Assembly: GCA_027486555.1 (NCBI GenBank)
Contig: JAIXOX010000043.1
Coordinates: 1 to 58,362 of the forward strand
Source of the DNA: Comamonadaceae bacterium
Lineage (GTDB): Bacteria > Pseudomonadota > Gammaproteobacteria > Burkholderiales > Burkholderiaceae_C
Reading direction: 5' to 3'
DNA: 58,362 nt
Shown: piece by piece, positions 1 through 58,362 of the stretch
How positions within the stretch are numbered: the stretch's first letter is position 1
Layout: every line of letters begins with the position of its first letter
Position numbers and translations under genes: made by a program
The notes under the pieces: model-generated
Database searches by the model: none
What the model saw: the letters and a program-made list of their open reading frames with translations, nothing else
What the model was told of the DNA's origin: nothing

Positions 1-40
1 GGCCACGGCCGAGCTGGGGGAGTTGGTTGTTGGTGTACAT

Positions 41-66
41 GTGTCCACAAGCTATGAAGTGGACAC
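41..66. repeat. Perfect 8-bp inverted repeat, 10-bp spacer
   Basis: GTGTCCAC at 41-48 is repeated as its exact reverse complement GTGGACAC at 59-66 around a 10-bp centre. It lies just beyond the point where the adjacent 8-oxoguanine deaminase gene loses homology. It could be a recombination site, a leftover end of a mobile element, or an operator of an unseen gene to the left. The repeat is certain; its role is not. Confidence 0.5.
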
Positions 67-73
67 GATGCTC

Positions 74-505
74 TTAGATCTGGGGTGTTGCTGCCAGATG
101 GGATGACCGGACGCTTACGTCGCTGCTGGTAGTGCAGCCGCTCAGCAACAGCTCGGCCATGGCCACTTGGCTTGAAACACGCACCATCTCGGGCGTGAGG
201 CCAACCCAGATCGGGTATAGGCCTTGCAGCCAAGAAAACAGCTCGGCGTTTTGCACGCCCGGAATCGCCCGTGTGAGCGACTGGTACATGTGGTGGTGCG
301 TGTTGATCAGCCCCGGCACCACCACATGGCGGCGGGCGTCGATCACTTCATTCACCTGATTGACCAGTTCGTCGGTGTTTTGAGTGGCGGGGATGATGCG
401 TTCGATGCGGCCATCGCGGATCAAGAGCGAGGCGTCATTGAACTCATTTCTGGCATCGTCTTGTGTGGCGATGCAGCGGGCGCGGTGGATTAGCAGCGTG
501 AGCAT
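74..505 (-). pseudogene. Truncated 8-oxoguanine deaminase-like amidohydrolase (N-terminal fragment)
   Basis: The 143-residue product matches the N-terminal third of the 8-oxoguanine deaminase/atrazine chlorohydrolase-like amidohydrolase family, which deaminates oxidised purines or triazines at a metal centre. The start is the ATG at 505 (MLTLLIHRARC). The first metal-binding HxH is present (H70 and H72 in the NTHHH stretch), followed by the conserved MYQSLTR and ELLLSGCTTSSD stretches. Family similarity stops immediately after TTSSD, where a histidine-rich continuation is expected. An unrelated 15-residue tail then leads to a stop. Intact family members are about 450 residues and carry further metal-ligand His and Asp residues, all missing here, so the fragment cannot be an active deaminase. 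A perfect inverted repeat (41-66) lies next to the break. The family call is firm; the cause of truncation is inferred to be a rearrangement. Confidence 0.8.
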
Positions 506-831
506 GGACTTGTCCTGGGCAAGGGGTGAAACAAGTCGCGGCCGAATCCCCTGGTGCCCGCAAAAAGCGGGGAGGGCGAGCACCACGTTGCCGCGCGTCC
601 CGGGCTGTGCAGTGGAACAATTTTACGGGGGTGTGGTACGCACCATGGTGTTCATCACGCACAGCGCTTATATGCACTTGGTCTAGAGCCTGACTTAGTG
701 GTCTGTGGAGCGGAGTAAATACATTTTTCACATGGCACTTCCACTGGGGAGCCAAAAAGTTAAGTGGTAAGCACGGCGCATAAAGACATTAAAGAGCTTT
801 TGGAATTTTTTTGCGTTTCAGATAAAGCTAA
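506..831. other. Intergenic stretch between deaminase fragment and catabolic cluster
   Basis: No convincing gene was seen on either strand. The right part (about 700-831) is AT-rich compared with the flanks. A 10-bp perfect palindrome, CACCATGGTG, lies at 641-650. The stretch should hold the former promoter of the deaminase fragment and the downstream end of the leftward 0.8-10.6 kb operon. A small hairpin (CAGCTC/GAGCTG) sits at the very 3' end of the CoA ligase gene, but there is no clear U-tract terminator. Confidence 0.5.
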
Positions 832-2559
832 TCAGGTCAATTTCAGCTCGCTCAAAATGAGCTGCTTTAGCTTGTACTTCTCGATTTTGTTGGTCGGTGT
901 TATTGGAAGCGCAGTGACAAACCGTATATGTTTTGGCTGCATGAATTTGGGCATTACTTTAATGACGTGGACACGCAATTGAGACTCTGACAGAGTCAAG
1001 CCTTCTTTCAACTCAACGAATACGGCAATGTCGTCTTCGTCACCAACAAGTGCAGGCAAAGGAACCGCAGCACAGGCTCTCACGCTAGGATGACTGGCGA
1101 TCAAAAACTCAACTTCATATGAGGAAACGTTTTCGCCTCGCACACGGAAAAAACCGCCCATTCGGTCAATGAACAAATAGGTACCTGATCCATCGGTACT
1201 TTCTTTGCAAGCGTCGCCGGTGTGAAACCAGCAGTTGCGCAACACCCTGATCGTGACATCGGGTTTGCGAAAATACGAGTCCAGCAGCAAACCTGGAAAC
1301 CGGGGCCGGAACGCCAGTTGTCCCACCACACCCGGAGGACATGCGTTGTCATCCTCATCCAAAATTGCGACTTCCAACAAGGGGTTTGGCAAGCCCATGA
1401 AACCTTTAGGTAGCGGCTCACGCCCATTTACCACCAGACGTCCTGAGGACTTGCATGAAGCGACGTAGTCTTTTTTGTGCAGCCCCTTCCACATACTGAC
1501 CGGTGTGCCTTGGATATCACCCAACTCATCGATGATCCCTGTGAAGCCAACACCAGATTCAGTTTGACCAAAGCCACAGCTCACAAAATCGATACCAAAA
1601 CGTGTGGCTACTTCATTGTGAGTTGCAGGCAAAGGCTGCATGTGCACCTTATTGAGTGAGTTGGCTTTATCTGATGGCAACGGTTTTGCACTCATTAACC
1701 AGGGGATCATCACATCCAACAAAATACAACAACTGGCCTGGCATTGGGCAATGCGATCCCAAAACTTGGTGGGGCTGAACTTGTCCCACAACCCCACCGT
1801 GTTGCCTAACCAGATGGCCTTTGTCACCACAGCAAACGCTCCGCCGACATGGTACATCGGCAAATCACAATACAAGATATCGTCAGCTGTCGTCGCCATG
1901 CGCAAGGGATAACTGTAATGATTCATCCAGCGAAATGGTTGCACAACGCCCTTGGAGGGTCCAGTGGTACCAGAGGTGTAAACGATATTGGCAATGTCAA
2001 AGGGACTGCGTACCAGCTGTGGCAAGGGGGCAGAGCAAGCTTGTAATCGGCTTAAATCGGTACACTCAAACCGCGCGTCCATTGGCGCATTTTCGGTGGC
2101 TATGTAATCATGATCTGATGCTTGAGGGTGGTGCACAATCAGCCGCTGCAATTGCACTTCCGTTGCAATCTCATTCAAAATTTCAGCAAATGAAGGATCT
2201 GTGATCAAAGCGAAGGGTGCCGTATCGTTGAGCTGATATTGCAACAATGCACCACGGAAATTAAAATTCACCGGTGCAAAAACTGCACCTGCACGCCAAA
2301 TCGCGTACATAGCCAAAGCGCTTACCAGCGAGTTTCTAGTCAACACACTCACAGATTGACCTGGCTGGACTCCCATCTCAATCAAGCCCGCTGCCATGCG
2401 ATCGGTTCTTTTTTTGAATTCAGAAAAAGTAACTTGAATATTGTCTTCGCCGTAGTAGATATAAACCTTGTCGGGCATACGTAATGCACATTCGTCGAGC
2501 TTGTCCAAGACAATATCGCCCTGAGCCACCATGTCGTCAAATAATGCTTGCGGTGTCAT
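832..2559 (-). CDS. CaiC-like acyl-CoA ligase (AMP-forming)
   Basis: An ANL-superfamily adenylate-forming ligase of 575 residues. It activates a carboxylic acid to an acyl-adenylate and then an acyl-CoA in the cytoplasm. Visible signatures are the AMP-binding loop YTSGTTGPSKG (around residue 195), the GFGQTESG motif, the hinge region (WFHTGD ... IDRMGGFFRVRGENVSSYEVE) and the C-terminal PTNKIEKYKL stretch with the catalytic lysine. Overall it resembles crotonobetaine/carnitine-CoA ligases, but the acid substrate cannot be read from sequence. Two ATGs are possible. The one at 2559 has AGGAG seven bases upstream, whereas the one at 2565 almost touches it, so 2559 is preferred. It is the last gene of the leftward operon, 50 bp after the biotin carrier, which suggests it prepares or recycles the CoA ester handled by the carboxylase. 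Confidence 0.85.
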   Translation of the reverse strand: MTPQALFDDMVAQGDIVLDKLDECALRMPDKVYIYYGEDNIQVTFSEFKKRTDRMAAGLIEMGVQPGQSVSVLTRNSLVSALAMYAIWRAGAVFAPVNFNFRGALLQYQLNDTAPFALITDPSFAEILNEIATEVQLQRLIVHHPQASDHDYIATENAPMDARFECTDLSRLQACSAPLPQLVRSPFDIANIVYTSGTTGPSKGVVQPFRWMNHYSYPLRMATTADDILYCDLPMYHVGGAFAVVTKAIWLGNTVGLWDKFSPTKFWDRIAQCQASCCILLDVMIPWLMSAKPLPSDKANSLNKVHMQPLPATHNEVATRFGIDFVSCGFGQTESGVGFTGIIDELGDIQGTPVSMWKGLHKKDYVASCKSSGRLVVNGREPLPKGFMGLPNPLLEVAILDEDDNACPPGVVGQLAFRPRFPGLLLDSYFRKPDVTIRVLRNCWFHTGDACKESTDGSGTYLFIDRMGGFFRVRGENVSSYEVEFLIASHPSVRACAAVPLPALVGDEDDIAVFVELKEGLTLSESQLRVHVIKVMPKFMQPKHIRFVTALPITPTNKIEKYKLKQLILSELKLT

Positions 2560-2609
2560 GCCCATACTCCTAAGTTGTACATTTCATCCGGTCAATGTTG
2601 CGCAAAAAT

Positions 2610-2831
2610 CTATGCTTCTAAGCGGGCCACGATTTGCCCCTCTTTGATCGTTTCACCTTCATGTACTGTTATTTCCATGATCACACCAGCACGGGGAGCG
2701 TCGATGGGGATTTCCATCTTCATGGCCTCGATGATCATCACGCTTTCGTCCGTAGCAACGCGTTGGCCCACAGCGGCTTGGATCTTCCAGACTTGACCCG
2801 CAACTTCAGAGGTGATGTTCAAATTTGGCAT
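2610..2831 (-). CDS. Stand-alone biotinyl carrier domain (BCCP)
   Basis: A 73-residue single-domain biotinyl/lipoyl carrier. It contains the biotinylation motif EAMKMEIP, with K38 as the expected biotin site, between two symmetric beta halves (SEVAGQVWKI and PRAGVIMEI). A partner biotin carboxylase would carboxylate the biotin, which then passes CO2 to a carboxyltransferase. No biotin carboxylase is encoded in this operon. The only one in the window is the BC domain of the single-chain enzyme at 12286-15573, transcribed divergently. The gene lies between the ABC permease (14 bp upstream) and the CoA ligase. It probably forms the carrier subunit of an acyl-CoA carboxylase with the carboxyltransferase at 8364-9905. 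Confidence 0.9.
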   Translation of the reverse strand: MPNLNITSEVAGQVWKIQAAVGQRVATDESVMIIEAMKMEIPIDAPRAGVIMEITVHEGETIKEGQIVARLEA

Positions 2832-2845
2832 GTCAGTTCCTGAAA

Positions 2846-3715
2846 TTAAAGTCGTTGATTTGTTGGATCCAGCACTTTGCGTAATGACTCACCCAAACTG
2901 TTGAATGCCATGGCGGTCAGCAAAATTGCAATGCCGGGTGCATACATTTGCTCTGGCGCAATTTCCATGCTCTGATACGCACGAGCAAGCATCGCGCCCC
3001 AGCTCGGATCAGGAGGCTGAATGCCTAAACCAAGAAAACTCAGACTGGCCTCTGCCAGCAGAGCTCCTGCAAGCAAAATAGTGACTTGCACCAACACGGG
3101 TTGCAACGCATTTGGAAGGATGTGATGCCACAAAATATGTCGAGTTGACGAGCCAAAACAGCGTGCCGCATCAACATACAACTCTTGCCGAACCACTAGA
3201 GTTTTAGCCCGTGCCAAACGTGCCAACTGTGGAGCAAACACGATGCCGACGGCGATCATGCCGTTGGTCAGCCCAATGCCCAGTGCCCCAGTCACAGCAA
3301 TGGCCAGCACGATGGCAGGAAAAGACAACAAGGTGTCGATCATGCGCCCTACCAACTCATCGAGCCAGCCGCCCATGTATCCAGCCCAGATTCCAATGGG
3401 TACGCCCAAACACACCGCAATCGAAACGGCCAAGCAACTGGCGTACAAAGCAGCTCGCGCACCATACAACAATCGGCTGAAAATATCACGGCCCAAGTCA
3501 TCCGTTCCAAGCCAATTCAACTTCGATGGCGCAGCCAATGTGTTGCTCAGGTGCTGCTCAGTGGGGGAGTGCGGTGCGATCCATTCAGCTGTGAGTGAAA
3601 CAAACAGCAAGGTCAAAAGAAATACGAAGCTCAGCGCTGCCCGCTTATCGCGCTGCAGCCATTGAATAAGCCATTGCAAACCGCTAGGCCTGGAGATGGT
3701 GTCCATTTCCTTCAT
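2846..3715 (-). CDS. Oligopeptide/dipeptide-type ABC transporter permease (DppC-like)
   Basis: A 289-residue inner-membrane permease of the DppC/OppC class. It has an N-terminal cytoplasmic segment, a first membrane helix (FVFLLTLLFVSLTAEWIAP), the OppC-like NWLGTDDLGRDIFSRLLYGAR block, and the EAA-type loop (DAARCFGSSTRHILWHHILPN) that contacts the ATPases. It would form the heterodimeric channel with the DppB-like product. The gene starts one base after the dppB-like stop, so translation is probably coupled. The partner subunits (binding protein, two ATPases) are in the same operon. Known substrates of the family include peptides, opines, glutathione and various organic acids or sugars. The surrounding CoA ligases suggest a non-peptide carboxylate here, which is inference. 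Confidence 0.9.
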   Translation of the reverse strand: MKEMDTISRPSGLQWLIQWLQRDKRAALSFVFLLTLLFVSLTAEWIAPHSPTEQHLSNTLAAPSKLNWLGTDDLGRDIFSRLLYGARAALYASCLAVSIAVCLGVPIGIWAGYMGGWLDELVGRMIDTLLSFPAIVLAIAVTGALGIGLTNGMIAVGIVFAPQLARLARAKTLVVRQELYVDAARCFGSSTRHILWHHILPNALQPVLVQVTILLAGALLAEASLSFLGLGIQPPDPSWGAMLARAYQSMEIAPEQMYAPGIAILLTAMAFNSLGESLRKVLDPTNQRL

Positions 3716-3716
3716 A

Positions 3717-4682
3717 TCACTTCACTCTGGGGTCAATGACCCCGTACAAAAGATCTGCCAACAAGTTCAGTAGCAACACAATCACCACCATCGCCAGCAC
3801 GACACCTTGCACCACCGGGAAGTCCCGCTGGAGCGCTGCTTTCACAATCAAGCTGCCCATACCCGGGATGGCAAAAACTGCCTCAATTACCACTGTTGCG
3901 GCCAGCATACGGTTGGCCATCAAGGTCAATACGGTGAGCAAATTCACGCCGACATTCTTCATGCCGTGCTTCCATAAAATGAGCGTCGGCGATAAACCTT
4001 TGGCATGCAAAGTTCTTACTTGTTGTGACTGTAAAAGTTCCATGAGAGAGCCGCGAAGCTGTCGAGAAACTTCAGCAATCCCTCCGGCTGCCAGGGCCAG
4101 TGCAGGTAAGGTTGCATGGTGGATAGCACCCAAGGGGTCTGAACTGAAAACGAGAGATCCTGTGACCGGAAACCATGCCATGTCCAAAGCAAAAACGGAA
4201 ATCAACAACATGGCCAACCAAAAGCTGGGAATGGCCACTCCCAAAGAAGCCAAGGACATCACCAAACTGTCGACCCAGCCGCCCTGACGGCTGGCAGCCA
4301 TCACACCCAAGGGCGCGCCAATGATGAAAGAGAACAGCATGGCCAATACAACAATCAGCGCTGTGTGCGGCAAACAACGCGCAATTGAGACGCTGACCGA
4401 CTCTCCCGTCAGAAGCGATTTTGACAAATCACCCTGAACGGCGTTGCTTATCCAAGTGAAATACTGTTCCAAGAACGAGCGGTCAAGACCATAGAGTTTT
4501 CGTATCTCTTCAATCCGGACATCTGTTGCGTTATCGCCAGCCAAAGTGACAGCGATATCACCTGGTACCAGCTTTAAAAGACTGAAGGCGACAAAAGTTG
4601 CGAAAACCAGCACAGGTAATACCTGTGCCAGTCGTCGCCAGAACAGATCACCGCCGGGCATTGCGTTGAAGAACTTGTTCAT
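3717..4682 (-). CDS. Oligopeptide/dipeptide-type ABC transporter permease (DppB-like)
   Basis: A 321-residue permease of the DppB/OppB class. It has an N-terminal membrane helix followed by the typical periplasmic block (VPGDIAVTLAGDNATDVRIEEIRKLYGLD, split here by family convention), then further helices. The coupling loop around HAKGLSPTLILWKHGMKN and the C-terminal DLLYGVIDPRVK stretch are both hallmarks of this class. It pairs with the DppC-like permease one base downstream. The upstream neighbour is the periplasmic binding protein (29 bp gap). Product class is firm; substrate is unknown. Confidence 0.9.
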   Translation of the reverse strand: MNKFFNAMPGGDLFWRRLAQVLPVLVFATFVAFSLLKLVPGDIAVTLAGDNATDVRIEEIRKLYGLDRSFLEQYFTWISNAVQGDLSKSLLTGESVSVSIARCLPHTALIVVLAMLFSFIIGAPLGVMAASRQGGWVDSLVMSLASLGVAIPSFWLAMLLISVFALDMAWFPVTGSLVFSSDPLGAIHHATLPALALAAGGIAEVSRQLRGSLMELLQSQQVRTLHAKGLSPTLILWKHGMKNVGVNLLTVLTLMANRMLAATVVIEAVFAIPGMGSLIVKAALQRDFPVVQGVVLAMVVIVLLLNLLADLLYGVIDPRVK

Positions 4683-4711
4683 TTTTTGCCGTTTCAGAAT
4701 ACTCTTAAGTC

Positions 4712-6283
4712 TTAACCCAAAGACACTTCATTGAACTTGGGCTTGCCCAACAAATTTGGCCTGAAGCCTTTTACTCGTGCCCCAGTCGCCGCAATTTCGA
4801 ATTGGAAGGCAAGTGGTGCAGAAAAAGCCCCTTCCACCAAAATTCGTTGGATCTTGCTCAATGAGACTTTGCGCTCTTCGATAGATGATTTCTCGCGCGA
4901 CTCTTGAAGCAGAGCGGCCAAATCGGGCGAAACCTCGGCACGGCCAGCATTAAAGTAGGCCTCCTTGCCGTACATCAGCGCGTAGGACATGCTCGGATCT
5001 GGTCGACCAGTCCATGCAGAAAGCAAAGCGTCAAATTTTTTCTCAGCGCCAAAGAATTGACCTGAAATATCAGGAATAGTTCCGGTGGTGAATTTGGCCT
5101 TGATGCCCACCTTACCCAACTGCTCCATGATGATTTCATTGCGACGCATATTGTCTTGGTCGTTGTAGCCTCCAAAAGACAGTTCGATGTTGCTTAGACC
5201 CGACTCCGCTAACAATTTACGTGAACGCTCTGGGTCGAATTTGTACAGGTCTGCCAGTGATTTCTCATAAGCCCAATGCGATGTGGGCAGTTGCATGGCG
5301 GCCATTTCGCCGACGCCACCCATGCCCGCATTGATGAATGCATTGCGGTCAATTGCGCAGTTGATGGCTTGACGAACCTTGAGATTGTTAAGCGGGGCGC
5401 GACCGAAATTGAAGTAAATCTGAATGCAATACAGGGTAGGTGCCGTTACCAACGTAATATTTCTTGCTCTTTCAATCAAGGGCTTATACCTTGCCGACAA
5501 GGCATAAACCATGTCATTTTGACCAGCAGTTACAGAGCGCAATGCAGTTGCCTGATCTGTAATGACAGATATTTCAATGCCGTCGGCATAGGGCTCACCC
5601 GATTTCCAATAGTTCTCATTGCGTGTCACAACGACGCGTTGGTTGTCTTCCCATCTGACAAATTTCCATGGGCCTGCACCGACTGGTTTACGATCATGAT
5701 CATTGCCTAACTCTTTGACCGCTTTGGGTGAGACCATCATGCCTGCGCGATCTGAGAGCACAGCAGGCAGAACTACATCTGGTGCCTTGAGTGTTAGTTT
5801 GACTTGCAAGGCGCCCACAACGTCCACCGCAGTAATGCTGGCCAGATCTGCCTTGAGGTTGGAACGCGCATCCTGACGGTTTCGGTCCAAATTAAATTTC
5901 ACTGCTTGGGCATCACAAGGTGAGCCATCGTGAAAATTGATGCCCGGTTTGATCGTAAGTAGCATAGTCTTGGGATCCGGAAAACTCCAGTCCGCTAAGC
6001 CAGGTTTGGTTATCAGAGTGGCGTAATCCCATTCCACCAAGGTGTCGTAGAGAGTCCATAAAAACACATGGTCTGTGCCAGCACCACCAGTTGCAGGGTC
6101 CAAGCTTGAGGGATTGGTCAAGGCGGCCACTTTCAGAATGCCTCCTTTTTTCTTCGCTTCCTGCGCCCAGGTAGGCATGCCGACCAGACCAATGGCTGCA
6201 GAACCTGCAAGCACGGCTAGCGTCTGTCGACGTTGTAACTGCTGTTGACGGACATTCAATTTGGAATCAACTTGAGTTTTCAT
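4712..6283 (-). CDS. Periplasmic ABC solute-binding protein, family 5 (DppA/OppA-like)
   Basis: A 523-residue periplasmic binding protein for the adjacent importer. The N-terminus carries a probable twin-arginine export signal (RRQTLAVLAG) ending near MPTWAQEA. It is followed by the family-5 features: LDPATGGAGTDHVFLWTLYD, the KPGINFHDGSPCDAQAVKFN block and the VRQAINCAIDR motif. Length matches the family (about 500-540). A clear ribosome site, AAGGAG, precedes the ATG. The gene lies third in the transporter set, after the two ATPase genes (40 bp gap). Family-5 proteins bind peptides but also nickel, heme, opines and other compounds, so the ligand is open. The operon context points to an acid or amide that is later CoA-activated. 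Confidence 0.9.
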   Translation of the reverse strand: MKTQVDSKLNVRQQQLQRRQTLAVLAGSAAIGLVGMPTWAQEAKKKGGILKVAALTNPSSLDPATGGAGTDHVFLWTLYDTLVEWDYATLITKPGLADWSFPDPKTMLLTIKPGINFHDGSPCDAQAVKFNLDRNRQDARSNLKADLASITAVDVVGALQVKLTLKAPDVVLPAVLSDRAGMMVSPKAVKELGNDHDRKPVGAGPWKFVRWEDNQRVVVTRNENYWKSGEPYADGIEISVITDQATALRSVTAGQNDMVYALSARYKPLIERARNITLVTAPTLYCIQIYFNFGRAPLNNLKVRQAINCAIDRNAFINAGMGGVGEMAAMQLPTSHWAYEKSLADLYKFDPERSRKLLAESGLSNIELSFGGYNDQDNMRRNEIIMEQLGKVGIKAKFTTGTIPDISGQFFGAEKKFDALLSAWTGRPDPSMSYALMYGKEAYFNAGRAEVSPDLAALLQESREKSSIEERKVSLSKIQRILVEGAFSAPLAFQFEIAATGARVKGFRPNLLGKPKFNEVSLG

Positions 6284-6323
6284 TCGAGGTCTCCTTCAGG
6301 GTTAAAGTGTGTCAATGAAATTT

Positions 6324-7316
6324 TTAAGCCTTGCCCATGCTGGGGGTTTGCGTCAAATGACAAGCCACCCAATGATCCGGCTCCATTTCGCGCCAAGCGG
6401 GTTTCTCAGTTTCGCAAATTCTTTGTACGTGAGGACAGCGGGTGCTAAAGGGGCAGCCTGCAGGGGGATTCATCGGACTTGGGATCTCCCCCTTGAGAAT
6501 AATCCGCCGATCTTGACGCATGTGTGAAGGCAAGGGCAAGGGCTCAGCAGACAGTAACGCTTGGGTGTAAGGATGCATGGGGTGTTCGGCCATGGACTGG
6601 GCGCTGGCCAACTCCATCATGCAGCCTAGGTACATCACCGCAATGCGGTCACTGATATGCGAAACTACCGATAAATCGTGGGTGATGAATACATACGTCA
6701 GCCCAAATTCTTTTTGCAATTGCGCAAATAAATTCAGCACTTCACCGCGAATAGACACATCCAGTGCTGCAACTACCTCATCGCAAACTAAGACGCGGGG
6801 CTGCAGTGTCAAGGCCCGCGCAATGACGATGCGTTGCTTTTGACCACCAGAAAACTGGTGAGGATAGCGCCTTGCCTGCTCAGCCGTCAGGCCCACACGG
6901 GCCAAAGCATCAAGGGCTATTTTTTCCATGGCCAAGTGATCGCGACGACCAATGGCCACTAACGGCTCCATGACTGCATCGATCACCTTCATTCGTGGAT
7001 TCAATGCAGAATTGGGATCCTGGAAAATGATCTGAAATTGTCGCCGATGAGTTTGTAAAGCTCGACGATTCAAATGGCTTGGGTCAACCCCATCTTGCAA
7101 AATTTTTCCAGAAGTTGGTTCAACCAATGACACGAGTGCACGGCCTAAAGTGGTCTTACCCGAACCAGACTCGCCAATCACGCCAAAAGTCTCGCCTTCG
7201 CGTACCTGAAATGAAATCCCATTAACAGCTTTGACCGTTTGTCCATGACGTCCAGTTGGAAAATGAATATGCAGATCAGCAACCTGCAGCACTGATTTTT
7301 GAGGAGTTGCGGTCAT
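6324..7316 (-). CDS. Oligopeptide-type ABC transporter ATPase (DppF/OppF-like)
   Basis: A 330-residue nucleotide-binding subunit. Walker A is GESGSGKTT, the signature is FSGGQKQR, and Walker B is VLVCDEVVAALD. The signature-linked QIIFQDPNSALNPRM stretch and the C-terminal cysteine-containing oligopeptide/dipeptide extension (PAGCPFSTRCPHVQRIC) mark it as DppF/OppF type; this extension can bind an iron-sulfur cluster in some family members. The start overlaps the stop of the DppD-like gene by four bases, indicating translational coupling. It works as a heterodimer with that protein. Note Walker B reads DEVVAALD rather than the usual DEPVSALD, so proline is replaced by valine; the catalytic glutamate is kept. 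Confidence 0.9.
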   Translation of the reverse strand: MTATPQKSVLQVADLHIHFPTGRHGQTVKAVNGISFQVREGETFGVIGESGSGKTTLGRALVSLVEPTSGKILQDGVDPSHLNRRALQTHRRQFQIIFQDPNSALNPRMKVIDAVMEPLVAIGRRDHLAMEKIALDALARVGLTAEQARRYPHQFSGGQKQRIVIARALTLQPRVLVCDEVVAALDVSIRGEVLNLFAQLQKEFGLTYVFITHDLSVVSHISDRIAVMYLGCMMELASAQSMAEHPMHPYTQALLSAEPLPLPSHMRQDRRIILKGEIPSPMNPPAGCPFSTRCPHVQRICETEKPAWREMEPDHWVACHLTQTPSMGKA

Positions 7317-8362
7317 GTGACTTGCACTCCTGGTAAGCTTAATTCACCGGCACGAACGCAGCGCACTTTACGTTGACTACCAAGCACAATCTCAAGGACT
7401 TGTTCATTTTCGCAGTTGACGGTTGCAGATGCGCAACGAGGTTTAAAGCGACAGCCTACGATCATGTCCTGGGGTGCCGGAACACGTCCCGGAATTGAGC
7501 CTAAGGGCTCACGTCTCTTCGCAAAGCGCGGCAAGGAGCGCAACAACCCAGAGGTGTAAGGATGCAATGGTGTGAGTAAGGCACTGTCTACTGGGGCATC
7601 CTCCACCACTTGCCCGGCATACATGGTGACCATGCGTTGACAGGTCTCGGCCACCACACCTAAATCGTGCGTGATGAACAACAAGGAGGTGCCGGTCCGA
7701 TCACTCAACTCTCGCATAAGCTCCATGATTTGGGCCTGTACAGTGACATCCAAAGCGGTAGTCGGCTCATCCGCAATGATCAACTGAGGCTCACAAATTA
7801 GCGCCATGGCGATCATGATGCGTTGCCGCATACCTCCAGACATTTGATGAGGGTAATCGTTGTAACGTGCCTGCGGGGCTGCAATGCCCACCTGCGCGAG
7901 CAGCGATAGGGTCCTTTCCTTGGCTTCGTTTGATCGGTGTGGGAAGTGTGCGCGAAACGCGTCACTTATTTGATCGCCCACGGTGAACACAGGATCCAAT
8001 GCGCTCATGGGTTCTTGGAAAATCATGGCCAGCTCACGGCCTCGCAACGAGCGCATTTCGCGCTCCGGCAAGGCCAAAATATTGCGTCCATTCAACCAAA
8101 TTTCACCCGTGACCACTGCCACGGCTGGGTCAAGTAAGCGCATGAGCGCCAGCCCCGTGACTGTTTTACCGCATCCACTCTCACCCACCAAACCCAAACG
8201 CTCGGCTTTGCCTATTGAAAACGACACCTCGTTCGTCACAGGAAGAACCCCATTGCGAGTTCGAAACGCGATCGACAACTTTTTTACCTCCAACAGCGGC
8301 GGTGTGCTGGAGAGGGGGGTGCTTGAATCAATCGGGCTCATGGGGTTATTGAAGGGCTGCAA
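7313..8362 (-). CDS. Oligopeptide-type ABC transporter ATPase (DppD/OppD-like)
   Basis: A 349-residue nucleotide-binding subunit with Walker A GESGCGKTV, signature MSGGMRQR and Walker B LIIADEPTTALDVT. The C-terminal GRVPAPQDMIVGCRFKPRC extension is typical of DppD/OppD. It pairs with the DppF-like ATPase to power the importer. The first 20 or so residues are serine/proline/threonine rich, and an internal ATG at 8341 is an alternative start. The gene begins one base after the carboxyltransferase stop, tying importer and carboxylase expression together in one transcript. Confidence 0.9.
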   Translation of the reverse strand: MQPFNNPMSPIDSSTPLSSTPPLLEVKKLSIAFRTRNGVLPVTNEVSFSIGKAERLGLVGESGCGKTVTGLALMRLLDPAVAVVTGEIWLNGRNILALPEREMRSLRGRELAMIFQEPMSALDPVFTVGDQISDAFRAHFPHRSNEAKERTLSLLAQVGIAAPQARYNDYPHQMSGGMRQRIMIAMALICEPQLIIADEPTTALDVTVQAQIMELMRELSDRTGTSLLFITHDLGVVAETCQRMVTMYAGQVVEDAPVDSALLTPLHPYTSGLLRSLPRFAKRREPLGSIPGRVPAPQDMIVGCRFKPRCASATVNCENEQVLEIVLGSQRKVRCVRAGELSLPGVQVT

Positions 8363-8363
8363 A

Positions 8364-9905
8364 TTAAGGCCTGTATTGCACTCGGCTGGGCTGAGGCTTG
8401 ATCAACCGGTAAGCCAGTTGTGAAAATTCACACAAGAAGGTACGAGTCTGTCGAGGGTCGATAATTTCTTCCACGCCAAAAGCCTCTGCCGTTCTGAAGG
8501 GAGAGCGAATCGCCTCCAGACGCGCGGTAATCTCACGAATCATTTCTTGCGGATCCTTTGCTGCGGAAATTTCGCTGCGGTACGCAGCCTCAACTCCGCC
8601 CTCCGGTGGAATCGAGCCCCAATCGCCTGAGGGCCACGCATAGCGAAATCTGAAACGGGAGGCATTGCTGTGTGCTGCACCAGCCACACCAAAGGCTTTG
8701 CGCACGATGACTGAACACCAAGGTACCGTGGCTTGGTAAATCGCACTCAGCGCGCGGGTGCCGTGACGGATCGTAGCGGCGCGCTCAGCGTCGATTCCAA
8801 TCAGAAAACCTGGAATGTCGACAAAATGGACCACCGGCAAATGGAATGTTTCGGCCAAATCGACAAAACGTATGATTTTTTGTGCGGTATCTGCTGTCCA
8901 GGCACCCCCGTAGATGTAAGGGTCGCTTGCCAATACAGCGACAGTCCGACCTTCCAGTCTGGCCAAGCCGGTGATGGCAGAGCGCCCGTAATGCCCACCC
9001 CACTCAAAAAAGCTTTCCTTGTCCAATACATCTGACAAGATTTCACGCATTTTGTAAACTTTACGTCGGTCTGTCGGAACGATGCTGATCAAGCGCTCCT
9101 CACGCCGATCAGTTGGATCGCTCGATGGACAAATCGGTGGCAAGTCATCTACAGACGACGGCAGATAAGATAAAAATCGTGCAGCACGCGTCAAGGCTTC
9201 TTGCTCGCTGTCCACGACATCATCTATAGCGCCTGCTTTGGCATGCAAATCGGCCGACCCCAATTCGTCTTTGGTGAAAGTTTGACCGGTGCGGGCAACT
9301 ACCGGAGGGCCTGCAATGAACATGTGTGACGTGCCGCGAACCATCAACGAGTAATGGCTCGCCACCGCACGGGCCGATGCAAATCCCGCCACAGAACCCA
9401 GCACCAGAGACACTACAGGAACGGTGGTGAGGTTCAATGTCACCCAATCCCATGCAGGGTTGGCGGGCACATAAGTGCGGCCCAGTTTCTCAAGGGTCCT
9501 GATTGAGCCGCCAGAACCATCAATCAGCCTAACCAGCGGCAAACGCAACTCATAGGCCATTTGCTCTGAGGCCACAATTTTATCCATGGAGGCACCGTCT
9601 GATGCGCCGCCACGGACCGTGAAATCGTCTGCTGCTACGGCCACAGGTCGGCCTTGGATTTTTCCCCTTCCAAACAGAAAATTGGATGCCGCTGTGCCCA
9701 CATAGATCCCATCGGGTCCGTAATGCGCATTGCCAGTGATGGAGCCAATTTCTCGAAAAGTTCCAGCATCCAGCAAACCGTCAATACGCTCGCGTACTGT
9801 CTGTTTTCCGGCCGCACGGTGACGCGCTATTTTTTCCACCCCGCCCATTTCCCGTGCGTGCATTTGTCTTTGCGCGAGCTCGTCAACATTGCTTTGCCAA
9901 GTCAT
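8364..9905 (-). CDS. Acyl-CoA carboxyltransferase (PccB/MccB-like beta subunit)
   Basis: A 513-residue biotin-dependent carboxyltransferase containing both CT subdomains. It transfers CO2 from carboxybiotin to an acyl-CoA. Visible features are the N-terminal HRAAGKQTVRERIDGLLD block, the GRPVAVAADDFTVRGGA stretch, and the oxyanion-forming region with its glycine-rich loop IDGSGGSIRTLEKLGRTYV. The second half has FVDIPGFLIGIDAERAATIRHG and the RKAFGVAGAAH and YAWPSGDWGSIPPEGGV motifs. Length fits PccB/MccB-type subunits. It has no biotin carboxylase partner in its own operon. The 73-residue biotin carrier downstream is its likely donor, and the BC domain of the divergent single-chain enzyme is the nearest carboxylating activity. 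Its start overlaps the tetR stop by four bases. The acyl-CoA substrate cannot be assigned. Confidence 0.9.
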   Translation of the reverse strand: MTWQSNVDELAQRQMHAREMGGVEKIARHRAAGKQTVRERIDGLLDAGTFREIGSITGNAHYGPDGIYVGTAASNFLFGRGKIQGRPVAVAADDFTVRGGASDGASMDKIVASEQMAYELRLPLVRLIDGSGGSIRTLEKLGRTYVPANPAWDWVTLNLTTVPVVSLVLGSVAGFASARAVASHYSLMVRGTSHMFIAGPPVVARTGQTFTKDELGSADLHAKAGAIDDVVDSEQEALTRAARFLSYLPSSVDDLPPICPSSDPTDRREERLISIVPTDRRKVYKMREILSDVLDKESFFEWGGHYGRSAITGLARLEGRTVAVLASDPYIYGGAWTADTAQKIIRFVDLAETFHLPVVHFVDIPGFLIGIDAERAATIRHGTRALSAIYQATVPWCSVIVRKAFGVAGAAHSNASRFRFRYAWPSGDWGSIPPEGGVEAAYRSEISAAKDPQEMIREITARLEAIRSPFRTAEAFGVEEIIDPRQTRTFLCEFSQLAYRLIKPQPSRVQYRP

Positions 9906-10576
9906 TGTGATGACGCCTTCTTGGATGATTTTTTACGGATGCGTAAACCGATGACACGGCAAGACAACTTGGTTAATTCAGCCACCATCGCTTCTGAATT
10001 CAATTTGCCATGCGGTCGATACCAATAAAACAAAAAACCTGGCAAGCTGCCAGCAGCCAAAGCCGTGATTTTGGTCTCATCGAACTCCAACATTCCCTCT
10101 TGTCGGCCTTGCTCCATCAAGGCACACAAACGTGCATAGAAATGCCGTGCCATTTTTTTCTGTGCGGCACGGTATTCGGGTCGGTAAACCTGTGGTTCAC
10201 GGTAAGGAAAAAAGGCACTGGGGTAGTTAACTATCGTGGCACGGATCAACCGCTCCAAGCCTTTGCTGACGCGCAAGTGAGCTGGCAAAGCGGCATCCTC
10301 ATCAAACTCCAGCGCTGAAAAGCACTCGACAGTTGGGCGCCAAGACAGGGTTTCAAAAATATCTTGTTTGTTGTGAAAGTAGTAATAGACGAATGGTTTG
10401 CTGACACCTAATTTGTCGACGATCTGTGTCATGGTGGTGTTGGCATAGCCTTGTTTCGAAAACAATGCCTCGGCAACCCGCAAGATGCGCTCGCGCTTTA
10501 GATCCGATCGGGCATCGCCCTTGAAAGGCGGACTGCGCAACCCTGGAGGAGCATCTGGAAAGGTGGTCTTGTTCAT
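9902..10576 (-). CDS. TetR-family transcriptional regulator
   Basis: A 224-residue repressor. The N-terminal helix-turn-helix reads RILRVAEALFSKQGYANTTMTQIVDKLGVSKPFVYYYFHNKQDIF (a typical TetR DNA-binding domain, shown in pieces), followed by a ligand-binding helical domain. The ATG at 10576 is preferred because in-frame codons further upstream run into the divergent promoter region. It is the first gene of the leftward carboxylase/transporter operon and diverges from the CoA ligase at 10674. It is therefore the obvious local regulator of both units, probably responding to an acyl-CoA or the free acid. A candidate operator lies 15 bp upstream of its start. Confidence 0.9.
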   Translation of the reverse strand: MNKTTFPDAPPGLRSPPFKGDARSDLKRERILRVAEALFSKQGYANTTMTQIVDKLGVSKPFVYYYFHNKQDIFETLSWRPTVECFSALEFDEDAALPAHLRVSKGLERLIRATIVNYPSAFFPYREPQVYRPEYRAAQKKMARHFYARLCALMEQGRQEGMLEFDETKITALAAGSLPGFLFYWYRPHGKLNSEAMVAELTKLSCRVIGLRIRKKSSKKASSQ

Positions 10577-10590
10577 GATTGCTACTGAGT

Positions 10591-10607
10591 GGTAGTAATC
10601 TTCTACC
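10591..10607. promoter_or_regulatory. Candidate TetR operator in divergent promoter region
   Basis: GGTAG at 10591 and CTACC ending at 10607 form a 5-bp inverted repeat around 7 bases, 15 bp upstream of the tetR start. A leftward -35-like TTGCCA lies at the right side of this region, placing the repeat about where the leftward -10 would be. A second, looser repeat (CCTTG/CAAGG) surrounds the AT-rich TATATATT segment on the rightward side. Both are candidates for binding by the adjacent TetR protein. Confidence 0.35.
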
Positions 10608-10673
10608 CCTTGGTATATATTGGCAAGGTATCTTTCCAGAAAACTTCTAAGTAAAAACCCGATAGGAGACACC

Positions 10674-12281
10674 ATGCGAAAAGCCATTGAACTCGACGCC
10701 CCCTTGCACGAATACCTCCGGGCACACGCAAGGGCAACGCCAAATAAAGCGGCCTATCTTTGGTACGGTGCCCCAATCACATTTGCCCAAGTGGACCAAG
10801 CCAGCGATGTATTCGCTGCACGGCTCAAGGAGATTGGTGTCCAAAAAGGCGAACCAGTGGCTTTGTTTATGAACAATTGCCCGCAGTACGTCATTGCGCA
10901 TTACGGCATCCAAAAACTGGGAGCGATTGTCTGCCCCTGCGGTCCGCTGAACAAAGAACATGAACTTGAATACCAATTGAGCGACTTGCAAGCTCGGGTC
11001 ATTGTTGCTGCTAAAGACTTATTGAAAATTGTTGAAAACGTCAGAGAAAAAACAGCCATAACGCATGTGTTTGGTGTCCGGTATCAAGACCTCTTACCTG
11101 CTTCACCGAGCATCGATTTGCCCGCAGATCTCAAAGCTTTGCAGAACAGCGACAAGCATTTGCCAGAAGGTGTGGAAGACTTCTTGGACGTCATGAACAG
11201 CAGCGTCAAAGCACCTGTCGTGGAGATTGACATGGACAACGACGTGGCCTTGATGACCTACACATCAGGTACGACGGGATTGCCAAAAGGCGCCATGCTG
11301 ACCTATCGCAATGCACTGTTTAAAACACATGCTTCGGTGAGCACCAAGCACATCCATGATGGCGACGTGATTTTGTCCATCGCCCCGCTTTATCACATAG
11401 CTGGAATGTTGATGGGCGTCAACATTCCCATCTATTCCGGTGCCACCACGGTGCTGTTGTACCGTTTTGATCCTTTGACTGTTTTACAAGCGATTGAGCG
11501 CCACAAAGTCAGTTGGTGGTACAGCATTGCGCCAATGAATGTGGCCGTCATGGCTTTGCCCAATGCTCGGGATTTTGATTTGAGCAGTCTGCGTCAAAAC
11601 TCGGTGACGAGTTTCGGAATTATTTACACCGAGTCCTTGGCCCAGCAATGGAAGAGCTTTACCCCCAACTGTGTCTCGATGGAAGCCTCCTACGGGTTAA
11701 GCGAAACCCACACCATGGACACCTTTATGCCGGATCACGCCATCCGCTGGGGAACTCATGGAGTTCCGATTGAAGGCAATGAAATTTGCATCATTGATCC
11801 TGAAACGGGTGAGAAAAAATCAGCGGGGGAAATGGGGGAAATTATTTTGCGTAGCAAAGGGGTTTTTAAGGGTTACTGGAACAAACCCGAGGCCACCGCC
11901 AAGACCCTCAAAGAGGGATGGGTCTATACAGGCGACATGGGCAAAATCGATACGCAAGGTTATTTGACCTTCATTGGCCGCTTCAAGGAAATGATCAAGG
12001 TCTCAGGCTACAGCGTTTTTCCTGAAGAAGTTGAAGCCATTTTGATCAAGAACCCCGCTGTAGCCCAAGCGGCAGTGATTGGCGTGGAAGATGATCAAAA
12101 AGGAGAAGTGGTCAGCGCTTTCATTGTGCTTAAGCCCGGTGAGCAGCTAGATGCCGCCACCTTGATCGCGTGGTCGCGCGACAACATGGCGCTTTATAAA
12201 GTACCTCGTCATGTTCAATTTATTGCAGCTTTACCTGCAACGGGTTCTGGCAAAGTTTTGCGCCGAATGCTGAAAGATTAA
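10674..12281 (+). CDS. Acyl-CoA synthetase (long-chain fatty acid-CoA ligase-like)
   Basis: An ANL-superfamily CoA ligase of 535 residues. It shows TYTSGTTGLPKGAM (AMP-binding loop), a YGLSETHTMDTFM substrate/adenine region, the hinge GWVYTGDMGKID and GRFKEMIKVSGYSVFPEEVE, and the C-terminal PATGSGKVLRRML lysine. It forms acyl-CoA from an acid, ATP and CoA. The ATG at 10674 is chosen because GGAG lies eight bases upstream. It is the first gene of the rightward unit and the carboxylase gene begins four bases after its stop, so the two are co-expressed. The CoA ester it makes is the likely substrate for the single-chain carboxylase. It is a distinct subfamily from the CaiC-like ligase at 832-2559. 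Confidence 0.88.
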   Translation: MRKAIELDAPLHEYLRAHARATPNKAAYLWYGAPITFAQVDQASDVFAARLKEIGVQKGEPVALFMNNCPQYVIAHYGIQKLGAIVCPCGPLNKEHELEYQLSDLQARVIVAAKDLLKIVENVREKTAITHVFGVRYQDLLPASPSIDLPADLKALQNSDKHLPEGVEDFLDVMNSSVKAPVVEIDMDNDVALMTYTSGTTGLPKGAMLTYRNALFKTHASVSTKHIHDGDVILSIAPLYHIAGMLMGVNIPIYSGATTVLLYRFDPLTVLQAIERHKVSWWYSIAPMNVAVMALPNARDFDLSSLRQNSVTSFGIIYTESLAQQWKSFTPNCVSMEASYGLSETHTMDTFMPDHAIRWGTHGVPIEGNEICIIDPETGEKKSAGEMGEIILRSKGVFKGYWNKPEATAKTLKEGWVYTGDMGKIDTQGYLTFIGRFKEMIKVSGYSVFPEEVEAILIKNPAVAQAAVIGVEDDQKGEVVSAFIVLKPGEQLDAATLIAWSRDNMALYKVPRHVQFIAALPATGSGKVLRRMLKD

Positions 12282-12285
12282 GTTG

Positions 12286-15200
12286 ATGTTCAAAAAAATC
12301 TTGATTGCTAACCGAGGCGAAATCGCTGTACGCCTGATCCGTGCAGCACATGACATGGACATCCAGAGTGTGGCCGTGATGTCGCTAGACGATGCTCAAG
12401 CCCTGCATGGTCAACTGGCTGACGCAGCGGTGAGCCTTGAAGAAACCGGTCCTAGTGCCTACCTTAACTCAGCAAAGATCCTGGCTGTTGCCAAGGAGCA
12501 GCAGTGTGATGCGATACACCCGGGCTATGGATTTTTGAGCGAACGCGCCGATTTCGCGCAAGCCTGCACTGAAGCGGGCATCACATTCATTGGACCGGAT
12601 GCGTCACATTTAAAGTTATTCGGTGACAAAGCCGCAGCGAGACAATTGGCATTGGCCTGTGATGTTCCCTTGATGCCCGGTATCGACCAATCCGTGAGCC
12701 TGGCACAGGCGCAAGCCTTTTTCCAATCGCAAAATGGCGCTGGAGTGATGATCAAAGCCATTGGCGGCGGGGGCGGGCGTGGCATGCGCGCTGTATTCCA
12801 ATTACAAGATCTCCCCGAAGCCTATGCCCGTTGCGTATCTGAAGCACGGTCGGCCTTTGGTGTAGATGGAGTCTACGTCGAGCGATTGATGTTGCGCGCA
12901 CGGCATGTTGAAATTCAAGTCTTGGCCGATGGCGAAACCGCCATGAGTCTGGGTGATCGGGAATGCAGCTTACAAAAGCGTTTTCAAAAAGTGATTGAAA
13001 TTGCGCCCAGCCCCAGCATCAGTGCAGAGATGCGAAAAGCACTTACGCAAGCAGCATTGAAAATGGCTCGCCACTGTCACTATCGCAGCCTTGGCACATT
13101 TGAATTTTTGGTGGACACACAATCGAGCGATTTACCTTGGGTTTTCATCGAAGCCAATCCACGGCTACAAGTGGAGCACACCGTGACCGAGGAGGTAACG
13201 GGATTGGATTTAGTGCAATTGCAAATTCAGATAGCCGCTGGCATGCAGCTCTCAGATATAGGTCTAGATCCTGAACATCCACCAGCTCAAAATGGCTACT
13301 CGATCCAATTGCGAATTTGTGCAGAAACGCTGCTCGCTGATGGCCAAACGCAGTCCTCAAGTGGCACGCTTTCTCGATTTGATTTGCCCTCAGGCATGGG
13401 CCTTCGGGTTGACACCCATGGTTTCACGGGGGCGTCGCCATCGCCATACTTCGACACTTTGCTCGCGAAATTAATCGTCATTACTAAATCAGGCACTTTT
13501 TCTCAAGTCGCAAAACGCGCCACCAGGGCCTTGAAAGAATGCCGTTTGGTGGGCGTTAAAACCAACCTTTGCGTATTGCAAGCGCTGGTCGAGATGCCGG
13601 AATTTGCATCCCAGGATGTCCACACCAGGTTCATTGAGGAGCACCTGAACGAGATCGTTGGCCGCGCTAATGAATTGGCACTTCAAAGCCACGTTTCGTT
13701 ATTGGAGACTGCATCTGGAGAGCACTTGCCTGATGCTGTTTCCCTTCAAGATCATCAAAGGGGTGTGCGTTCGCCCATGGCTGCGAAATTAATACAGTTG
13801 CTTGTTAATGTCGGTGACGTGGTCCCAAAAGGCGCTCCTGTGGCCATCGTAGAAGCGATGAAGATGGAGCATGTGGTGCTCGCTGCCTCCTCTGGCCGTA
13901 TTGGTATGGTAGTTGCAATGACCGGGGCTTATGTTGCAGCAGACGAGATGCTTGTTGTGCTGGAGCCTGCAGATGTTGACATCAAAGATGTCGTACCTGA
14001 AGGTATTCAGAATTTAAATTCCCTGCGCAATGATTTAAAGAGTGTTCAAGATCGCCACGCGTTTTTATGGGATGAAAACCGTACCCAAGCTGTTGATAAA
14101 CGTCATGCACAAGGAGGGCGGACTGCTCGTGAAAACATTGCGCAACTTTGTGACGAAGGCAGCTTCATGGAATATGGCGCGCTTGCCATTGCCGCTCAAA
14201 CCCGTAGGCGCAGTTTGGATGACCTTATTTCCAACACACCAGCAGACGGCATGATTACAGGTGTGGGTACGATCAATCGCGATGAGTATGGCCCAGAAAA
14301 GTCGCGCTGCGTGGTGATGGCTTATGACTACACCGTGTTAGCAGGAACGCAAGGTTCCCGCAATCATCAAAAAAAAGATCGCATGCTGGGTCTTGCACTG
14401 AAGCTAAAACTTCCTGTGGTGCTTTTTGCCGAAGGCGGCGGGGGCCGCCCCGGTGATGTCGACAAACCTGTTGTTGCGGGTTTGAACAACCATACCTTTA
14501 GTCAATACGCAGCCCTCTCAGGTCAGGTGCCAGTGGTAGGCATTGCACATGGCCGATGCTTTGCTGGCAACGCGGCTTTGCTTGGATGCAGTGATGTGAT
14601 TATTGCTACTCGATCTAGCAACATTGGCATGGGTGGGCCGGCCATGATTGAAGGGGGCGGCTTAGGACGTTTCTCGCCAGAAGAAATCGGCCCCAGTGAT
14701 GTGCAGTCTCGTAACGGGGTGATTGATTTGCTGGTGGAAGACGAAGTTCAAGCCGTCATCAAAGCCAAGCAATACCTATCGTATTTTCAAGGGCGTCTAT
14801 CTGTCTGGCGCTGTGATGATCAGCGAAAACTGCGATTTGCAGTACCCGAAAACCGACTGCGCGTTTACGACATTCAAACAGTGATTCAGACGCTATGCGA
14901 TGAAGACTCGGTCTTGGAACTGCGGCAGGAATATGGTGTGGGTATCGTGACTGCCTTCGGACGCATTGAAGGACGATCAATCGGTGTCATGGCAAATAAC
15001 CCTATGCACCTAGGGGGTGCCATTGATGTAGACGCGGCCGATAAGGCAAGTCGTTTCATGCAACTCTGCAACACGCATGGCATCCCATTGTTGTCACTCA
15101 CCGACACTCCTGGCTTCATGGTTGGGCCACACATCGAAGCTCAAGCACAAGTCAGGCACACCAGTCGCATGTTTGTCACTGCAGCCAAATTAGCGGTGCC

Positions 15201-15573
15201 ATTCTTTGCCGTAGTTTTGCGTAAGGGCTACGGACTGGGCGCACAAGCTATGACAGCTGGAGGGTTTGACTCGCCTGTCTTTACGATCTCATGGCCAACG
15301 GGAGAGTTCGGTCCGATGGGTCTGGAAGGCTCTGTGCGTTTGGGTTTTCGTAAAGAACTCGAAGCTCAACCGGAGGGACCGGCGCGGGATGCTCTGTTCA
15401 ATCAATTAGTGGCCGACCGTTATGCTGAAGGCAAGGCCGTCAACATGGCGCAGACACTAGAAATTGATGCTGTGATTGACCCCTTTGAAACCCGAAATTG
15501 GCTTGTACGCGGACTCGATAGCACCACAATTCTCAAGGGACAATCGGGTAACGCATTCATTGACACTTGGTGA
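12286..15573 (+). CDS. Single-chain multidomain acyl-CoA carboxylase (BC-BCCP-CT), LCC type
   Basis: A 1,095-residue (about 120 kDa) biotin-dependent carboxylase in one chain. Residues about 1-450 are biotin carboxylase (ILIANRGEIAVRLIRAA start, ATP-grasp loop IGGGGGRGM, and EANPRLQVEHTVTEEVTG). Residues about 500-565 are the biotin carrier with EAMKMEH (biotin lysine K526). Residues about 590-1085 are the carboxyltransferase (ADGMITGVGTIN, AEGGGGRPGD, LTDTPGFMVG). Size and domain order match the bacterial long-chain acyl-CoA carboxylases, which form 720-kDa homohexamers, act on short to long acyl-CoAs, and in Pseudomonas aeruginosa were linked to use of particular carbon and nitrogen sources. 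The ATG at 12286 is used; an upstream in-frame TTG at 12283 is less likely. It follows the acyl-CoA synthetase by four bases. It may also lend its BC domain to the separate BCCP and CT of the divergent operon, which is inference. Confidence 0.92.
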   Translation: MFKKILIANRGEIAVRLIRAAHDMDIQSVAVMSLDDAQALHGQLADAAVSLEETGPSAYLNSAKILAVAKEQQCDAIHPGYGFLSERADFAQACTEAGITFIGPDASHLKLFGDKAAARQLALACDVPLMPGIDQSVSLAQAQAFFQSQNGAGVMIKAIGGGGGRGMRAVFQLQDLPEAYARCVSEARSAFGVDGVYVERLMLRARHVEIQVLADGETAMSLGDRECSLQKRFQKVIEIAPSPSISAEMRKALTQAALKMARHCHYRSLGTFEFLVDTQSSDLPWVFIEANPRLQVEHTVTEEVTGLDLVQLQIQIAAGMQLSDIGLDPEHPPAQNGYSIQLRICAETLLADGQTQSSSGTLSRFDLPSGMGLRVDTHGFTGASPSPYFDTLLAKLIVITKSGTFSQVAKRATRALKECRLVGVKTNLCVLQALVEMPEFASQDVHTRFIEEHLNEIVGRANELALQSHVSLLETASGEHLPDAVSLQDHQRGVRSPMAAKLIQLLVNVGDVVPKGAPVAIVEAMKMEHVVLAASSGRIGMVVAMTGAYVAADEMLVVLEPADVDIKDVVPEGIQNLNSLRNDLKSVQDRHAFLWDENRTQAVDKRHAQGGRTARENIAQLCDEGSFMEYGALAIAAQTRRRSLDDLISNTPADGMITGVGTINRDEYGPEKSRCVVMAYDYTVLAGTQGSRNHQKKDRMLGLALKLKLPVVLFAEGGGGRPGDVDKPVVAGLNNHTFSQYAALSGQVPVVGIAHGRCFAGNAALLGCSDVIIATRSSNIGMGGPAMIEGGGLGRFSPEEIGPSDVQSRNGVIDLLVEDEVQAVIKAKQYLSYFQGRLSVWRCDDQRKLRFAVPENRLRVYDIQTVIQTLCDEDSVLELRQEYGVGIVTAFGRIEGRSIGVMANNPMHLGGAIDVDAADKASRFMQLCNTHGIPLLSLTDTPGFMVGPHIEAQAQVRHTSRMFVTAAKLAVPFFAVVLRKGYGLGAQAMTAGGFDSPVFTISWPTGEFGPMGLEGSVRLGFRKELEAQPEGPARDALFNQLVADRYAEGKAVNMAQTLEIDAVIDPFETRNWLVRGLDSTTILKGQSGNAFIDTW

Positions 15574-15724
15574 AATAAAAATTTTCATTAATCCACAATG
15601 GTTCAAGCTTCATTTAAATAACCTCAATTGATTGGGTGTTGTCACCAAAGGAGAGAGTCACTTGCCAGTGGTCTCTGGAGTGAAAGTTAACTCTGCTCTT
15701 TGAGCCCTAAGTGCCGGTCGAACG

Positions 15725-16879
15725 TCAAGGCACGAAGAAAAACTCGCCGACGGCTTGGTCGTACAGGGCAGGGGTCTGCTCATGTCCGACGCCCTTGGCA
15801 AGGGTCACCACTTCGTTGCGCACATTGCGCAGCACACGGTCAACAGAAACCCCGGGCTTGACCATTTCTTTCAGGAAGATGCGCGTGAACAAACCATTTT
15901 TGTTTTTGTCATTGGTCCCGAGTTTGTCCAAGGCCTGCTGGCCTGAACCCGCTGAGAACATGATCATCTGGCCCGTGGCGGCAGATGTGGGTGCCAGCCC
16001 GCGGCCACCGATGGCGCGGCTTTGACCTTTGAAAGGGTTGTCTCGGCAGGCATCAATCACCGCCAAGGCAAACTTGGTTTTCTTTTCTTGCAGATCGTCC
16101 AGCACTTTTTGCAACTGAATGGCTTCGTCCTTGACTTGTTCTTCATGGTCACCCTTGATGTCGGTGGGGAGCAAATAGTTGGCCGATCCCAGTTGCACGC
16201 CATGTCCGGCAAAGAAGAACAGCACTTCATCCCCGCCTTGGATATTCAGACGGAAGTCGCGCAGGGCTTGTTTAAAAGCCTTCTCATTCAGGTTTAAGTG
16301 TTTGGACACTTTGAAACCCACGCCCTCCAGCGCTTTGGACATGGCTTCGGCGTCTGCTGCTGCGTTTTGGAGTTTAGGCACGTCGGTGTACAAGTCGTTG
16401 CCAATGATGAGCGCTTTGCGATTGGCATAGACTGGCTTGGCCGTGGGTTTGGGCGCAGCGGCCAAGGGTGTTACAGGTGGTTTGTTGGCGACCGCTGCTG
16501 CAGATGCCGCATTGGCAGCTTGCAGCTTGTTCAACATCTCCCGCATTTGGTCAAGTTGGGCTTTGAGTTCTCTGGTTTCGCGCTCTTGGGCACTTGGGCT
16601 GCTCGGCGCTGGCAAAGGTGAGGAGATGGCAGCGGCTGGCGCAGGCGGTGGCTTGGGTGCTGGTGCTGCAGTGATTCGGGGTTTTTCAAGTTCACGCAGG
16701 ATTTCCTGAGTGCGTGCATCGTGTGATTTTTCAGCCTCTAAGCGTTCAGTCTCTTCTGTGGAAGGCAAAGTCGGTTGGTTTGCTGAAGCAACAGTGTCGC
16801 TGGATACATCCGTTTTGTAGTTCAGGGCCAAAATCGGCTGTGGTTTTTTATTGAGGAAGGACTGTTGCAAAGACTCCAT
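15725..16879 (-). CDS. Caspase-family (peptidase C14) protein, possibly the 3' half of an amber-split gene
   Basis: A 384-residue product. Residues 1-70 are charged, 70-100 proline/alanine rich, and 97-125 a likely coiled coil (RETRELKAQLDQMREMLNKL). The caspase-like domain runs from 150 to the end. The catalytic dyad is visible: H226 in FFFAGHGVQ and C278 in VIDACRDNPF. Such domains cleave after basic or acidic residues, or act in signalling. No signal peptide is present from this start and no good ribosome site precedes the ATG. The gene upstream (16892-17551) ends with TAG in exactly the same frame, only four codons before this ATG. Read through, the junction gives LLEG-stop-ANILMESLQQSF, which looks like one continuous helix. 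A CAG-to-TAG change would explain it. This may therefore be the C-terminal part of a secreted protein of about 607 residues. Confidence 0.82.
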   Translation of the reverse strand: MESLQQSFLNKKPQPILALNYKTDVSSDTVASANQPTLPSTEETERLEAEKSHDARTQEILRELEKPRITAAPAPKPPPAPAAAISSPLPAPSSPSAQERETRELKAQLDQMREMLNKLQAANAASAAAVANKPPVTPLAAAPKPTAKPVYANRKALIIGNDLYTDVPKLQNAAADAEAMSKALEGVGFKVSKHLNLNEKAFKQALRDFRLNIQGGDEVLFFFAGHGVQLGSANYLLPTDIKGDHEEQVKDEAIQLQKVLDDLQEKKTKFALAVIDACRDNPFKGQSRAIGGRGLAPTSAATGQMIMFSAGSGQQALDKLGTNDKNKNGLFTRIFLKEMVKPGVSVDRVLRNVRNEVVTLAKGVGHEQTPALYDQAVGEFFFVP

Positions 16880-16891
16880 CAAAATATTGGC

Positions 16892-17551
16892 CTAGCCCTC
16901 GAGCAATTGATGCTCGGGAGAAATGCGTCCTTCTTTGTAATTGTTGCTGAATTTGACACTGGAAATACCAGCAGGTGGAAGCATGAACACGTCATAACGC
17001 AATGCGAAACCACCATATTGCTGAACAGCAAATTCAGCTTGAATGAAGTTTCTTGTTTTGATTGTTGGGACAGAACTCAAGCCCGCCATCACATTGGAGG
17101 GCCAATACAAATTGTTTTCATTTTTCCGACGGCCGATCCAAGGATCAAGGCCATCAGGAATGCCTAAAAATCGAGAGCATTTGTTAACGAGTTGACTGCT
17201 GATGGTGCCGTGGCGGTTGACTAAAAATGCAATGTCAGGTTCTTTGGGATTGTTACAAGGCGTATTACCCCAATGCCTGGGTATGTCAGAGGTTCTGATC
17301 ACCACTGCGGCGAATGGTGAGCGCAGATCCAAATTTTTTAGAACCGTCACATGCCATTTGTGGAGTTCATTAGGAGCCCCTGTTTGCGTTACCGCGGTGG
17401 CCTGCCATTGACCTTCAGGCAAGGGAACGCTCGCACCCGAACCCAGCGGCAATACTTTTTCAAACCTTGCACCGACCGCAGGCTGGGCTTGAGCCAGCCC
17501 AATTAAAAAACAGGTCAGAAGGCTTGTGACAAACAGTTTGAAGAGAGACAT
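16892..17551 (-). CDS. Secreted protein of unknown function, in frame with the caspase-like gene
   Basis: A 219-residue product starting with a clear Sec signal peptide (MSLFKLFVTSLLTCFLIGLAQA, cleavage after AQA). The mature part has several cysteines (CNNPKEP, NKCSRFLG), suggesting periplasmic disulfides, and many aromatic residues, but no family was recognised. It ends ISPEHQLLEG followed by an amber codon at 16892-16894. The same reading frame continues through four codons into the caspase-like protein. It is either the first gene of a two-gene operon or the N-terminal half of an interrupted secreted caspase. Its promoter region directly abuts the truncated esterase at 17623, so this pair may be an insertion that disrupted that gene. 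Confidence 0.75.
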   Translation of the reverse strand: MSLFKLFVTSLLTCFLIGLAQAQPAVGARFEKVLPLGSGASVPLPEGQWQATAVTQTGAPNELHKWHVTVLKNLDLRSPFAAVVIRTSDIPRHWGNTPCNNPKEPDIAFLVNRHGTISSQLVNKCSRFLGIPDGLDPWIGRRKNENNLYWPSNVMAGLSSVPTIKTRNFIQAEFAVQQYGGFALRYDVFMLPPAGISSVKFSNNYKEGRISPEHQLLEG

Positions 17552-17622
17552 TTCAATCTTTAAAAATTCATTTACACAATATATCAGTAAAAAAATTATC
17601 GCAGTCTGAGGCTGCTAAAAAG

Positions 17623-18102
17623 TCAATCAGGCCAAAAGCCGCAGTGATCCAGCAGCCACAGAGCGGCTGCTTCGCAGTCGTCAGGGGCTGCAGGGTAAGG
17701 GTGCTCCGGAGCCAGTCGGTAATGCACACTGAGCACCGCCACTTGTGCATGGTCCGCCAGAGCCAACAGCATGGTGTCTTGCATGTCAGCGCCGCCAATG
17801 ACCCAACCGCCGCCATGCAGGTGCAGGTAAACGCCACGCGCTTGGCCTTGGGCCGGCAGAAATTCACGCAAGCTCAAGGGGCCTGCTGGCCCATCGATGG
17901 TTCGTGTGCTGGCACGCTCACTGAAAATCACCGGCGGAAATACGCCTGCTCCCTCGCGTTGGTTCTGGCGAAATGTGGGCGCGCCAATCTCCCATCACTT
18001 TGGCATAGCAGCCATCGCTTGGGCGATCTGTGCGTTTCGCTGTTGAATTTCTGGTGGGATGTTGCCAGGGTGCAGCAAGGCAGGATCCGGGTAGGTGTTC
18101 AT
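17623..18102 (-). pseudogene. Broken alpha/beta hydrolase (HSL-family esterase) remnant
   Basis: One reading frame begins at the ATG at 18102 (MNTYPDPALLHPGNIPPEIQ). It is interrupted by an in-frame TGA at 17995-17997, continues as WEIGAPTFRQNQREG, and reaches the oxyanion-hole motif YLHLHGGGWVIGG and HYRLAPEHPYPAAPDD. It then stops after WLLDHCGFWPD. Hormone-sensitive-lipase-type esterases normally continue with the nucleophile motif GDSAG and the catalytic Asp and His, all missing. Both an internal stop and loss of the C-terminal half make this a pseudogene. It sits 73 bp after a Bug receptor at the 3' end of the P450/Baeyer-Villiger monooxygenase operon. An ester or lactone hydrolase is the expected next enzyme there, so its loss matters. 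Confidence 0.85.
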
Positions 18103-18175
18103 GGCATGCAATTGGTTTGCAATAAAGGCATAAAGCGGGCAAACGATAGGCTGACCCGCTCTTGGATTGAAACCA

Positions 18176-19147
18176 TCAGCTCAATTGCAAATTGGCCGAC
18201 TTGACGGCATCACCCAACCACTGCAAGTCTTTTTCGATGATTGCTTTGAATGCGGAACCCCCTGCAAATCGGGCATTCAAACCCAATGGCATGTAGCGCG
18301 GAGACAAGGCCGGGTTATTCACGGCAACGCTCAAGGCTTTTTCCAGTGTCTCGATGACAGCTGCTGGTGTGCCAACAGGTGCCGCAAGACCACCCCAGTA
18401 ATTCACCGTAGGAATATCCAGCCCCTGCTCTTTGGCTGTGGGCAATTCAGGCAAGAAGCCAATGCGTTGTTCCGTCAGGGCAATCACAGGTTTGATTTTG
18501 TCTTTGAACTGGATGATCAGTGGCGCTGGCAATGCCATGGCCTGGATCTCCCCTTGGGCAAGAGCCAAGGCACCATCTGGGCCACCTTTGAATGGAATGT
18601 TGTTCCCGGTGATGCCGACACGTTGCATGATGCTGACCATGCTCAGATGCTCCATCGAACCGGGTCCTGTGGAGCCGTAATTGAGCTTGCCGGGGTTGGC
18701 CTTTCCCCAAGCCACCATTTCTTGTGTGGTCTTGAACGGCGCGTTGTTGGCAATGCACAGCATGGCATCTGTAGAGCCCATCAACCCAACGGGAATGAGC
18801 TGTTTGAGCATGTCAAAGCGTTTGAGCGAAGCCTGCACGGCGCACATGGTGGCGTTCAGGTGAATCAGTGTGTAGCCATCTGCTGGAGCGCTGGTGATGG
18901 CCTGGATGCCGATTTGATAAATGCCACCGGGTCGGTTCTCGACCACAAGGCTTTGCCCCAGCGGTTGTTGCAGGAATTCACTCAAGATGCGCACCGACAC
19001 ATCGGCCGCACCGCTTGCAGGCAGGGGCACGATGATGCGAACGGGCTTGTTGGGAAAAGCTGCTTGCGCTGCTGCAATCAGGGGCATGGGTAGCAAGCTG
19101 GCCCCTATCGCTTGCAGGGTTTGGCGGCGCGTGAGTGCTTTGGTCAT
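18176..19147 (-). CDS. Bug-family (TctC-like) periplasmic solute receptor
   Basis: A 323-residue tripartite-tricarboxylate-type binding protein. The N-terminus has a twin-arginine-like signal (RRQTLQAIG) ending near AAAQA. The family hallmark FPNKPVRIIVPLPASGAADVSVR follows in two pieces, with GQSLVVENRPGG, ADGYTLIHLN and the LPTAKEQGLD block. These proteins capture carboxylates, amides or aromatic acids for uptake or sensing. No TctA/TctB membrane genes are nearby, as is usual for orphan Bug receptors in Burkholderiales. AGGAG precedes the start. It is 52 bp downstream of the monooxygenase, co-oriented, and probably the last intact gene of that operon. Confidence 0.9.
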   Translation of the reverse strand: MTKALTRRQTLQAIGASLLPMPLIAAAQAAFPNKPVRIIVPLPASGAADVSVRILSEFLQQPLGQSLVVENRPGGIYQIGIQAITSAPADGYTLIHLNATMCAVQASLKRFDMLKQLIPVGLMGSTDAMLCIANNAPFKTTQEMVAWGKANPGKLNYGSTGPGSMEHLSMVSIMQRVGITGNNIPFKGGPDGALALAQGEIQAMALPAPLIIQFKDKIKPVIALTEQRIGFLPELPTAKEQGLDIPTVNYWGGLAAPVGTPAAVIETLEKALSVAVNNPALSPRYMPLGLNARFAGGSAFKAIIEKDLQWLGDAVKSANLQLS

Positions 19148-19199
19148 TTTTTGTCTCCTGGTTATGGTGGTAAAAATCTAGGCAGATTGAGAAAAAAAC

Positions 19200-20705
19200 T
19201 CATTTAAAAATCAAAGAGCCGTCATCGAAGGTGGCGACTGGAAGATCGTTCTTTTCTATCGAGTAGTCTTGCAAGTGCAACCAGGGTGCACGATCGCCTT
19301 GGCATGGCAACTGGTGCATGCTCCTGGCCAGGTACCCTGGATTGAAGTTGTCAGTTCGCACCCAAGGGCTCAGAAGCATGTCTTGGTCTTCAGGTCGAAG
19401 CTCAGGCACCACACTGCGTAATTCGTGTTTGTCCATGTGCTGCACAAGCTTGCAGAAAAAGTCACCCAGCAAGTCGGCGCGCAGCGTCCAGCTGGCACGG
19501 AAATAGCCGAACACCCACAGCAAATTGGGCAAGCCCGTGAACATGGCACCACGCCAAGTGACGCTGCCCGCAAAGTCCAGCGGCTTGCTATCGACATGGA
19601 AAGCAATGTCACCCAATACGTTCAGGTTGAAGCCAGTGGCTGTGACCATCACATCTGCGGACACGGTCTCGCCGTTGCTCAAACGAATGCCCTCCGGCAC
19701 GAAGCGCTCAATCTGGCCGGTCACTACACTGGCCTGTCCGGTGCGTATGGCTTTGAAGAGGTCGCCATTGGGCACGAAAGCCAGGCGCTGCTGCCATGGT
19801 CGGTAACTTGGCTTGAAATGGACATCGGCCAAGTGTGCGTGTTCGGGGCCGAGTGCGTCTCTGACGGCGGTGAGCAGTTCAGCCGCCACAGCATCGGGCG
19901 CTTGGACGCAGAGCCGCTGCAAGTTGGCTTGGTCGAGCAGGACCTTGCGGCGAACAATTTCGTGGGTCCATTCGTGCGGTATATCCAGTGCGCGCAGCGT
20001 ATCGGCCAGTTCGTTGGCATTGCGTCCTGTGGCAAACCAAGTGGGAGAACGCTGCAGCATGGTGACGTGTGCACAGCGGCCAGCCAGGGCCGGTACCAGC
20101 GTTGCGGCGGTAGCGCCCGAGCCGATCACCACCACGCGCTGACCGGTCAGGTCGAGGTCTTTCGGCCATTGCTGCGGGTGCACGATGCGACCGGTAAAGT
20201 CGTCCATGCCTGGCCAATCAGGGGTGTAGCCCTCGGCGTGCCGGTAGTAACCCTGGCACATCCATAAAAACTGACAGCGTACTTGGCGGATGACAGGGTT
20301 GCCCTCGGCCGGTGTGTGCAGAATTTCGACGTGCCAGAAGGCTTGGGCAGAAGACCAATGAGCCGAAGTGACACGGTGTCGGTAATGAATTCGACCGGAC
20401 AGGTCGTGTTCGCCGATGACCTCGTCCATGTAGTTCAGGATCTGATCGCCGGTGGCGATCGGGTCGCCGCGCCACGGCTTGAATCGGTAGCCAAAGGTGA
20501 ACAGGTCGCTGTCCGAGCGGACGCCGGGATAAGTGTGAGTTAGCCAAGTGCCGCCGAAACTGGCCTGCGCCTCGACCAACGCAAAACGCTTGTCCGGGCA
20601 CTGTTGCTGCAGGTGGCAGGCGGCGCCCACGCCAGAGATACCGGCGCCGATGATCAGCACATCCAATTGCTCGGGCAACAGGTTCATGTAGGGCGCCTCG
20701 CTCAT
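19200..20705 (-). CDS. Flavin monooxygenase of Baeyer-Villiger type (class B)
   Basis: A 501-residue FAD/NADPH monooxygenase. It has the FAD Rossmann motif GAGISG (residues 20-25), FGGTW, the Baeyer-Villiger fingerprint FTGRIVHPQQWP (around residues 167-178, fitting FxGxxxHxxxWP) and a second nucleotide motif VIGSGATAATL. Such enzymes insert oxygen next to a ketone carbonyl, giving esters or lactones, or oxidise heteroatoms. Length and composition resemble the shorter EthA-like group rather than the roughly 540-residue cyclohexanone monooxygenases, so linear or aryl ketones are also possible substrates. Its ATG overlaps the P450 stop by four bases (ATGA). The upstream dehydrogenases could make the ketone, and the decayed esterase downstream would have cleaved the product. 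Confidence 0.88.
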   Translation of the reverse strand: MSEAPYMNLLPEQLDVLIIGAGISGVGAACHLQQQCPDKRFALVEAQASFGGTWLTHTYPGVRSDSDLFTFGYRFKPWRGDPIATGDQILNYMDEVIGEHDLSGRIHYRHRVTSAHWSSAQAFWHVEILHTPAEGNPVIRQVRCQFLWMCQGYYRHAEGYTPDWPGMDDFTGRIVHPQQWPKDLDLTGQRVVVIGSGATAATLVPALAGRCAHVTMLQRSPTWFATGRNANELADTLRALDIPHEWTHEIVRRKVLLDQANLQRLCVQAPDAVAAELLTAVRDALGPEHAHLADVHFKPSYRPWQQRLAFVPNGDLFKAIRTGQASVVTGQIERFVPEGIRLSNGETVSADVMVTATGFNLNVLGDIAFHVDSKPLDFAGSVTWRGAMFTGLPNLLWVFGYFRASWTLRADLLGDFFCKLVQHMDKHELRSVVPELRPEDQDMLLSPWVRTDNFNPGYLARSMHQLPCQGDRAPWLHLQDYSIEKNDLPVATFDDGSLIFK

Positions 20706-21964
20706 GTGGGGATGCGCACCATGAGTTCGGTGAACCCCCGCACAAAGGGTGAACGCACCCGCACCGGTTCGGCCACGACTTCAATGACGGGAAAGCGCTT
20801 TTGAATTTCTTCCCACAAGATCCGAAGTTGCATCTCGGCCAAGCGGTTCCCCACACAGCGGTGGATGCCAAAGCCAAAAGACAAGTGCTGGCGCGCACGA
20901 GGCCGATCAATGATGAACTGGCTCGCGTTGGGGATGGCCTCCTCGTCGCGGTTGCCCGAGAGATACCACATCACCACCTTGTCGCCTTTTTGGATGTGTT
21001 TGCCGCCCAGTTCAGTGTCTTGCAAGGCGGTTCGGCGCATGTGGGCCAGCGGCGTCTGCCAGCGAATGATTTCCGAAACCATGTTGTCCACCAAGGCCGG
21101 ATTGTTTCGCAGCTTGTCCCATTCGGCCGGGTTGTTGTGCAGGGCCAGCAGGCCGCCCGTCATCGAGTTGCGTGTGGTGTCGTTGCCGCCCACAATGAGC
21201 AAAACCAGATTGCCCATGAATTCCTGTGGAGACATGTTCCGGGTTTCCGGGTTGTGGGCCATCATGGAAATCAGGTCAGAGCCAGGACTTGCGTTGACGC
21301 GCTCATTCCATAGGCGGGTGAAATAAGCCGCCATCTTGTGCAGTTCGGCCAAGCGCTCTTCACGCGTTGGCGCATTGGGATCTATGTCCTTGTTGGAAGT
21401 TGCCACGTCTGACCAGTGGGTCAACAGATGACGGTCCTTAAGCGGAAAGTCAAACAGGGTGGCCAGCATCAGTGTGGTGAGTTCGATGGAAACATGGTCT
21501 ACCCAGTTGAAGGTCTCATTACGCGGCAGGCCATCGAGAACTTGACAGGTTCTCTCGCGGATCATGCTCTGTAAATTGGCCAGATTGCCCGGCGCGACAA
21601 TGGGCTGAACAGCCTTGCGTTGCACATCATGACGCGGCGGGTCCATGGCGATGAACATCTGCAACTTCGCTTCACCCGGTGGTGGCTCGGTGATGGCAAT
21701 CCCACCGTTTGTCCAGTCTGAAGAGTAAATGCCGTGGTGGGTGTCCACGTGCATGATGTCCTGGAAACGGGTTACTGACCAATACGATCCGTACAAAGCG
21801 CTGTTGCAGTGATGGACAGGATCGTCACGACGAAGACGTTCGAAATAATGACCAACGGTGTCGTTCTCAAAATAATCAGGAGAGCCGGGATCGATCTGTT
21901 CGATCGGCATGGCAAAGGCTTCGGCACGGGCTGAAGCCTGAATTTCGGCGTGTGACAGTTTCAT
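20702..21964 (-). CDS. Cytochrome P450, CYP153 family (alkane/alicyclic hydroxylase)
   Basis: A 420-residue soluble P450. The I-helix is LVLLIVGGNDTTRNSMTGG and the K-helix is EIIRWQTPLAHMRRTA. The heme loop is HLSFGFGIHRCVGNRLAEMQ, with C370 as the heme ligand. The stretches FIAMDPPRHDVQRKAVQPIVAP, TLMLATLFDFP and SGNRDEEAI are closely similar, from memory, to CYP153A alkane hydroxylases. CYP153 enzymes hydroxylate the terminal carbon of medium-chain alkanes, and in some strains cyclic alkanes and terpenes. It lies directly downstream of its probable redox partner ferredoxin (28 bp gap) and is translationally coupled to the monooxygenase. No ferredoxin reductase gene is present in the window, so electrons must come from a reductase elsewhere. 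Confidence 0.93.
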   Translation of the reverse strand: MKLSHAEIQASARAEAFAMPIEQIDPGSPDYFENDTVGHYFERLRRDDPVHHCNSALYGSYWSVTRFQDIMHVDTHHGIYSSDWTNGGIAITEPPPGEAKLQMFIAMDPPRHDVQRKAVQPIVAPGNLANLQSMIRERTCQVLDGLPRNETFNWVDHVSIELTTLMLATLFDFPLKDRHLLTHWSDVATSNKDIDPNAPTREERLAELHKMAAYFTRLWNERVNASPGSDLISMMAHNPETRNMSPQEFMGNLVLLIVGGNDTTRNSMTGGLLALHNNPAEWDKLRNNPALVDNMVSEIIRWQTPLAHMRRTALQDTELGGKHIQKGDKVVMWYLSGNRDEEAIPNASQFIIDRPRARQHLSFGFGIHRCVGNRLAEMQLRILWEEIQKRFPVIEVVAEPVRVRSPFVRGFTELMVRIPT

Positions 21965-21992
21965 GTTGTTTTCCTTGAGTCTGTGCTTAGCC

Positions 21993-22313
21993 TCAGTGCT
22001 GGCATTCGGGCATATGGACTTCGATGCCGTCGAGCTCGGTGGTCATGATGATCTGGCAGGCCAATCGGGAGGAACCACTACGCTCGTTGGTGAATTCAAG
22101 AATGTCGTTCTCATTTTTTTGCATGACGGGCAGGCGCTCAGCCCAGGGCGCAGACACGAACACGTGGCAAGTGGCGCAAGCGCACTGGCCGCCGCAATCC
22201 CCATCGATGCCCGGTACGGCGTTGTCGGTGGCAGCGCGCATCAGGTTCTCGCCAATGGGGGTCTCAACGCTGCGGCGAGTACCGTCAAAGCTGATGAAAT
22301 GGACTTGGGACAT
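21993..22313 (-). CDS. 2Fe-2S ferredoxin, adrenodoxin/putidaredoxin type
   Basis: A 106-residue ferredoxin with cluster ligands C40, C46, C49 and C86 in the pattern C-x5-C-x2-C-xn-C (DGDCGGQCACATC, later LACQI). This is the vertebrate-type [2Fe-2S] class that feeds bacterial P450s. The ATG at 22313 is preferred over the upstream TTG at 22319; a purine-rich AGAAAGA lies nine bases before it. It is immediately upstream of the CYP153 gene and is its evident electron donor. Confidence 0.93.
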   Translation of the reverse strand: MSQVHFISFDGTRRSVETPIGENLMRAATDNAVPGIDGDCGGQCACATCHVFVSAPWAERLPVMQKNENDILEFTNERSGSSRLACQIIMTTELDGIEVHMPECQH

Positions 22314-22343
22314 AGACAAAAATCTTTCTGAAAAAAACGGAAT

Positions 22344-23216
22344 TCAGGCATCGGCAGACTTGCGCATGGCTTCGATCTGTTCGCGTGACACGCCGAGTGC
22401 TTGGCTCATGGGGCTTGTTGTATGAGGATCCCAACTGTGGCGCGGGCCGATGGTGATTCCGCCATCCACCGTGATATGGGTGCCAGTGACAAAGCGAGCG
22501 GCATCACTGGCCAAATACAGGGCAGCCTCGGCAATGTCTTGTGGCTGACCGGCACGGCCAATCGGATTGGCGCTGCTGCTGTGCTCACTTACACGATGTG
22601 CCAGTTCTTGAGAGGCCTGTTGGTCCATGCCAAACAGTCCCCCGAAGATGCGCGTGGCAATGAAGCCCGGCACCACAGCGTTGATGCGAATATTCAAGGC
22701 GCAGAGTTCGGCCGCTGCCACTCGGGTGTAATGCAGCACCCCCGCCTTGGCCACCGAATAGGCCAGCGGGGCGTAGCCAGATTGCAAGGCCGAAATGGAC
22801 GATGTGTTGACAATGGCCCCTGCGCCGCGTTTGATCATGTGGGGCACGGCGTAGCTGGTTCCTGCAGCTACAGAGCGCAACAAAAGGTTCTGGGTGTTGT
22901 CCCAAGCTTGCGCATTGAAAGCCTGAACGCCACCCATGGTGCCTATGCGACCTGCGTTGCTGAACAGGATGTCCAGCCCACCAAAATGCTCGGCCGCACT
23001 GTCGATGGCGGCGCGCAATTCATCGAGCTGGGTCACGTCACAATGCGCAAAGTGCAGCTGGCCTGCGTATTGCCGTTGCAATTGTTCGCCCACATCGTCC
23101 TGTACATCTGCCGCCACCACTTGCGCGCCTTCGGACAAAAACAGCTCGGTTGTGGCCAAGCCGATGCCTGAGCAGGCGCCCGTGATCACGGCGACTTTGT
23201 TTTGGAGTCGTTTCAT
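22344..23216 (-). CDS. Short-chain dehydrogenase/reductase
   Basis: A 290-residue NAD(P)-dependent oxidoreductase. It has the cofactor motif TGACSGIG near the N-terminus, the NAG motif (LFSNAGRIG), the catalytic serine in NTSSIS and YSVAKAG (Tyr and Lys). It probably oxidises the alcohol formed by the P450 to a ketone or aldehyde, which fits the neighbouring Baeyer-Villiger enzyme. Two starts are possible. The ATG at 23228 overlaps the upstream stop (TGATG), while the ATG at 23216 has GGAG at a good distance and matches usual SDR N-termini (MKRLQNKVAVITG), so it is preferred. Confidence 0.88.
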   Translation of the reverse strand: MKRLQNKVAVITGACSGIGLATTELFLSEGAQVVAADVQDDVGEQLQRQYAGQLHFAHCDVTQLDELRAAIDSAAEHFGGLDILFSNAGRIGTMGGVQAFNAQAWDNTQNLLLRSVAAGTSYAVPHMIKRGAGAIVNTSSISALQSGYAPLAYSVAKAGVLHYTRVAAAELCALNIRINAVVPGFIATRIFGGLFGMDQQASQELAHRVSEHSSSANPIGRAGQPQDIAEAALYLASDAARFVTGTHITVDGGITIGPRHSWDPHTTSPMSQALGVSREQIEAMRKSADA

Positions 23217-23227
23217 GGGTCGCTCCA

Positions 23228-24310
23228 TCAGTCGAAGACGATTATGTTTCGGGCGATGCCGCCGCGCTGCAGAGCAGAAAAGCCGTCGTTGATTTGCTCA
23301 AGCTTGAGTCGGTTCGAAACCAGCTGGTCGAGCTTCATCCGGCCCTGCATGTGAAATTCGACCAAGCGGGGAATGTCCAGGCGAAAGTGGTTGGAGCCCA
23401 TCATCGTGCCTTGAATGCGGCGCTCGCGCAGAAAGTCAAAACCGTGCAGCTCGATTTTGGTCCCCAGCGGAATCATGCCCACAATGGTGGACAAACCTCG
23501 AGGACGCAGCATGGCAAACGAAGCTTCGGTGGTGGGCTTGAGGCCAATGCACTCGAATGCGTAGTGCACACCGCCTTGGGTCATCTCGATGATCTTGGCG
23601 ACCATGTCTGGGTCTTTGGCATCCATGCTATCGGTCGCACCGAAAACCTTGGCCAACGCCAGCTTGGCCGGATCGATGTCGATGGCAATGATGCGTGCAG
23701 CACCGGCCAGATGGGCCGCATGAATGGTGGACAGGCCCACGCCACCGCAGCCAAGCACAGCCACCGTGGTGCCAGGCTCCAGTTGTGCACTGTGGACCAC
23801 CGAGCCATAGCCTGTAAGAACCCCGCAACCCAGCAGTGCCGCTAAGTCTAAGGGCATGTCTGCGCGTATTTTGACCACAGCATTTTCGTGCACCAACATT
23901 TGCTCAGCAAAAGTTGAGAGGTTGAGGAATTGATTGAGATGTTCGCCCTTCCAGCGCAGGCGTTTGGCCACGCCGGGTGGCATCTTGACTGCGGTGTTGC
24001 TGCAGATGGTTTGGTGACCCGTCACGCAATACTCGCAATGGCCACAGAAAACCGACAAGCAGGTGACCACATGGTCGCCGGGCTTGACGTGGGTGACATC
24101 TTCACCGACCGCTTCGACCACACCTGCGGCTTCATGACCAAGTACGGCGGGCACTGGCGTGGGGTATTTGCCTTCGATGAAATGCAAGTCACTGTGGCAA
24201 AGCCCGCTGACACGGGTACGCACCAGCACTTCGTTGCGCTTGGGTTTTTCGATCTCGATGCTCTCGATGGTCATGGGCTGACCTGGGCCATGAAAAACAG
24301 CGGCTTTCAT
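23228..24310 (-). CDS. Zinc-dependent alcohol dehydrogenase
   Basis: A 360-residue medium-chain dehydrogenase. Catalytic zinc ligands are in GLCHSD and GHEAAG. The structural zinc site is CGHCEYCVTGHQTIC, and the Rossmann motif is LGCGGVGLS. It would oxidise a primary alcohol (for example a terminal alkanol, or an omega-hydroxy acid after ring opening) to the aldehyde. Its start lies one base after the tetR stop. It is the second gene of the leftward operon, so it shares the TetR-controlled promoter at 25138-25167. The similarity is to the class III/aryl-alcohol dehydrogenase branch; cofactor choice cannot be settled by eye. Confidence 0.9.
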   Translation of the reverse strand: MKAAVFHGPGQPMTIESIEIEKPKRNEVLVRTRVSGLCHSDLHFIEGKYPTPVPAVLGHEAAGVVEAVGEDVTHVKPGDHVVTCLSVFCGHCEYCVTGHQTICSNTAVKMPPGVAKRLRWKGEHLNQFLNLSTFAEQMLVHENAVVKIRADMPLDLAALLGCGVLTGYGSVVHSAQLEPGTTVAVLGCGGVGLSTIHAAHLAGAARIIAIDIDPAKLALAKVFGATDSMDAKDPDMVAKIIEMTQGGVHYAFECIGLKPTTEASFAMLRPRGLSTIVGMIPLGTKIELHGFDFLRERRIQGTMMGSNHFRLDIPRLVEFHMQGRMKLDQLVSNRLKLEQINDGFSALQRGGIARNIIVFD

Positions 24311-24311
24311 G

Positions 24312-25094
24312 TCATTTGCTCCTCTGGGTTGTGACTTTTTTCTTGGGGGGTGCGATACGTAAGCGTCTCTTTTTTTGCTGCGGTATGACGTGTGTTGGTA
24401 GTTTGACCTTCATGCAGTGCATGACCACTTCAAACAGCCAATGGCTGAGGTTAGGGTCATGCAAGGGTAAGTGGTTGACCGGGTGCGTAATGCTGTTGAC
24501 CAAATGTCCACTGATGATCTGGAAGCCGACGAGCAGTTGCTGTCGAGCTTCTTCTTGATTTGGTTTTCTTGATTTACTGAGGATCAATTCAATGTAGTGA
24601 TCGTGCAGCTTCAACCCGTTGTCCCGCACGGGTTGCCAGTCATCGCTGTCATTGATGCTGTACTGCACGGCCGCGCGAATAATGCTTTCGTAAAGCCGGT
24701 TGGTTTCTACGTAATGGTCTACACAGTGGCGTACCGTTTGAGCCAAGGTGAGGTCTTTGACACTTTCTTGGGTCAGATTGGCGTGCAGGTCTGTTTCTAA
24801 GGTTTCGCTGATGCTTTCAATGAGGAATTTGAAAAAAGCCTCTTTGTTGCGAAATCTCAGATAGAAGGAACCCACAGAGCATCCTGCTTGGGCAGAAATT
24901 TGCGCAATGGAAATATCATCAAAAATCCCGTCGCGCAACAAATCAAGACCTGATTGCAGCAGTTTTTCGTGGGTTTGCTCGGACCTATGTTGCTTGGCCG
25001 GAAAAGCCTTGACGACAGCCTCGGTGTTTTTTTTTCCGATGTTAGACGTCTGCTTTCTGGACGTTACAGCGGCAGTAAATGGGAGGGTGGACAA
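24312..25094 (-). CDS. TetR-family regulator of the P450/dehydrogenase operon
   Basis: A 260-residue regulator. The TetR helix-turn-helix spans about residues 38-85 (SEQTHEKLLQSGLDLLRDG, then ISIAQISAQAGCSVGSFYLRF), preceded by a basic N-terminal tail; the C-terminus is also very basic (QQKKRRLRIAPPKKK). The start is a TTG at 25094, as no in-frame ATG or GTG precedes the DNA-binding domain. A purine stretch, GAAAG, lies six bases upstream. It is the first gene of its own operon. A consensus promoter and an 18-bp imperfect palindrome overlapping the transcription start lie just upstream, so autorepression is likely. It may also control the divergent alkyl sulfatase. Confidence 0.88.
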   Translation of the reverse strand: MSTLPFTAAVTSRKQTSNIGKKNTEAVVKAFPAKQHRSEQTHEKLLQSGLDLLRDGIFDDISIAQISAQAGCSVGSFYLRFRNKEAFFKFLIESISETLETDLHANLTQESVKDLTLAQTVRHCVDHYVETNRLYESIIRAAVQYSINDSDDWQPVRDNGLKLHDHYIELILSKSRKPNQEEARQQLLVGFQIISGHLVNSITHPVNHLPLHDPNLSHWLFEVVMHCMKVKLPTHVIPQQKKRRLRIAPPKKKVTTQRSK

Positions 25095-25119
25095 ATGCGG
25101 CTTTCAAAACCAAAATAAA

Positions 25120-25137
25120 GAACATGAATTCTGGTTC
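25120..25137. promoter_or_regulatory. Candidate TetR operator
   Basis: GAACATGAATTCTGGTTC is an 18-bp imperfect palindrome with 14 of 18 symmetric positions, centred on GAATTC. It lies directly after the -10 element of the leftward promoter and covers the predicted transcription start, 26 bp upstream of the tetR start codon. This is the classic position for a TetR autorepressor. Confidence 0.6.
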
Positions 25138-25167
25138 ACAATAATTCCGCCGGGCAGCACTTGTCAA
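25138..25167 (-). promoter_or_regulatory. Sigma-70 promoter for the tetR-adh-sdr-fdx-P450-BVMO operon
   Basis: On the minus strand a perfect -35 TTGACA (25167-25162) is followed by an 18-base spacer and the -10 TATTGT (25143-25138). Transcription would begin near 25131, inside the palindrome at 25120-25137, giving a leader of about 37 bases. Confidence 0.6.
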
Positions 25168-25221
25168 GCGTCAGATTTAAGAACCAAGGGAAAACCATGT
25201 GTTTGATTTCAATCGGCTCGC

Positions 25222-25235
25222 AGATCATGTGATCT
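25222..25235. repeat. 14-bp inverted repeat in divergent region
   Basis: AGATCA and TGATCT flank a central TG, giving AGATCATGTGATCT. It is 86 bp upstream of the alkyl sulfatase start. It may be a regulator site for that gene. It does not resemble the 18-bp palindrome at 25120, so a different regulator may be involved. Confidence 0.35.
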
Positions 25236-25320
25236 AAAAGGGTTCGCAAAGCGCCTTTTTCGTATCCATTTTTAACGACCAAACTTCGTCATCTAGCCCA
25301 ACTTGTTGTCGCTCCCACTT

Positions 25321-27294
25321 ATGACCTCTGACGTACCTGCTCCCAAGCCTGAAGAAAACCTGGCGACTGAAATTCCTCAACCCGCCTCGATGCACACCCG
25401 TGCCTGCCAAGCCGCCCAGCGTCTGCATTTGCCCTTGCACGACGACCGTGCATTTGACGATGCGCGCCGGGGCCTGGTGGCGCCCTTGCCGCCCGAAGGC
25501 GTGCTGCGCCCCAACGGACGCCCGGTCTGGAACCTACAGGCCTACGGTTTTCTGGCCAATGAACAAGCGCCCGACAGCGTACACCCCGGTCTGTGGCGGC
25601 ATGCCCGCCTCAATATGGTCACCGGCTTGTTCAAGGTCTGTGAGCGCGTTTACCAAGTGCGCGGCATGGACTTGGCCAACATGACCATTCTGGAAGGCGA
25701 CACAGGGCTGATCGTCATCGATCCGCTCACGTCTACGCAAGTGGCCGCTGCGGCGCTGGCCTTGTACCACCAGCATCGGCCACAGCGGCCGGTGGTGGCG
25801 GTGGTTTACACCCACAGCCATGTCGACCATTTTGGCGGCGTGCGCGGTGTCATTGACGAGGCCGATGTGCTGGCAGGTCGCGTGCAGGTGATTGCACCAG
25901 TGGGCTTCATGGATGACGCCATCAGCGAAGCCGTGATGGCTGGCAATGCCATGACACGGCGTGCCCTGTTCCAGTACGGCGCTTTGCTGCCACGTGGCGA
26001 ACGTGGTCAGGTGGATGCGGGACTGGGCAAGGCGGTGTCAGCCGGTACCGTCACGTTGATTGCGCCCAATCGGCTGATCACCCAAGCAGTGGAAAGCTTC
26101 GAGGTGGATGGCATCGAATGTGTCTTCGAGCTGACACCTGGGGCTGAAGCACCAGCCGAGATGATCATCCACCACCCGGGCCTGCGCGTGCTCAATATGG
26201 CCGAGATTACCAGCCACAACTTTCACAATCTGCTGCCCCTGCGCGGTGCCCAAGTGCGCGACGCCCGTGCCTGGGCGGGCTATTTGGCGGGTGCTCGCCA
26301 ACGTTATGCTGCTCACAGCGATGTGCTGATTGCTCAGCACCACTGGCCGGTCTGGGGCAGTCAGTCCATGAGTGAGTACCTGTTGCGCCAGCACGATCTT
26401 TACAAGTTCGTGCATGACCAGACATTGCGGTTGATGAACCACGGGCACACCGGTGGCGACATCGCCGAAGCCATTCGCTTGCCAGAGGTACTCCAGCAGG
26501 ATTGGTCGACACACAGCTTTTATGGTCACCTCAAGCACAACGTGAAGGCCGTGTACCAGCGCTACTTGGGTGCCTACGAAGGCCATCCGGCTTTTCTGGA
26601 TCCGTTGCCGCGTGAAGCACAGGCCCGCAAGACCCTCGAATACATGGGCGGCGTAGAAGCCGTGCTGGACAAGGCCCGCGCCGACCTGGCTGCAGGTGAA
26701 TACCGTTGGGTGGCCGATATTTGCGCCCGGATTGTGTGGGTGGATCCGGCTTGCACCGAAGCGCGGCGTTTGTGCGCCCAAGCCATGGAACAAATGGGGT
26801 ATCAGACCGAGTCATCCACCTGGCGCAATGCTTACCTGCAAGGCGCCCGCGAGTTGCGCCAGGGGCCGCCGCGCATGAGGTCGGGTATGGCGGCCAGCCG
26901 CGACATGATTCGTGCGCTGCCCCTGTCGGATTATTTTGATTATTTGGCCATGCGCCTGAATGGACCTCGCGCAGCACGGCACCGTTTGGTGATGCAGTGG
27001 CTGTTCACCGAAACAAACGCCAGCCATGTGTTGACCTTGGCCCATGGGGTGTTACGCCATGCCTGCGAAGAGCCTGTTGACGCGGTGGATGTGCAGTTGC
27101 GCCTGAGCCGAGCCACACTGGATGAAATTTCACTTGAGCAGCTGAGTTTTTCCGAGGCGCTGGACAGCGGACGAATACAGCTGAAAGGCCCGCGGGAAGC
27201 TTTTGAAGCGTTCCTGAGTCTGCTCGATACCTTTGACCGTGGTTTTGCAATTCTGGAGCCGCTGCCTCCGATCAGTGGTTTCTCAGGCACCTAA
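25321..27294 (+). CDS. Metallo-beta-lactamase-fold alkyl sulfatase (SdsA1/Pisa1-like)
   Basis: A 657-residue type III alkyl sulfatase. It has the N-terminal zinc hydrolase domain with THSHVDHFGG (H165, H167, D169, H170 counting from the ATG at 25321), the family stretch MTILEGDTGLIVIDPLTS, and a dimerisation domain in the middle (HGHTGGDIAEAIRLP, KAVYQRYLGAYEGHP). The C-terminal SCP2-like lipid-binding domain is at about 530-657. These enzymes hydrolyse long alkyl sulfate esters such as dodecyl sulfate to an alcohol plus sulfate. The classical SdsA1 is exported, but no clear signal peptide is seen here, suggesting a cytoplasmic form. The in-frame TTG at 25303 is an alternative start. It diverges from the TetR operon and converges on an acyl-CoA synthetase, consistent with alcohol-to-acid-to-CoA flow. 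Confidence 0.92.
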   Translation: MTSDVPAPKPEENLATEIPQPASMHTRACQAAQRLHLPLHDDRAFDDARRGLVAPLPPEGVLRPNGRPVWNLQAYGFLANEQAPDSVHPGLWRHARLNMVTGLFKVCERVYQVRGMDLANMTILEGDTGLIVIDPLTSTQVAAAALALYHQHRPQRPVVAVVYTHSHVDHFGGVRGVIDEADVLAGRVQVIAPVGFMDDAISEAVMAGNAMTRRALFQYGALLPRGERGQVDAGLGKAVSAGTVTLIAPNRLITQAVESFEVDGIECVFELTPGAEAPAEMIIHHPGLRVLNMAEITSHNFHNLLPLRGAQVRDARAWAGYLAGARQRYAAHSDVLIAQHHWPVWGSQSMSEYLLRQHDLYKFVHDQTLRLMNHGHTGGDIAEAIRLPEVLQQDWSTHSFYGHLKHNVKAVYQRYLGAYEGHPAFLDPLPREAQARKTLEYMGGVEAVLDKARADLAAGEYRWVADICARIVWVDPACTEARRLCAQAMEQMGYQTESSTWRNAYLQGARELRQGPPRMRSGMAASRDMIRALPLSDYFDYLAMRLNGPRAARHRLVMQWLFTETNASHVLTLAHGVLRHACEEPVDAVDVQLRLSRATLDEISLEQLSFSEALDSGRIQLKGPREAFEAFLSLLDTFDRGFAILEPLPPISGFSGT

Positions 27295-27309
27295 AAAACA
27301 TTCGATTGA

Positions 27310-29058
27310 TCAGACCCAGATGATCTGACCCGGCTGAGCGTACCAACCGTTCAGACTTTGCCCGATGCTGGTCTCGATGGCGCTGCGCTTGATTTTCAGC
27401 GTGGCCGTCATGCACCCGTTCTCAATGGTCCATGGCGCGTTCATGACCACCAGCATGCGCAACTGATCGTGATCGTTCAGTGCGGCATTGGTGTCTTCCA
27501 GCAGTCGTGCCAGCTCGAGTTCAATTTTTTCGCGCATGGCAGGGTTCTGGCGCTGAGCCTGGTGTTGCTCTGACAGCTGAACCAGGGCGCAGGCAGCGCT
27601 CTGACCGGTGCCACACACCACACTGAGTTCGATCATCGGGTGGTTGTTCAATCGGCTCTCGATGGGTGCAGGGGCCACATATTTGCCCTTGGCCGTCTTG
27701 AACAGCTCCTTGATCCGCCCTGTGAGTTTGAGCATGCCGTTGGGCTCGAAATGTCCGCAATCTCCTGTTCGGAAATAGCCGTCATCGGTGAAAGCCTCGG
27801 CCGTCAGGTCAGGCCGCTTGTAGTAACCCAACATGCAGCCAGGGGACTTGACCAAAATTTCACCTTCGGGCGATAACCGCGATTGAACGCCCGGAAGTGC
27901 GCGCCCGACATAGCCCGGTTGGTTGTACTGCGGCAATGAGCCATGTGAATACGCAAAGTCTTCGGTCATCGCGTAGCCTTCCATCAGGTCCAGGCCCAGC
28001 TTGCGGTACCAGGCAATCAGCTCGGCCGAGATGGGCGCCGAGCCGCTGCCGGCCGACACCACGGCGTCCAGACCGAGCGATGCCAACACCTGCTTGGCGA
28101 CCACCTGACCTTTGACTGGGTCGGCTAGCGCTGCGTCAAGCTTTTCTGCCGGAATTTTTGCGAACACACCATGTTGGAACTTGAGCCACAACCTGGGCAC
28201 TGAAATGAAGGAGTTGGGCCGTGCGCGCTTGAGGTCGTCCACAAAAGTGGCCAGCGATTCGGAAAAGAAGACCTGCACATTGCCCGCCACCAGCGACCAG
28301 CAGGCGATCTTTGAGCGCTCGAATATGTGGGACAGTGGCAGGTAAGACAAGACCCGGTGTTGTGACGGGTGGCCTGTGCGCTCGTTGATCAACGCCATCG
28401 TGCGTTCGGAGGCATCGCTGATGCCGCCAAAGCTGTGCATGACCCCCTTGGGTTCGCCAGTCGAACCAGATGTGTACGCCAGCAGTGCCAGATCCTGCGA
28501 ATCGCGCGTGATGCGCCCGTTCAAGGCTTCGGTGCTGGCCACGATGTCTTCCCAGCAGGGCAGGTTGGGCTGTTGTGCGAGGGCATCTGACAGGGGTAAT
28601 GCAATGCATGGCAGACCCTCGGGGACGCCAGTTCTCTGTCTGGCCCAGTTGTCGAGTTTGCCCACAAAAAGCAGGCGCGTCTCGCTGTGCTCCAGGACGA
28701 AGCGAAGGTTGTCGGCCGACTCGGTTGGGAACAAGGCCACCGTTGTGCCACCGGCCAACCAAATTGCCAGCTCGGCCATGATGAAATGGGCACAGTTCTT
28801 CGTGATCAGACCGATTCTGGCGCCCGGCTCGAAACCTTGCGACTGCAAGTGCCGCGCCATGCGTCGTGCCTCATCGAGTGTTTCGCGCCAGGTGTAATCA
28901 CGCACTTGCCCCTGGCCCAAAGGCTGGGTCAGGTAGACCTGGTCAGCCCGCTGAACTTCGTGGTCCTGAACATGGTCAAGGATCAGACGGCATGTGGACA
29001 CTGCTGGTGTAAGGTGGGTGGTCATCAGTGACGGCGGGTTGGAAGATGTCAGGTTCAT
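27310..29058 (-). CDS. Long-chain acyl-CoA synthetase (AMP-binding)
   Basis: A 582-residue adenylate-forming ligase of the long-chain fatty-acid type. AMP loop LLAYTSGSTGEPKGVMHS, the YLPLSHIFER stretch, EGYAMTEDFAYS, the hinge GYFRTGDCGHFEPNGMLKLTGRIKELFKTAKGKYVAP (in pieces), and a large C-terminal part ending in the CMTATLKIKRSAIE block. These features match eukaryote-like FACS/FadD15-type ligases. It probably activates fatty acids derived from alkyl sulfates or alkanes. It is the third gene of a leftward unit after two DUF1254 genes (28 bp gap) and ends 15 bp from the alkyl sulfatase stop. An alternative ATG lies at 29025. Confidence 0.88.
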   Translation of the reverse strand: MNLTSSNPPSLMTTHLTPAVSTCRLILDHVQDHEVQRADQVYLTQPLGQGQVRDYTWRETLDEARRMARHLQSQGFEPGARIGLITKNCAHFIMAELAIWLAGGTTVALFPTESADNLRFVLEHSETRLLFVGKLDNWARQRTGVPEGLPCIALPLSDALAQQPNLPCWEDIVASTEALNGRITRDSQDLALLAYTSGSTGEPKGVMHSFGGISDASERTMALINERTGHPSQHRVLSYLPLSHIFERSKIACWSLVAGNVQVFFSESLATFVDDLKRARPNSFISVPRLWLKFQHGVFAKIPAEKLDAALADPVKGQVVAKQVLASLGLDAVVSAGSGSAPISAELIAWYRKLGLDLMEGYAMTEDFAYSHGSLPQYNQPGYVGRALPGVQSRLSPEGEILVKSPGCMLGYYKRPDLTAEAFTDDGYFRTGDCGHFEPNGMLKLTGRIKELFKTAKGKYVAPAPIESRLNNHPMIELSVVCGTGQSAACALVQLSEQHQAQRQNPAMREKIELELARLLEDTNAALNDHDQLRMLVVMNAPWTIENGCMTATLKIKRSAIETSIGQSLNGWYAQPGQIIWV

Positions 29059-29086
29059 GGCGCAGGCATTCCGGTCAGGCCTATCC

Positions 29087-30385
29087 TCAGGCGCTGTCCT
29101 TGACCAACTCGATCAGTGGGTAGTTGTAAAGACCACTCTGATGAACTTCGTGGGGCAGGTACAGGCGCAGGGCAACGTAAAAAGTATCAGCCGGCGCGGG
29201 CAACCAGTTGCTGGTCTGTGGGGGTGGCGTGTGGCCTAGCCAGATCGTCAAACCCCCATCGGGGTCGGTGCATAACCCGGCCGTGCGGTCGCCAATGGCG
29301 TAGCGCTGCAGCGGGTTGTCCACGAACAGGTAATCGCTTTTGCGGTAAAGGCTCAGCGACCAAAAGGCATCGACCTGTGGCAAGCCCCCTGGTGCGAAAC
29401 GCAGGCGGTAACGGTGACGTCCGTCCAGTGGGTGGCCCTGACTGTCGCGGTGCGCCATCTGGTAGATGACTTCCTGTGTACCCAGTAGACCAATGTAGCA
29501 ACGGGCCACGCGCGCTCGGGTGAACCAGTCGCGGCCATAGTGGTCAGTGACTTCGACCGAGGCATTCCAACCCCCCACTAAATCGGAAGAAGCGGGCGCA
29601 TCCAGTTCGCTCAGAATCTCGGACAAGGTTTGTTGCAACAAGGGCAAGTCGGCCTGTGATTTGTCCAGCCCCGCTCCGATGCCCAAAGCTGCGAAGCGCG
29701 CAAGGTCGGCCGTTTCATCAGCGGGTGGTGGGTAAATGGACAGCTGTCGATTGACCACCTCTACGAAGGTGGCGGCGTCGCCCAGCTTGTCTTGCCCATT
29801 CAGGCTGCATGTCACCCTAAGGGCCGCGGGCTCTCCATCCAGAGTGGTCAAGCGAAAGGCGTCCTGAAGTGCGTGAACCGGGGCCAGATCCTCGTGGGGC
29901 AGGGCCAGAATGCGGCCGATCAGCCACACCGTTGGGGTGGCGCATTCAATGGGCAACGTACCAGCCGGTGGGGTGCCTTGCCAGCCGGGTCCATGCAGGA
30001 AAAACCTGTGGGCGGCATTTCCGTTCGATCGCGTGCCCAGGTGCGCAAAAGGGTTGGTGTAGAAGTCCAACAGGCCCAACACATAGTAGCGCTCGCCAGT
30101 GTCCGGGGTGTGCAACAACAAAGGCCCGTTCGACAGATCGATCCAGGTACTGGTGTAGAGGGTGTCGGCGTTGGGTGTGACCACGCGGCGGTCTTTGGCA
30201 TTGAGCAGTTGGCGCGTGTGTGAAAACACATTGGCCCAGCGGCGTTTCGATTCGGGACCACCTTGGGGGTCGGCAAACTGCCCCTGCGTGTTTTTGCGTG
30301 GACTGCTGGCTGCTTGCATGCGTGCTGTTTCATACAAGGGCAGCGTGTAGAGGATGGCCTCTCTGGCCAGTTCGTTGCGATTCAT
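29087..30385 (-). CDS. DUF1254/DUF1214 domain protein (second copy)
   Basis: A 432-residue protein of the DUF1254-DUF1214 family. The N-terminal DUF1254 part contains VVTPNADTLYTSTWIDLSNGPLLLHTPD, and the C-terminal DUF1214 part contains YRLRFAPGGLPQVDAFWSLSLY and the ending WLPAPADTFYVALRLYLP (in pieces). The biochemical function of the family is not established. The start at 30385 (MNRNELAREAIL) lies four bases after the stop of the upstream paralogue, so it avoids a long overlap. No signal peptide is evident. It is the middle gene of the DUF1254-DUF1254-acyl-CoA synthetase unit. It differs from its neighbour in many positions, so the duplication is not recent. Confidence 0.8.
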   Translation of the reverse strand: MNRNELAREAILYTLPLYETARMQAASSPRKNTQGQFADPQGGPESKRRWANVFSHTRQLLNAKDRRVVTPNADTLYTSTWIDLSNGPLLLHTPDTGERYYVLGLLDFYTNPFAHLGTRSNGNAAHRFFLHGPGWQGTPPAGTLPIECATPTVWLIGRILALPHEDLAPVHALQDAFRLTTLDGEPAALRVTCSLNGQDKLGDAATFVEVVNRQLSIYPPPADETADLARFAALGIGAGLDKSQADLPLLQQTLSEILSELDAPASSDLVGGWNASVEVTDHYGRDWFTRARVARCYIGLLGTQEVIYQMAHRDSQGHPLDGRHRYRLRFAPGGLPQVDAFWSLSLYRKSDYLFVDNPLQRYAIGDRTAGLCTDPDGGLTIWLGHTPPPQTSNWLPAPADTFYVALRLYLPHEVHQSGLYNYPLIELVKDSA

Positions 30386-30389
30386 GGGT

Positions 30390-31691
30390 TCAACTTTCTT
30401 TGACGCGCTGCACGGGGGGGAGGACATATTCACCACTCAGCATCTCTTGGCGCGGGTGGTACATGCGCAAAATCAGGTAAAAAGATCCGCTTGGCGCAGG
30501 CAACCAGTTGGCATCGCCTTCGGCGGGACGATCGTGCTGGATTTGCAGCGTGAGCGAGTTGTCTTCATTGCGACGCAAGCCCTGGGTGCGGTCGCCAATG
30601 GCATAGCGGCCCAGAGGGTTGGCGGCGAAATAACGGTCTTCGCTATAGAGCGATACCGACCAGAAAGCGTCTGCCGGGGGCATGTGACCATCCTCAAAAC
30701 GCAAGGTGTAGGCATGTTGACCGTTCAGGGGTTCACTGTCGGCGTCAAAGTCGGCTTGTGCATAGAGGGTCTCGGTGGCCGCTAACGCACCCAAGCCCTT
30801 CATGGCCACCGTGGCACGCATCAAAATGTTGTCGCCCCAGACTCCCAAATGGGGGCTCCAAGTCCAGGGCTTTCGTGTCAGGTTGACGGTGTGCTGCTCG
30901 ATCAGTTGCATCCCCTCAGCGTGGGCTAGCCGCAAGCCCTCTCGTACACGCTGGCTGCTGCGCTCCAGCGCTTCAAGCCCGCCTGGTGGTAAGCGCAAGC
31001 TGCGCATCAATGGGCGCAGGTCATTGGCGTTGGTTGGTACCCCGATCTCATCGACCGCCTGCAGCAAGTTGGTAAAGAAATCTTGGGCTGCATCTCCGCT
31101 GTTTTGCCACTGGCTCACGCATGAAGGGCGCGGCCCGCTGCCTTGCAACTGCACGCCATCTGCAAATGCTCGTGCTTTGGGCACATCGGAGACATCGCCC
31201 ACCAACGCACGCCCCAGCAGCCAGACCAAGCGCGTGGGGCAGCGCACCACCCGCGCCGGATCTATACCCGCAGGCATGGGGTCCTCGGTGTGGATCAGCC
31301 ACCAGTCAGCGCCTTCGGGTGGCGTGTTGCGCAGGCCAACGTTGTGAAAGTTCTCGCTCCAGGCATCGAGCAGCTGCACCACGTAGTAGCGGCCGTGGTT
31401 TGGTGGAATGTGCAGGCGAACCGGGGAATCGCTGATCCATACCCAAGCGTTGTAATACAACAGATCACAAGAGGGCGTGACGATGTCGCGGTCTTCGTGG
31501 GTCCAAGGCCTGTCGCTGCCGTGGAATTTTCCGAATGGGCCACGGCCAAAAGCCGGGGTGGCTTGTGGGTTGCTTTGTACCTGGCAGGTCCGCAGCACTT
31601 CGAGCAGAGGGTAGACCCACAACACCAGGGGCTTGGCCATGGCTGCGGCAACAGCAGTCTGCGGTGATTGATTTTGTGAATTTGTATTCAT
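30390..31691 (-). CDS. DUF1254/DUF1214 domain protein (first copy)
   Basis: A 433-residue paralogue of the next gene. It shows the same landmarks: DIVTPSCDLLYYNAWVWISDSPVRLHIP in the DUF1254 half, YTLRFEDGHMPPADAFWSVSLY in the DUF1214 half, and the ending WLPAPSGSFYLILRMYHP (each in pieces). The function is unknown. The start at 31691 is preceded by GGAAAC. A weak promoter-like pair (TTGTCA at 31726-31721, 17-base spacer, TACGCT) sits so close to the ATG that it may not be real. Context with an acyl-CoA synthetase and an alkyl sulfatase suggests a role with hydrophobic substrates; this is inference. Confidence 0.8.
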   Translation of the reverse strand: MNTNSQNQSPQTAVAAAMAKPLVLWVYPLLEVLRTCQVQSNPQATPAFGRGPFGKFHGSDRPWTHEDRDIVTPSCDLLYYNAWVWISDSPVRLHIPPNHGRYYVVQLLDAWSENFHNVGLRNTPPEGADWWLIHTEDPMPAGIDPARVVRCPTRLVWLLGRALVGDVSDVPKARAFADGVQLQGSGPRPSCVSQWQNSGDAAQDFFTNLLQAVDEIGVPTNANDLRPLMRSLRLPPGGLEALERSSQRVREGLRLAHAEGMQLIEQHTVNLTRKPWTWSPHLGVWGDNILMRATVAMKGLGALAATETLYAQADFDADSEPLNGQHAYTLRFEDGHMPPADAFWSVSLYSEDRYFAANPLGRYAIGDRTQGLRRNEDNSLTLQIQHDRPAEGDANWLPAPSGSFYLILRMYHPRQEMLSGEYVLPPVQRVKES

Positions 31692-31782
31692 GTTTCCAGC
31701 GTAGTCACTTCAAACCCGTCTGACAACATCAAAAACCCTGTCAATGGCACGCTGGTGACAGCTTGAGGGTCACGTGCAAGAC

Positions 31783-31820
31783 AGCTCTACCAAGCTGCGG
31801 TTTTCGCTCTTGGCAGGGCT
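31783..31820. repeat. Imperfect 12-bp stem-loop between two transcription units
   Basis: AGCTCTACCAAG (31783-31794) and CTTGGCAGGGCT (31809-31820) pair at 10 of 12 positions around a 14-base loop. The stem lies 60 bases past the stop of the leftward CoA synthetase gene and upstream of the DUF1254 genes. It lacks a U-tract on either strand, so it may be a weak or Rho-assisted terminator. A separate repeat GTGAC-N9-GTCAC lies at 31755-31773. Confidence 0.35.
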
Positions 31821-31879
31821 CCACCTCTCGCAGCTCAGGCGGGTGTTTGAATGACAATTCGCAAGGCGACTTCTGTCTG

Positions 31880-34009
31880 TCAGCGTTGCAACTGGATCAA
31901 TGCATCGGCTGCCACAACACCCTGACCCGCGGGTTTGACGAACAAGGGGTTGATGTCGATGCCCGAGATGTGTTCGCCTACGTCTTGTGCCAAAGCCGCC
32001 AGCGCCAAGATGGTGTCCACCAGCGCGTGCACATCGGCCTTGGGCTGACCGCGTGCACCGTCGAGCAAGGCGAAGGTGCGGATCTCGCGCACCATGGCCT
32101 CGGCTTCACTGCGGGTGATGGGCAATATCCTGAAGCTCACGTCACGCAGCACCTCGGCGTAGATGCCGCCCAAACCGAACATGATCGCCAGTCCAAACAG
32201 CGGATCATTCGTGACACCCAGGATCACCTCGACCCCGCCAAGGACCATGGCTTGCACCAGCACCCCGTCGATGTTGGCGTGTGGTGCGTGATGCTGTGCA
32301 TTGCGAAGGATCTCGTCGTAAGCTTGGCGCACGGCATGGGCATCGCGCAGCCCGATGCGCACGCCGCCGGCTTCGGTCTTGTGCGCGATGTCGGGCGATA
32401 CCACTTTCAGGGCGACAGGGAAGCCGATGGCAGTGGCCTGCTGTACGGCCTCATCGGCGCTGTTGGCCAGGGCTTCGGCAGTGACCGGGATGCCATAGTC
32501 GGCCAGCAACTGCTTGGCCTCGTATTCGGTCAGGTCGTTATGAGCGCAGGCCAGCTGTTGGCGCCGCAACGGGCGTGAGCAGTTGAGCATCGGCTCCAGT
32601 GCACGTTCGGCTTCGCGCTGGCGTGCTGCGACAAATTGCCACATGGCCCCCATGCCAGTGGCACAGCGCACGGGGGTGTCATAGCGCGGCACACCCGCTT
32701 CCTGCAATGCGTCGTAGCCGGCTTGCGTGGTGGCGGTGTCGGCGGTCCAGGACACCAGCACCGGCTTGTGGGTGGCCCGAGCCACCTCGGCCACCCATTG
32801 CGCCAGCCTGACACCCACCGGCCCGGAGACTGCAGCCAAACATACGGCCATCATGTCCACTGCAGGGTCGTTCACGATCAGACGCAGGGAGGTGATCATC
32901 GTGTCTTCTTGCGCGATGATGTTGCCCGTCACATCGATCGGGTTGTGCAGCCCGGCATAAGGCGGGAGCACGCGCTTTAATTCATCAAGGATCGGCTCAG
33001 ACAGTGGCGGCAGCACCAAGCCTGCTGGTGCACAGTGGTCTGCCAACAGCACGCCCGCCCCACCAGAAAGTGTGACCACCGCCACACGCGGTCCCGTAGG
33101 CTGGCGTGGCGAGAGCAGGGCCAGGGCGCGGTCTGTCAGGTCTTGCACGTCGGTGACCTCGATCGCTCCTGCTTGTGCAAATGCAGCCCGATACAGCGCC
33201 GCATCGCCGCCCAAATTGGCCGTGTGCGAGGCGGCAGCGCGTGCACCGGCCTCGGACGTCCCCACCTTCCACAGCAACCAAGGTTTACCAGCCCGCAAAG
33301 CCTGACGCCCCACATTGACAATGCGGTGGGCGTCCTTGAAGCCTTCGACATACGACACCACCATGCCCGTCTGTGGATCGTCTGCCCAGGCTTGCACCAG
33401 ATCCAGACTGGTGGTCTGCGCTTCGTTGCCGGTGGATTGGTAGTGCTGGAAACCCAGTCCGGCTTCGTTGGCCAGCATCAGCACGGTGTTGCCCCAGGCA
33501 CCACTTTGTGAGCTCATGCTGATGGCGCCTTTTCGGTAACGCAACCCATAGGGTGCGCCAAATCCCAAGCTGAAACCCTGACCGACGCTGATCATGCCCT
33601 GGCAATTTGGACCCATCATGGCGATGCCGTAGCGATTGGCCAAATCAACCAGCGCCTGTTGGGCGGCCACACCCTCGCCACCCATCTCTGCAAAGCCGGA
33701 GGTGATCACGATGACCTGAGAAATGCCCTTGCGGCCACAGGCTTCGAGTTGGGCTGGGACTTGGTCGGCGCTCACTGCAATGAGCGCCACATCGGGCACC
33801 TCGGGCAGCGCACCCACATCCGAGAAGCAGGGCCAGCCAAAAACTTCTGAGTAGCGCGGGTTGACTGGGTAGACCTGGCCGTCATAGCCCAGATTGCGCA
33901 GGTGCAACAAGGGCTGACCACTGGGTTTGCTGCCCGTGGTGGAGGCACCAATGACGGCGATGCTGCGGGCGCGGAACATGCGCAGTAAGTTGGAATGGGC
34001 AGAGGACAT
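31880..34009 (-). CDS. ADP-forming acyl-CoA synthetase (CoA ligase, ATP-grasp fused)
   Basis: A 709-residue fused enzyme of the ADP-forming acetate-CoA ligase type. The CoA-binding Rossmann domain (SIAVIGASTTGSKPSGQPLL) comes first. The succinyl-CoA ligase-like domains follow (ISMSSQSGAWGNTV; the probable phosphohistidine in AASHTANLGGD at about residue 265). A C-terminal ATP-grasp domain runs from about 490 (LTEYEAKQLLADYGIPV, HKTEAGGVRIGL). It converts an acid plus CoA and ATP to acyl-CoA, ADP and phosphate, or runs in reverse to conserve ATP. It is followed by no close partner; upstream lies an acyl-CoA dehydrogenase 132 bp away on the same strand. Similar fused ligases act on aryl, branched or dicarboxylic acids, so the substrate is open. 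Confidence 0.88.
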   Translation of the reverse strand: MSSAHSNLLRMFRARSIAVIGASTTGSKPSGQPLLHLRNLGYDGQVYPVNPRYSEVFGWPCFSDVGALPEVPDVALIAVSADQVPAQLEACGRKGISQVIVITSGFAEMGGEGVAAQQALVDLANRYGIAMMGPNCQGMISVGQGFSLGFGAPYGLRYRKGAISMSSQSGAWGNTVLMLANEAGLGFQHYQSTGNEAQTTSLDLVQAWADDPQTGMVVSYVEGFKDAHRIVNVGRQALRAGKPWLLWKVGTSEAGARAAASHTANLGGDAALYRAAFAQAGAIEVTDVQDLTDRALALLSPRQPTGPRVAVVTLSGGAGVLLADHCAPAGLVLPPLSEPILDELKRVLPPYAGLHNPIDVTGNIIAQEDTMITSLRLIVNDPAVDMMAVCLAAVSGPVGVRLAQWVAEVARATHKPVLVSWTADTATTQAGYDALQEAGVPRYDTPVRCATGMGAMWQFVAARQREAERALEPMLNCSRPLRRQQLACAHNDLTEYEAKQLLADYGIPVTAEALANSADEAVQQATAIGFPVALKVVSPDIAHKTEAGGVRIGLRDAHAVRQAYDEILRNAQHHAPHANIDGVLVQAMVLGGVEVILGVTNDPLFGLAIMFGLGGIYAEVLRDVSFRILPITRSEAEAMVREIRTFALLDGARGQPKADVHALVDTILALAALAQDVGEHISGIDINPLFVKPAGQGVVAADALIQLQR

Positions 34010-34019
34010 GTCTTTGATT

Positions 34020-34082
34020 TCAGAACTTAATGAAGGAGGCCATCTGGTCCAGCGCCATGTTTTCGGCTTGAGGATGGCGCAT
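34020..34082 (-). other. Possible 20-residue leader ORF or gene remnant
   Basis: A short frame reading MRHPQAENMALDQMASFIKF ends ten bases before the CoA synthetase start. Its composition looks protein-like, resembling the end of an enzyme, but no ribosome site was seen. It could be a remnant of a deleted gene between the dehydrogenase and the ligase. A second short frame ending LPVIDA precedes it. Low confidence. Confidence 0.2.
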
Positions 34083-34141
34083 TTAAGTGGCGCAGAGCCC
34101 GTTTTCAGGCATCGATGACCGGCAAGTGCTGGCGCATGAAC

Positions 34142-35305
34142 TCAAGCTTCCAGTCCTTGGTGGAAAACACGTCGGGCAATGGCCGATCGGTGCACTTCTG
34201 AAGCCCCATCGTAGATGCGGAAAGGGCGCAGCAGGCGTTGAATCATCGACAGTGGCCAATCTTCGGAAATGCCCAGGGCTCCGGTGATTTGAACCGCAGA
34301 GTCAGCCACGCGGTTGACAGCCTCTGACACGAAGACCTTGGTCATGGCCGAATGGTGACGAATCGATTCACCCGCATCGAGCCTTTGGGCCGTGTCCAGC
34401 GTCATCAGGCGCGCAGCATGCAGCTCGATGTGCGCATCGGCCACCATGGCTTGGACCATCTGGTGTTCGGACACACGGGCACCATGCGACTGGCGCTCCA
34501 TCGCGTAATTTTGGGCCAGACTCATGGCGCGCGAGGACAGACCGATCAGGCGCATGCAATGAAACAAGCGGGCGCCCTCCAGTCGCAGCTGAGCATGTTC
34601 AAGGCCTTTTCCCTCTTCTCCAAGCAAAGCGTCGGCGGGCACTTCACAGTCTTGCAGGCGAATTTCGGCATGACCGCCCAAGTCAAAGGGCTCGACCGTA
34701 GGGACGTCTCGCACGATGTCAAATCCGGGCTGCTGGACATCGACCAAAAACAGGGAGGGACCTATTTCGGTGCGCGCCATGACGATGGCGAAATCAGCCA
34801 CTGATGCTGAGGTGGCAAACCATTTGTGGCCATTAAGGCGCCAGCCTCGAGTGGTGCGTTCAGCGCGGCTGCTGAGCATGCGAGGATCGGATCCAACGCC
34901 GGGGGCGGGTTCGCTCATCGCAAAGCACGAGCGCAGAGTGCCTTGCACAAGGGGGCGTAAATAGCGTTCGCGCTGCGGTGGTGTGGCCAGTGCTTCGAGT
35001 GTGGTGATGTCAGGCTGACCCGGCGCCGCACACTGCAGCGCACCTGGGCCCAGAAAACTGCGGCCCGCTGTTTCAAGGTAAGCACAACACTGCGCCCAGC
35101 TCAGGCCCAGTCCGCCATCCGCCACGGCACCACGTGGCGCGGTCAGGCCCTGCGAAACGGCCAGTGCACGCAGTTCTTGCACCAGGGCCAGGTTGTGTTC
35201 GCGTTCGTGGGCACGCCGCAGGTTTTCACGCGGAATAACTTCTTCGTCAATGAAGCGCCTGGCCCGTTCAAGCAAGACTTGCACCGATGGGGTGTGAGCG
35301 GTCAT
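34142..35305 (-). CDS. Acyl-CoA dehydrogenase
   Basis: A 387-residue FAD-dependent acyl-CoA dehydrogenase. The N-terminal helical domain is followed by the flavin signature region (CFAMSEPAPGVGSDPRML), the mid-domain HKWFATSASVADFAIVMART, and the C-terminal helical domain with QITGALGISEDWPLSMIQRLLRPFRIYDGASEVHR (in pieces). It introduces a double bond into a CoA ester, passing electrons to ETF. The start at 35305 (MTAHTPSVQVLLERAR) is preferred. Upstream in-frame codons overlap the Bug receptor gene, whose stop is eight bases away. Context: Bug receptor, dehydrogenase and ADP-forming ligase form a plausible short catabolic operon with the nitronate monooxygenase. Confidence 0.88.
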   Translation of the reverse strand: MTAHTPSVQVLLERARRFIDEEVIPRENLRRAHEREHNLALVQELRALAVSQGLTAPRGAVADGGLGLSWAQCCAYLETAGRSFLGPGALQCAAPGQPDITTLEALATPPQRERYLRPLVQGTLRSCFAMSEPAPGVGSDPRMLSSRAERTTRGWRLNGHKWFATSASVADFAIVMARTEIGPSLFLVDVQQPGFDIVRDVPTVEPFDLGGHAEIRLQDCEVPADALLGEEGKGLEHAQLRLEGARLFHCMRLIGLSSRAMSLAQNYAMERQSHGARVSEHQMVQAMVADAHIELHAARLMTLDTAQRLDAGESIRHHSAMTKVFVSEAVNRVADSAVQITGALGISEDWPLSMIQRLLRPFRIYDGASEVHRSAIARRVFHQGLEA

Positions 35306-35312
35306 GGCCTTG

Positions 35313-36266
35313 TCACTTTTTGAGCATGCGGTTGATGCGTTCCCACATCTGCAAGTCAGTGCGCATGAATTGGCTGAAGTCGGAGGTGGACAAGAAAGCG
35401 GCTTCGCCACCCGCAGTGTTCAGTCTTTCTTTGGTCTCGCTCTTTTGCAAAGATGCCTGCAACCCAGCTTCCAGTTTGCGCACAACCTCGGGTGGGGTGC
35501 CCGCTGGCGCATGCAGGCCGTACCAGGACAACACCGTGACTTCGGGAAATCCTGCTTCGGCAATGGTGGGAACCTCTGGCAGCTGGGGTGAACGGTTGGC
35601 ACTGGTGTTGGCCAGAGCGCGCAACTTGCCTGATTTGATGTGAGGATAGGCCACACTCGACGGCAAGATCCCTACCGCGAAGGTGTTCGTGATCAGGTCA
35701 ACAGCCATTGGAGGAGCACCTTTGTAGGGTATCGCGTCAAGCTTGATGCCGGTGACCTGTTTGAGGATTTCGGTGGCCATGGTTTGGGTGGTGCCCGAGC
35801 CGCCGTCACCATACTGCAGAGATGGACTGGCCTTGCGCGCCATGTCGACAAACTCACGCACATTGCGTGCTGGTGATGATGCGGGTACGCAAAGGTAGCT
35901 GGGAGACAATGAAAAACGCGCCACTGGAATGAAGTCTTTGGGTGCCCACCGGAGATTTTGTTCCAGCAATGGATTGTTGAGCAGGTAGGGTGCTGTCACC
36001 AGCAAGGTATAACCGTCAGCGCCTGCGCGTGAAACAGCTTCTGCGGCGATATTGGCGTTCGCACCAGGTCGCGCTTCAATCACGATGGGTTGCCCCAACT
36101 CCAGTCCTAGTGCCATGGCACGGGTCTGAACATCCACCACACCGCCGGCCGGGTAAGGCACGATGATTCGGATGGGTTTGACGGGATAGGCCTCTTGGGC
36201 GTGCAAGGCCTTGTAAGGCAATGCTGCAAATGCAGCCCCTGAGAGGATCATGGAACGTCTTTTCAT
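35313..36266 (-). CDS. Bug-family (TctC-like) periplasmic solute receptor
   Basis: A 317-residue Bug receptor with a signal peptide (MKRRSMILSGAAFAALPYKALHAQ). The family motif YPVKPIRIIVPYPAGGVVDV follows, then GQPIVIEARPGANANIAAE, ADGYTLLVT and LPEVPTIAEAGFP. The ATG at 36266 is chosen because AGGAG is six bases upstream; the ATG at 36272 touches the ribosome site. No cognate TctAB genes are in the window. It lies between the nitronate monooxygenase and the acyl-CoA dehydrogenase, so its ligand is probably the acid handled by these genes. Confidence 0.9.
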   Translation of the reverse strand: MKRRSMILSGAAFAALPYKALHAQEAYPVKPIRIIVPYPAGGVVDVQTRAMALGLELGQPIVIEARPGANANIAAEAVSRAGADGYTLLVTAPYLLNNPLLEQNLRWAPKDFIPVARFSLSPSYLCVPASSPARNVREFVDMARKASPSLQYGDGGSGTTQTMATEILKQVTGIKLDAIPYKGAPPMAVDLITNTFAVGILPSSVAYPHIKSGKLRALANTSANRSPQLPEVPTIAEAGFPEVTVLSWYGLHAPAGTPPEVVRKLEAGLQASLQKSETKERLNTAGGEAAFLSTSDFSQFMRTDLQMWERINRMLKK

Positions 36267-36306
36267 TGGCATCTCCTGTGGTGTTGGTTTCAGTTTTCGA
36301 AAGTGT

Positions 36307-37407
36307 TCAGCTGTTCAGGCTCTGCAGTTGTTGCATGCTCGCCTGGGTCCCTCGCATCAAGTTGGCCATGATCTCGGCCACCGTCTGTACTTCGTTGAAA
36401 TAGCCGATGCTTTGACCTGCGGGCATGTGCAACAAGGGCTCGATTTGGTGTTCATCGATGGCCCCCAGCAAATCACCCACAAGGATGTCTTGATAGGGCA
36501 TCTTCAGCGGGGTTGGCGCGTCACGGCTGGCCCATTCCTCAGACCATGCACTGCGAATCTGTCGCAGTGTTTTGCCGCTGTCAGCACGCGAGATCACCGT
36601 GTCGTCGCTGCCTGCACGCAACAGCTTGCCACGCATCGCGCTCGACATGGGGAATTCTGCCGAGGTCAGCCAGGCGGTTCCCATCCAGACACCCTGTGCG
36701 CCCATGGCCAGTGCGGCGTGGATATGCCGTCCTGTGGCGACGCCGCCGGCGGCCAGCACCGGGATGTCCCCGGCCATGTCCACGATTTGCGGTACCAACG
36801 AAAAGGTGCCAATCGTTCCTGTGTGCGCGCCGGCATCGTAGCCTTGCGCAACCAGGATATCGATGGGCTTGGCCAGTGCAGCCCGGGCATGTTTGGGTGA
36901 GCCAATCAAGGCCAGGACTTTTTTGCCACCCGCTTTAGCACGATCGATTACCTCTGCAGGAGCGCCTATGCCACAAGCCAACAGATTGGCATCTGAGCGC
37001 AGCACCGCTTCAAGTTGCTGGTCGGCCACTTCGCTAGAGCGGACAAAGCGCGAGCGCTCACCCGGCCCCGATCCTGGCGGCACCTGATATTTCTCGATGA
37101 TTCCCTGCACAAATGCGCGGTGGGCCATTGGCAATTGGTTTTCGATCGCTTCTCGGTCGTTCTGTTCGGGCATGCCATCGGGCAAGACCAGGTTTACGCC
37201 AAATGGACGGGAGCCGACTTGCTGACGAATCCATGCCAATTCGTGCTCAATCTCTTCGGGGGTGTGTCGCGTGGCGCCCAGCACGCCGAAACCACCAGCA
37301 TTGCAGATGGCAGCAACCACAACGGGGCTGTGGCAAAACCCAAAGACTGGATTGTCTATGCCCAGTTGTCGGCTCAACCGGGTTTGCAACAAAAGCTCAT
37401 GCGTCAT
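36307..37407 (-). CDS. Nitronate monooxygenase-family flavoprotein
   Basis: A 366-residue FMN-dependent enzyme of the nitronate monooxygenase/2-nitropropane dioxygenase family. Landmarks are NPVFGFCHSPVVVAAICNAGGFGVLGA at the N-terminus (in pieces), the VAQGYDAGAHTG active-site region and IPVLAAGGVATGRHIHAALAMGAQGVWMGTAWL in the FMN phosphate site. Family members oxidise alkyl nitronates or reduce quinones and enoyl compounds, and the true reaction is often uncertain. The ATG at 37407 has AGGAG five bases upstream. It is the first gene of the leftward unit and diverges from an IclR regulator. A -35 TTGACA lies at 37471-37466. Confidence 0.85.
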   Translation of the reverse strand: MTHELLLQTRLSRQLGIDNPVFGFCHSPVVVAAICNAGGFGVLGATRHTPEEIEHELAWIRQQVGSRPFGVNLVLPDGMPEQNDREAIENQLPMAHRAFVQGIIEKYQVPPGSGPGERSRFVRSSEVADQQLEAVLRSDANLLACGIGAPAEVIDRAKAGGKKVLALIGSPKHARAALAKPIDILVAQGYDAGAHTGTIGTFSLVPQIVDMAGDIPVLAAGGVATGRHIHAALAMGAQGVWMGTAWLTSAEFPMSSAMRGKLLRAGSDDTVISRADSGKTLRQIRSAWSEEWASRDAPTPLKMPYQDILVGDLLGAIDEHQIEPLLHMPAGQSIGYFNEVQTVAEIMANLMRGTQASMQQLQSLNS

Positions 37408-37465
37408 CAAAACTCCTGAATAACGGCCTGGGAGGGCTAAAAAACATGATATTTGGCGAATAATT

Positions 37466-37471
37466 TGTCAA
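37466..37471 (-). promoter_or_regulatory. -35 element of the nitronate monooxygenase promoter
   Basis: A perfect TTGACA reads leftward. The best -10 at 17-18 bases is poor (CATGTT/ATGTTT), suggesting a promoter that needs an activator. It directly touches the AT-rich palindrome at 37472-37486. Confidence 0.45.
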
Positions 37472-37486
37472 AAAATATAATATTTT
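37472..37486. promoter_or_regulatory. Candidate IclR operator (15-bp perfect palindrome)
   Basis: AAAATAT-A-ATATTTT is a perfect 7-1-7 inverted repeat in the 130-bp divergent region between the nitronate monooxygenase and the IclR gene. IclR regulators commonly bind short AT-rich palindromes. Its place just upstream of a -35 element with a weak -10 fits activation of the leftward unit, though repression of the iclR gene is equally possible. Confidence 0.45.
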
Positions 37487-37537
37487 ATTTTATGGTATGA
37501 CTATAGATCAACTGAACGGCAATATCCAGACCTATCC

Positions 37538-38359
37538 ATGCTCGACAACCCTGATATCCCAGATGAAACCTTGCCCTCAGATGGCAAGGACAAAGACCCG
37601 CGTTTTGCCTACACCCTGGCCAAAGGCCTGCAGGTGTTGCGGGCCTTCGATCCGGCCAGCCCCTTTCTTTCGAACGCTGAACTGGCTGCACGCTCCGGCA
37701 TCGCCCGGCAGACCGTGGTGCGCCTGACGCGAACGCTGGCCATGTTGGGTTACCTGCAATACCACACCGAAACCGCACGCTATCGGTTGGCAGCTGCTGT
37801 CCTGTCCTTGGGCTACCCGCTGCTGAGCCAGTTGAGCGTGCGCCAAATGGCGCGGCCGCTAATGCAAGAACTGGCCAACTTTGCCCGTGGGGCGGTGTCG
37901 ATCGCGATGCGGTCGGGCGACTCTTTGGTGATTGTGGAAAGTTGTGTGGATCACATGGGCCATGCGGGCCGACCCGATGTGGGGGCCAAGCGTGATTTTC
38001 ATGACACCTCACTGGGCATGGCTTACATCAGTTCTTCGCCGCCCCAAGAGCGCGTCGAGCTGATGGCATTGCTTGCGTTGCAACACGGCAATCAGTGGTC
38101 AATGGTGCAACAGCGTCTGGCGCATGCGCAAGCTCAGTTTGACCGGCACCATTACTGCACAGCTTTGACGCCGGGTGTGTTGATAGAAGCCGTGGCAGTG
38201 CCCTTGTGCTCGAACTTCACGGGCGAGCGGTTGGTCATGAACTGCACGGTGCCTCGTTTTGTGCTGGCCCCCGAGTCCATCGAAACCCATATCGCGCCAA
38301 GGCTGCTTCACTTGGTGCGATCACTGGAGAACACGCTGGGCGTGCGAAGTTCCCACTGA
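37538..38359 (+). CDS. IclR-family transcriptional regulator
   Basis: A 273-residue regulator. The winged helix-turn-helix is at about 28-85 (YTLAKGLQVLRAFDPASPFLSNAELAARSGIARQTVVRL, in pieces). The effector-binding GAF-like domain follows, with GSDS-like features (SIAMRSGDSLVIVE) and a C-terminal cysteine-containing LIEAVAVPLCSNFTGERLVMNC. IclR proteins in this setting sense aromatic or carboxylic acids. It is divergent from the nitronate monooxygenase unit and is followed 31 bp later by a Bug receptor gene on the same strand. It therefore probably governs both. Confidence 0.9.
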   Translation: MLDNPDIPDETLPSDGKDKDPRFAYTLAKGLQVLRAFDPASPFLSNAELAARSGIARQTVVRLTRTLAMLGYLQYHTETARYRLAAAVLSLGYPLLSQLSVRQMARPLMQELANFARGAVSIAMRSGDSLVIVESCVDHMGHAGRPDVGAKRDFHDTSLGMAYISSSPPQERVELMALLALQHGNQWSMVQQRLAHAQAQFDRHHYCTALTPGVLIEAVAVPLCSNFTGERLVMNCTVPRFVLAPESIETHIAPRLLHLVRSLENTLGVRSSH

Positions 38360-38390
38360 AAACATTAACCCATTCTTGAAGGAGACCTTG

Positions 38391-39389
38391 ATGAAAAGCA
38401 GCGCTCATTTGTCTGTCGGTTTGAATCGCCGTGCCATGGCCTTGGGTGTCATGGGCGCCATGGCAATGCCCCTTGCTGCGCAAACCGCAACGGCTTACCC
38501 CAACCGCCCGATCCGGCTCGTGGTGCCTTACGCGCCGGGGGGTGGGCTGGACACCATCATGCGTTTGCTGGCTCCCAAGTTATCGGAAATTTTGGGTCAA
38601 CCCATCACGGTCGAAAACAAGGCAGGCGGCGGCACCATGATTGCCACAGACATGGTGGCCAAGGCGGCAGGTGACGGTTACACATGGCTGGCCACGGGGG
38701 CGCCGATCTTTCTTAACCCAGCCTTGGGAATCAAGACGCCCTATGATGCCTTGCGTGATTTGGTGCCCATATCGCTGGTGGTCAACAATCCCGGCTTGCT
38801 GCTGGTCAACAACAGCTTGGGTGTTAAAGCCGTCAAGGAACTGGTGGCTCTGGATGTCACCCAAAAAGGGGGGCTGAACTACGGCAGCGCTGGTCAGGGC
38901 AGCATCACGCACCTGGGCGGCGAATTGCTCAAGTCGCGATTGAAACTGAAGATCCAACACATCCCGTTCAATGGCAGTGCCCCAGCGTTGACCAGCCTCA
39001 TGGGTGCGCAAATTCCGGTTCTTGTGGATGCCATGATCCCCTCCTTCCCGCAAGTCAAGGCAGGCAAGGTCACCGCGCTGGCCATTTTTGCCACAGAGCG
39101 TTCGCCTCTGTTGCCGGAGGTGCCCACCATGGCCGAGATGGGCTACGCCAACATGAACTTTGGCGGCACCTTTGGCCTGATGGCCCCGGCCAGCACCCCA
39201 CCCGACATCATCCAGAAGATTCATGTTGCACTGATGCAGACCTTGCAGTCGCCAGAGATGCGCAAGAATCTGGTCGACCGGGGCTTTCAGGTGATTGGCA
39301 ACACCCCGACTGAGTATGGCCAATACATCCGCCGCGAAATCGAGGTCTGGACCCAGATCGTCAAGGACAACCAAATCAAGCCCGAGTGA
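38391..39389 (+). CDS. Bug-family (TctC-like) periplasmic solute receptor
   Basis: A 332-residue Bug receptor with a twin-arginine-like signal (LNRRAMALGVMGAMAMPLAAQ). The family motif YPNRPIRLVVPYAPGGGLD is followed by GQPITVENKAGGGTM, GDGYTWLATG and LLPEVPTMAEMGYAN. The ATG at 38391 is preceded by AAGGAG eight bases upstream. It is cotranscribed with the IclR regulator, a common pairing in Burkholderiales. The 3' end meets a decayed LysR remnant on the other strand. Confidence 0.9.
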   Translation: MKSSAHLSVGLNRRAMALGVMGAMAMPLAAQTATAYPNRPIRLVVPYAPGGGLDTIMRLLAPKLSEILGQPITVENKAGGGTMIATDMVAKAAGDGYTWLATGAPIFLNPALGIKTPYDALRDLVPISLVVNNPGLLLVNNSLGVKAVKELVALDVTQKGGLNYGSAGQGSITHLGGELLKSRLKLKIQHIPFNGSAPALTSLMGAQIPVLVDAMIPSFPQVKAGKVTALAIFATERSPLLPEVPTMAEMGYANMNFGGTFGLMAPASTPPDIIQKIHVALMQTLQSPEMRKNLVDRGFQVIGNTPTEYGQYIRREIEVWTQIVKDNQIKPE

Positions 39390-39612
39390 GCGCAATGTGC
39401 TGTGCCCCCAACTGCTCCAAAGCATAAGCCGCTGACCGTTAAGGAATGTGTCCGGTGAACAATGGCTCCGCCTCCAACTTGGGTCAGTTGGGCTTGCCAT
39501 TGGGTAAGTTGAAGTCCATCTGCTTGAGCTGGAAGTTCGAATGCACAGGAGAGGCCGACAGCATGATCGCCATGTGAGGGTGTCTCTGGGCAAAACGGGC
39601 GATGCGCCGCAT
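39390..39612 (-). pseudogene. Decayed LysR (GcvA-like) effector-domain remnant
   Basis: On the minus strand a continuous frame reads MRRIARFAQRHPHMAIMLSA, continues through SNFQLKQMDFNLPNGKPN, then hits TGA at 39484-39486. It resumes as PKLEAEPLFTGHIP, hits TAA at 39439-39441, and resumes as RSAAYALEQLGAQHIALTR. This follows the effector domain of GcvA-type LysR regulators, where the equivalent segment reads roughly DxRxEDxDIAIRxGxGxWPGLEAEPLF. The TGA replaces the tryptophan codon of that motif. No DNA-binding domain remains. The remnant abuts the 3' end of the intact LysR gene on the same strand. Its right boundary is uncertain by about 20 bases. Confidence 0.65.
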
Positions 39613-40523
39613 CAAGGCCTGGCTGGCCTGAACGCCTCGGCCACAAAGTCCACAAAGGCCCGCACCCGCGCGGCCGATTTGTGCTGGGCCGGATACACCG
39701 CGTAAATGTCGGCGTCAGGCGTGTGGTGTTGCGCCAACAGTTGCACCAGTTGGCCTTGCGCCAGGTGCTCGCGAATGTCCCATTCGGCGCGCATCAGGAT
39801 GCCGTGCCCGTCCAGCGCCCATTGCACGGCGATGCTGCCGTCGTTGGTGGTCAGGTTGCCACGGGTTTTGACGGTCTCGGTTTTGCCGCTGCGCCCGCGC
39901 GTGAGCTTGATCACGCCATAGGCTTCGTCGCCTTGGCGGATGCTGATGAAGTTGTGCCCTGCCAAGTCGGCCGTGGTTTTGGGCTCGCCGTGGCGCGCGA
40001 TGTAGGCGGGCGCTGCGCAAAGCAGGCGCTGGTTGCTGGCGATCTTGCGGGCGATCACCCGGGCGTCAGGGGGCGGGCCGAAGCGGATGCACACATCAAA
40101 GGCATCGTCACTCAGCGAGGGTGGGTCCACCGACAGTTGCAACTGCACATCGACTTGCGGGTACTGCTGCACAAAGCGGCTGATCAGCGGACCGATGTGG
40201 CTGCGGCCAAAGCCCAGGGTGGCGTTCACGCGCAACAAGCCGCTGGGCGTGGATCGGCTGGCTCCGAGTTGCTCTTCCAGATCGGCCATTTCGGCCAGGA
40301 TGCTGCGGGCGTGTCGCAGCACGGTTTCACCTTCCACCGTCAGGCTCATGCGCCGCGTGGTGCGGTTGAGCAGGGGCACACCCAGGCGGGCTTCCATTTG
40401 CGACAGGCGTTTGCTGACGGCTGCCGTGGTGATGCGCATCTCGCGGGCGGCGGCGCTCAGGCTGCCGGCCATGGCCAATGCCGCAAAAAAGCCCAAATCA
40501 GCGGCTTGCAGGCGAGGTTCCAT
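39612..40523 (-). CDS. LysR-family regulator, DmlR-like
   Basis: A 303-residue LysR protein. It has an N-terminal winged helix-turn-helix (LGFFAALAMAGSLSAAAREMRITTAAVSKRLSQMEARLG, in pieces) and an effector domain of normal length. The ATG at 40523 gives the usual LysR N-terminus; upstream in-frame codons extend into the divergent promoter. It is divergent from the tartrate/D-malate dehydrogenase gene (101 bp apart), the same arrangement as dmlR-dmlA in Escherichia coli, where DmlR activates dmlA on D-malate. A perfect T-N11-A LysR box overlaps its own start codon. Confidence 0.88.
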   Translation of the reverse strand: MEPRLQAADLGFFAALAMAGSLSAAAREMRITTAAVSKRLSQMEARLGVPLLNRTTRRMSLTVEGETVLRHARSILAEMADLEEQLGASRSTPSGLLRVNATLGFGRSHIGPLISRFVQQYPQVDVQLQLSVDPPSLSDDAFDVCIRFGPPPDARVIARKIASNQRLLCAAPAYIARHGEPKTTADLAGHNFISIRQGDEAYGVIKLTRGRSGKTETVKTRGNLTTNDGSIAVQWALDGHGILMRAEWDIREHLAQGQLVQLLAQHHTPDADIYAVYPAQHKSAARVRAFVDFVAEAFRPARP

Positions 40524-40545
40524 TGTTGATCTCAGGTTAACAATG
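40521..40545. promoter_or_regulatory. LysR-type T-N11-A operator overlapping the regulator's start codon
   Basis: CATTGTT (40521-40527) and AACAATG (40539-40545) are perfect 7-bp arms around 11 bases, fitting the LysR T-N11-A rule exactly. The left arm contains the CAT that is the complement of the lysR start codon. The site should allow autorepression and, from about 80 bp upstream, activation of the divergent dehydrogenase gene. Confidence 0.65.
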
Positions 40546-40624
40546 AATTGAATTTTAGGGCGTTTCTTGAGGTCGAGGCGCAGCACAATGTCGCCATCCT
40601 TTTTCACCTTGAAGCACGACCCTC

Positions 40625-41689
40625 ATGAAAACCTACCGCATCGCCACCATCCCCGGAGACGGCATTGGCAAAGAAGTCATTCCTGCAGGCCAGCAGGTCA
40701 TGGAGGTGCTGGCCAAGGCCTGTGGCACTTTTGCTTTTGAATTTGAAAACTTTGGCTGGGGCGGCGACTACTACCGCGAGCACGGCGTGATGATGCCGGC
40801 CGATGGCCTGGACGCGCTGCGCAACAAGGACGCGATTTTGTTTGGTTCAGCCGGGGACCCGCACATCCCCGACCACATCACGCTGTGGGGCTTGCGCCTG
40901 AAGATTTGCCAGGGCTTTGACCAGTACGCCAACGTGCGCCCCACGCGCATCTTGCCTGGCATCGATGCGCCCCTGAAGCGCTGCACCCCCAAAGACCTGG
41001 ACTGGGTCATCGTGCGCGAAAACTCCGAAGGCGAATACGCCGGTGTGGGCGGGCGTGTGCACCAGGGCCACCCGATCGAGGCGGCCACCGATGTGTCCAT
41101 CATGACCCGCGCAGGCGTCGAACGCATCATGCGCTACGCCTTCAAGCTGGCGCAGTCGCGCCCCCGCAAACTGCTCACGGTGGTGACCAAGAGCAATGCT
41201 CAGCGCCACGCCATGGTGATGTGGGACGAGATCGCGCTGCAGATATCCAAAGAGTTCCCCGATGTGAAGTGGGACAAGGAACTGGTCGATGCCGCCACGG
41301 CCCGCATGGTCAATCGGCCTGCCACGCTGGATACCTTGGTTGCCACCAATTTGCATGCCGACATCTTGAGCGATTTGGCGGCCGCGCTGGCGGGCAGCTT
41401 GGGCATTGCGCCCACCGGCAACATCGACCCAGAGCGCCGCTACCCCAGCATGTTTGAGCCCATCCACGGTTCGGCCTTTGACATCATGGGCAAAGGCTTG
41501 GCCAACCCGGTCGGCACCTTCTGGTCGGTGGTCATGCTGCTGGAACACATTGGCGAGCACGACGCGGCCCAGCGTTTGATGCAGGCCGTCGAGGCCGTGA
41601 CCGCCAACCCGGCCTTGCACACCGGTGACCTGGGCGGGAAAGCCCTAACAGTCGATGTCACCCAAGCTGTATGCAAGGCCTTGGCTTGA
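40625..41689 (+). CDS. Tartrate dehydrogenase / D-malate dehydrogenase (decarboxylating)
   Basis: A 354-residue member of the isopropylmalate/isocitrate dehydrogenase superfamily. It has the N-terminal IATIPGDGIGKEV, the substrate arginines in LRLKICQGFDQYANVRPTR (in pieces), the VIVRENSEGEYAGVGG loop with the catalytic tyrosine, the lysine/aspartate metal region (DAATARMVNRPATLDTLVATNLHADILSDLAA, in pieces) and EPIHGSAFDIMGKGLANPVG. These features fit TtuC/DmlA enzymes, which oxidise tartrate to oxaloglycolate, decarboxylate meso-tartrate to D-glycerate, or turn D-malate into pyruvate and CO2 with NAD and Mn. The divergent DmlR-like regulator supports this. D-malate and tartrate activities cannot be separated by eye; the downstream glycerate kinase favours tartrate. 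Confidence 0.9.
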   Translation: MKTYRIATIPGDGIGKEVIPAGQQVMEVLAKACGTFAFEFENFGWGGDYYREHGVMMPADGLDALRNKDAILFGSAGDPHIPDHITLWGLRLKICQGFDQYANVRPTRILPGIDAPLKRCTPKDLDWVIVRENSEGEYAGVGGRVHQGHPIEAATDVSIMTRAGVERIMRYAFKLAQSRPRKLLTVVTKSNAQRHAMVMWDEIALQISKEFPDVKWDKELVDAATARMVNRPATLDTLVATNLHADILSDLAAALAGSLGIAPTGNIDPERRYPSMFEPIHGSAFDIMGKGLANPVGTFWSVVMLLEHIGEHDAAQRLMQAVEAVTANPALHTGDLGGKALTVDVTQAVCKALA

Positions 41690-41770
41690 GGCCATGATGC
41701 GCCTTGGATGTAGTTTGTCCATTTTCCAATTCAATGATTTATTGACCCCCAAGCCTTGAAAGGTATGAAC

Positions 41771-42760
41771 ATGCGTTCCAAGTTTCTTCCCGTTGCCACA
41801 GCCTGCGCCCTGCTGGCGTCTGTGAGTGCCTTTGCACAGGACTACCCTACAAGCAACAAGACCATCACATTTGTGTTGCCCTATGCGGCAGGCGGTCCCA
41901 CCGACAAAGCCGCACGCGATCTGGCCCAGGCCATGAGCAAGGCCATGGGCGGACACAGCATCGTGATCGATAACTCGGCTGGTGCGTCCGGGTCTATTGG
42001 TGCCAACAAGGTCGCCAAGGCCGGTGCCGATGGTTACACCCTCTTGTTCACGCACATCGCGCAAGCCACCTTGCCGACTTTTTTCCGCAACTTGCCCTAC
42101 AACGTGGAAAAAGACTTTGAGTACATCGGCCTGGTCAGCGAGAACCCGATGAACCTGATCGGCCGCCCCAGTTTGCCGGCCAACAACATGACCGAGTTGG
42201 TGAGTTGGATCAATGCCAACAAGGGCAAGATCAACATCGCCAACGCCGGGCCTGGTTCGGCTTCGCACTTGTGCGGCATGTTGTTCCAGTCCACCCTCAA
42301 GGTGGACATGACCTCGGTGCCCTACAAAGGCACGGCACCGGCCATGACCGACCTGATTGGCGGTCAGGTGGATTTGATGTGCGACCAGACCACCACCACG
42401 ATCCCGCAGATCGAAGGCAAAAAGGTCAAGTCCTATGCGGTGACCACGCCCACCCGCTTGACGGCAGCGGCCCTCAAAGATTCACCCACCATGCAAGAAG
42501 CCGGACTCAAAGACTTTTCGGTCACCATCTGGCAAGGCTTGTATGCCCCCAAAGGCACGCCTGCGCCGGTCTTGAAGAAACTCAATGACGCCCTCAAGGT
42601 GGCCGTCAAAGATCCGGACTTCATCCGCAAGCAAGAAGGCGGCGGTGCCACGGTGATCACCGATGCACGCAACGACCCTGCGGGCCACAAAGCCTTTGTG
42701 ATGTCTGAAGTGGCCAAGTGGTCACCTGTCATCCGGGCCGGGGGCATTTACGCGGATTGA
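41771..42760 (+). CDS. Bug-family (TctC-like) periplasmic solute receptor
   Basis: A 329-residue Bug receptor with a Sec signal peptide (MRSKFLPVATACALLASVSAFAQ). YPTSNKTITFVLPYAAGGPTD is followed by GGHSIVIDNSAGASGSIGANKVAKAGADGYTLLFTH (in pieces) and a C-terminal domain of usual length. The ATG at 41771 has AAAGG seven bases upstream; an ATG at 41765 and a TTG at 41756 are alternatives. It lies in the tartrate/D-malate operon, so the likely ligand is tartrate, malate or a related hydroxy acid. A strong terminator follows 18 bp after its stop. Confidence 0.9.
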   Translation: MRSKFLPVATACALLASVSAFAQDYPTSNKTITFVLPYAAGGPTDKAARDLAQAMSKAMGGHSIVIDNSAGASGSIGANKVAKAGADGYTLLFTHIAQATLPTFFRNLPYNVEKDFEYIGLVSENPMNLIGRPSLPANNMTELVSWINANKGKINIANAGPGSASHLCGMLFQSTLKVDMTSVPYKGTAPAMTDLIGGQVDLMCDQTTTTIPQIEGKKVKSYAVTTPTRLTAAALKDSPTMQEAGLKDFSVTIWQGLYAPKGTPAPVLKKLNDALKVAVKDPDFIRKQEGGGATVITDARNDPAGHKAFVMSEVAKWSPVIRAGGIYAD

Positions 42761-42778
42761 GCTTAAACGTCAAACCAC

Positions 42779-42816
42779 AAAAGGGTGCATCGGCCTCTGG
42801 GCTGGTGCACCTTTTT
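42779..42816 (+). terminator. Rho-independent terminator after the dehydrogenase-Bug unit
   Basis: AAAAGGGTGCA and TGCACCTTTTT pair at 10 of 11 positions around a 16-base loop, ending in a run of five T. The mirrored A-run means it could act on both strands. It separates the dehydrogenase/receptor unit from the kinase gene, so the kinase may have its own promoter or depend on read-through. Confidence 0.75.
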
Positions 42817-42886
42817 GGCCTTCTCGGGTGTTGGGCTGAAATACCTTTATCCTTTGAGACTGTTTTTCGCCCAAGACCTTTTGACC

Positions 42887-44194
42887 ATGACCGATCCTCA
42901 AACCATGTTGCGCCACCTCTACGACGTGGCGGTGCAACGTGCACTGCCGCTGCACAACACCGCAGCCCATTTGCCTGCCCCGCCAGATCCTGCCAAGGGC
43001 CGCACCCTGGTGCTGGGCGCTGGCAAGGCGGGCGGTGCGATGGCGCAGGCGGTCGAGGCCCTGTGGCCCCTGGACGCGCCACTGTCGGGTCTGGTGGTCA
43101 CCCGCTATGGCCACACGCCGCCACGCCCAGCGGGCTTGCCCGAGCGCATTGAGGTGGTCGAAGCCGCTCACCCGGTACCCGATGCGGCGGGCTTGCAAGC
43201 GGCTGAGCGGATTTTGGAACTGACGAAAGGCCTGACAGCAGACGACCTGGTCCTGTGCCTGATTTCGGGCGGTGGCTCTTCTTTGCTGACTTTGCCAGCC
43301 GACGGCATTGACTTGCAGCTCAAACAAGACATCAACCGCCAACTGCTGGCCAGCGGGGCGAACATTGCCGAGATGAACTGCCTGCGCAAGCACCTGTCGC
43401 GCATCAAGGGCGGACGTCTGGCCGCGGTTTGCGCCCCTGCTCGGGTGGTTACGCTCACGATCAGCGATGTGCCGGGCGACGACCCGTCCATCATCGCCAG
43501 CGGCCCCACCGTGCCCGATGCCAGCACCTGCGCCGATGCGCTGGCCATTCTCAAACGATACGCCATCAACGTGCCCGATTCGGTGCTGCAGGCCTTGCAG
43601 TCGGGCGTTTGGGAAACGCCCAAACCCGGCTCGTCCGTTTTTGCGGGCCACAGCGTGCACATGATTGCCACGCCTCAGCAATCGCTCGAGGCCGCAGCCG
43701 CTGCAGCGCGTGACATGGGGCTGAATGCCTACATCCTGAGCGACGAGATCGAGGGCGAGTCACGCGAGGTGGCCAAGGTGCATGCGGCGCTGGCCCGTGC
43801 GGCGGCCAAGGGCCTGGGGCCTTTCACCAAGCCCTGCGTGATTTTGAGCGGCGGCGAAACCACGGTGACCATCAAGCCCCAGCCTGCAGGCACGCCACGC
43901 GGGCGCGGTGGGAGGGCGGGCGAGTTTTGCATGGGCTTGGCCGAGGCCCTGCAAGGCCAGAGTGGCGTTTGGGCGCTGGCGGCCGACACCGATGGCATCG
44001 ATGGCATCGAAGACAACGCCGGGGCGCAAGTGGCCCCCGACACGCTGGCGCGTGCTGCCGCGCTGGGGCACAAAGTGGCCGATCATCTGCAGCGCAACGA
44101 CGCCTATGGTTTTTTTGAGCCGCTGGGCGACCTGGTCAACACCGGGCCGACACACACCAATGTGAACGATTTTCGGGCGATCCTGGTGCTGTGA
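42887..44194 (+). CDS. MOFRL-type glycerate 2-kinase / hydroxypyruvate reductase (TtuD-like)
   Basis: A 435-residue protein of the glycerate kinase type-2 family. It has an N-terminal Rossmann-like half (LVLGAGKAGGAMAQAVEALW), the LISGGGSSLLTLPADGI loop, the SRIKGGRLAAVCAPARVVTLTISDVPGDDPSIIASGPTVPD region (in pieces) and a C-terminal MOFRL domain (CVILSGGETTVTIK, RGGRAGEFCMGLA, DTDGIDGIEDNAGA). It was first named hydroxypyruvate reductase TtuD in tartrate loci, but related proteins phosphorylate D-glycerate to 2-phosphoglycerate. Either activity completes tartrate breakdown after the dehydrogenase. The ATG at 42887 gives the normal N-terminus. Confidence 0.9.
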   Translation: MTDPQTMLRHLYDVAVQRALPLHNTAAHLPAPPDPAKGRTLVLGAGKAGGAMAQAVEALWPLDAPLSGLVVTRYGHTPPRPAGLPERIEVVEAAHPVPDAAGLQAAERILELTKGLTADDLVLCLISGGGSSLLTLPADGIDLQLKQDINRQLLASGANIAEMNCLRKHLSRIKGGRLAAVCAPARVVTLTISDVPGDDPSIIASGPTVPDASTCADALAILKRYAINVPDSVLQALQSGVWETPKPGSSVFAGHSVHMIATPQQSLEAAAAAARDMGLNAYILSDEIEGESREVAKVHAALARAAAKGLGPFTKPCVILSGGETTVTIKPQPAGTPRGRGGRAGEFCMGLAEALQGQSGVWALAADTDGIDGIEDNAGAQVAPDTLARAAALGHKVADHLQRNDAYGFFEPLGDLVNTGPTHTNVNDFRAILVL

Positions 44195-44283
44195 ATGTTG
44201 CCGTTGGGGATCGATGAAGCTTTACATTTCTTTATGAAAGATATCTTTGAATATCTGTCAAAATTTGAGATCTTAAATATCAA

Positions 44284-44305
44284 AAATTGTTGTAATAAAC
44301 AATTT
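44284..44305. promoter_or_regulatory. 22-bp perfect inverted repeat, candidate Crp/Fnr-family operator
   Basis: AAATTGTT-N6-AACAATTT has perfect 8-bp arms and ends 11 bases before the YHYH-protein start. The overall 22-bp length and 5-N6-5 core geometry (TTGTT/AACAA) match Crp-type sites, while the TTG half-site resembles Fnr. A Crp/Fnr regulator with an E-x2-S-R recognition helix is encoded two genes downstream. It could instead be a hairpin in the mRNA leader. A 12-bp palindrome AAAGATATCTTT lies upstream at 44237-44248. Confidence 0.5.
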
Positions 44306-44316
44306 AAAGAGCTCAC

Positions 44317-45627
44317 ATGTCTGATCAATTTCGCCCGCAACACTTTGTCCAATACGGCCTTTTGCTGTTGATTTCTTCCAGTTTGCTGGCCTGTGGAGGA
44401 GGAGGCGGTGGTGGTGGCACCGACAGCATGACCGCTGCGATGGCGCCGGGGGCACCCATCATGGGAGCGGTCACACCGGGCAATGCCAGTGCGAGTCTAT
44501 CGTTCAGCGCACCTTCTTCGAATGGCGGCGCCAGCATCACAGGCTACAGCGCGATCTGCGTTGCGGGCAGCCTTAACGTCAGCGCCACCGCAACGGCCAG
44601 CCCTTTGGCGGTGACGGGTTTGACCAATGGCGTGTCTTACAGTTGCAGCGTCAGCGCCACCAACAGCGTGGGTGTGGGGACGTCTTCTGCCGCCGTGACC
44701 GTCACGCCCAGCGCTGGAGCCCTTGCCCTCGGCACCGAAGGTGTGTTGTGCAGTGTCTTGAACAGCGGCACACAGGCTTTGTCTTACAACAATGCGGTGC
44801 CGGGTGGTCTCGCCACGCAGGTCAATGACAACCTGGCGTTCAATTACAGCTGGACTTGCAACAACACATTGCGAAATTTGGCCGGCAACGGGGTGCCCAA
44901 CCACGTTGTGACCGGGGGCAATTTTGCGACCAAGTTGTCAGCGCAGTTGGTGTCGGGCAGCGTGACCCTGATTCCCGTGGCCAAGGCCAGCAGCACTGCG
45001 GTCAAGTTGCCTGGTTTTGCACTCAACAGCGTGAAGATGGACCCTGGCACTGCAGGCACCTGCACCAATACGGCCAGCTCCGTCATGTCCGGTTGTAACT
45101 ATGCAGGCGGCACTGGGGCGTGGCGCATGGAGGCCATGGGCGACTCTTCCGCGAGCCCCTGGAAGTTTGACTTTGGCACCGATGAAAACAATGCCCATGT
45201 CCAGCCCAATGGCGAATACCACTACCACGGCATGCCCACCCATTTGATCCCCAAGCTCAACGGTGCCAGCGCGACCAGCATGACCTTGGTCGGATGGGCT
45301 GCAGATGGGTTCCCGATTTACGCCAACCTGGGCTACGCCACGGCCAGCAGTGCCAACTCTGCGCTCAAGGAAATGAAGGGCAGCTTCCGCACCAAGACTT
45401 CGCCCGATTCAGGCCGTCCTTCGACCAGCTTGTTCGCCATGGGGCACTTCCAGCAAGACTGGGAATATGTGGCCGGTTCGGGTGATTTGGACGAGTGCAA
45501 TGGCCGCACAGGCGTGACGCCCGAGTTTCCAAACGGCATTTACCACTACTACATCACCAAAACCTACCCCTTCATCCAGCGTTGCGTGAAAGGCACGCCT
45601 GCAGCTTGGGCCAACGCGCGCCCATGA
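44317..45627 (+). CDS. YHYH-domain lipoprotein with fibronectin-like domain
   Basis: A 436-residue predicted lipoprotein. The signal peptide ends in the lipobox LLAC (C26) and is followed by eight glycines, a typical outer-membrane tether. Residues about 45-130 form a fibronectin type III-like beta domain (GNASASLSFSAPSSNGGASITGY, VTGLTNGVSYSCSVSATNSVG, in pieces). The rest is the YHYH domain, named for PNGEYHYHGMPTHL, with a second histidine/tyrosine cluster YHYYITKTYP near the end and several cysteines. The domain's function is not established; the histidine-rich motif suggests metal binding. It is the first gene of a probable three-gene unit with a HupE-like protein and a Crp/Fnr regulator, and has the AT-rich leader and inverted repeat described at 44284. 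Confidence 0.85.
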   Translation: MSDQFRPQHFVQYGLLLLISSSLLACGGGGGGGGTDSMTAAMAPGAPIMGAVTPGNASASLSFSAPSSNGGASITGYSAICVAGSLNVSATATASPLAVTGLTNGVSYSCSVSATNSVGVGTSSAAVTVTPSAGALALGTEGVLCSVLNSGTQALSYNNAVPGGLATQVNDNLAFNYSWTCNNTLRNLAGNGVPNHVVTGGNFATKLSAQLVSGSVTLIPVAKASSTAVKLPGFALNSVKMDPGTAGTCTNTASSVMSGCNYAGGTGAWRMEAMGDSSASPWKFDFGTDENNAHVQPNGEYHYHGMPTHLIPKLNGASATSMTLVGWAADGFPIYANLGYATASSANSALKEMKGSFRTKTSPDSGRPSTSLFAMGHFQQDWEYVAGSGDLDECNGRTGVTPEFPNGIYHYYITKTYPFIQRCVKGTPAAWANARP

Positions 45628-45646
45628 TGCGGACTGGGCCGATGGC

Positions 45647-46783
45647 GTGCCACCGTCTGGACCACGCGTGAGCTGGGTGTGGCGAAGTGCACGCTGGCTG
45701 GCTGTAGCGTTTGGGATTTTTTGTTCCAGCGCACAAGCCCATTTGATGGTCGCGCAAAAAGGCACACTCCATTTGCAGGGCGACGGCGCGTATCTGGTGG
45801 TTTCTTTGCCGGTATCGGCTTTCAGTGGCATTGACGACGATGGTGATGGGGCTTGGTCTAGTCAAGAGGTGGCAGCACACGAAGACCGCATTCATCAGCA
45901 GTTGCGGGCCCAGTTGCGTTTGCGTGATGCCCAGGGTCCCAGACCCATCGATGGCATCACCTTGGTGCCTACGCCACGCGATGACTTGGCAGCGCACGAG
46001 GTGAACCATTTGGTGGTGTTGGTGCGCTTCAAATTGGCCCAGCCTGTGGAGTCCGTGAATTTGACCCGTGTGCCCAACATGACTTTTCGTGCGGGTTTGT
46101 TTGGTCAGTCCGAGGCCGAGCGGCAATTGAGTATTGCCGTCACGCAAGGGGCGCACAAGCAGCTGATGGTCTTGACGTCCGAGCGGCCCGAACGGACCTT
46201 GTTTCCAAGTTCAGGGCAAGTGAGCTTGGACTACGCCGAGTTGGGGGTCATGCACATCCTGACGGGTTGGGACCATTTGCTGTTTTTGGCCGTGGTGTTG
46301 CTCGGCGGGGGCAGTTGGCGGCAAATTCTGGTCATTTTGAGTGCTTTCACTTTTGGACACGCTTTGACCTTGGCCTGGGGGTTGATGGGCCAGTTGCCTT
46401 TTGGCACGGCTTGGGTTGAGCCTGGCATCGCTTTGACGATCATCGCCATGGCTGCGGCTGAGATCTGGTTGCTGCAACACGGTCGTGTCATGGGCATGAC
46501 CTTGCGTTTGGTGTTGGTGTGGGCCAGCGCCTTGGTGCATGGTTTGGGCTTGGCCTCAAGCTTGCAAGCCATTGGCCTTGACACTGCACACCGGTTTTGG
46601 AGCTTGCTGGGTTTTAATTTCGGCATTGAATTGGCGCAAACGGCGGTGGCGGGTGGTTTGGGCGGCTTGGCATGGCTGGTGATGCGGAATTTGCAAGTCC
46701 GGCAGACCCTCAAAATTCGCCAGCTTTTTTTGGTGTTCGCCGCTGCCGCAGGCGCCATTTGGTTCGTTGAACGGCTGATTTGA
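45647..46783 (+). CDS. HupE/UreJ-like membrane protein with N-terminal extracytoplasmic domain
   Basis: A 378-residue membrane protein. A signal peptide (VSWVWRSARWLAVAFGIFCSSAQA) is followed by a periplasmic domain of about 170 residues. This contains an EF-hand-like calcium loop, DDDGDGAWSSQE. The C-terminal half has about six or seven membrane helices, starting with the HupE/UreJ hallmark MHILTGWDHLLFLAVVLL and including FTFGHALTLAWGL. HupE/UreJ proteins move nickel or other metal ions; this longer architecture has no assigned substrate. The start may be the GTG at 45647 or the GTG at 45668. It follows the YHYH gene by 19 bp and precedes the Crp/Fnr gene closely. Confidence 0.85.
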   Translation: MPPSGPRVSWVWRSARWLAVAFGIFCSSAQAHLMVAQKGTLHLQGDGAYLVVSLPVSAFSGIDDDGDGAWSSQEVAAHEDRIHQQLRAQLRLRDAQGPRPIDGITLVPTPRDDLAAHEVNHLVVLVRFKLAQPVESVNLTRVPNMTFRAGLFGQSEAERQLSIAVTQGAHKQLMVLTSERPERTLFPSSGQVSLDYAELGVMHILTGWDHLLFLAVVLLGGGSWRQILVILSAFTFGHALTLAWGLMGQLPFGTAWVEPGIALTIIAMAAAEIWLLQHGRVMGMTLRLVLVWASALVHGLGLASSLQAIGLDTAHRFWSLLGFNFGIELAQTAVAGGLGGLAWLVMRNLQVRQTLKIRQLFLVFAAAAGAIWFVERLI

Positions 46784-46831
46784 TGTGTGTCAAAGCCAGG
46801 TGCTGCCTGCTCTGGCACATTTGGCTCCACC

Positions 46832-47458
46832 ATGTTGGATACCTCTTTGCCCCCTTTGTCCGAGCCCGAAGCCCCCGTGTTAGCAGGCACTGTGTTGCTG
46901 CACCGAGGTGACCCGGTAGACCGCATCCTGCATGTCATGCAGGGGCGCGTGGTGCTGGGGGTGCTGGCGGATGGCCACATGGCGCACCAGCTGGGCGTGG
47001 TGGAAGGACCCTTCTGGCTAGAGGCCGCATCGGGCTTGCTGGGCTTGCCGCATGCGGTTGACGCGGTGGCTGAGACCGAGGTGCATGTGCAGTATGTGAG
47101 CGTGCCCGACTTTGTGGCCGAAGTGCACGCTTTGCCCGAGGCCTCGCAGAACCTGCTCATGGACATGGCGCGTTCACAGCGCCAACAAACCGAACTGGCG
47201 GTCAGCCGAGTGGCCAAAGACGCCGATGCGCGATGTGCTGAATGGTTGCTGCGCCATGCCGAAGCGACCGATCAGCCCGGCGGTCTGGCCGTGAAACTGA
47301 CCGAGCGCAAACGCACCATTGCCGCGCAACTGGGCATCGCCCCAGAAACGTTTTCACGGGTTCTGCGTCATTTGCGCGAACGCCAGCTCATCAGCGGCGG
47401 TGGCCGGGTGCTGGGCCTGCCCAATCCGCAGGGTTTGCGCGAGTTGGCCGGGGTTTGA
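46832..47458 (+). CDS. Crp/Fnr-family transcriptional regulator
   Basis: A 208-residue regulator with a cyclic-nucleotide-like sensor domain (VLLHRGDPVDRILHVMQGRVVLGVL), a dimer helix and a C-terminal helix-turn-helix (TERKRTIAAQLGIAPETFSRVLRHLRERQLI, in pieces). The recognition helix carries E-T-F-S-R, the E-x2-S-R pattern of Fnr-type proteins that read TTG half-sites. The iron-sulfur cysteines of Fnr are missing, so it is not an oxygen sensor of that kind. The ATG at 46832 is used, but a GTG at 46787 would add 15 residues. Its place at the end of the YHYH-HupE unit suggests autoregulation through the 44284-44305 repeat. Confidence 0.85.
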   Translation: MLDTSLPPLSEPEAPVLAGTVLLHRGDPVDRILHVMQGRVVLGVLADGHMAHQLGVVEGPFWLEAASGLLGLPHAVDAVAETEVHVQYVSVPDFVAEVHALPEASQNLLMDMARSQRQQTELAVSRVAKDADARCAEWLLRHAEATDQPGGLAVKLTERKRTIAAQLGIAPETFSRVLRHLRERQLISGGGRVLGLPNPQGLRELAGV

Positions 47459-47528
47459 CGCGCCATCGTCTGTGCTCCATGAGAAGGTATTGGACCGTGA
47501 AGGCCCGTCTCTCAGCAGCTTGGCGCCT

Positions 47529-49103
47529 TCATTTTTGCAGTCGTGGATTTTTCATCCAGAGCACGGGCTGTTCCTTGACCGGGCGCGCTGGAGCGCCGTG
47601 TTGCAACAAGGCCTGGTCGAGCGCTTGACCGGCTTCGTCTTGCAGGGCGGCTTGTCGGATGCGGGCTACGGCATCCGCTTGCTCGACCAAGGGCAGTTTT
47701 GAAGCCGCGCCACACACATGGCGCAGGATGTGCAGCAGGTTGTCCTTGCCGCGTTCGTTGGTGCTGCCGTAGCCTTTGATGAGTTGCCCGCAACGCGCCA
47801 GCTCCAGGCCCAGCGCGGGCGACAGGCGTGTGGCGGCCTCAATGCCACTGAGCCACTCTTCGATCAGCGCTTGCTCGGTGGCGTAGCGGCTGCCCAGCGG
47901 GCGCAGCACGCGAAGGCTGGCCAAGAGGCGCAAGCTGGCCATGCCCCACAGCGCATGCCGCGCCACCTTGATTGGCAAGGCCCAGGGCGCTTGACCCTTG
48001 GCCACACGGGCGCGGTCCCAGCGCAGCAGTTTGTTGGCCAGTCCTTGCGGCACCAGGGCGGCCATCTCAGGCACGCCGGGTTTGAAGTGGTCGTACACCT
48101 TGAGCACATCTCCCTCTTTGGCTTTGACTTCTTGCGTCACGCGGTCCCAGCGGCTGGCGCGGCTTTTCAGGTCGGCCACGCGGATGATGTCGTCAAACGC
48201 CATCCACAGGGCCAACCATCGGGTGGTCTCAGCGGTCACGGGGTGGGCGGCGTCGGCTGACGCGGATTCGGCATCCAGCAAACGTTCGAGCCGCTGCACA
48301 TACAAGCGTGCATAAGCGGGGCCTTGGTATTCCACCAAGCGCTGGTGCGCCAAGCCCATCAGGGGGTGCAGCACGGCGGGAAATTTGGTTGCAACATCGT
48401 CAGGTAAAACGGCGGATGCAGCGAGTTTAGGGGCCGCTGGCTTCATCACCTGTTCCACATATTGCGCTTGTTCGCGCTGGCGCGTGACCAAGTCAAAAGC
48501 CGACGCAAAGCCACGCAGGCTGGCTTGCGCCGCCTTGCTCGGGCCTGCCAACACGGCTTCGTAATGGTCTCGTTTGAAGGGCAGCAAGCCGCTGCCTGCA
48601 ATGGCCCCCAACATCACGGCGCTGACCAGGGTGCCGCTTTCCTGGCACAGGCGGGCCATGTCCATGACGTGGTGGCGCAGGCTGTGCGCGGCGATCAAAT
48701 CGAGCAGCGGGCCTTCGGGGCGGCGGCCATCGCCCATGGTCATTTTTTCGGCGGTGGTCAGCGCTCGCGATGAGGCACTTATGACCAAAGTGCGGTCGTT
48801 TGAAGCCAGGCCGTTGCCGATCTGGCGCGCGGTTTCCAGCAGTTCGGAAGACACCAGCGCATCGAGCCGCCCAGGCAGCGGGTTCAGGCCCAGCACCGGC
48901 AAGCGGCCTTGCAGCTGGCTGTGGGGCTGGGGGTAGATTTCCAGGTAATAGGTGGTGGCCCCGGTGCGCTGCGCCACGCCGGGAATCGAGGTGGCTTGCG
49001 CCGGATAGCCCGCGTGGCGCGCCACGTCGACCAGCCAGTCGGCCAGCACGCCGCCGCCTTCGCCGCCCAAGGCGCACAACAAAATCGAAATGGGTTGGGT
49101 CAT
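47529..49103 (-). CDS. Indolepyruvate ferredoxin oxidoreductase beta-like subunit with C-terminal DUF6537-like domain
   Basis: A 524-residue protein. The first 190 residues are the gamma-type 2-oxoacid:acceptor oxidoreductase domain (ISILLCALGGEGGGVLADWLVDVARHAG, SIPGVAQRTGATTYYLEIYP, in pieces). The long C-terminal part with DRVTQEVKAKEGDVLKVYDHFKPGVPE and LIKGYGSTNERGKDNLLHI resembles the domain attached to such subunits in proteobacteria. With the alpha subunit it converts aryl-2-oxoacids such as indolepyruvate or phenylpyruvate to acyl-CoA. The ATG at 49103 is preferred. It follows the alpha gene by 27 bp on the same strand. Confidence 0.87.
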   Translation of the reverse strand: MTQPISILLCALGGEGGGVLADWLVDVARHAGYPAQATSIPGVAQRTGATTYYLEIYPQPHSQLQGRLPVLGLNPLPGRLDALVSSELLETARQIGNGLASNDRTLVISASSRALTTAEKMTMGDGRRPEGPLLDLIAAHSLRHHVMDMARLCQESGTLVSAVMLGAIAGSGLLPFKRDHYEAVLAGPSKAAQASLRGFASAFDLVTRQREQAQYVEQVMKPAAPKLAASAVLPDDVATKFPAVLHPLMGLAHQRLVEYQGPAYARLYVQRLERLLDAESASADAAHPVTAETTRWLALWMAFDDIIRVADLKSRASRWDRVTQEVKAKEGDVLKVYDHFKPGVPEMAALVPQGLANKLLRWDRARVAKGQAPWALPIKVARHALWGMASLRLLASLRVLRPLGSRYATEQALIEEWLSGIEAATRLSPALGLELARCGQLIKGYGSTNERGKDNLLHILRHVCGAASKLPLVEQADAVARIRQAALQDEAGQALDQALLQHGAPARPVKEQPVLWMKNPRLQK

Positions 49104-49130
49104 GGTGTTTCTTTCGGGCATCTGTGTGAC

Positions 49131-51287
49131 TCAAGCCGGTTGCAGCCAGCGTGTGGCCAGGCTTTGCCAGCGGGCCCACAGGCGCTCATGCAGCTTGGGG
49201 TTTTGCACCACCTCGGCGCGGTAAAAAGAAGGGCACAGCGTGGCCGCATGGGCGTTTTCACCGCACAAGCCGCAGCCCACACAGCCGTCGATCACCGTGG
49301 CCACCGGGTCCACTTTCAGCGGGTCGGGGTTGTCCTTCAGGGTGAGGGTGGGGCAGCCCGACAGGCGGATGCAGGCATGGTCACCGTTGCACACGTCTTC
49401 GTCCACACCGTATTTCACGCGTTCCACCCGCTCGCCTTTGGACAGCAACGAGGCCAGCCAAGGCTTGATGCGGCGCTGACGCTCCAGCTGGCATTCGCCC
49501 TCGGCCACGATCACTTTCAGACCCTGGAACTCGGTGGTGAAGGCCTCGGTCAGCGTGGCCTGCATGTGGCTGACTTCGTAGGTGTGCACCGTGCGCAGCC
49601 ATTGCACGCCCAGCCCTTTGAGGGTGGACTCGATGGTCTGGTTGGTGTGCACCACGCTTTGGCGCTTGTCGCCCGCCAGTTCCTTGGCGATGTCGGTGGG
49701 CGTGTTGATGATGTCTTGTGTGCCGGTGGCCGAGGTGTAACCGTTTTTGAAGATCAGCAGCACCGCGTCGTCGCCGTTGAACAGCGCGCTTTGCACACCC
49801 GTGAGCAAGCCGTTGTGCCAAAAACCGCCATCGCCCATGACCGACAACACGCGCCGCTTCATGACGGGCGACACACCCGCCCGGCTGGCCAAGCTCATGC
49901 CATAGCCCAAGATGGAGTGGCCCACTGAAAACGGCTCGAAAGTGGCCAGCGCATGGCAGCCGATGTCGCCTGAAATGTGCACCGGGCCGACATCTTGCTG
50001 GGCCAGCTTGAGGGCGGAGAACACCGGCCGTTCGGGGCAGCCAATGCACATGCTGGGTGGCCGCGCAGGCAGCGGGCTGCCCAGCAACGCTTGAACTTGC
50101 TGGCGGCGTTCGCCATTGGTGGCCAGCCATTGCCGTGTGGCTTCGGGCACAGCATCGGCTTGGTGGCGGTCCATGAATTTCAGCAGGCCCTGGGCCATGA
50201 CTTCGGCGGTGTATTCGCCGCCCGAGGGCAGCATGTCTTTGCCATGCAGCGGGGTTTGCAGGTCCAGGCGGCGCAGCATCAGCGCGAGTTCTTGCTCGAT
50301 GTATTCGGGCTGGCCTTCTTCGAGCAGCAGCACAGCCGATTTGTCCTTGCAGAAATTCACCAGCTCATCGGGCACCAGCGGATAGGTCACGTTGAGCACG
50401 AGCACCGACAGGCTGGACACGCCAAAGGCATCGGCCAAGTCAAACTGTTGCAGGGCACGCATCAGCGTGTTGTACAGGCCCCCTTGCACGATCAGGCCCA
50501 GGTGGCGGTGTTGGGTGCCTGCAAAGTGTTCGTTCAGGCGCTGATCGGCAATGTATTGACGGGCAGCAGGCAGGCGGTGTTCGACTTTGCGCTTTTCTTG
50601 CGCAAAGGTCACCGGCGGGTGCGCCAGCTTCATGTAGTTGAAGCCTGCGGGCTCGTTGATCAGGTGTTTTTTGGACAACTTGGGGGCCTGGTTGTCCTTG
50701 GCCACAAACTGGCCGCGCACATGGCAGGCGCGGATGCGCAGCTCCATCATCACCGGCATGTTGGACGCTTCAGACAACCTGAAACCGTGCTCCACCATGT
50801 TGACCATCTGGCCCAGCTCGGGGCGCGGGTCGAGCAGGCACATGCCCGACTTGAGCGCATAGGCGTGCGTGCGCTCTTGAATGACGCTGGCGCCTTCGCC
50901 GTAGTCTTCGCCCACCACGATCAACACGCCACCGGTCACGCCGGGCGAGGACAAATTGGACAACGCATCGGCCGCCACGTTGGTGCCCACAATCGATTTC
51001 CAGGTCACCGCGCCGCGAATCGGGTAATGGATGGAAGCGCCCAGCATGGCCGCAGCAGACGCTTCGTTGGAACAGGCCTCCACATGCACGCCCAGCTCGT
51101 CCATATAGGGCTTGGCCTGCACCATGACATCGAGCAGGTGCGAGACCGGGGCGCCCTGGTAGCCGCCCACATAGCTCACCCCCGACTGCAGCAGGCCCTT
51201 GGTGATGGCCAAAATGCCCTCGCCATGAAAGACCTCGCCATCGCCCATGCGCAGGGCCTTGATTTCTTCGTGAAATGAAACTTCCAA
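49131..51287 (-). CDS. Indolepyruvate ferredoxin oxidoreductase alpha-like subunit (TTG start)
   Basis: A 718-residue thiamine-diphosphate enzyme. The N-terminal pyrimidine-binding domain shows ALRMGDGEVFHGEGILAITKGLLQSGVSYVGGYQGAPVSHLLD (in pieces) and EACSNEASAAAMLGAS. The middle carries FCKDKSAVLLLEEGQPEYIEQEL. The TPP domain has CIGCPERPVFSALKLA, ISGDIGCHALATFEPF and GDGGFWHNGLL. The C-terminus binds iron-sulfur clusters (CNGDHACIRLSGCPTLTL and IDGCVGCGLCGENAHAATLCP). No ATG fits; the TTG at 51287 lies six bases after a perfect AAGGAG, and the next residues (EVSFHEEIKALRMGDGE) look native. It diverges from the LysR gene at 51384. Confidence 0.9.
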   Translation of the reverse strand: MEVSFHEEIKALRMGDGEVFHGEGILAITKGLLQSGVSYVGGYQGAPVSHLLDVMVQAKPYMDELGVHVEACSNEASAAAMLGASIHYPIRGAVTWKSIVGTNVAADALSNLSSPGVTGGVLIVVGEDYGEGASVIQERTHAYALKSGMCLLDPRPELGQMVNMVEHGFRLSEASNMPVMMELRIRACHVRGQFVAKDNQAPKLSKKHLINEPAGFNYMKLAHPPVTFAQEKRKVEHRLPAARQYIADQRLNEHFAGTQHRHLGLIVQGGLYNTLMRALQQFDLADAFGVSSLSVLVLNVTYPLVPDELVNFCKDKSAVLLLEEGQPEYIEQELALMLRRLDLQTPLHGKDMLPSGGEYTAEVMAQGLLKFMDRHQADAVPEATRQWLATNGERRQQVQALLGSPLPARPPSMCIGCPERPVFSALKLAQQDVGPVHISGDIGCHALATFEPFSVGHSILGYGMSLASRAGVSPVMKRRVLSVMGDGGFWHNGLLTGVQSALFNGDDAVLLIFKNGYTSATGTQDIINTPTDIAKELAGDKRQSVVHTNQTIESTLKGLGVQWLRTVHTYEVSHMQATLTEAFTTEFQGLKVIVAEGECQLERQRRIKPWLASLLSKGERVERVKYGVDEDVCNGDHACIRLSGCPTLTLKDNPDPLKVDPVATVIDGCVGCGLCGENAHAATLCPSFYRAEVVQNPKLHERLWARWQSLATRWLQPA

Positions 51288-51383
51288 AGCACGCTCCTTG
51301 CGTTGAGACCGCCGCTGTTGGGCGGGCAAGGACCATCTTACGTATAAGTGCATAAAATAATCTGAATAAACGGTATGCGCTCG

Positions 51384-52313
51384 ATGAATATCAAAGACCT
51401 GGACCTGAATTTGCTGCGGCTGTTTGACGCGGTTTGGCGCACCCGCAGCGTGAGCCTGGCCGCGCAGCAGCTGGGCATGTCGCAACCCGCAGCCAGCCAG
51501 GGCTTGGCGCGTTTGCGGGCGGTGCTGGGCGATGCGCTGTTTGAGCGCAGCGGTTCGGGCGTTCGGCCCACGCCGCGTGCCGACCGGCTGGCGCAGGCGG
51601 TGCAAAGCGCGTTGGCCACGATCGAAGAGGCGCTGAACACCTCACAGGTGTTTGACCCGCAGCGCTCCAGCCGCGTGCTTCGAGTGCATCTGAGCGACAT
51701 TGGTGAAGCGCGTTTTTTGCCCGAGCTCGTGTTGGCGCTGCAGCGCATGGCACCGGGCATGCGGCTCGAAGCCTTGCCGCTGCCGCACGACCACATCGGC
51801 CCGGCGCTGGACAATGGTCAGCTGGACTTGGCCATTGGTTTTTTGCCCGAAGTCACCGACACCTTGCACCAGCCCTTGCTGAGCGACCGCTACGTGGTGC
51901 TGATGCGCCAAGGCCATCCGGTGGCCCAGCTCTGGCACCAGTTGCAAGCGCGTCAAACCACGCCTGAAGCTGCGCTGGAAGTTTTGGGCGAGTTGGAATT
52001 TGCCGCCGTGCGCACGCACGCCGACACGCTGCGCATTTTGGAGTTGATGCACTGGCAGCACCGCTTGCGCCTCACGGTGAGCCATTTCCTGTCACTGCCC
52101 GGCATCGTGCGCAACAGCGATTTGGCGGTGCTCATGCCGCGCAACTTTGCGCAAGGCTTTGCACAGGCCGGCGAACTGGCCATCATCGAGCCCGATTTGC
52201 CCTTGCGCGATTTCACCGTGTCCATGCACTGGAGCCAGCGCTTTGACAAAGACCCGTGCCTGCAGTGGCTGCGTGCCAGAGTGGCCCAATTGTTCAGCAC
52301 TTTCACACCATGA
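51384..52313 (+). CDS. LysR-family transcriptional regulator
   Basis: A 309-residue LysR protein with helix-turn-helix in the first 60 residues (LDLNLLRLFDAVWRTRSVSLAAQQLGMSQPAASQGLARLRAVLGD, in pieces) and a standard effector domain. The start MNIKDLDLNLLRLF at 51384 is the usual form; an ATG three codons earlier is possible. It is divergent from the oxidoreductase genes with a 96-bp gap and is their likely regulator. An AT-rich segment (about 51340-51374) lies between them but no clean T-N11-A box was found. Its stop overlaps the next gene's start. Confidence 0.88.
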   Translation: MNIKDLDLNLLRLFDAVWRTRSVSLAAQQLGMSQPAASQGLARLRAVLGDALFERSGSGVRPTPRADRLAQAVQSALATIEEALNTSQVFDPQRSSRVLRVHLSDIGEARFLPELVLALQRMAPGMRLEALPLPHDHIGPALDNGQLDLAIGFLPEVTDTLHQPLLSDRYVVLMRQGHPVAQLWHQLQARQTTPEAALEVLGELEFAAVRTHADTLRILELMHWQHRLRLTVSHFLSLPGIVRNSDLAVLMPRNFAQGFAQAGELAIIEPDLPLRDFTVSMHWSQRFDKDPCLQWLRARVAQLFSTFTP

Positions 52314-52636
52314 GCACTTACAAACCTTATCTCAGCGCCATCGAAGCCCCCAGCCTGGCCGATGTGCAAGCCTGGCAGGGCCTGACCCTGCTGGAATTTG
52401 GCACCGAATGGTGCGGCCACTGCCGCGCCGCACAGCCACTGATCGCCCAGGCATTGGCCGCGCAGCCGCATTGGCAGCACTGCAAAGTCGAAGACGGCCC
52501 CGGCCGCCCTTTGGGCCGCAGCTACCGCGTGAAGCTTTGGCCCACTTTGGTGCTGTTGCGCGATGGGCAGGAAGTGGGGCGTCTGGTGCGGCCTGCGGGG
52601 GCGCAGGACATTGAAATCGCGATGTCAAAAGCTTGA
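52310..52636 (+). CDS. Thioredoxin-like protein
   Basis: A 108-residue thioredoxin-fold protein with the redox motif EWCGHC (CxxC) after LLEFGTEWCGHC and the cis-proline segment KLWPTLVLLRDGQEVGRLV. It lacks a signal peptide, so it is cytoplasmic. The ATG overlaps the lysR stop by four bases (ATGA), so the two are cotranslated. The link with the oxidoreductase regulator suggests a redox role around the oxygen-sensitive iron-sulfur enzyme, which is inference. Confidence 0.88.
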   Translation: MSTYKPYLSAIEAPSLADVQAWQGLTLLEFGTEWCGHCRAAQPLIAQALAAQPHWQHCKVEDGPGRPLGRSYRVKLWPTLVLLRDGQEVGRLVRPAGAQDIEIAMSKA

Positions 52637-52676
52637 TGGGGTGCTAGGGCACTTGATTTCGCGTTTTCGGAACTGT

Positions 52677-52705
52677 TTGACGGATTCTGTGGTGCGGAAT
52701 AAAAT
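52677..52705 (+). promoter_or_regulatory. Sigma-70 promoter of higBA, predicted leaderless
   Basis: TTGACG (52677-52682), a 17-base spacer and TAAAAT (52700-52705) make a near-consensus promoter. The higB ATG begins at 52712, just where transcription should start, and no ribosome site precedes it. The mRNA is predicted to be leaderless. Imperfect direct repeats (CGGAACTGT, CGGATTCTGT) around the -35 may be bound by the HigA antitoxin. Confidence 0.6.
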
Positions 52706-52711
52706 TGCTTC

Positions 52712-52990
52712 ATGATCCATTCGTTCATTTGTGCCGACACTGAGGCTTTGTTTCGAAGCCAGGTGGTGCCCAGATTCAACAATGTCGAGCGCGTGGCTCG
52801 ACGTAAGTTGTTGCAGTTGCATGCCGTCACTGAATTGATCAGTTTGAGAGTGCCACCTGGCAATCACCTGGAAGCCTTGAAGGGCGATCGAAAAGGAAAG
52901 CACAGCATTCGCATCAATGATCAATGGCGAATCTGTTTTGTTTGGCACGACAACGGCGCTTATCAAGTCGAAATCGTGGACTACCACTGA
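52712..52990 (+). CDS. higB: HigB-type toxin (RelE/ParE fold mRNA interferase)
   Basis: A 92-residue toxin of the HigB/plasmid maintenance killer family. It begins MIHSFICADTEALF and has the family core GNHLEALKGDRKGKHSIRINDQWRICFVWHDNGAYQVEIVDYH (in pieces). HigB toxins cut ribosome-bound mRNA. The order toxin-then-antitoxin is typical of hig loci. It lacks a Shine-Dalgarno site and its ATG coincides with the predicted transcription start. Confidence 0.92.
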   Translation: MIHSFICADTEALFRSQVVPRFNNVERVARRKLLQLHAVTELISLRVPPGNHLEALKGDRKGKHSIRINDQWRICFVWHDNGAYQVEIVDYH

Positions 52991-53000
52991 GGAGTTGAAG

Positions 53001-53309
53001 ATGACTGAATCACTTGACGAAATTCACCCCGGCGAAATCTTGTTGGAAGATTTCATGAAGCCCATGGGGATCACGGCACGTCAGCTGGCCGCTGACATTG
53101 ATGTTTCGCCCAGCCGAATCAGCGATTTGGTCAATGGCAACCGCCCTGTGACGGCCGATACCGCTTTGCGTTTGGGGCTGTTTTTCAACATGGAGCCCCG
53201 TTTTTGGCTGAACCTGCAAACCGAGTACGACATGCGCCAAGCCGCGAGAACGCTCACTGCTGCCATTGCGCCACGCATTCGGGTGTTCCAACAACCAGCC
53301 TCTGCTTGA
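53001..53309 (+). CDS. higA: HigA-type antitoxin (Xre helix-turn-helix)
   Basis: A 102-residue antitoxin with HPGEILLEDFMKPMGITARQLAADIDVSPSRISDLVNGNRPVTADTALRLGLFFNMEPRFWLNLQTEYDM (in pieces), the standard HigA fold. It neutralises HigB and represses the operon. GGAG lies seven bases before the ATG, unlike the toxin. It starts ten bases after the toxin stop. A longer frame from 52917 overlaps higB and is not the native start. Confidence 0.93.
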   Translation: MTESLDEIHPGEILLEDFMKPMGITARQLAADIDVSPSRISDLVNGNRPVTADTALRLGLFFNMEPRFWLNLQTEYDMRQAARTLTAAIAPRIRVFQQPASA

Positions 53310-53319
53310 TTCAACTGGG

Positions 53320-53340
53320 GCTGGCGAACCTTAAGCCAGC
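53320..53340. repeat. Short hairpin between convergent higA and the cysteine-rich gene
   Basis: GCTGGC and GCCAGC form a perfect 6-bp stem with a 9-base loop ending the convergent gap. There is no T-run, so termination is uncertain. It overlaps the stop codon of the leftward gene. Confidence 0.35.
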
Positions 53341-53564
53341 AAAACCCCAGCGTCTTCATACCAAAACATCAGCGCTGCGTTGTAGCTTTCCCAGACACAG
53401 CCATTGCAGCCACGCCCGCAGCACGAGGTGGGCTCGGGTGGCGGCTCCCGAAATTCATGGCCTGCGGCTTGCAGGCGTTCCTGAAATTGCGCAATGCCCC
53501 GTCGCACGGACGCGCGCTGGGATGCGTAGGGGTCGATGATGAGATGCTCTTCGTTGGCGGTCAT
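53331..53564 (-). CDS. Small oxidoreductase-like domain protein
   Basis: A 77-residue protein containing PPPEPTSCCGRGCNGCVWESYNAAL (in pieces), the cysteine-rich segment of the oxidoreductase-like domain family seen at the N-terminus of some larger redox proteins and as stand-alone small proteins. Four cysteines in CCxxxCxxC suggest metal or iron-sulfur binding. The function is not established. It starts 25 bases past the guanine deaminase stop on the same strand, so the deaminase transcript probably includes it. Confidence 0.75.
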   Translation of the reverse strand: MTANEEHLIIDPYASQRASVRRGIAQFQERLQAAGHEFREPPPEPTSCCGRGCNGCVWESYNAALMFWYEDAGVLLA

Positions 53565-53588
53565 GCCCCATTGTCGGTCAACGCCGAC

Positions 53589-54923
53589 CTAGCGATTGAT
53601 CGTTACGGGCTGCCCCTGCACCACGGTGTGCGCGATCAGCCGATCATCGCCCAGCACAATCATGGCAAACAGCCATTCGGCCAGGGTTTCGGTTTGAGCG
53701 GTGCGGCGCGCCAGCAAGGGCGTGGCTTGGGGGTTGAGCACCACAAAGTCGGCTTCGCAGCCAGGCAGCAGGTTGCCCACTTTTCCGCCCAAGTCGAGCG
53801 CATCGGCCGCGCCTGCCGTGTGTTGCCACCACAGGTGCTCCGGCGCGAGGCTGATGCCGGGGCGCCCCACACTCTGGCGCGCCACGGTGTAGGCCGCGTG
53901 CATGGTGTGGAAGGGGCTGAAACTGGTGCCACCGCCCACATCGCTGGCCAGGCCGTAATGCAGCCCTGCCGCATCGGATGCCGCGTAGTCAAAAAATCCG
54001 CTGCCCAAAAACAGGTTGCTGGTGGGGCTCACGGCAGCTGTTGCGCCGACTTCGGACATGCGGCGGCGGTCGGTCTCGTCCAGGTAAATGCAGTGCGCAT
54101 ACACCGATCGCTGGCGCAGCAGGCCTGCGCGGTCGTAAACGTCCAGATAGCTGCGTGCATCGGGGAAGAGTTCGTGCACCCAGCGGATTTCATCCAGGTT
54201 TTCGGCCACATGTGACTGCACCCACACGTCGGGGAACTGCTGCGCGATCTCGCCCGCGCCGTGCAGCTGCTCAGGCGTGCTGGTGGGCGCAAAGCGCGGC
54301 GTGATGGCGTAACCCAAACGGTCCACGCCGTGCCAGCGGCGAATCAGCTCTTCGGTCTGGCGCAGGCTCAATTCGGTATCCGTGTCGCGCAGGCCGTCGG
54401 GGCTGTGGCGGTCTTGCAGCACTTTGCCGGTGATCATGCGCAGGCGGCGTTTTTGCGCTTCGGCCATGAAGGCATCCACCGATTCGGGGTGGGCGGTCGC
54501 AAAACACAGCGCGGTGGTCACGCCCTGGCGCATCAATTCGTCCAGAAAGAACTTCGTCACCTCGTGCGCGTAAGCCGGATCGGCAAACTGTTTTTCGTGC
54601 GGAAAGGTGTAGTGCTCCAACCACGGCAATAAGCCGTCGGCGGGCGAGCCGATCACGTCGGTTTGCGGGTAGTGGATGTGCAGATCGACAAAGCCGGGTG
54701 CAATGCACAGGCCGGGCCAGTGGGTGACGGGAACGTCGGGGTAATGCGGCGCCAGGTCTCGGTAAGCACCTATCGCCTGGATGCGCACGATGCCGTCGGC
54801 TTCCCGGGCGGTGACCAGCAGGCCGTCGGCTTCTTGACTGACTTTGGGCTGGGCTGGGTCGGCGAACCACAGCAAGCTCGCTCGCCAAGCTTGGTGTTCG
54901 GTCAGGAGGGAGGCTTGGCGCAT
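53589..54923 (-). CDS. guaD: Guanine deaminase-like amidohydrolase
   Basis: A 444-residue cytosolic zinc amidohydrolase that turns guanine into xanthine and ammonia. Motifs are FVDLHIHYPQTD (H82 and H84), LPWLEHYTFPHEKQFADP, GVTTALCFATAHPESVDA, SHVAENLDEI and LASDVGGGTSFSP, all typical of guanine deaminase. The ATG at 54923 is preferred because the upstream alternative (54956) lies inside a hairpin and adds a non-conserved extension. It is divergent from a nucleoside/purine ABC transporter, which fits purine salvage or use as a nitrogen source. Confidence 0.92.
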   Translation of the reverse strand: MRQASLLTEHQAWRASLLWFADPAQPKVSQEADGLLVTAREADGIVRIQAIGAYRDLAPHYPDVPVTHWPGLCIAPGFVDLHIHYPQTDVIGSPADGLLPWLEHYTFPHEKQFADPAYAHEVTKFFLDELMRQGVTTALCFATAHPESVDAFMAEAQKRRLRMITGKVLQDRHSPDGLRDTDTELSLRQTEELIRRWHGVDRLGYAITPRFAPTSTPEQLHGAGEIAQQFPDVWVQSHVAENLDEIRWVHELFPDARSYLDVYDRAGLLRQRSVYAHCIYLDETDRRRMSEVGATAAVSPTSNLFLGSGFFDYAASDAAGLHYGLASDVGGGTSFSPFHTMHAAYTVARQSVGRPGISLAPEHLWWQHTAGAADALDLGGKVGNLLPGCEADFVVLNPQATPLLARRTAQTETLAEWLFAMIVLGDDRLIAHTVVQGQPVTINR

Positions 54924-54951
54924 GGTGCGGGTGGGTCTGAATACGGGGATA

Positions 54952-54974
54952 AACACCCGGAAAAAGCGGGTGTT
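54952..54974. promoter_or_regulatory. 8-7-8 perfect inverted repeat in the guaD/transporter divergent region
   Basis: AACACCCG and CGGGTGTT flank GAAAAAG, 29 bp upstream of the deaminase start. It may be an operator or an mRNA hairpin in the deaminase leader. Further right, CTTGCAAG (55006-55013) and TTTGCAAG (55041-55048) repeat with 35-bp centre spacing, another possible regulator pair. No known purine riboswitch core was recognised. Confidence 0.4.
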
Positions 54975-55078
54975 GGCAGTGGTACATTGTGCGGCAATCT
55001 CTTGGCTTGCAAGGCCCGGATCACCGCCCAGGGCACGGACTTTGCAAGTGACTTACCCGACTCCCCATCGCACCCTTC

Positions 55079-56641
55079 ATGACCACCCCTCTTTTGTCTT
55101 TAAAAGGCATCACCAAACGCTACCCCGGCGTGGTGGCTAACCAGGACGTGTCGCTCACCGTGATGCCTGGCCAGGCCCATGCCGTGTTGGGTGAAAACGG
55201 CGCGGGCAAGTCCACGCTGATGAAAATCATCTACGGCTCGGTCAAGCCCGACGAGGGCCAGGTGGTGTTCAATGGCCAGCCGGTCCACATCCGCAACCCG
55301 CAAGAAGCGCGCAAGCTGGGCATCAGCATGGTGTTTCAGCACTTCAGCCTGTTTGACACGCTGACCGTGGCCGAGAACGTCTGGTTGGGGCTGGACAAGT
55401 CTTTGACTCTGGCCGAAGTGACTGAGCGCATTTTGGCCAAGGCCAGCGAGTACGGCCTGGACCTGCAGCCTGAACGCCCGGTGCACACCCTGAGCGTGGG
55501 CGAGATGCAGCGGGTCGAGATCATCCGCGCCTTGCTGACCGAGCCGCAGCTTTTAATTCTGGATGAGCCGACCTCGGTGCTGACGCCACAAGCGGTGGAA
55601 AAACTCTTTGTGGTGTTGCACAAGCTGGTCAGCCAGGGTGTGAGCATTCTGTACATCTCGCACAAGTTGCACGAGATTCGTGCGCTGTGCAGCGCCTGCA
55701 CGGTGCTGCGTGGTGGCAAGCTGACAGGCGTGTGCGATCCGCGTGAGGAGTCCAACGCCAGTCTCAGCCGCTTGATGATCGGGGCCGAGCCACCGGCTTT
55801 GCAGCATGTGGCGCGCGAGCCGGGTGCGGTGGTGTTGGCGGTCAAGGGCTTGACCCTCACGCGGCAAGACCCGTTTGGGGTGGACCTGGAAGGCATGGAT
55901 TTGCAGGTGCGTGCGGGCGAGGTGGTGGGCCTGGCGGGCGTGTCGGGCAATGGCCAAAAAGAATTGATGTGGGCTTTGTCGGGTGAGGACACCCGGGCGG
56001 GCGCGCAGTGCGGCGTGGCCAGTGTGAGCTTGTTGGGCCAGCCGGTGGCGGCCCTGGGCCCGGTGCCGCGCAGGCAGATGGGCCTTCACTTTGTGCCTGA
56101 AGAGCGGCTGGGTCGGGGTGCTGTGCCATCGCTGAGCCTGTCGCAAAATCTGCTGCTCACGCGCACCGAAGCCGTGGGTGCAGGCGGGTGGGTGCGCATG
56201 GGGGCGTTGGCCGATCAGGCGCGCAGCGTCATTGACCGTTTCAAGGTCAAGGCCTCAGGGTCGGATGCCGCAGCCCAGTCGCTGTCGGGTGGCAATTTGC
56301 AAAAGTTCATTGTGGGTCGCGAGATCAGCGCGAACCCGAAGTTGCTCATCGTCTCGCAACCCACCTGGGGCGTGGACGTGGGGGCTGCAGCGCAGATTCG
56401 CGCCGAAATATTGGCGCTGCGCGACGCTGGTTGTGCGGTGCTGGTGGTGAGTGAGGAGTTGGAAGAATTGTTCGAGTTGTCTGACCGATTGCATGTGATC
56501 GCCAAGGGGCGTTTGTCGCCGCCCTTGTCCCGCGCCGAAGCCTCGGTCGAGCGCATTGGCGAGTGGATGAGTGGCTTGTGGCCTGAGACCGCAGCCCATG
56601 GTCAAACGCAAGCCCAGGAGGCGCAGCATGCTCAAGCTTGA
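55079..56641 (+). CDS. Nucleoside/purine-type ABC transporter ATPase (two NBDs)
   Basis: A 520-residue ATPase with two nucleotide-binding domains in tandem. The first has Walker A GENGAGKST, signature LSVGEMQR and Walker B LLILDEPTSVLTP. The second has a degenerate P-loop GVSGNGQKE, signature LSGGNLQKF and LIVSQPTWGVDV. This is the YufO/RbsA-like class that works with BmpA-family lipoproteins to import nucleosides or purines. One half lacks consensus glutamate after Walker B, normal for this class. The ATG at 55079 follows a leader without a strong ribosome site. Neighbouring guaD supports purine transport. Confidence 0.9.
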   Translation: MTTPLLSLKGITKRYPGVVANQDVSLTVMPGQAHAVLGENGAGKSTLMKIIYGSVKPDEGQVVFNGQPVHIRNPQEARKLGISMVFQHFSLFDTLTVAENVWLGLDKSLTLAEVTERILAKASEYGLDLQPERPVHTLSVGEMQRVEIIRALLTEPQLLILDEPTSVLTPQAVEKLFVVLHKLVSQGVSILYISHKLHEIRALCSACTVLRGGKLTGVCDPREESNASLSRLMIGAEPPALQHVAREPGAVVLAVKGLTLTRQDPFGVDLEGMDLQVRAGEVVGLAGVSGNGQKELMWALSGEDTRAGAQCGVASVSLLGQPVAALGPVPRRQMGLHFVPEERLGRGAVPSLSLSQNLLLTRTEAVGAGGWVRMGALADQARSVIDRFKVKASGSDAAAQSLSGGNLQKFIVGREISANPKLLIVSQPTWGVDVGAAAQIRAEILALRDAGCAVLVVSEELEELFELSDRLHVIAKGRLSPPLSRAEASVERIGEWMSGLWPETAAHGQTQAQEAQHAQA

Positions 56642-57701
56642 AGTGCGTCCCCAGGCCTCTCGCCTGTGGACTTATGCCTCGCCCGTGCTGGCCCTGGTGC
56701 TCACGGTGCTGCTGGGTGTGGCGCTGTTCTTGGCACTGGGCAAAGACCCGGTGCGCGGCCTGCAAATGTTCTTTTGGGAGCCCATCAAAAGTGGCTATGC
56801 CTTGGGCGAATTGATGGTCAAGGCCACGCCTTTGCTGATCATCGCGCTGGGTTTGTCGGTGTGCTTCCGGTCCAACGTGTGGAACATCGGGGCCGAGGGG
56901 CAGTTTGTCATTGGCGCGGTGTGCGCCGGGGGTGTGGCTTTGTTGGCCGACAAAGACACGGGCCGCTGGATCGTGCTGGCGGTGCTGCTGGCAGGTGTGC
57001 TGGGCGGTATGTTGTGGGCGGGCATCACGGCGCTGCTGCGCGACCGGTTCAATGCCAACGAAATTCTGGTCAGCCTGATGCTGGTGTATGTGGCCGACAT
57101 GGTGCTGAGCTATTTGGTCTATGGCCCTTGGAAAGACCCGGCGGGTTTTAACTTTCCGCAGTCCAAAACCTTTGAGGCCGTCACGCAGATCCCGCGGTTG
57201 ATGGATGGCTCGCGCGTGAGCGTGGGCTTGTTGATGGCGTTGGTGGGGGCGGGCTTGTTGTGGGTGTTTTTGTTCCGCACCCGCGCCGGTTTTGCCCAGC
57301 AAGTCGGCGGGCTGGCCCCGGCGGCGGCGCGTTATGCAGGCTTTTCTTCGCGCAAGGCGCTGTGGGTGGCGCTCTTGGTCTCGGGCGGCGCAGCTGGTTT
57401 GGCGGGTGCTTTGGAGGTGGCGGGACCCATCGGGCAACTCACGCCCTATGTGCCTGCGGGCTACGGCTTTGCCGCGATCATCGTGGCCTTTGTCGGCCGC
57501 CTGCACCCGGCGGGCATGGTGCTGTCGGCGGTGCTGATGAGCATGTTTTACATCGGCGGCGAGTTGGCGCAGTCGCGTCTGGGGCTGCCCAAGTCGATCA
57601 CCGGCGTGTTCCAGGGATTGCTGCTGTTTTGTTTGTTGGCGTGTGACACGCTGGTGGCTTACCGCTTGCGCTGGGTGGCGTTCAAGAAAGGAGGCGTGTG
57701 A
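56628..57701 (+). CDS. Nucleoside/purine-type ABC transporter permease 1
   Basis: A 357-residue permease of the BPD-transp-2 type (YufP-like). It has about nine membrane helices, with the hallmark VWNIGAEGQFVIGAVCAGGVAL, NEILVSLMLVYVADMVL and GYGFAAIIVAFVGRLHPAGMVLSAVLMSMFYIGGELAQ (in pieces). The ATG at 56628 has AGGAGG seven bases upstream and overlaps the ATPase gene by 14 bases. It forms the channel with the next permease. Confidence 0.9.
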   Translation: MLKLEVRPQASRLWTYASPVLALVLTVLLGVALFLALGKDPVRGLQMFFWEPIKSGYALGELMVKATPLLIIALGLSVCFRSNVWNIGAEGQFVIGAVCAGGVALLADKDTGRWIVLAVLLAGVLGGMLWAGITALLRDRFNANEILVSLMLVYVADMVLSYLVYGPWKDPAGFNFPQSKTFEAVTQIPRLMDGSRVSVGLLMALVGAGLLWVFLFRTRAGFAQQVGGLAPAAARYAGFSSRKALWVALLVSGGAAGLAGALEVAGPIGQLTPYVPAGYGFAAIIVAFVGRLHPAGMVLSAVLMSMFYIGGELAQSRLGLPKSITGVFQGLLLFCLLACDTLVAYRLRWVAFKKGGV

Positions 57702-58362
57702 TGGAGTCGTATGCATTGCTGATCGCAGCCACCCTGAATGCGGGGACGGTACTGGCCATTGCCGCTTTGGGTTTGCTGATCAATGAAAAATCCGGGGTGG
57801 TGAACCTGGGCGCCGAGGGCCTGATGTTGTGCGCAGCCATCGCGGGCTTTGCGGCCGTAGTACACACCGGCAACGACTGGTTGGGCTTTGCGGCGGGCAT
57901 GGGCGCTGGCGCCCTGCTGGCGGCCATTTTTGGGGTGTTGGTGATTTGGCTGAACACCAACCAGTACGCCACGGGCTTGGCGCTGAGTCTGTTTGGCGTG
58001 GGTTTTTCGGCCTTTGTCGGCATTGGCTACGTCAAAGAAAAGTTGCCCGAGCGGGCTCAATTTGCGGTGCCTTATCTGGCCGACATTCCGCTGGTGGGGC
58101 CTGCTTTGTTCAAACAGCACCCGCTCGTGTACGGTGCCATGGCGCTGGTGTTGGCCCTGATTTGGTTTCTGTACAAAAGCCGCACCGGTTTGGTGCTGCG
58201 TGCGGTGGGTGAATCGCCTGCATCGGCCCATGCTTTGGGTTACCCGGTGCGCCGCATCCGCTTGGCGGCGGTGGTGGCTGGGGGCGCTTTGTGCGGCCTG
58301 GCCGGGGCGTACATTTCGGTGATCTACACCCCGCTGTGGGTGGAGGGCATGGTGGCGGGCAA
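57701..58362 (+). CDS. Nucleoside/purine-type ABC transporter permease 2 (partial, runs off the window)
   Basis: The first 220 residues of a YufQ-like permease are present: MESYALLIAATLNAGTVLAIAALGLLINEKSGVVNLGAEGLMLCAAI (in pieces), NTNQYATGLALSLFG, LRAVGESPASAHALGYPVRRIRLAAV. The ATG overlaps the previous stop by one base and has AAGGAGG upstream. The gene continues beyond the window. The BmpA-type binding lipoprotein is not in the window and may lie beyond. Confidence 0.9.
   Translation, partial: MESYALLIAATLNAGTVLAIAALGLLINEKSGVVNLGAEGLMLCAAIAGFAAVVHTGNDWLGFAAGMGAGALLAAIFGVLVIWLNTNQYATGLALSLFGVGFSAFVGIGYVKEKLPERAQFAVPYLADIPLVGPALFKQHPLVYGAMALVLALIWFLYKSRTGLVLRAVGESPASAHALGYPVRRIRLAAVVAGGALCGLAGAYISVIYTPLWVEGMVAG

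Follow-up and report, generated by a model that had tools for sequence, protein, structure and literature searches.

A carboxyltransferase-importer operon without its own biotin carboxylase beside a single-chain acyl-CoA carboxylase in a Comamonadaceae genome

In this study, we found that the genome of a freshwater, Limnohabitans-type member of Comamonadaceae contains two adjacent carboxylase gene sets flanking a TetR gene. They lie near one end of a 58,362-nucleotide stretch (the window, meaning the whole of the DNA analysed), which is contig C89 of a 3.83-Mb assembly in 150 contigs (92% complete). All parts belong to known families, and the composite operon, judged by gene order and conservation, is real. 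What is new in it, as read from the gene arrangement, is an importer-bound carboxylase that has no biotin carboxylase (BC) of its own and sits behind the regulator belonging to a single-chain carboxylase; in the open literature searched, we found no paper describing this gene combination. We favour, with some reserve, an account in which the locus would be a composite of two modules for acid capture, CoA linkage and carboxylation, with BC supplied in trans and a probable common TetR. The genes, strands and domains that an earlier note had assigned to both units were all borne out by ORF coordinates and a domain search of the stretch, and the features are as follows.

832..2565, minus strand: AMP-forming acyl-CoA ligase, 577 aa, last gene of the left operon (domain search)
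2610..2831, minus strand: free biotin carboxyl carrier protein (BCCP), 73 aa, EAMKM biotinylation motif at residue 35
2846..3715, minus strand: OppC/DppC-type permease (domain search)
3717..4682, minus strand: OppB/DppB-type permease (domain search)
4712..6283, minus strand: family 5 solute-binding protein SBP_bac_5, N-terminus resembling an export signal by eye
6324..7316, minus strand: DppF-type ATPase (domain search)
7313..8362, minus strand: DppD-type ATPase (domain search)
8364..9905, minus strand: carboxyltransferase (CT), PF01039, in a clade separate from the PccB-like CT of the same genome and in an operon without BC
9902..10576, minus strand: TetR regulator (domain search)
10578..10599, TetR-ligase gap: imperfect palindrome, second putative operator, 21/22 identical in Limnohabitans sp. 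2KL-51
10601..10616, TetR-ligase gap: putative TetR operator TTnTACC-N4-GGTA(G/T)
10674..12281, plus strand: AMP-forming acyl-CoA ligase (lig2), best models fatty-acyl-CoA synthetases, under all NCBIfam cut-offs listed
12286..15573, plus strand: single-chain BC-BCCP-CT carboxylase of the LCC/YCC family (LCC), 1,095 aa

The two modules would follow one logic, in which an organic acid is captured, linked to CoA and presumably carboxylated. In the left operon, the Dpp-type ABC transporter would import a solute, the AMP ligase would activate it, and a heteromeric enzyme made of the CT and the free 73-aa BCCP would carboxylate the acyl-CoA. The AccC-sized dedicated BC of relatives is absent from the cluster, and the BCCP would be charged in trans by a BC encoded elsewhere or next door. 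The right operon, ligase and LCC, would be a separate unit.

Both units are tightly packed. The end of TetR overlaps the start of CT by 4 bases and TetR thus heads the left operon, in which CT and DppD are 1 base apart, DppD and DppF overlap by 4 bases, and the gaps onward from DppF are 40, 29, 1, 14 and 44 bases, ending at the last ligase. The right-hand ligase adjoins the single-chain enzyme similarly closely. The likely starts (TetR 10576, second ligase ATG 10674, single-chain enzyme ATG 12286) are shifted slightly from the ORF calls, the single-chain ORF being 12283-15573 (+) and its 1,095 aa counted from ATG 12286. In the closest named relative, Limnohabitans sp. 2KL-51 (CT identity 97%), the block is collinear across window positions 125-17647 at 93% DNA identity, with proteins 87-99% identical, so the cluster genes are no chance reading frames. 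The coupling of import, CoA-activation and carboxylation genes proposed earlier is supported. The earlier count of one BC, two carriers and two CTs holds for the stretch and not genome-wide, where three further BC and seven further CT-family matches, some partial, were found. A caspase-domain protein (Peptidase_C14, 385 aa) adjoins the cluster at 15725-16882 (-). Beyond the block, about 22 kb (window 17647-39629) is absent between matching flanks in 2KL-51; this segment carries TctC, FMO, P450, TetR, alkyl sulfatase, CoA ligases, acyl-CoA dehydrogenase and paired DUF1254/DUF1214 genes. The first 18 kb of the window have a G+C of 0.50-0.54, and the rest 0.54-0.64.

The left operon contains a PF01039 CT and a biotin carrier, like heteromeric acyl-CoA carboxylases, and a Dpp/Opp importer complete with SBP_bac_5, two permeases and two oligo_HPY ATPases. 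A domain search of its proteins found no BC, as the earlier note had said, whereas some close relatives have one in the operon. The last ligase is an AMP ligase as described, and its previous label, CaiC-like, is loose (NCBIfam PRK06155 best at 298 bits, CaiC 183, both far under cut-off). The best model of the CT is the MmdA subfamily, at 307 bits, below the 998.8 cut-off. In alignment with PccB, the CT changes AGG to AGF and GGA to GVA near what we take to be the oxyanion-hole glycines, and its reaction could therefore differ from that of PccB. The CT is no isolated oddity, since 118 relatives were confirmed; 80 of them were kept, a sample skewed toward peptides of this query, with ORFs called by simple codon composition and gene ends approximate.

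Neighbourhood BLAST located the CT-importer-ligase set in 2KL-51, Polaromonas UBA5171 (contig stopping inside the ligase) and Rhodoferax NGEE_A_bin40. One Burkholderiales MAG also has the CT-importer set, on a contig that stops after OppB, and Albimonas pacifica has CT with SBP, BCCP and ligase, with no permeases in the stretch. Importer, CT and BCCP occur with no BC in the stretch in family genomes G180, G323 and G381, and family genome G299 (locus L184) has importer, BCCP, BC, CT and ligase together. The Rhodoferax operon (L204) runs CT-DppDF-SBP-OppBC-ligase-ligase-CT2-BC-BCCP, with a BC of 458 aa and a BCCP of 72 aa; the dedicated BCs of the Rhodoferax and G299 operons are 458-460 aa. Since these matching operons carry their own BC and BCCP, the left operon is, by gene content, a BC-less variant of the heteromeric acyl-CoA carboxylase operon and not a new pathway type. 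The earlier note had held that a dedicated BC co-occurring with the left CT and BCCP would count against BC sharing; Rhodoferax L204 and G299 L184 do have such a BC alongside the orthologues of the CT, BCCP, importer and ligase, though this cluster does not. CT neighbours gave no guide to the substrate, as the contexts are too varied: single representatives scanned had acyl-CoA dehydrogenases, NDP-forming CoA synthetase, family III CoA transferase, TctC, GTP cyclohydrolase II with DUF1688, and MFS or POT carriers. In Ferrovibrio-type loci L024 (11545-14079; neighbours domain-scanned) and L026 (assigned by clustering), CT overlaps a GTP cyclohydrolase II gene by 4 bases, followed by DUF1688, an arrangement that, we assume, resembles the URC uracil-catabolic set.

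The rightward enzyme is, on domain order and motifs, a canonical single-chain LCC/YCC-type carboxylase. BC, BCCP and CT stand in that order in one chain of about 1,100 aa, the biotinylation motif EAMKM at 524 is intact, and QKRFQKVIE, FIEANPRLQVEHTVTE and QLRICAE, which we take to be BC active-site motifs of LCC, are all found. The best solved match is LCC chain 4rcn (1,050 bits, residues 4-1076), and 5fif (CT part, 648 bits) and 5h80 (BC part, 438 bits) match partially. LCC/YCC enzymes are reported to be homohexamers active on C2-C16 acyl-CoA (PMC6491548). A search of the 399 family genomes at E <= 1e-200, with up to two candidates scored in each, gave LCC-type matches in 115. Counted by hand, 58 of these run near full length, and most others match from about residue 490 onward only. 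The BC part was absent from the 8 kb around each of seven such C-terminal-only matches with open frames of at least 990 aa. BCCP-CT proteins that lack BC and run to about 600 aa are common in the family and genus (for example G000:C97:65102-66625 and L251-L262); most share 56-71% identity with the C-terminal part of LCC, and no BC match lay near the gene in 12/12 neighbourhoods inspected.

LCC neighbourhoods were compared at 29 loci (20 family loci plus the window, L014, L016, L201, L202 and four genus loci), of which the window and L014 are near-identical. Ligase adjoins LCC in 17 of the 29, and LCC is alone in 11. The four genus loci have acyl-CoA dehydrogenases and SDR beside LCC and no TetR or ligase beside it, their neighbours being domain-scanned at one locus and assigned by length, order and start sequence at three. 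A TetR match is also present in 14 of the 17 lig2-LCC loci, a fifteenth, L175, being cut inside TetR. A LivK-type binding protein (Peripla_BP_6, domain-scanned in two cases) follows just past TetR, or the TetR position, in nine of the 17. In the window, 2KL-51 and Polaromonas, the CT-importer operon fills this position. Because that operon sits in the slot used by the LivK-type protein in about half of the relatives examined, one TetR probably governs both the left and right operons. The motifs at 10578-10616 have a putative operator function. Of the lig2-LCC loci, 14/17 carry TTnTACC-N4-GGTA(G/T) close to where the ligase begins; L168 and L178 lack both the motif and a TetR match, and L016 (Polaromonas), where TetR is there and the motif missing, is on this comparison a case against the putative operator. 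A second exact copy of the pattern in the same genome (G000:C30:8519-8538) was rejected as a regulon member, as it lies inside a 572-aa ORF. Beside the left-type unit in Rhodoferax, G299 and G180, the regulator is GntR/FCD.

A BC supplied in trans is likely, and would be required by the left CT/BCCP if the left CT carboxylates. Among the 80 relatives kept, 57 CT loci on genome contigs are flanked by 5 kb or more on each side; 37 of these have no BC, 11 a separate BC and 9 an LCC. BC in trans is, on such counts, the rule in this CT family if these CTs carboxylate, with LCC a possible donor and not a necessary one. As the most likely donor, we would name a housekeeping BC (AccC or an alpha subunit) charging the left BCCP, a reading that could well go either way. 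BC genes were examined in 23 genomes. Six small OCS116/PS1-like genomes with BC-less CT have two BC matches each, and in five of these the pair consists of an AccC-size BC (446-451 aa) and an alpha-size BC (659-677). The Acidimicrobiia MAGs G416, G419 and G434, which have CT and BCCP, gave one BC match each, and the BC search gave no match at all in G412; many of these small genomes and MAGs are incomplete. 2KL-51 has eight BC matches, including 454-aa and 499-aa frames besides alpha subunits and LCC. In our genome no AccC-sized BC was found, and since the assembly is 92% complete in 150 contigs, a dedicated BC may lie elsewhere in the genome.

That the single-chain enzyme next door charges the left BCCP through its BC domain is, to us, a tentative second choice, and the broader claim that LCC would be BC donor for two CTs, its BC charging the free BCCP or its own BCCP serving the extra CT, seems rather unlikely. 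It draws on Limnohabitans and Polaromonas, where the two units adjoin and share a divergent regulator, and on CT-LCC pairs 64-237 bases apart in seven genomes, six of Cupriavidus and one of another member of Burkholderiaceae; the stretches around these pairs gave no further BC or BCCP match. In the CT tree (quick method, 98 rows), these seven rows form one clade (100) among rows mostly with BC and BCCP, and the Cupriavidus-type arrangement is a separate pairing of the CT family with LCC. There (L077, L079, L085, L086, L087, L090 and L093; L077 scanned, the others by clustering), CT-LCC is followed by tandem family III CoA transferase and TctC-type receptors. Within our own family, however, the genomes whose CT lacks a BC tend to be those that have LCC. 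Seventeen of the 18 CT-bearing genomes were scored, G360 (8.2-kb contig) being left out. Full-length LCC is present in 7/7 with BC-less CT (G000, G016, G180, G217, G323, G349, G381) and in 3/10 with BC-bearing CT (G023, G141, G152, G163, G224, G236, G294, G299, G300, G365), namely G224, G294 and G299; no LCC was found in the other seven or in G360 (search at E <= 1e-70). The difference has a one-sided value of 0.006 by genome, same-genus genomes not being independent, but by genus it is 4/4 versus 2/6 (one-sided 0.07). Moreover, outside Burkholderiales, full-length LCC was found in only five of 55 BC-less-CT genomes (L064, L020, L042, L071, L021) and not in the other 50, BC absence being judged on the DNA examined, which is short for some genomes, with Albimonas included in the 55. 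Two Burkholderiales MAGs (G424, G429; L039, L044) also have BC-less CT and no LCC match. The literature describes a BC tethered in the LCC hexamer, and our search of it found no report of LCC BC acting on a foreign BCCP. Thus, the earlier idea that LCC serves both CTs keeps the two-genus adjacency with a common TetR, the Cupriavidus pairs and the family correlation in its favour, but BC-less CT genomes without LCC rule LCC out as a general requirement. Sharing is plausible, and the evidence does not single out LCC as donor. We regard as doubtful the still wider notion that BC-less CTs, with or without BCCP, and LCC-type BCCP-CT fusions form a widespread BC-borrowing class, in which Burkholderiales LCC would repeatedly have replaced a dedicated BC as donor for a second CT.

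It is also possible, although unlikely, that nothing functional ties the two neighbouring units together and that the left one landed beside a resident ligase-LCC unit. The neighbourhood co-occurrence check suggested earlier showed the units mostly not conserved together. Among the 399 family genomes, 58 have near-full-length LCC and 18 have CT, and the two are adjacent only in our genome and 10-15 kb apart in two; the same composite recurs in 2KL-51 and one Polaromonas MAG. In the genus (n=90 genomes), a CT orthologue of at least 97% is present in two, our genome and 2KL-51, and a 40-46% relative in ten others, whereas LCC at 66-94% identity, full or contig-cut, occurs in ten, our own copy aside (G546 ambiguous), and about 44 (hand count) have the BCCP-CT form only. 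In the LCC tree (34 rows), the LCCs of the window and 2KL-51 group within those of the genus, of which the four inspected have no TetR or ligase beside them; Polaromonas adjoins G075 and Rhodoferax lies elsewhere. Against the reading without a functional link stand the TetR-CT overlap at the head of the left operon and the same composite in Polaromonas, whose CT pairs with Rhodoferax instead (support 99). In the CT tree, a seven-row set (support 99) holds the window and 2KL-51 together with Polaromonas, two copies of a single Rhodoferax locus, a Burkholderiales MAG and Albimonas. TetR and ligase trees were mostly without resolution. The discordant trees imply that CT and LCC histories differ; the composite may have arisen on two occasions, or some lineages may have lost it.

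A left CT and BCCP acting as transcarboxylase or soluble decarboxylase, needing no BC, would fit the MmdA match and the lack of BC near many CT relatives, but is very improbable given the BC beside CT in orthologous operons and many Burkholderiales relatives and the absence of an MmdB-type membrane decarboxylase subunit, as in Na+-pumping decarboxylases, among the nine left-operon proteins. A transcarboxylase would call for a second CT that uses the same BCCP on a different substrate, and the LCC CT domain nearby is a candidate for it.

The account of two modules with BC in trans predicts that a "self-contained" single-chain enzyme, or the BC of fatty-acid synthesis, services extra carboxyltransferases. 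If such sharing is true, the pairing of carboxylase genes with substrates in annotation would change. Furthermore, the recurring logic of receptor, CoA ligase and carboxylase, together with the predicted operator, means that the substrate can be sought through induction.

Compared with known systems, the window enzyme shares the BC-BCCP-CT order, the length of about 1,095 and a near full-length match with LCC 4rcn and the related "Carboxylase" 5fif/5h80, but unlike these it stands behind a CoA ligase and TetR, beside a BC-less CT operon. Heteromeric acyl-CoA carboxylases (PCC/XCC group) have the same PF01039 CT with separate BCCP, whereas the left operon has no BC gene, a CT in its own clade and importer genes. 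Another close system, Rhodoferax operon G001:C199 (L204), has the same CT, Dpp importer and ligase at 63-74% identity, and differs in its second ligase, second CT, own BC and BCCP, and GntR/FCD regulator. A precedent for sharing is mycobacterial AccA3, which is reported to interact with AccD4, AccD5 and AccD6, one BC-bearing subunit serving several CTs (PMC4347857). The subunit shared there is a BC-BCCP alpha subunit, whereas the left unit here has a free BCCP and candidate donors.
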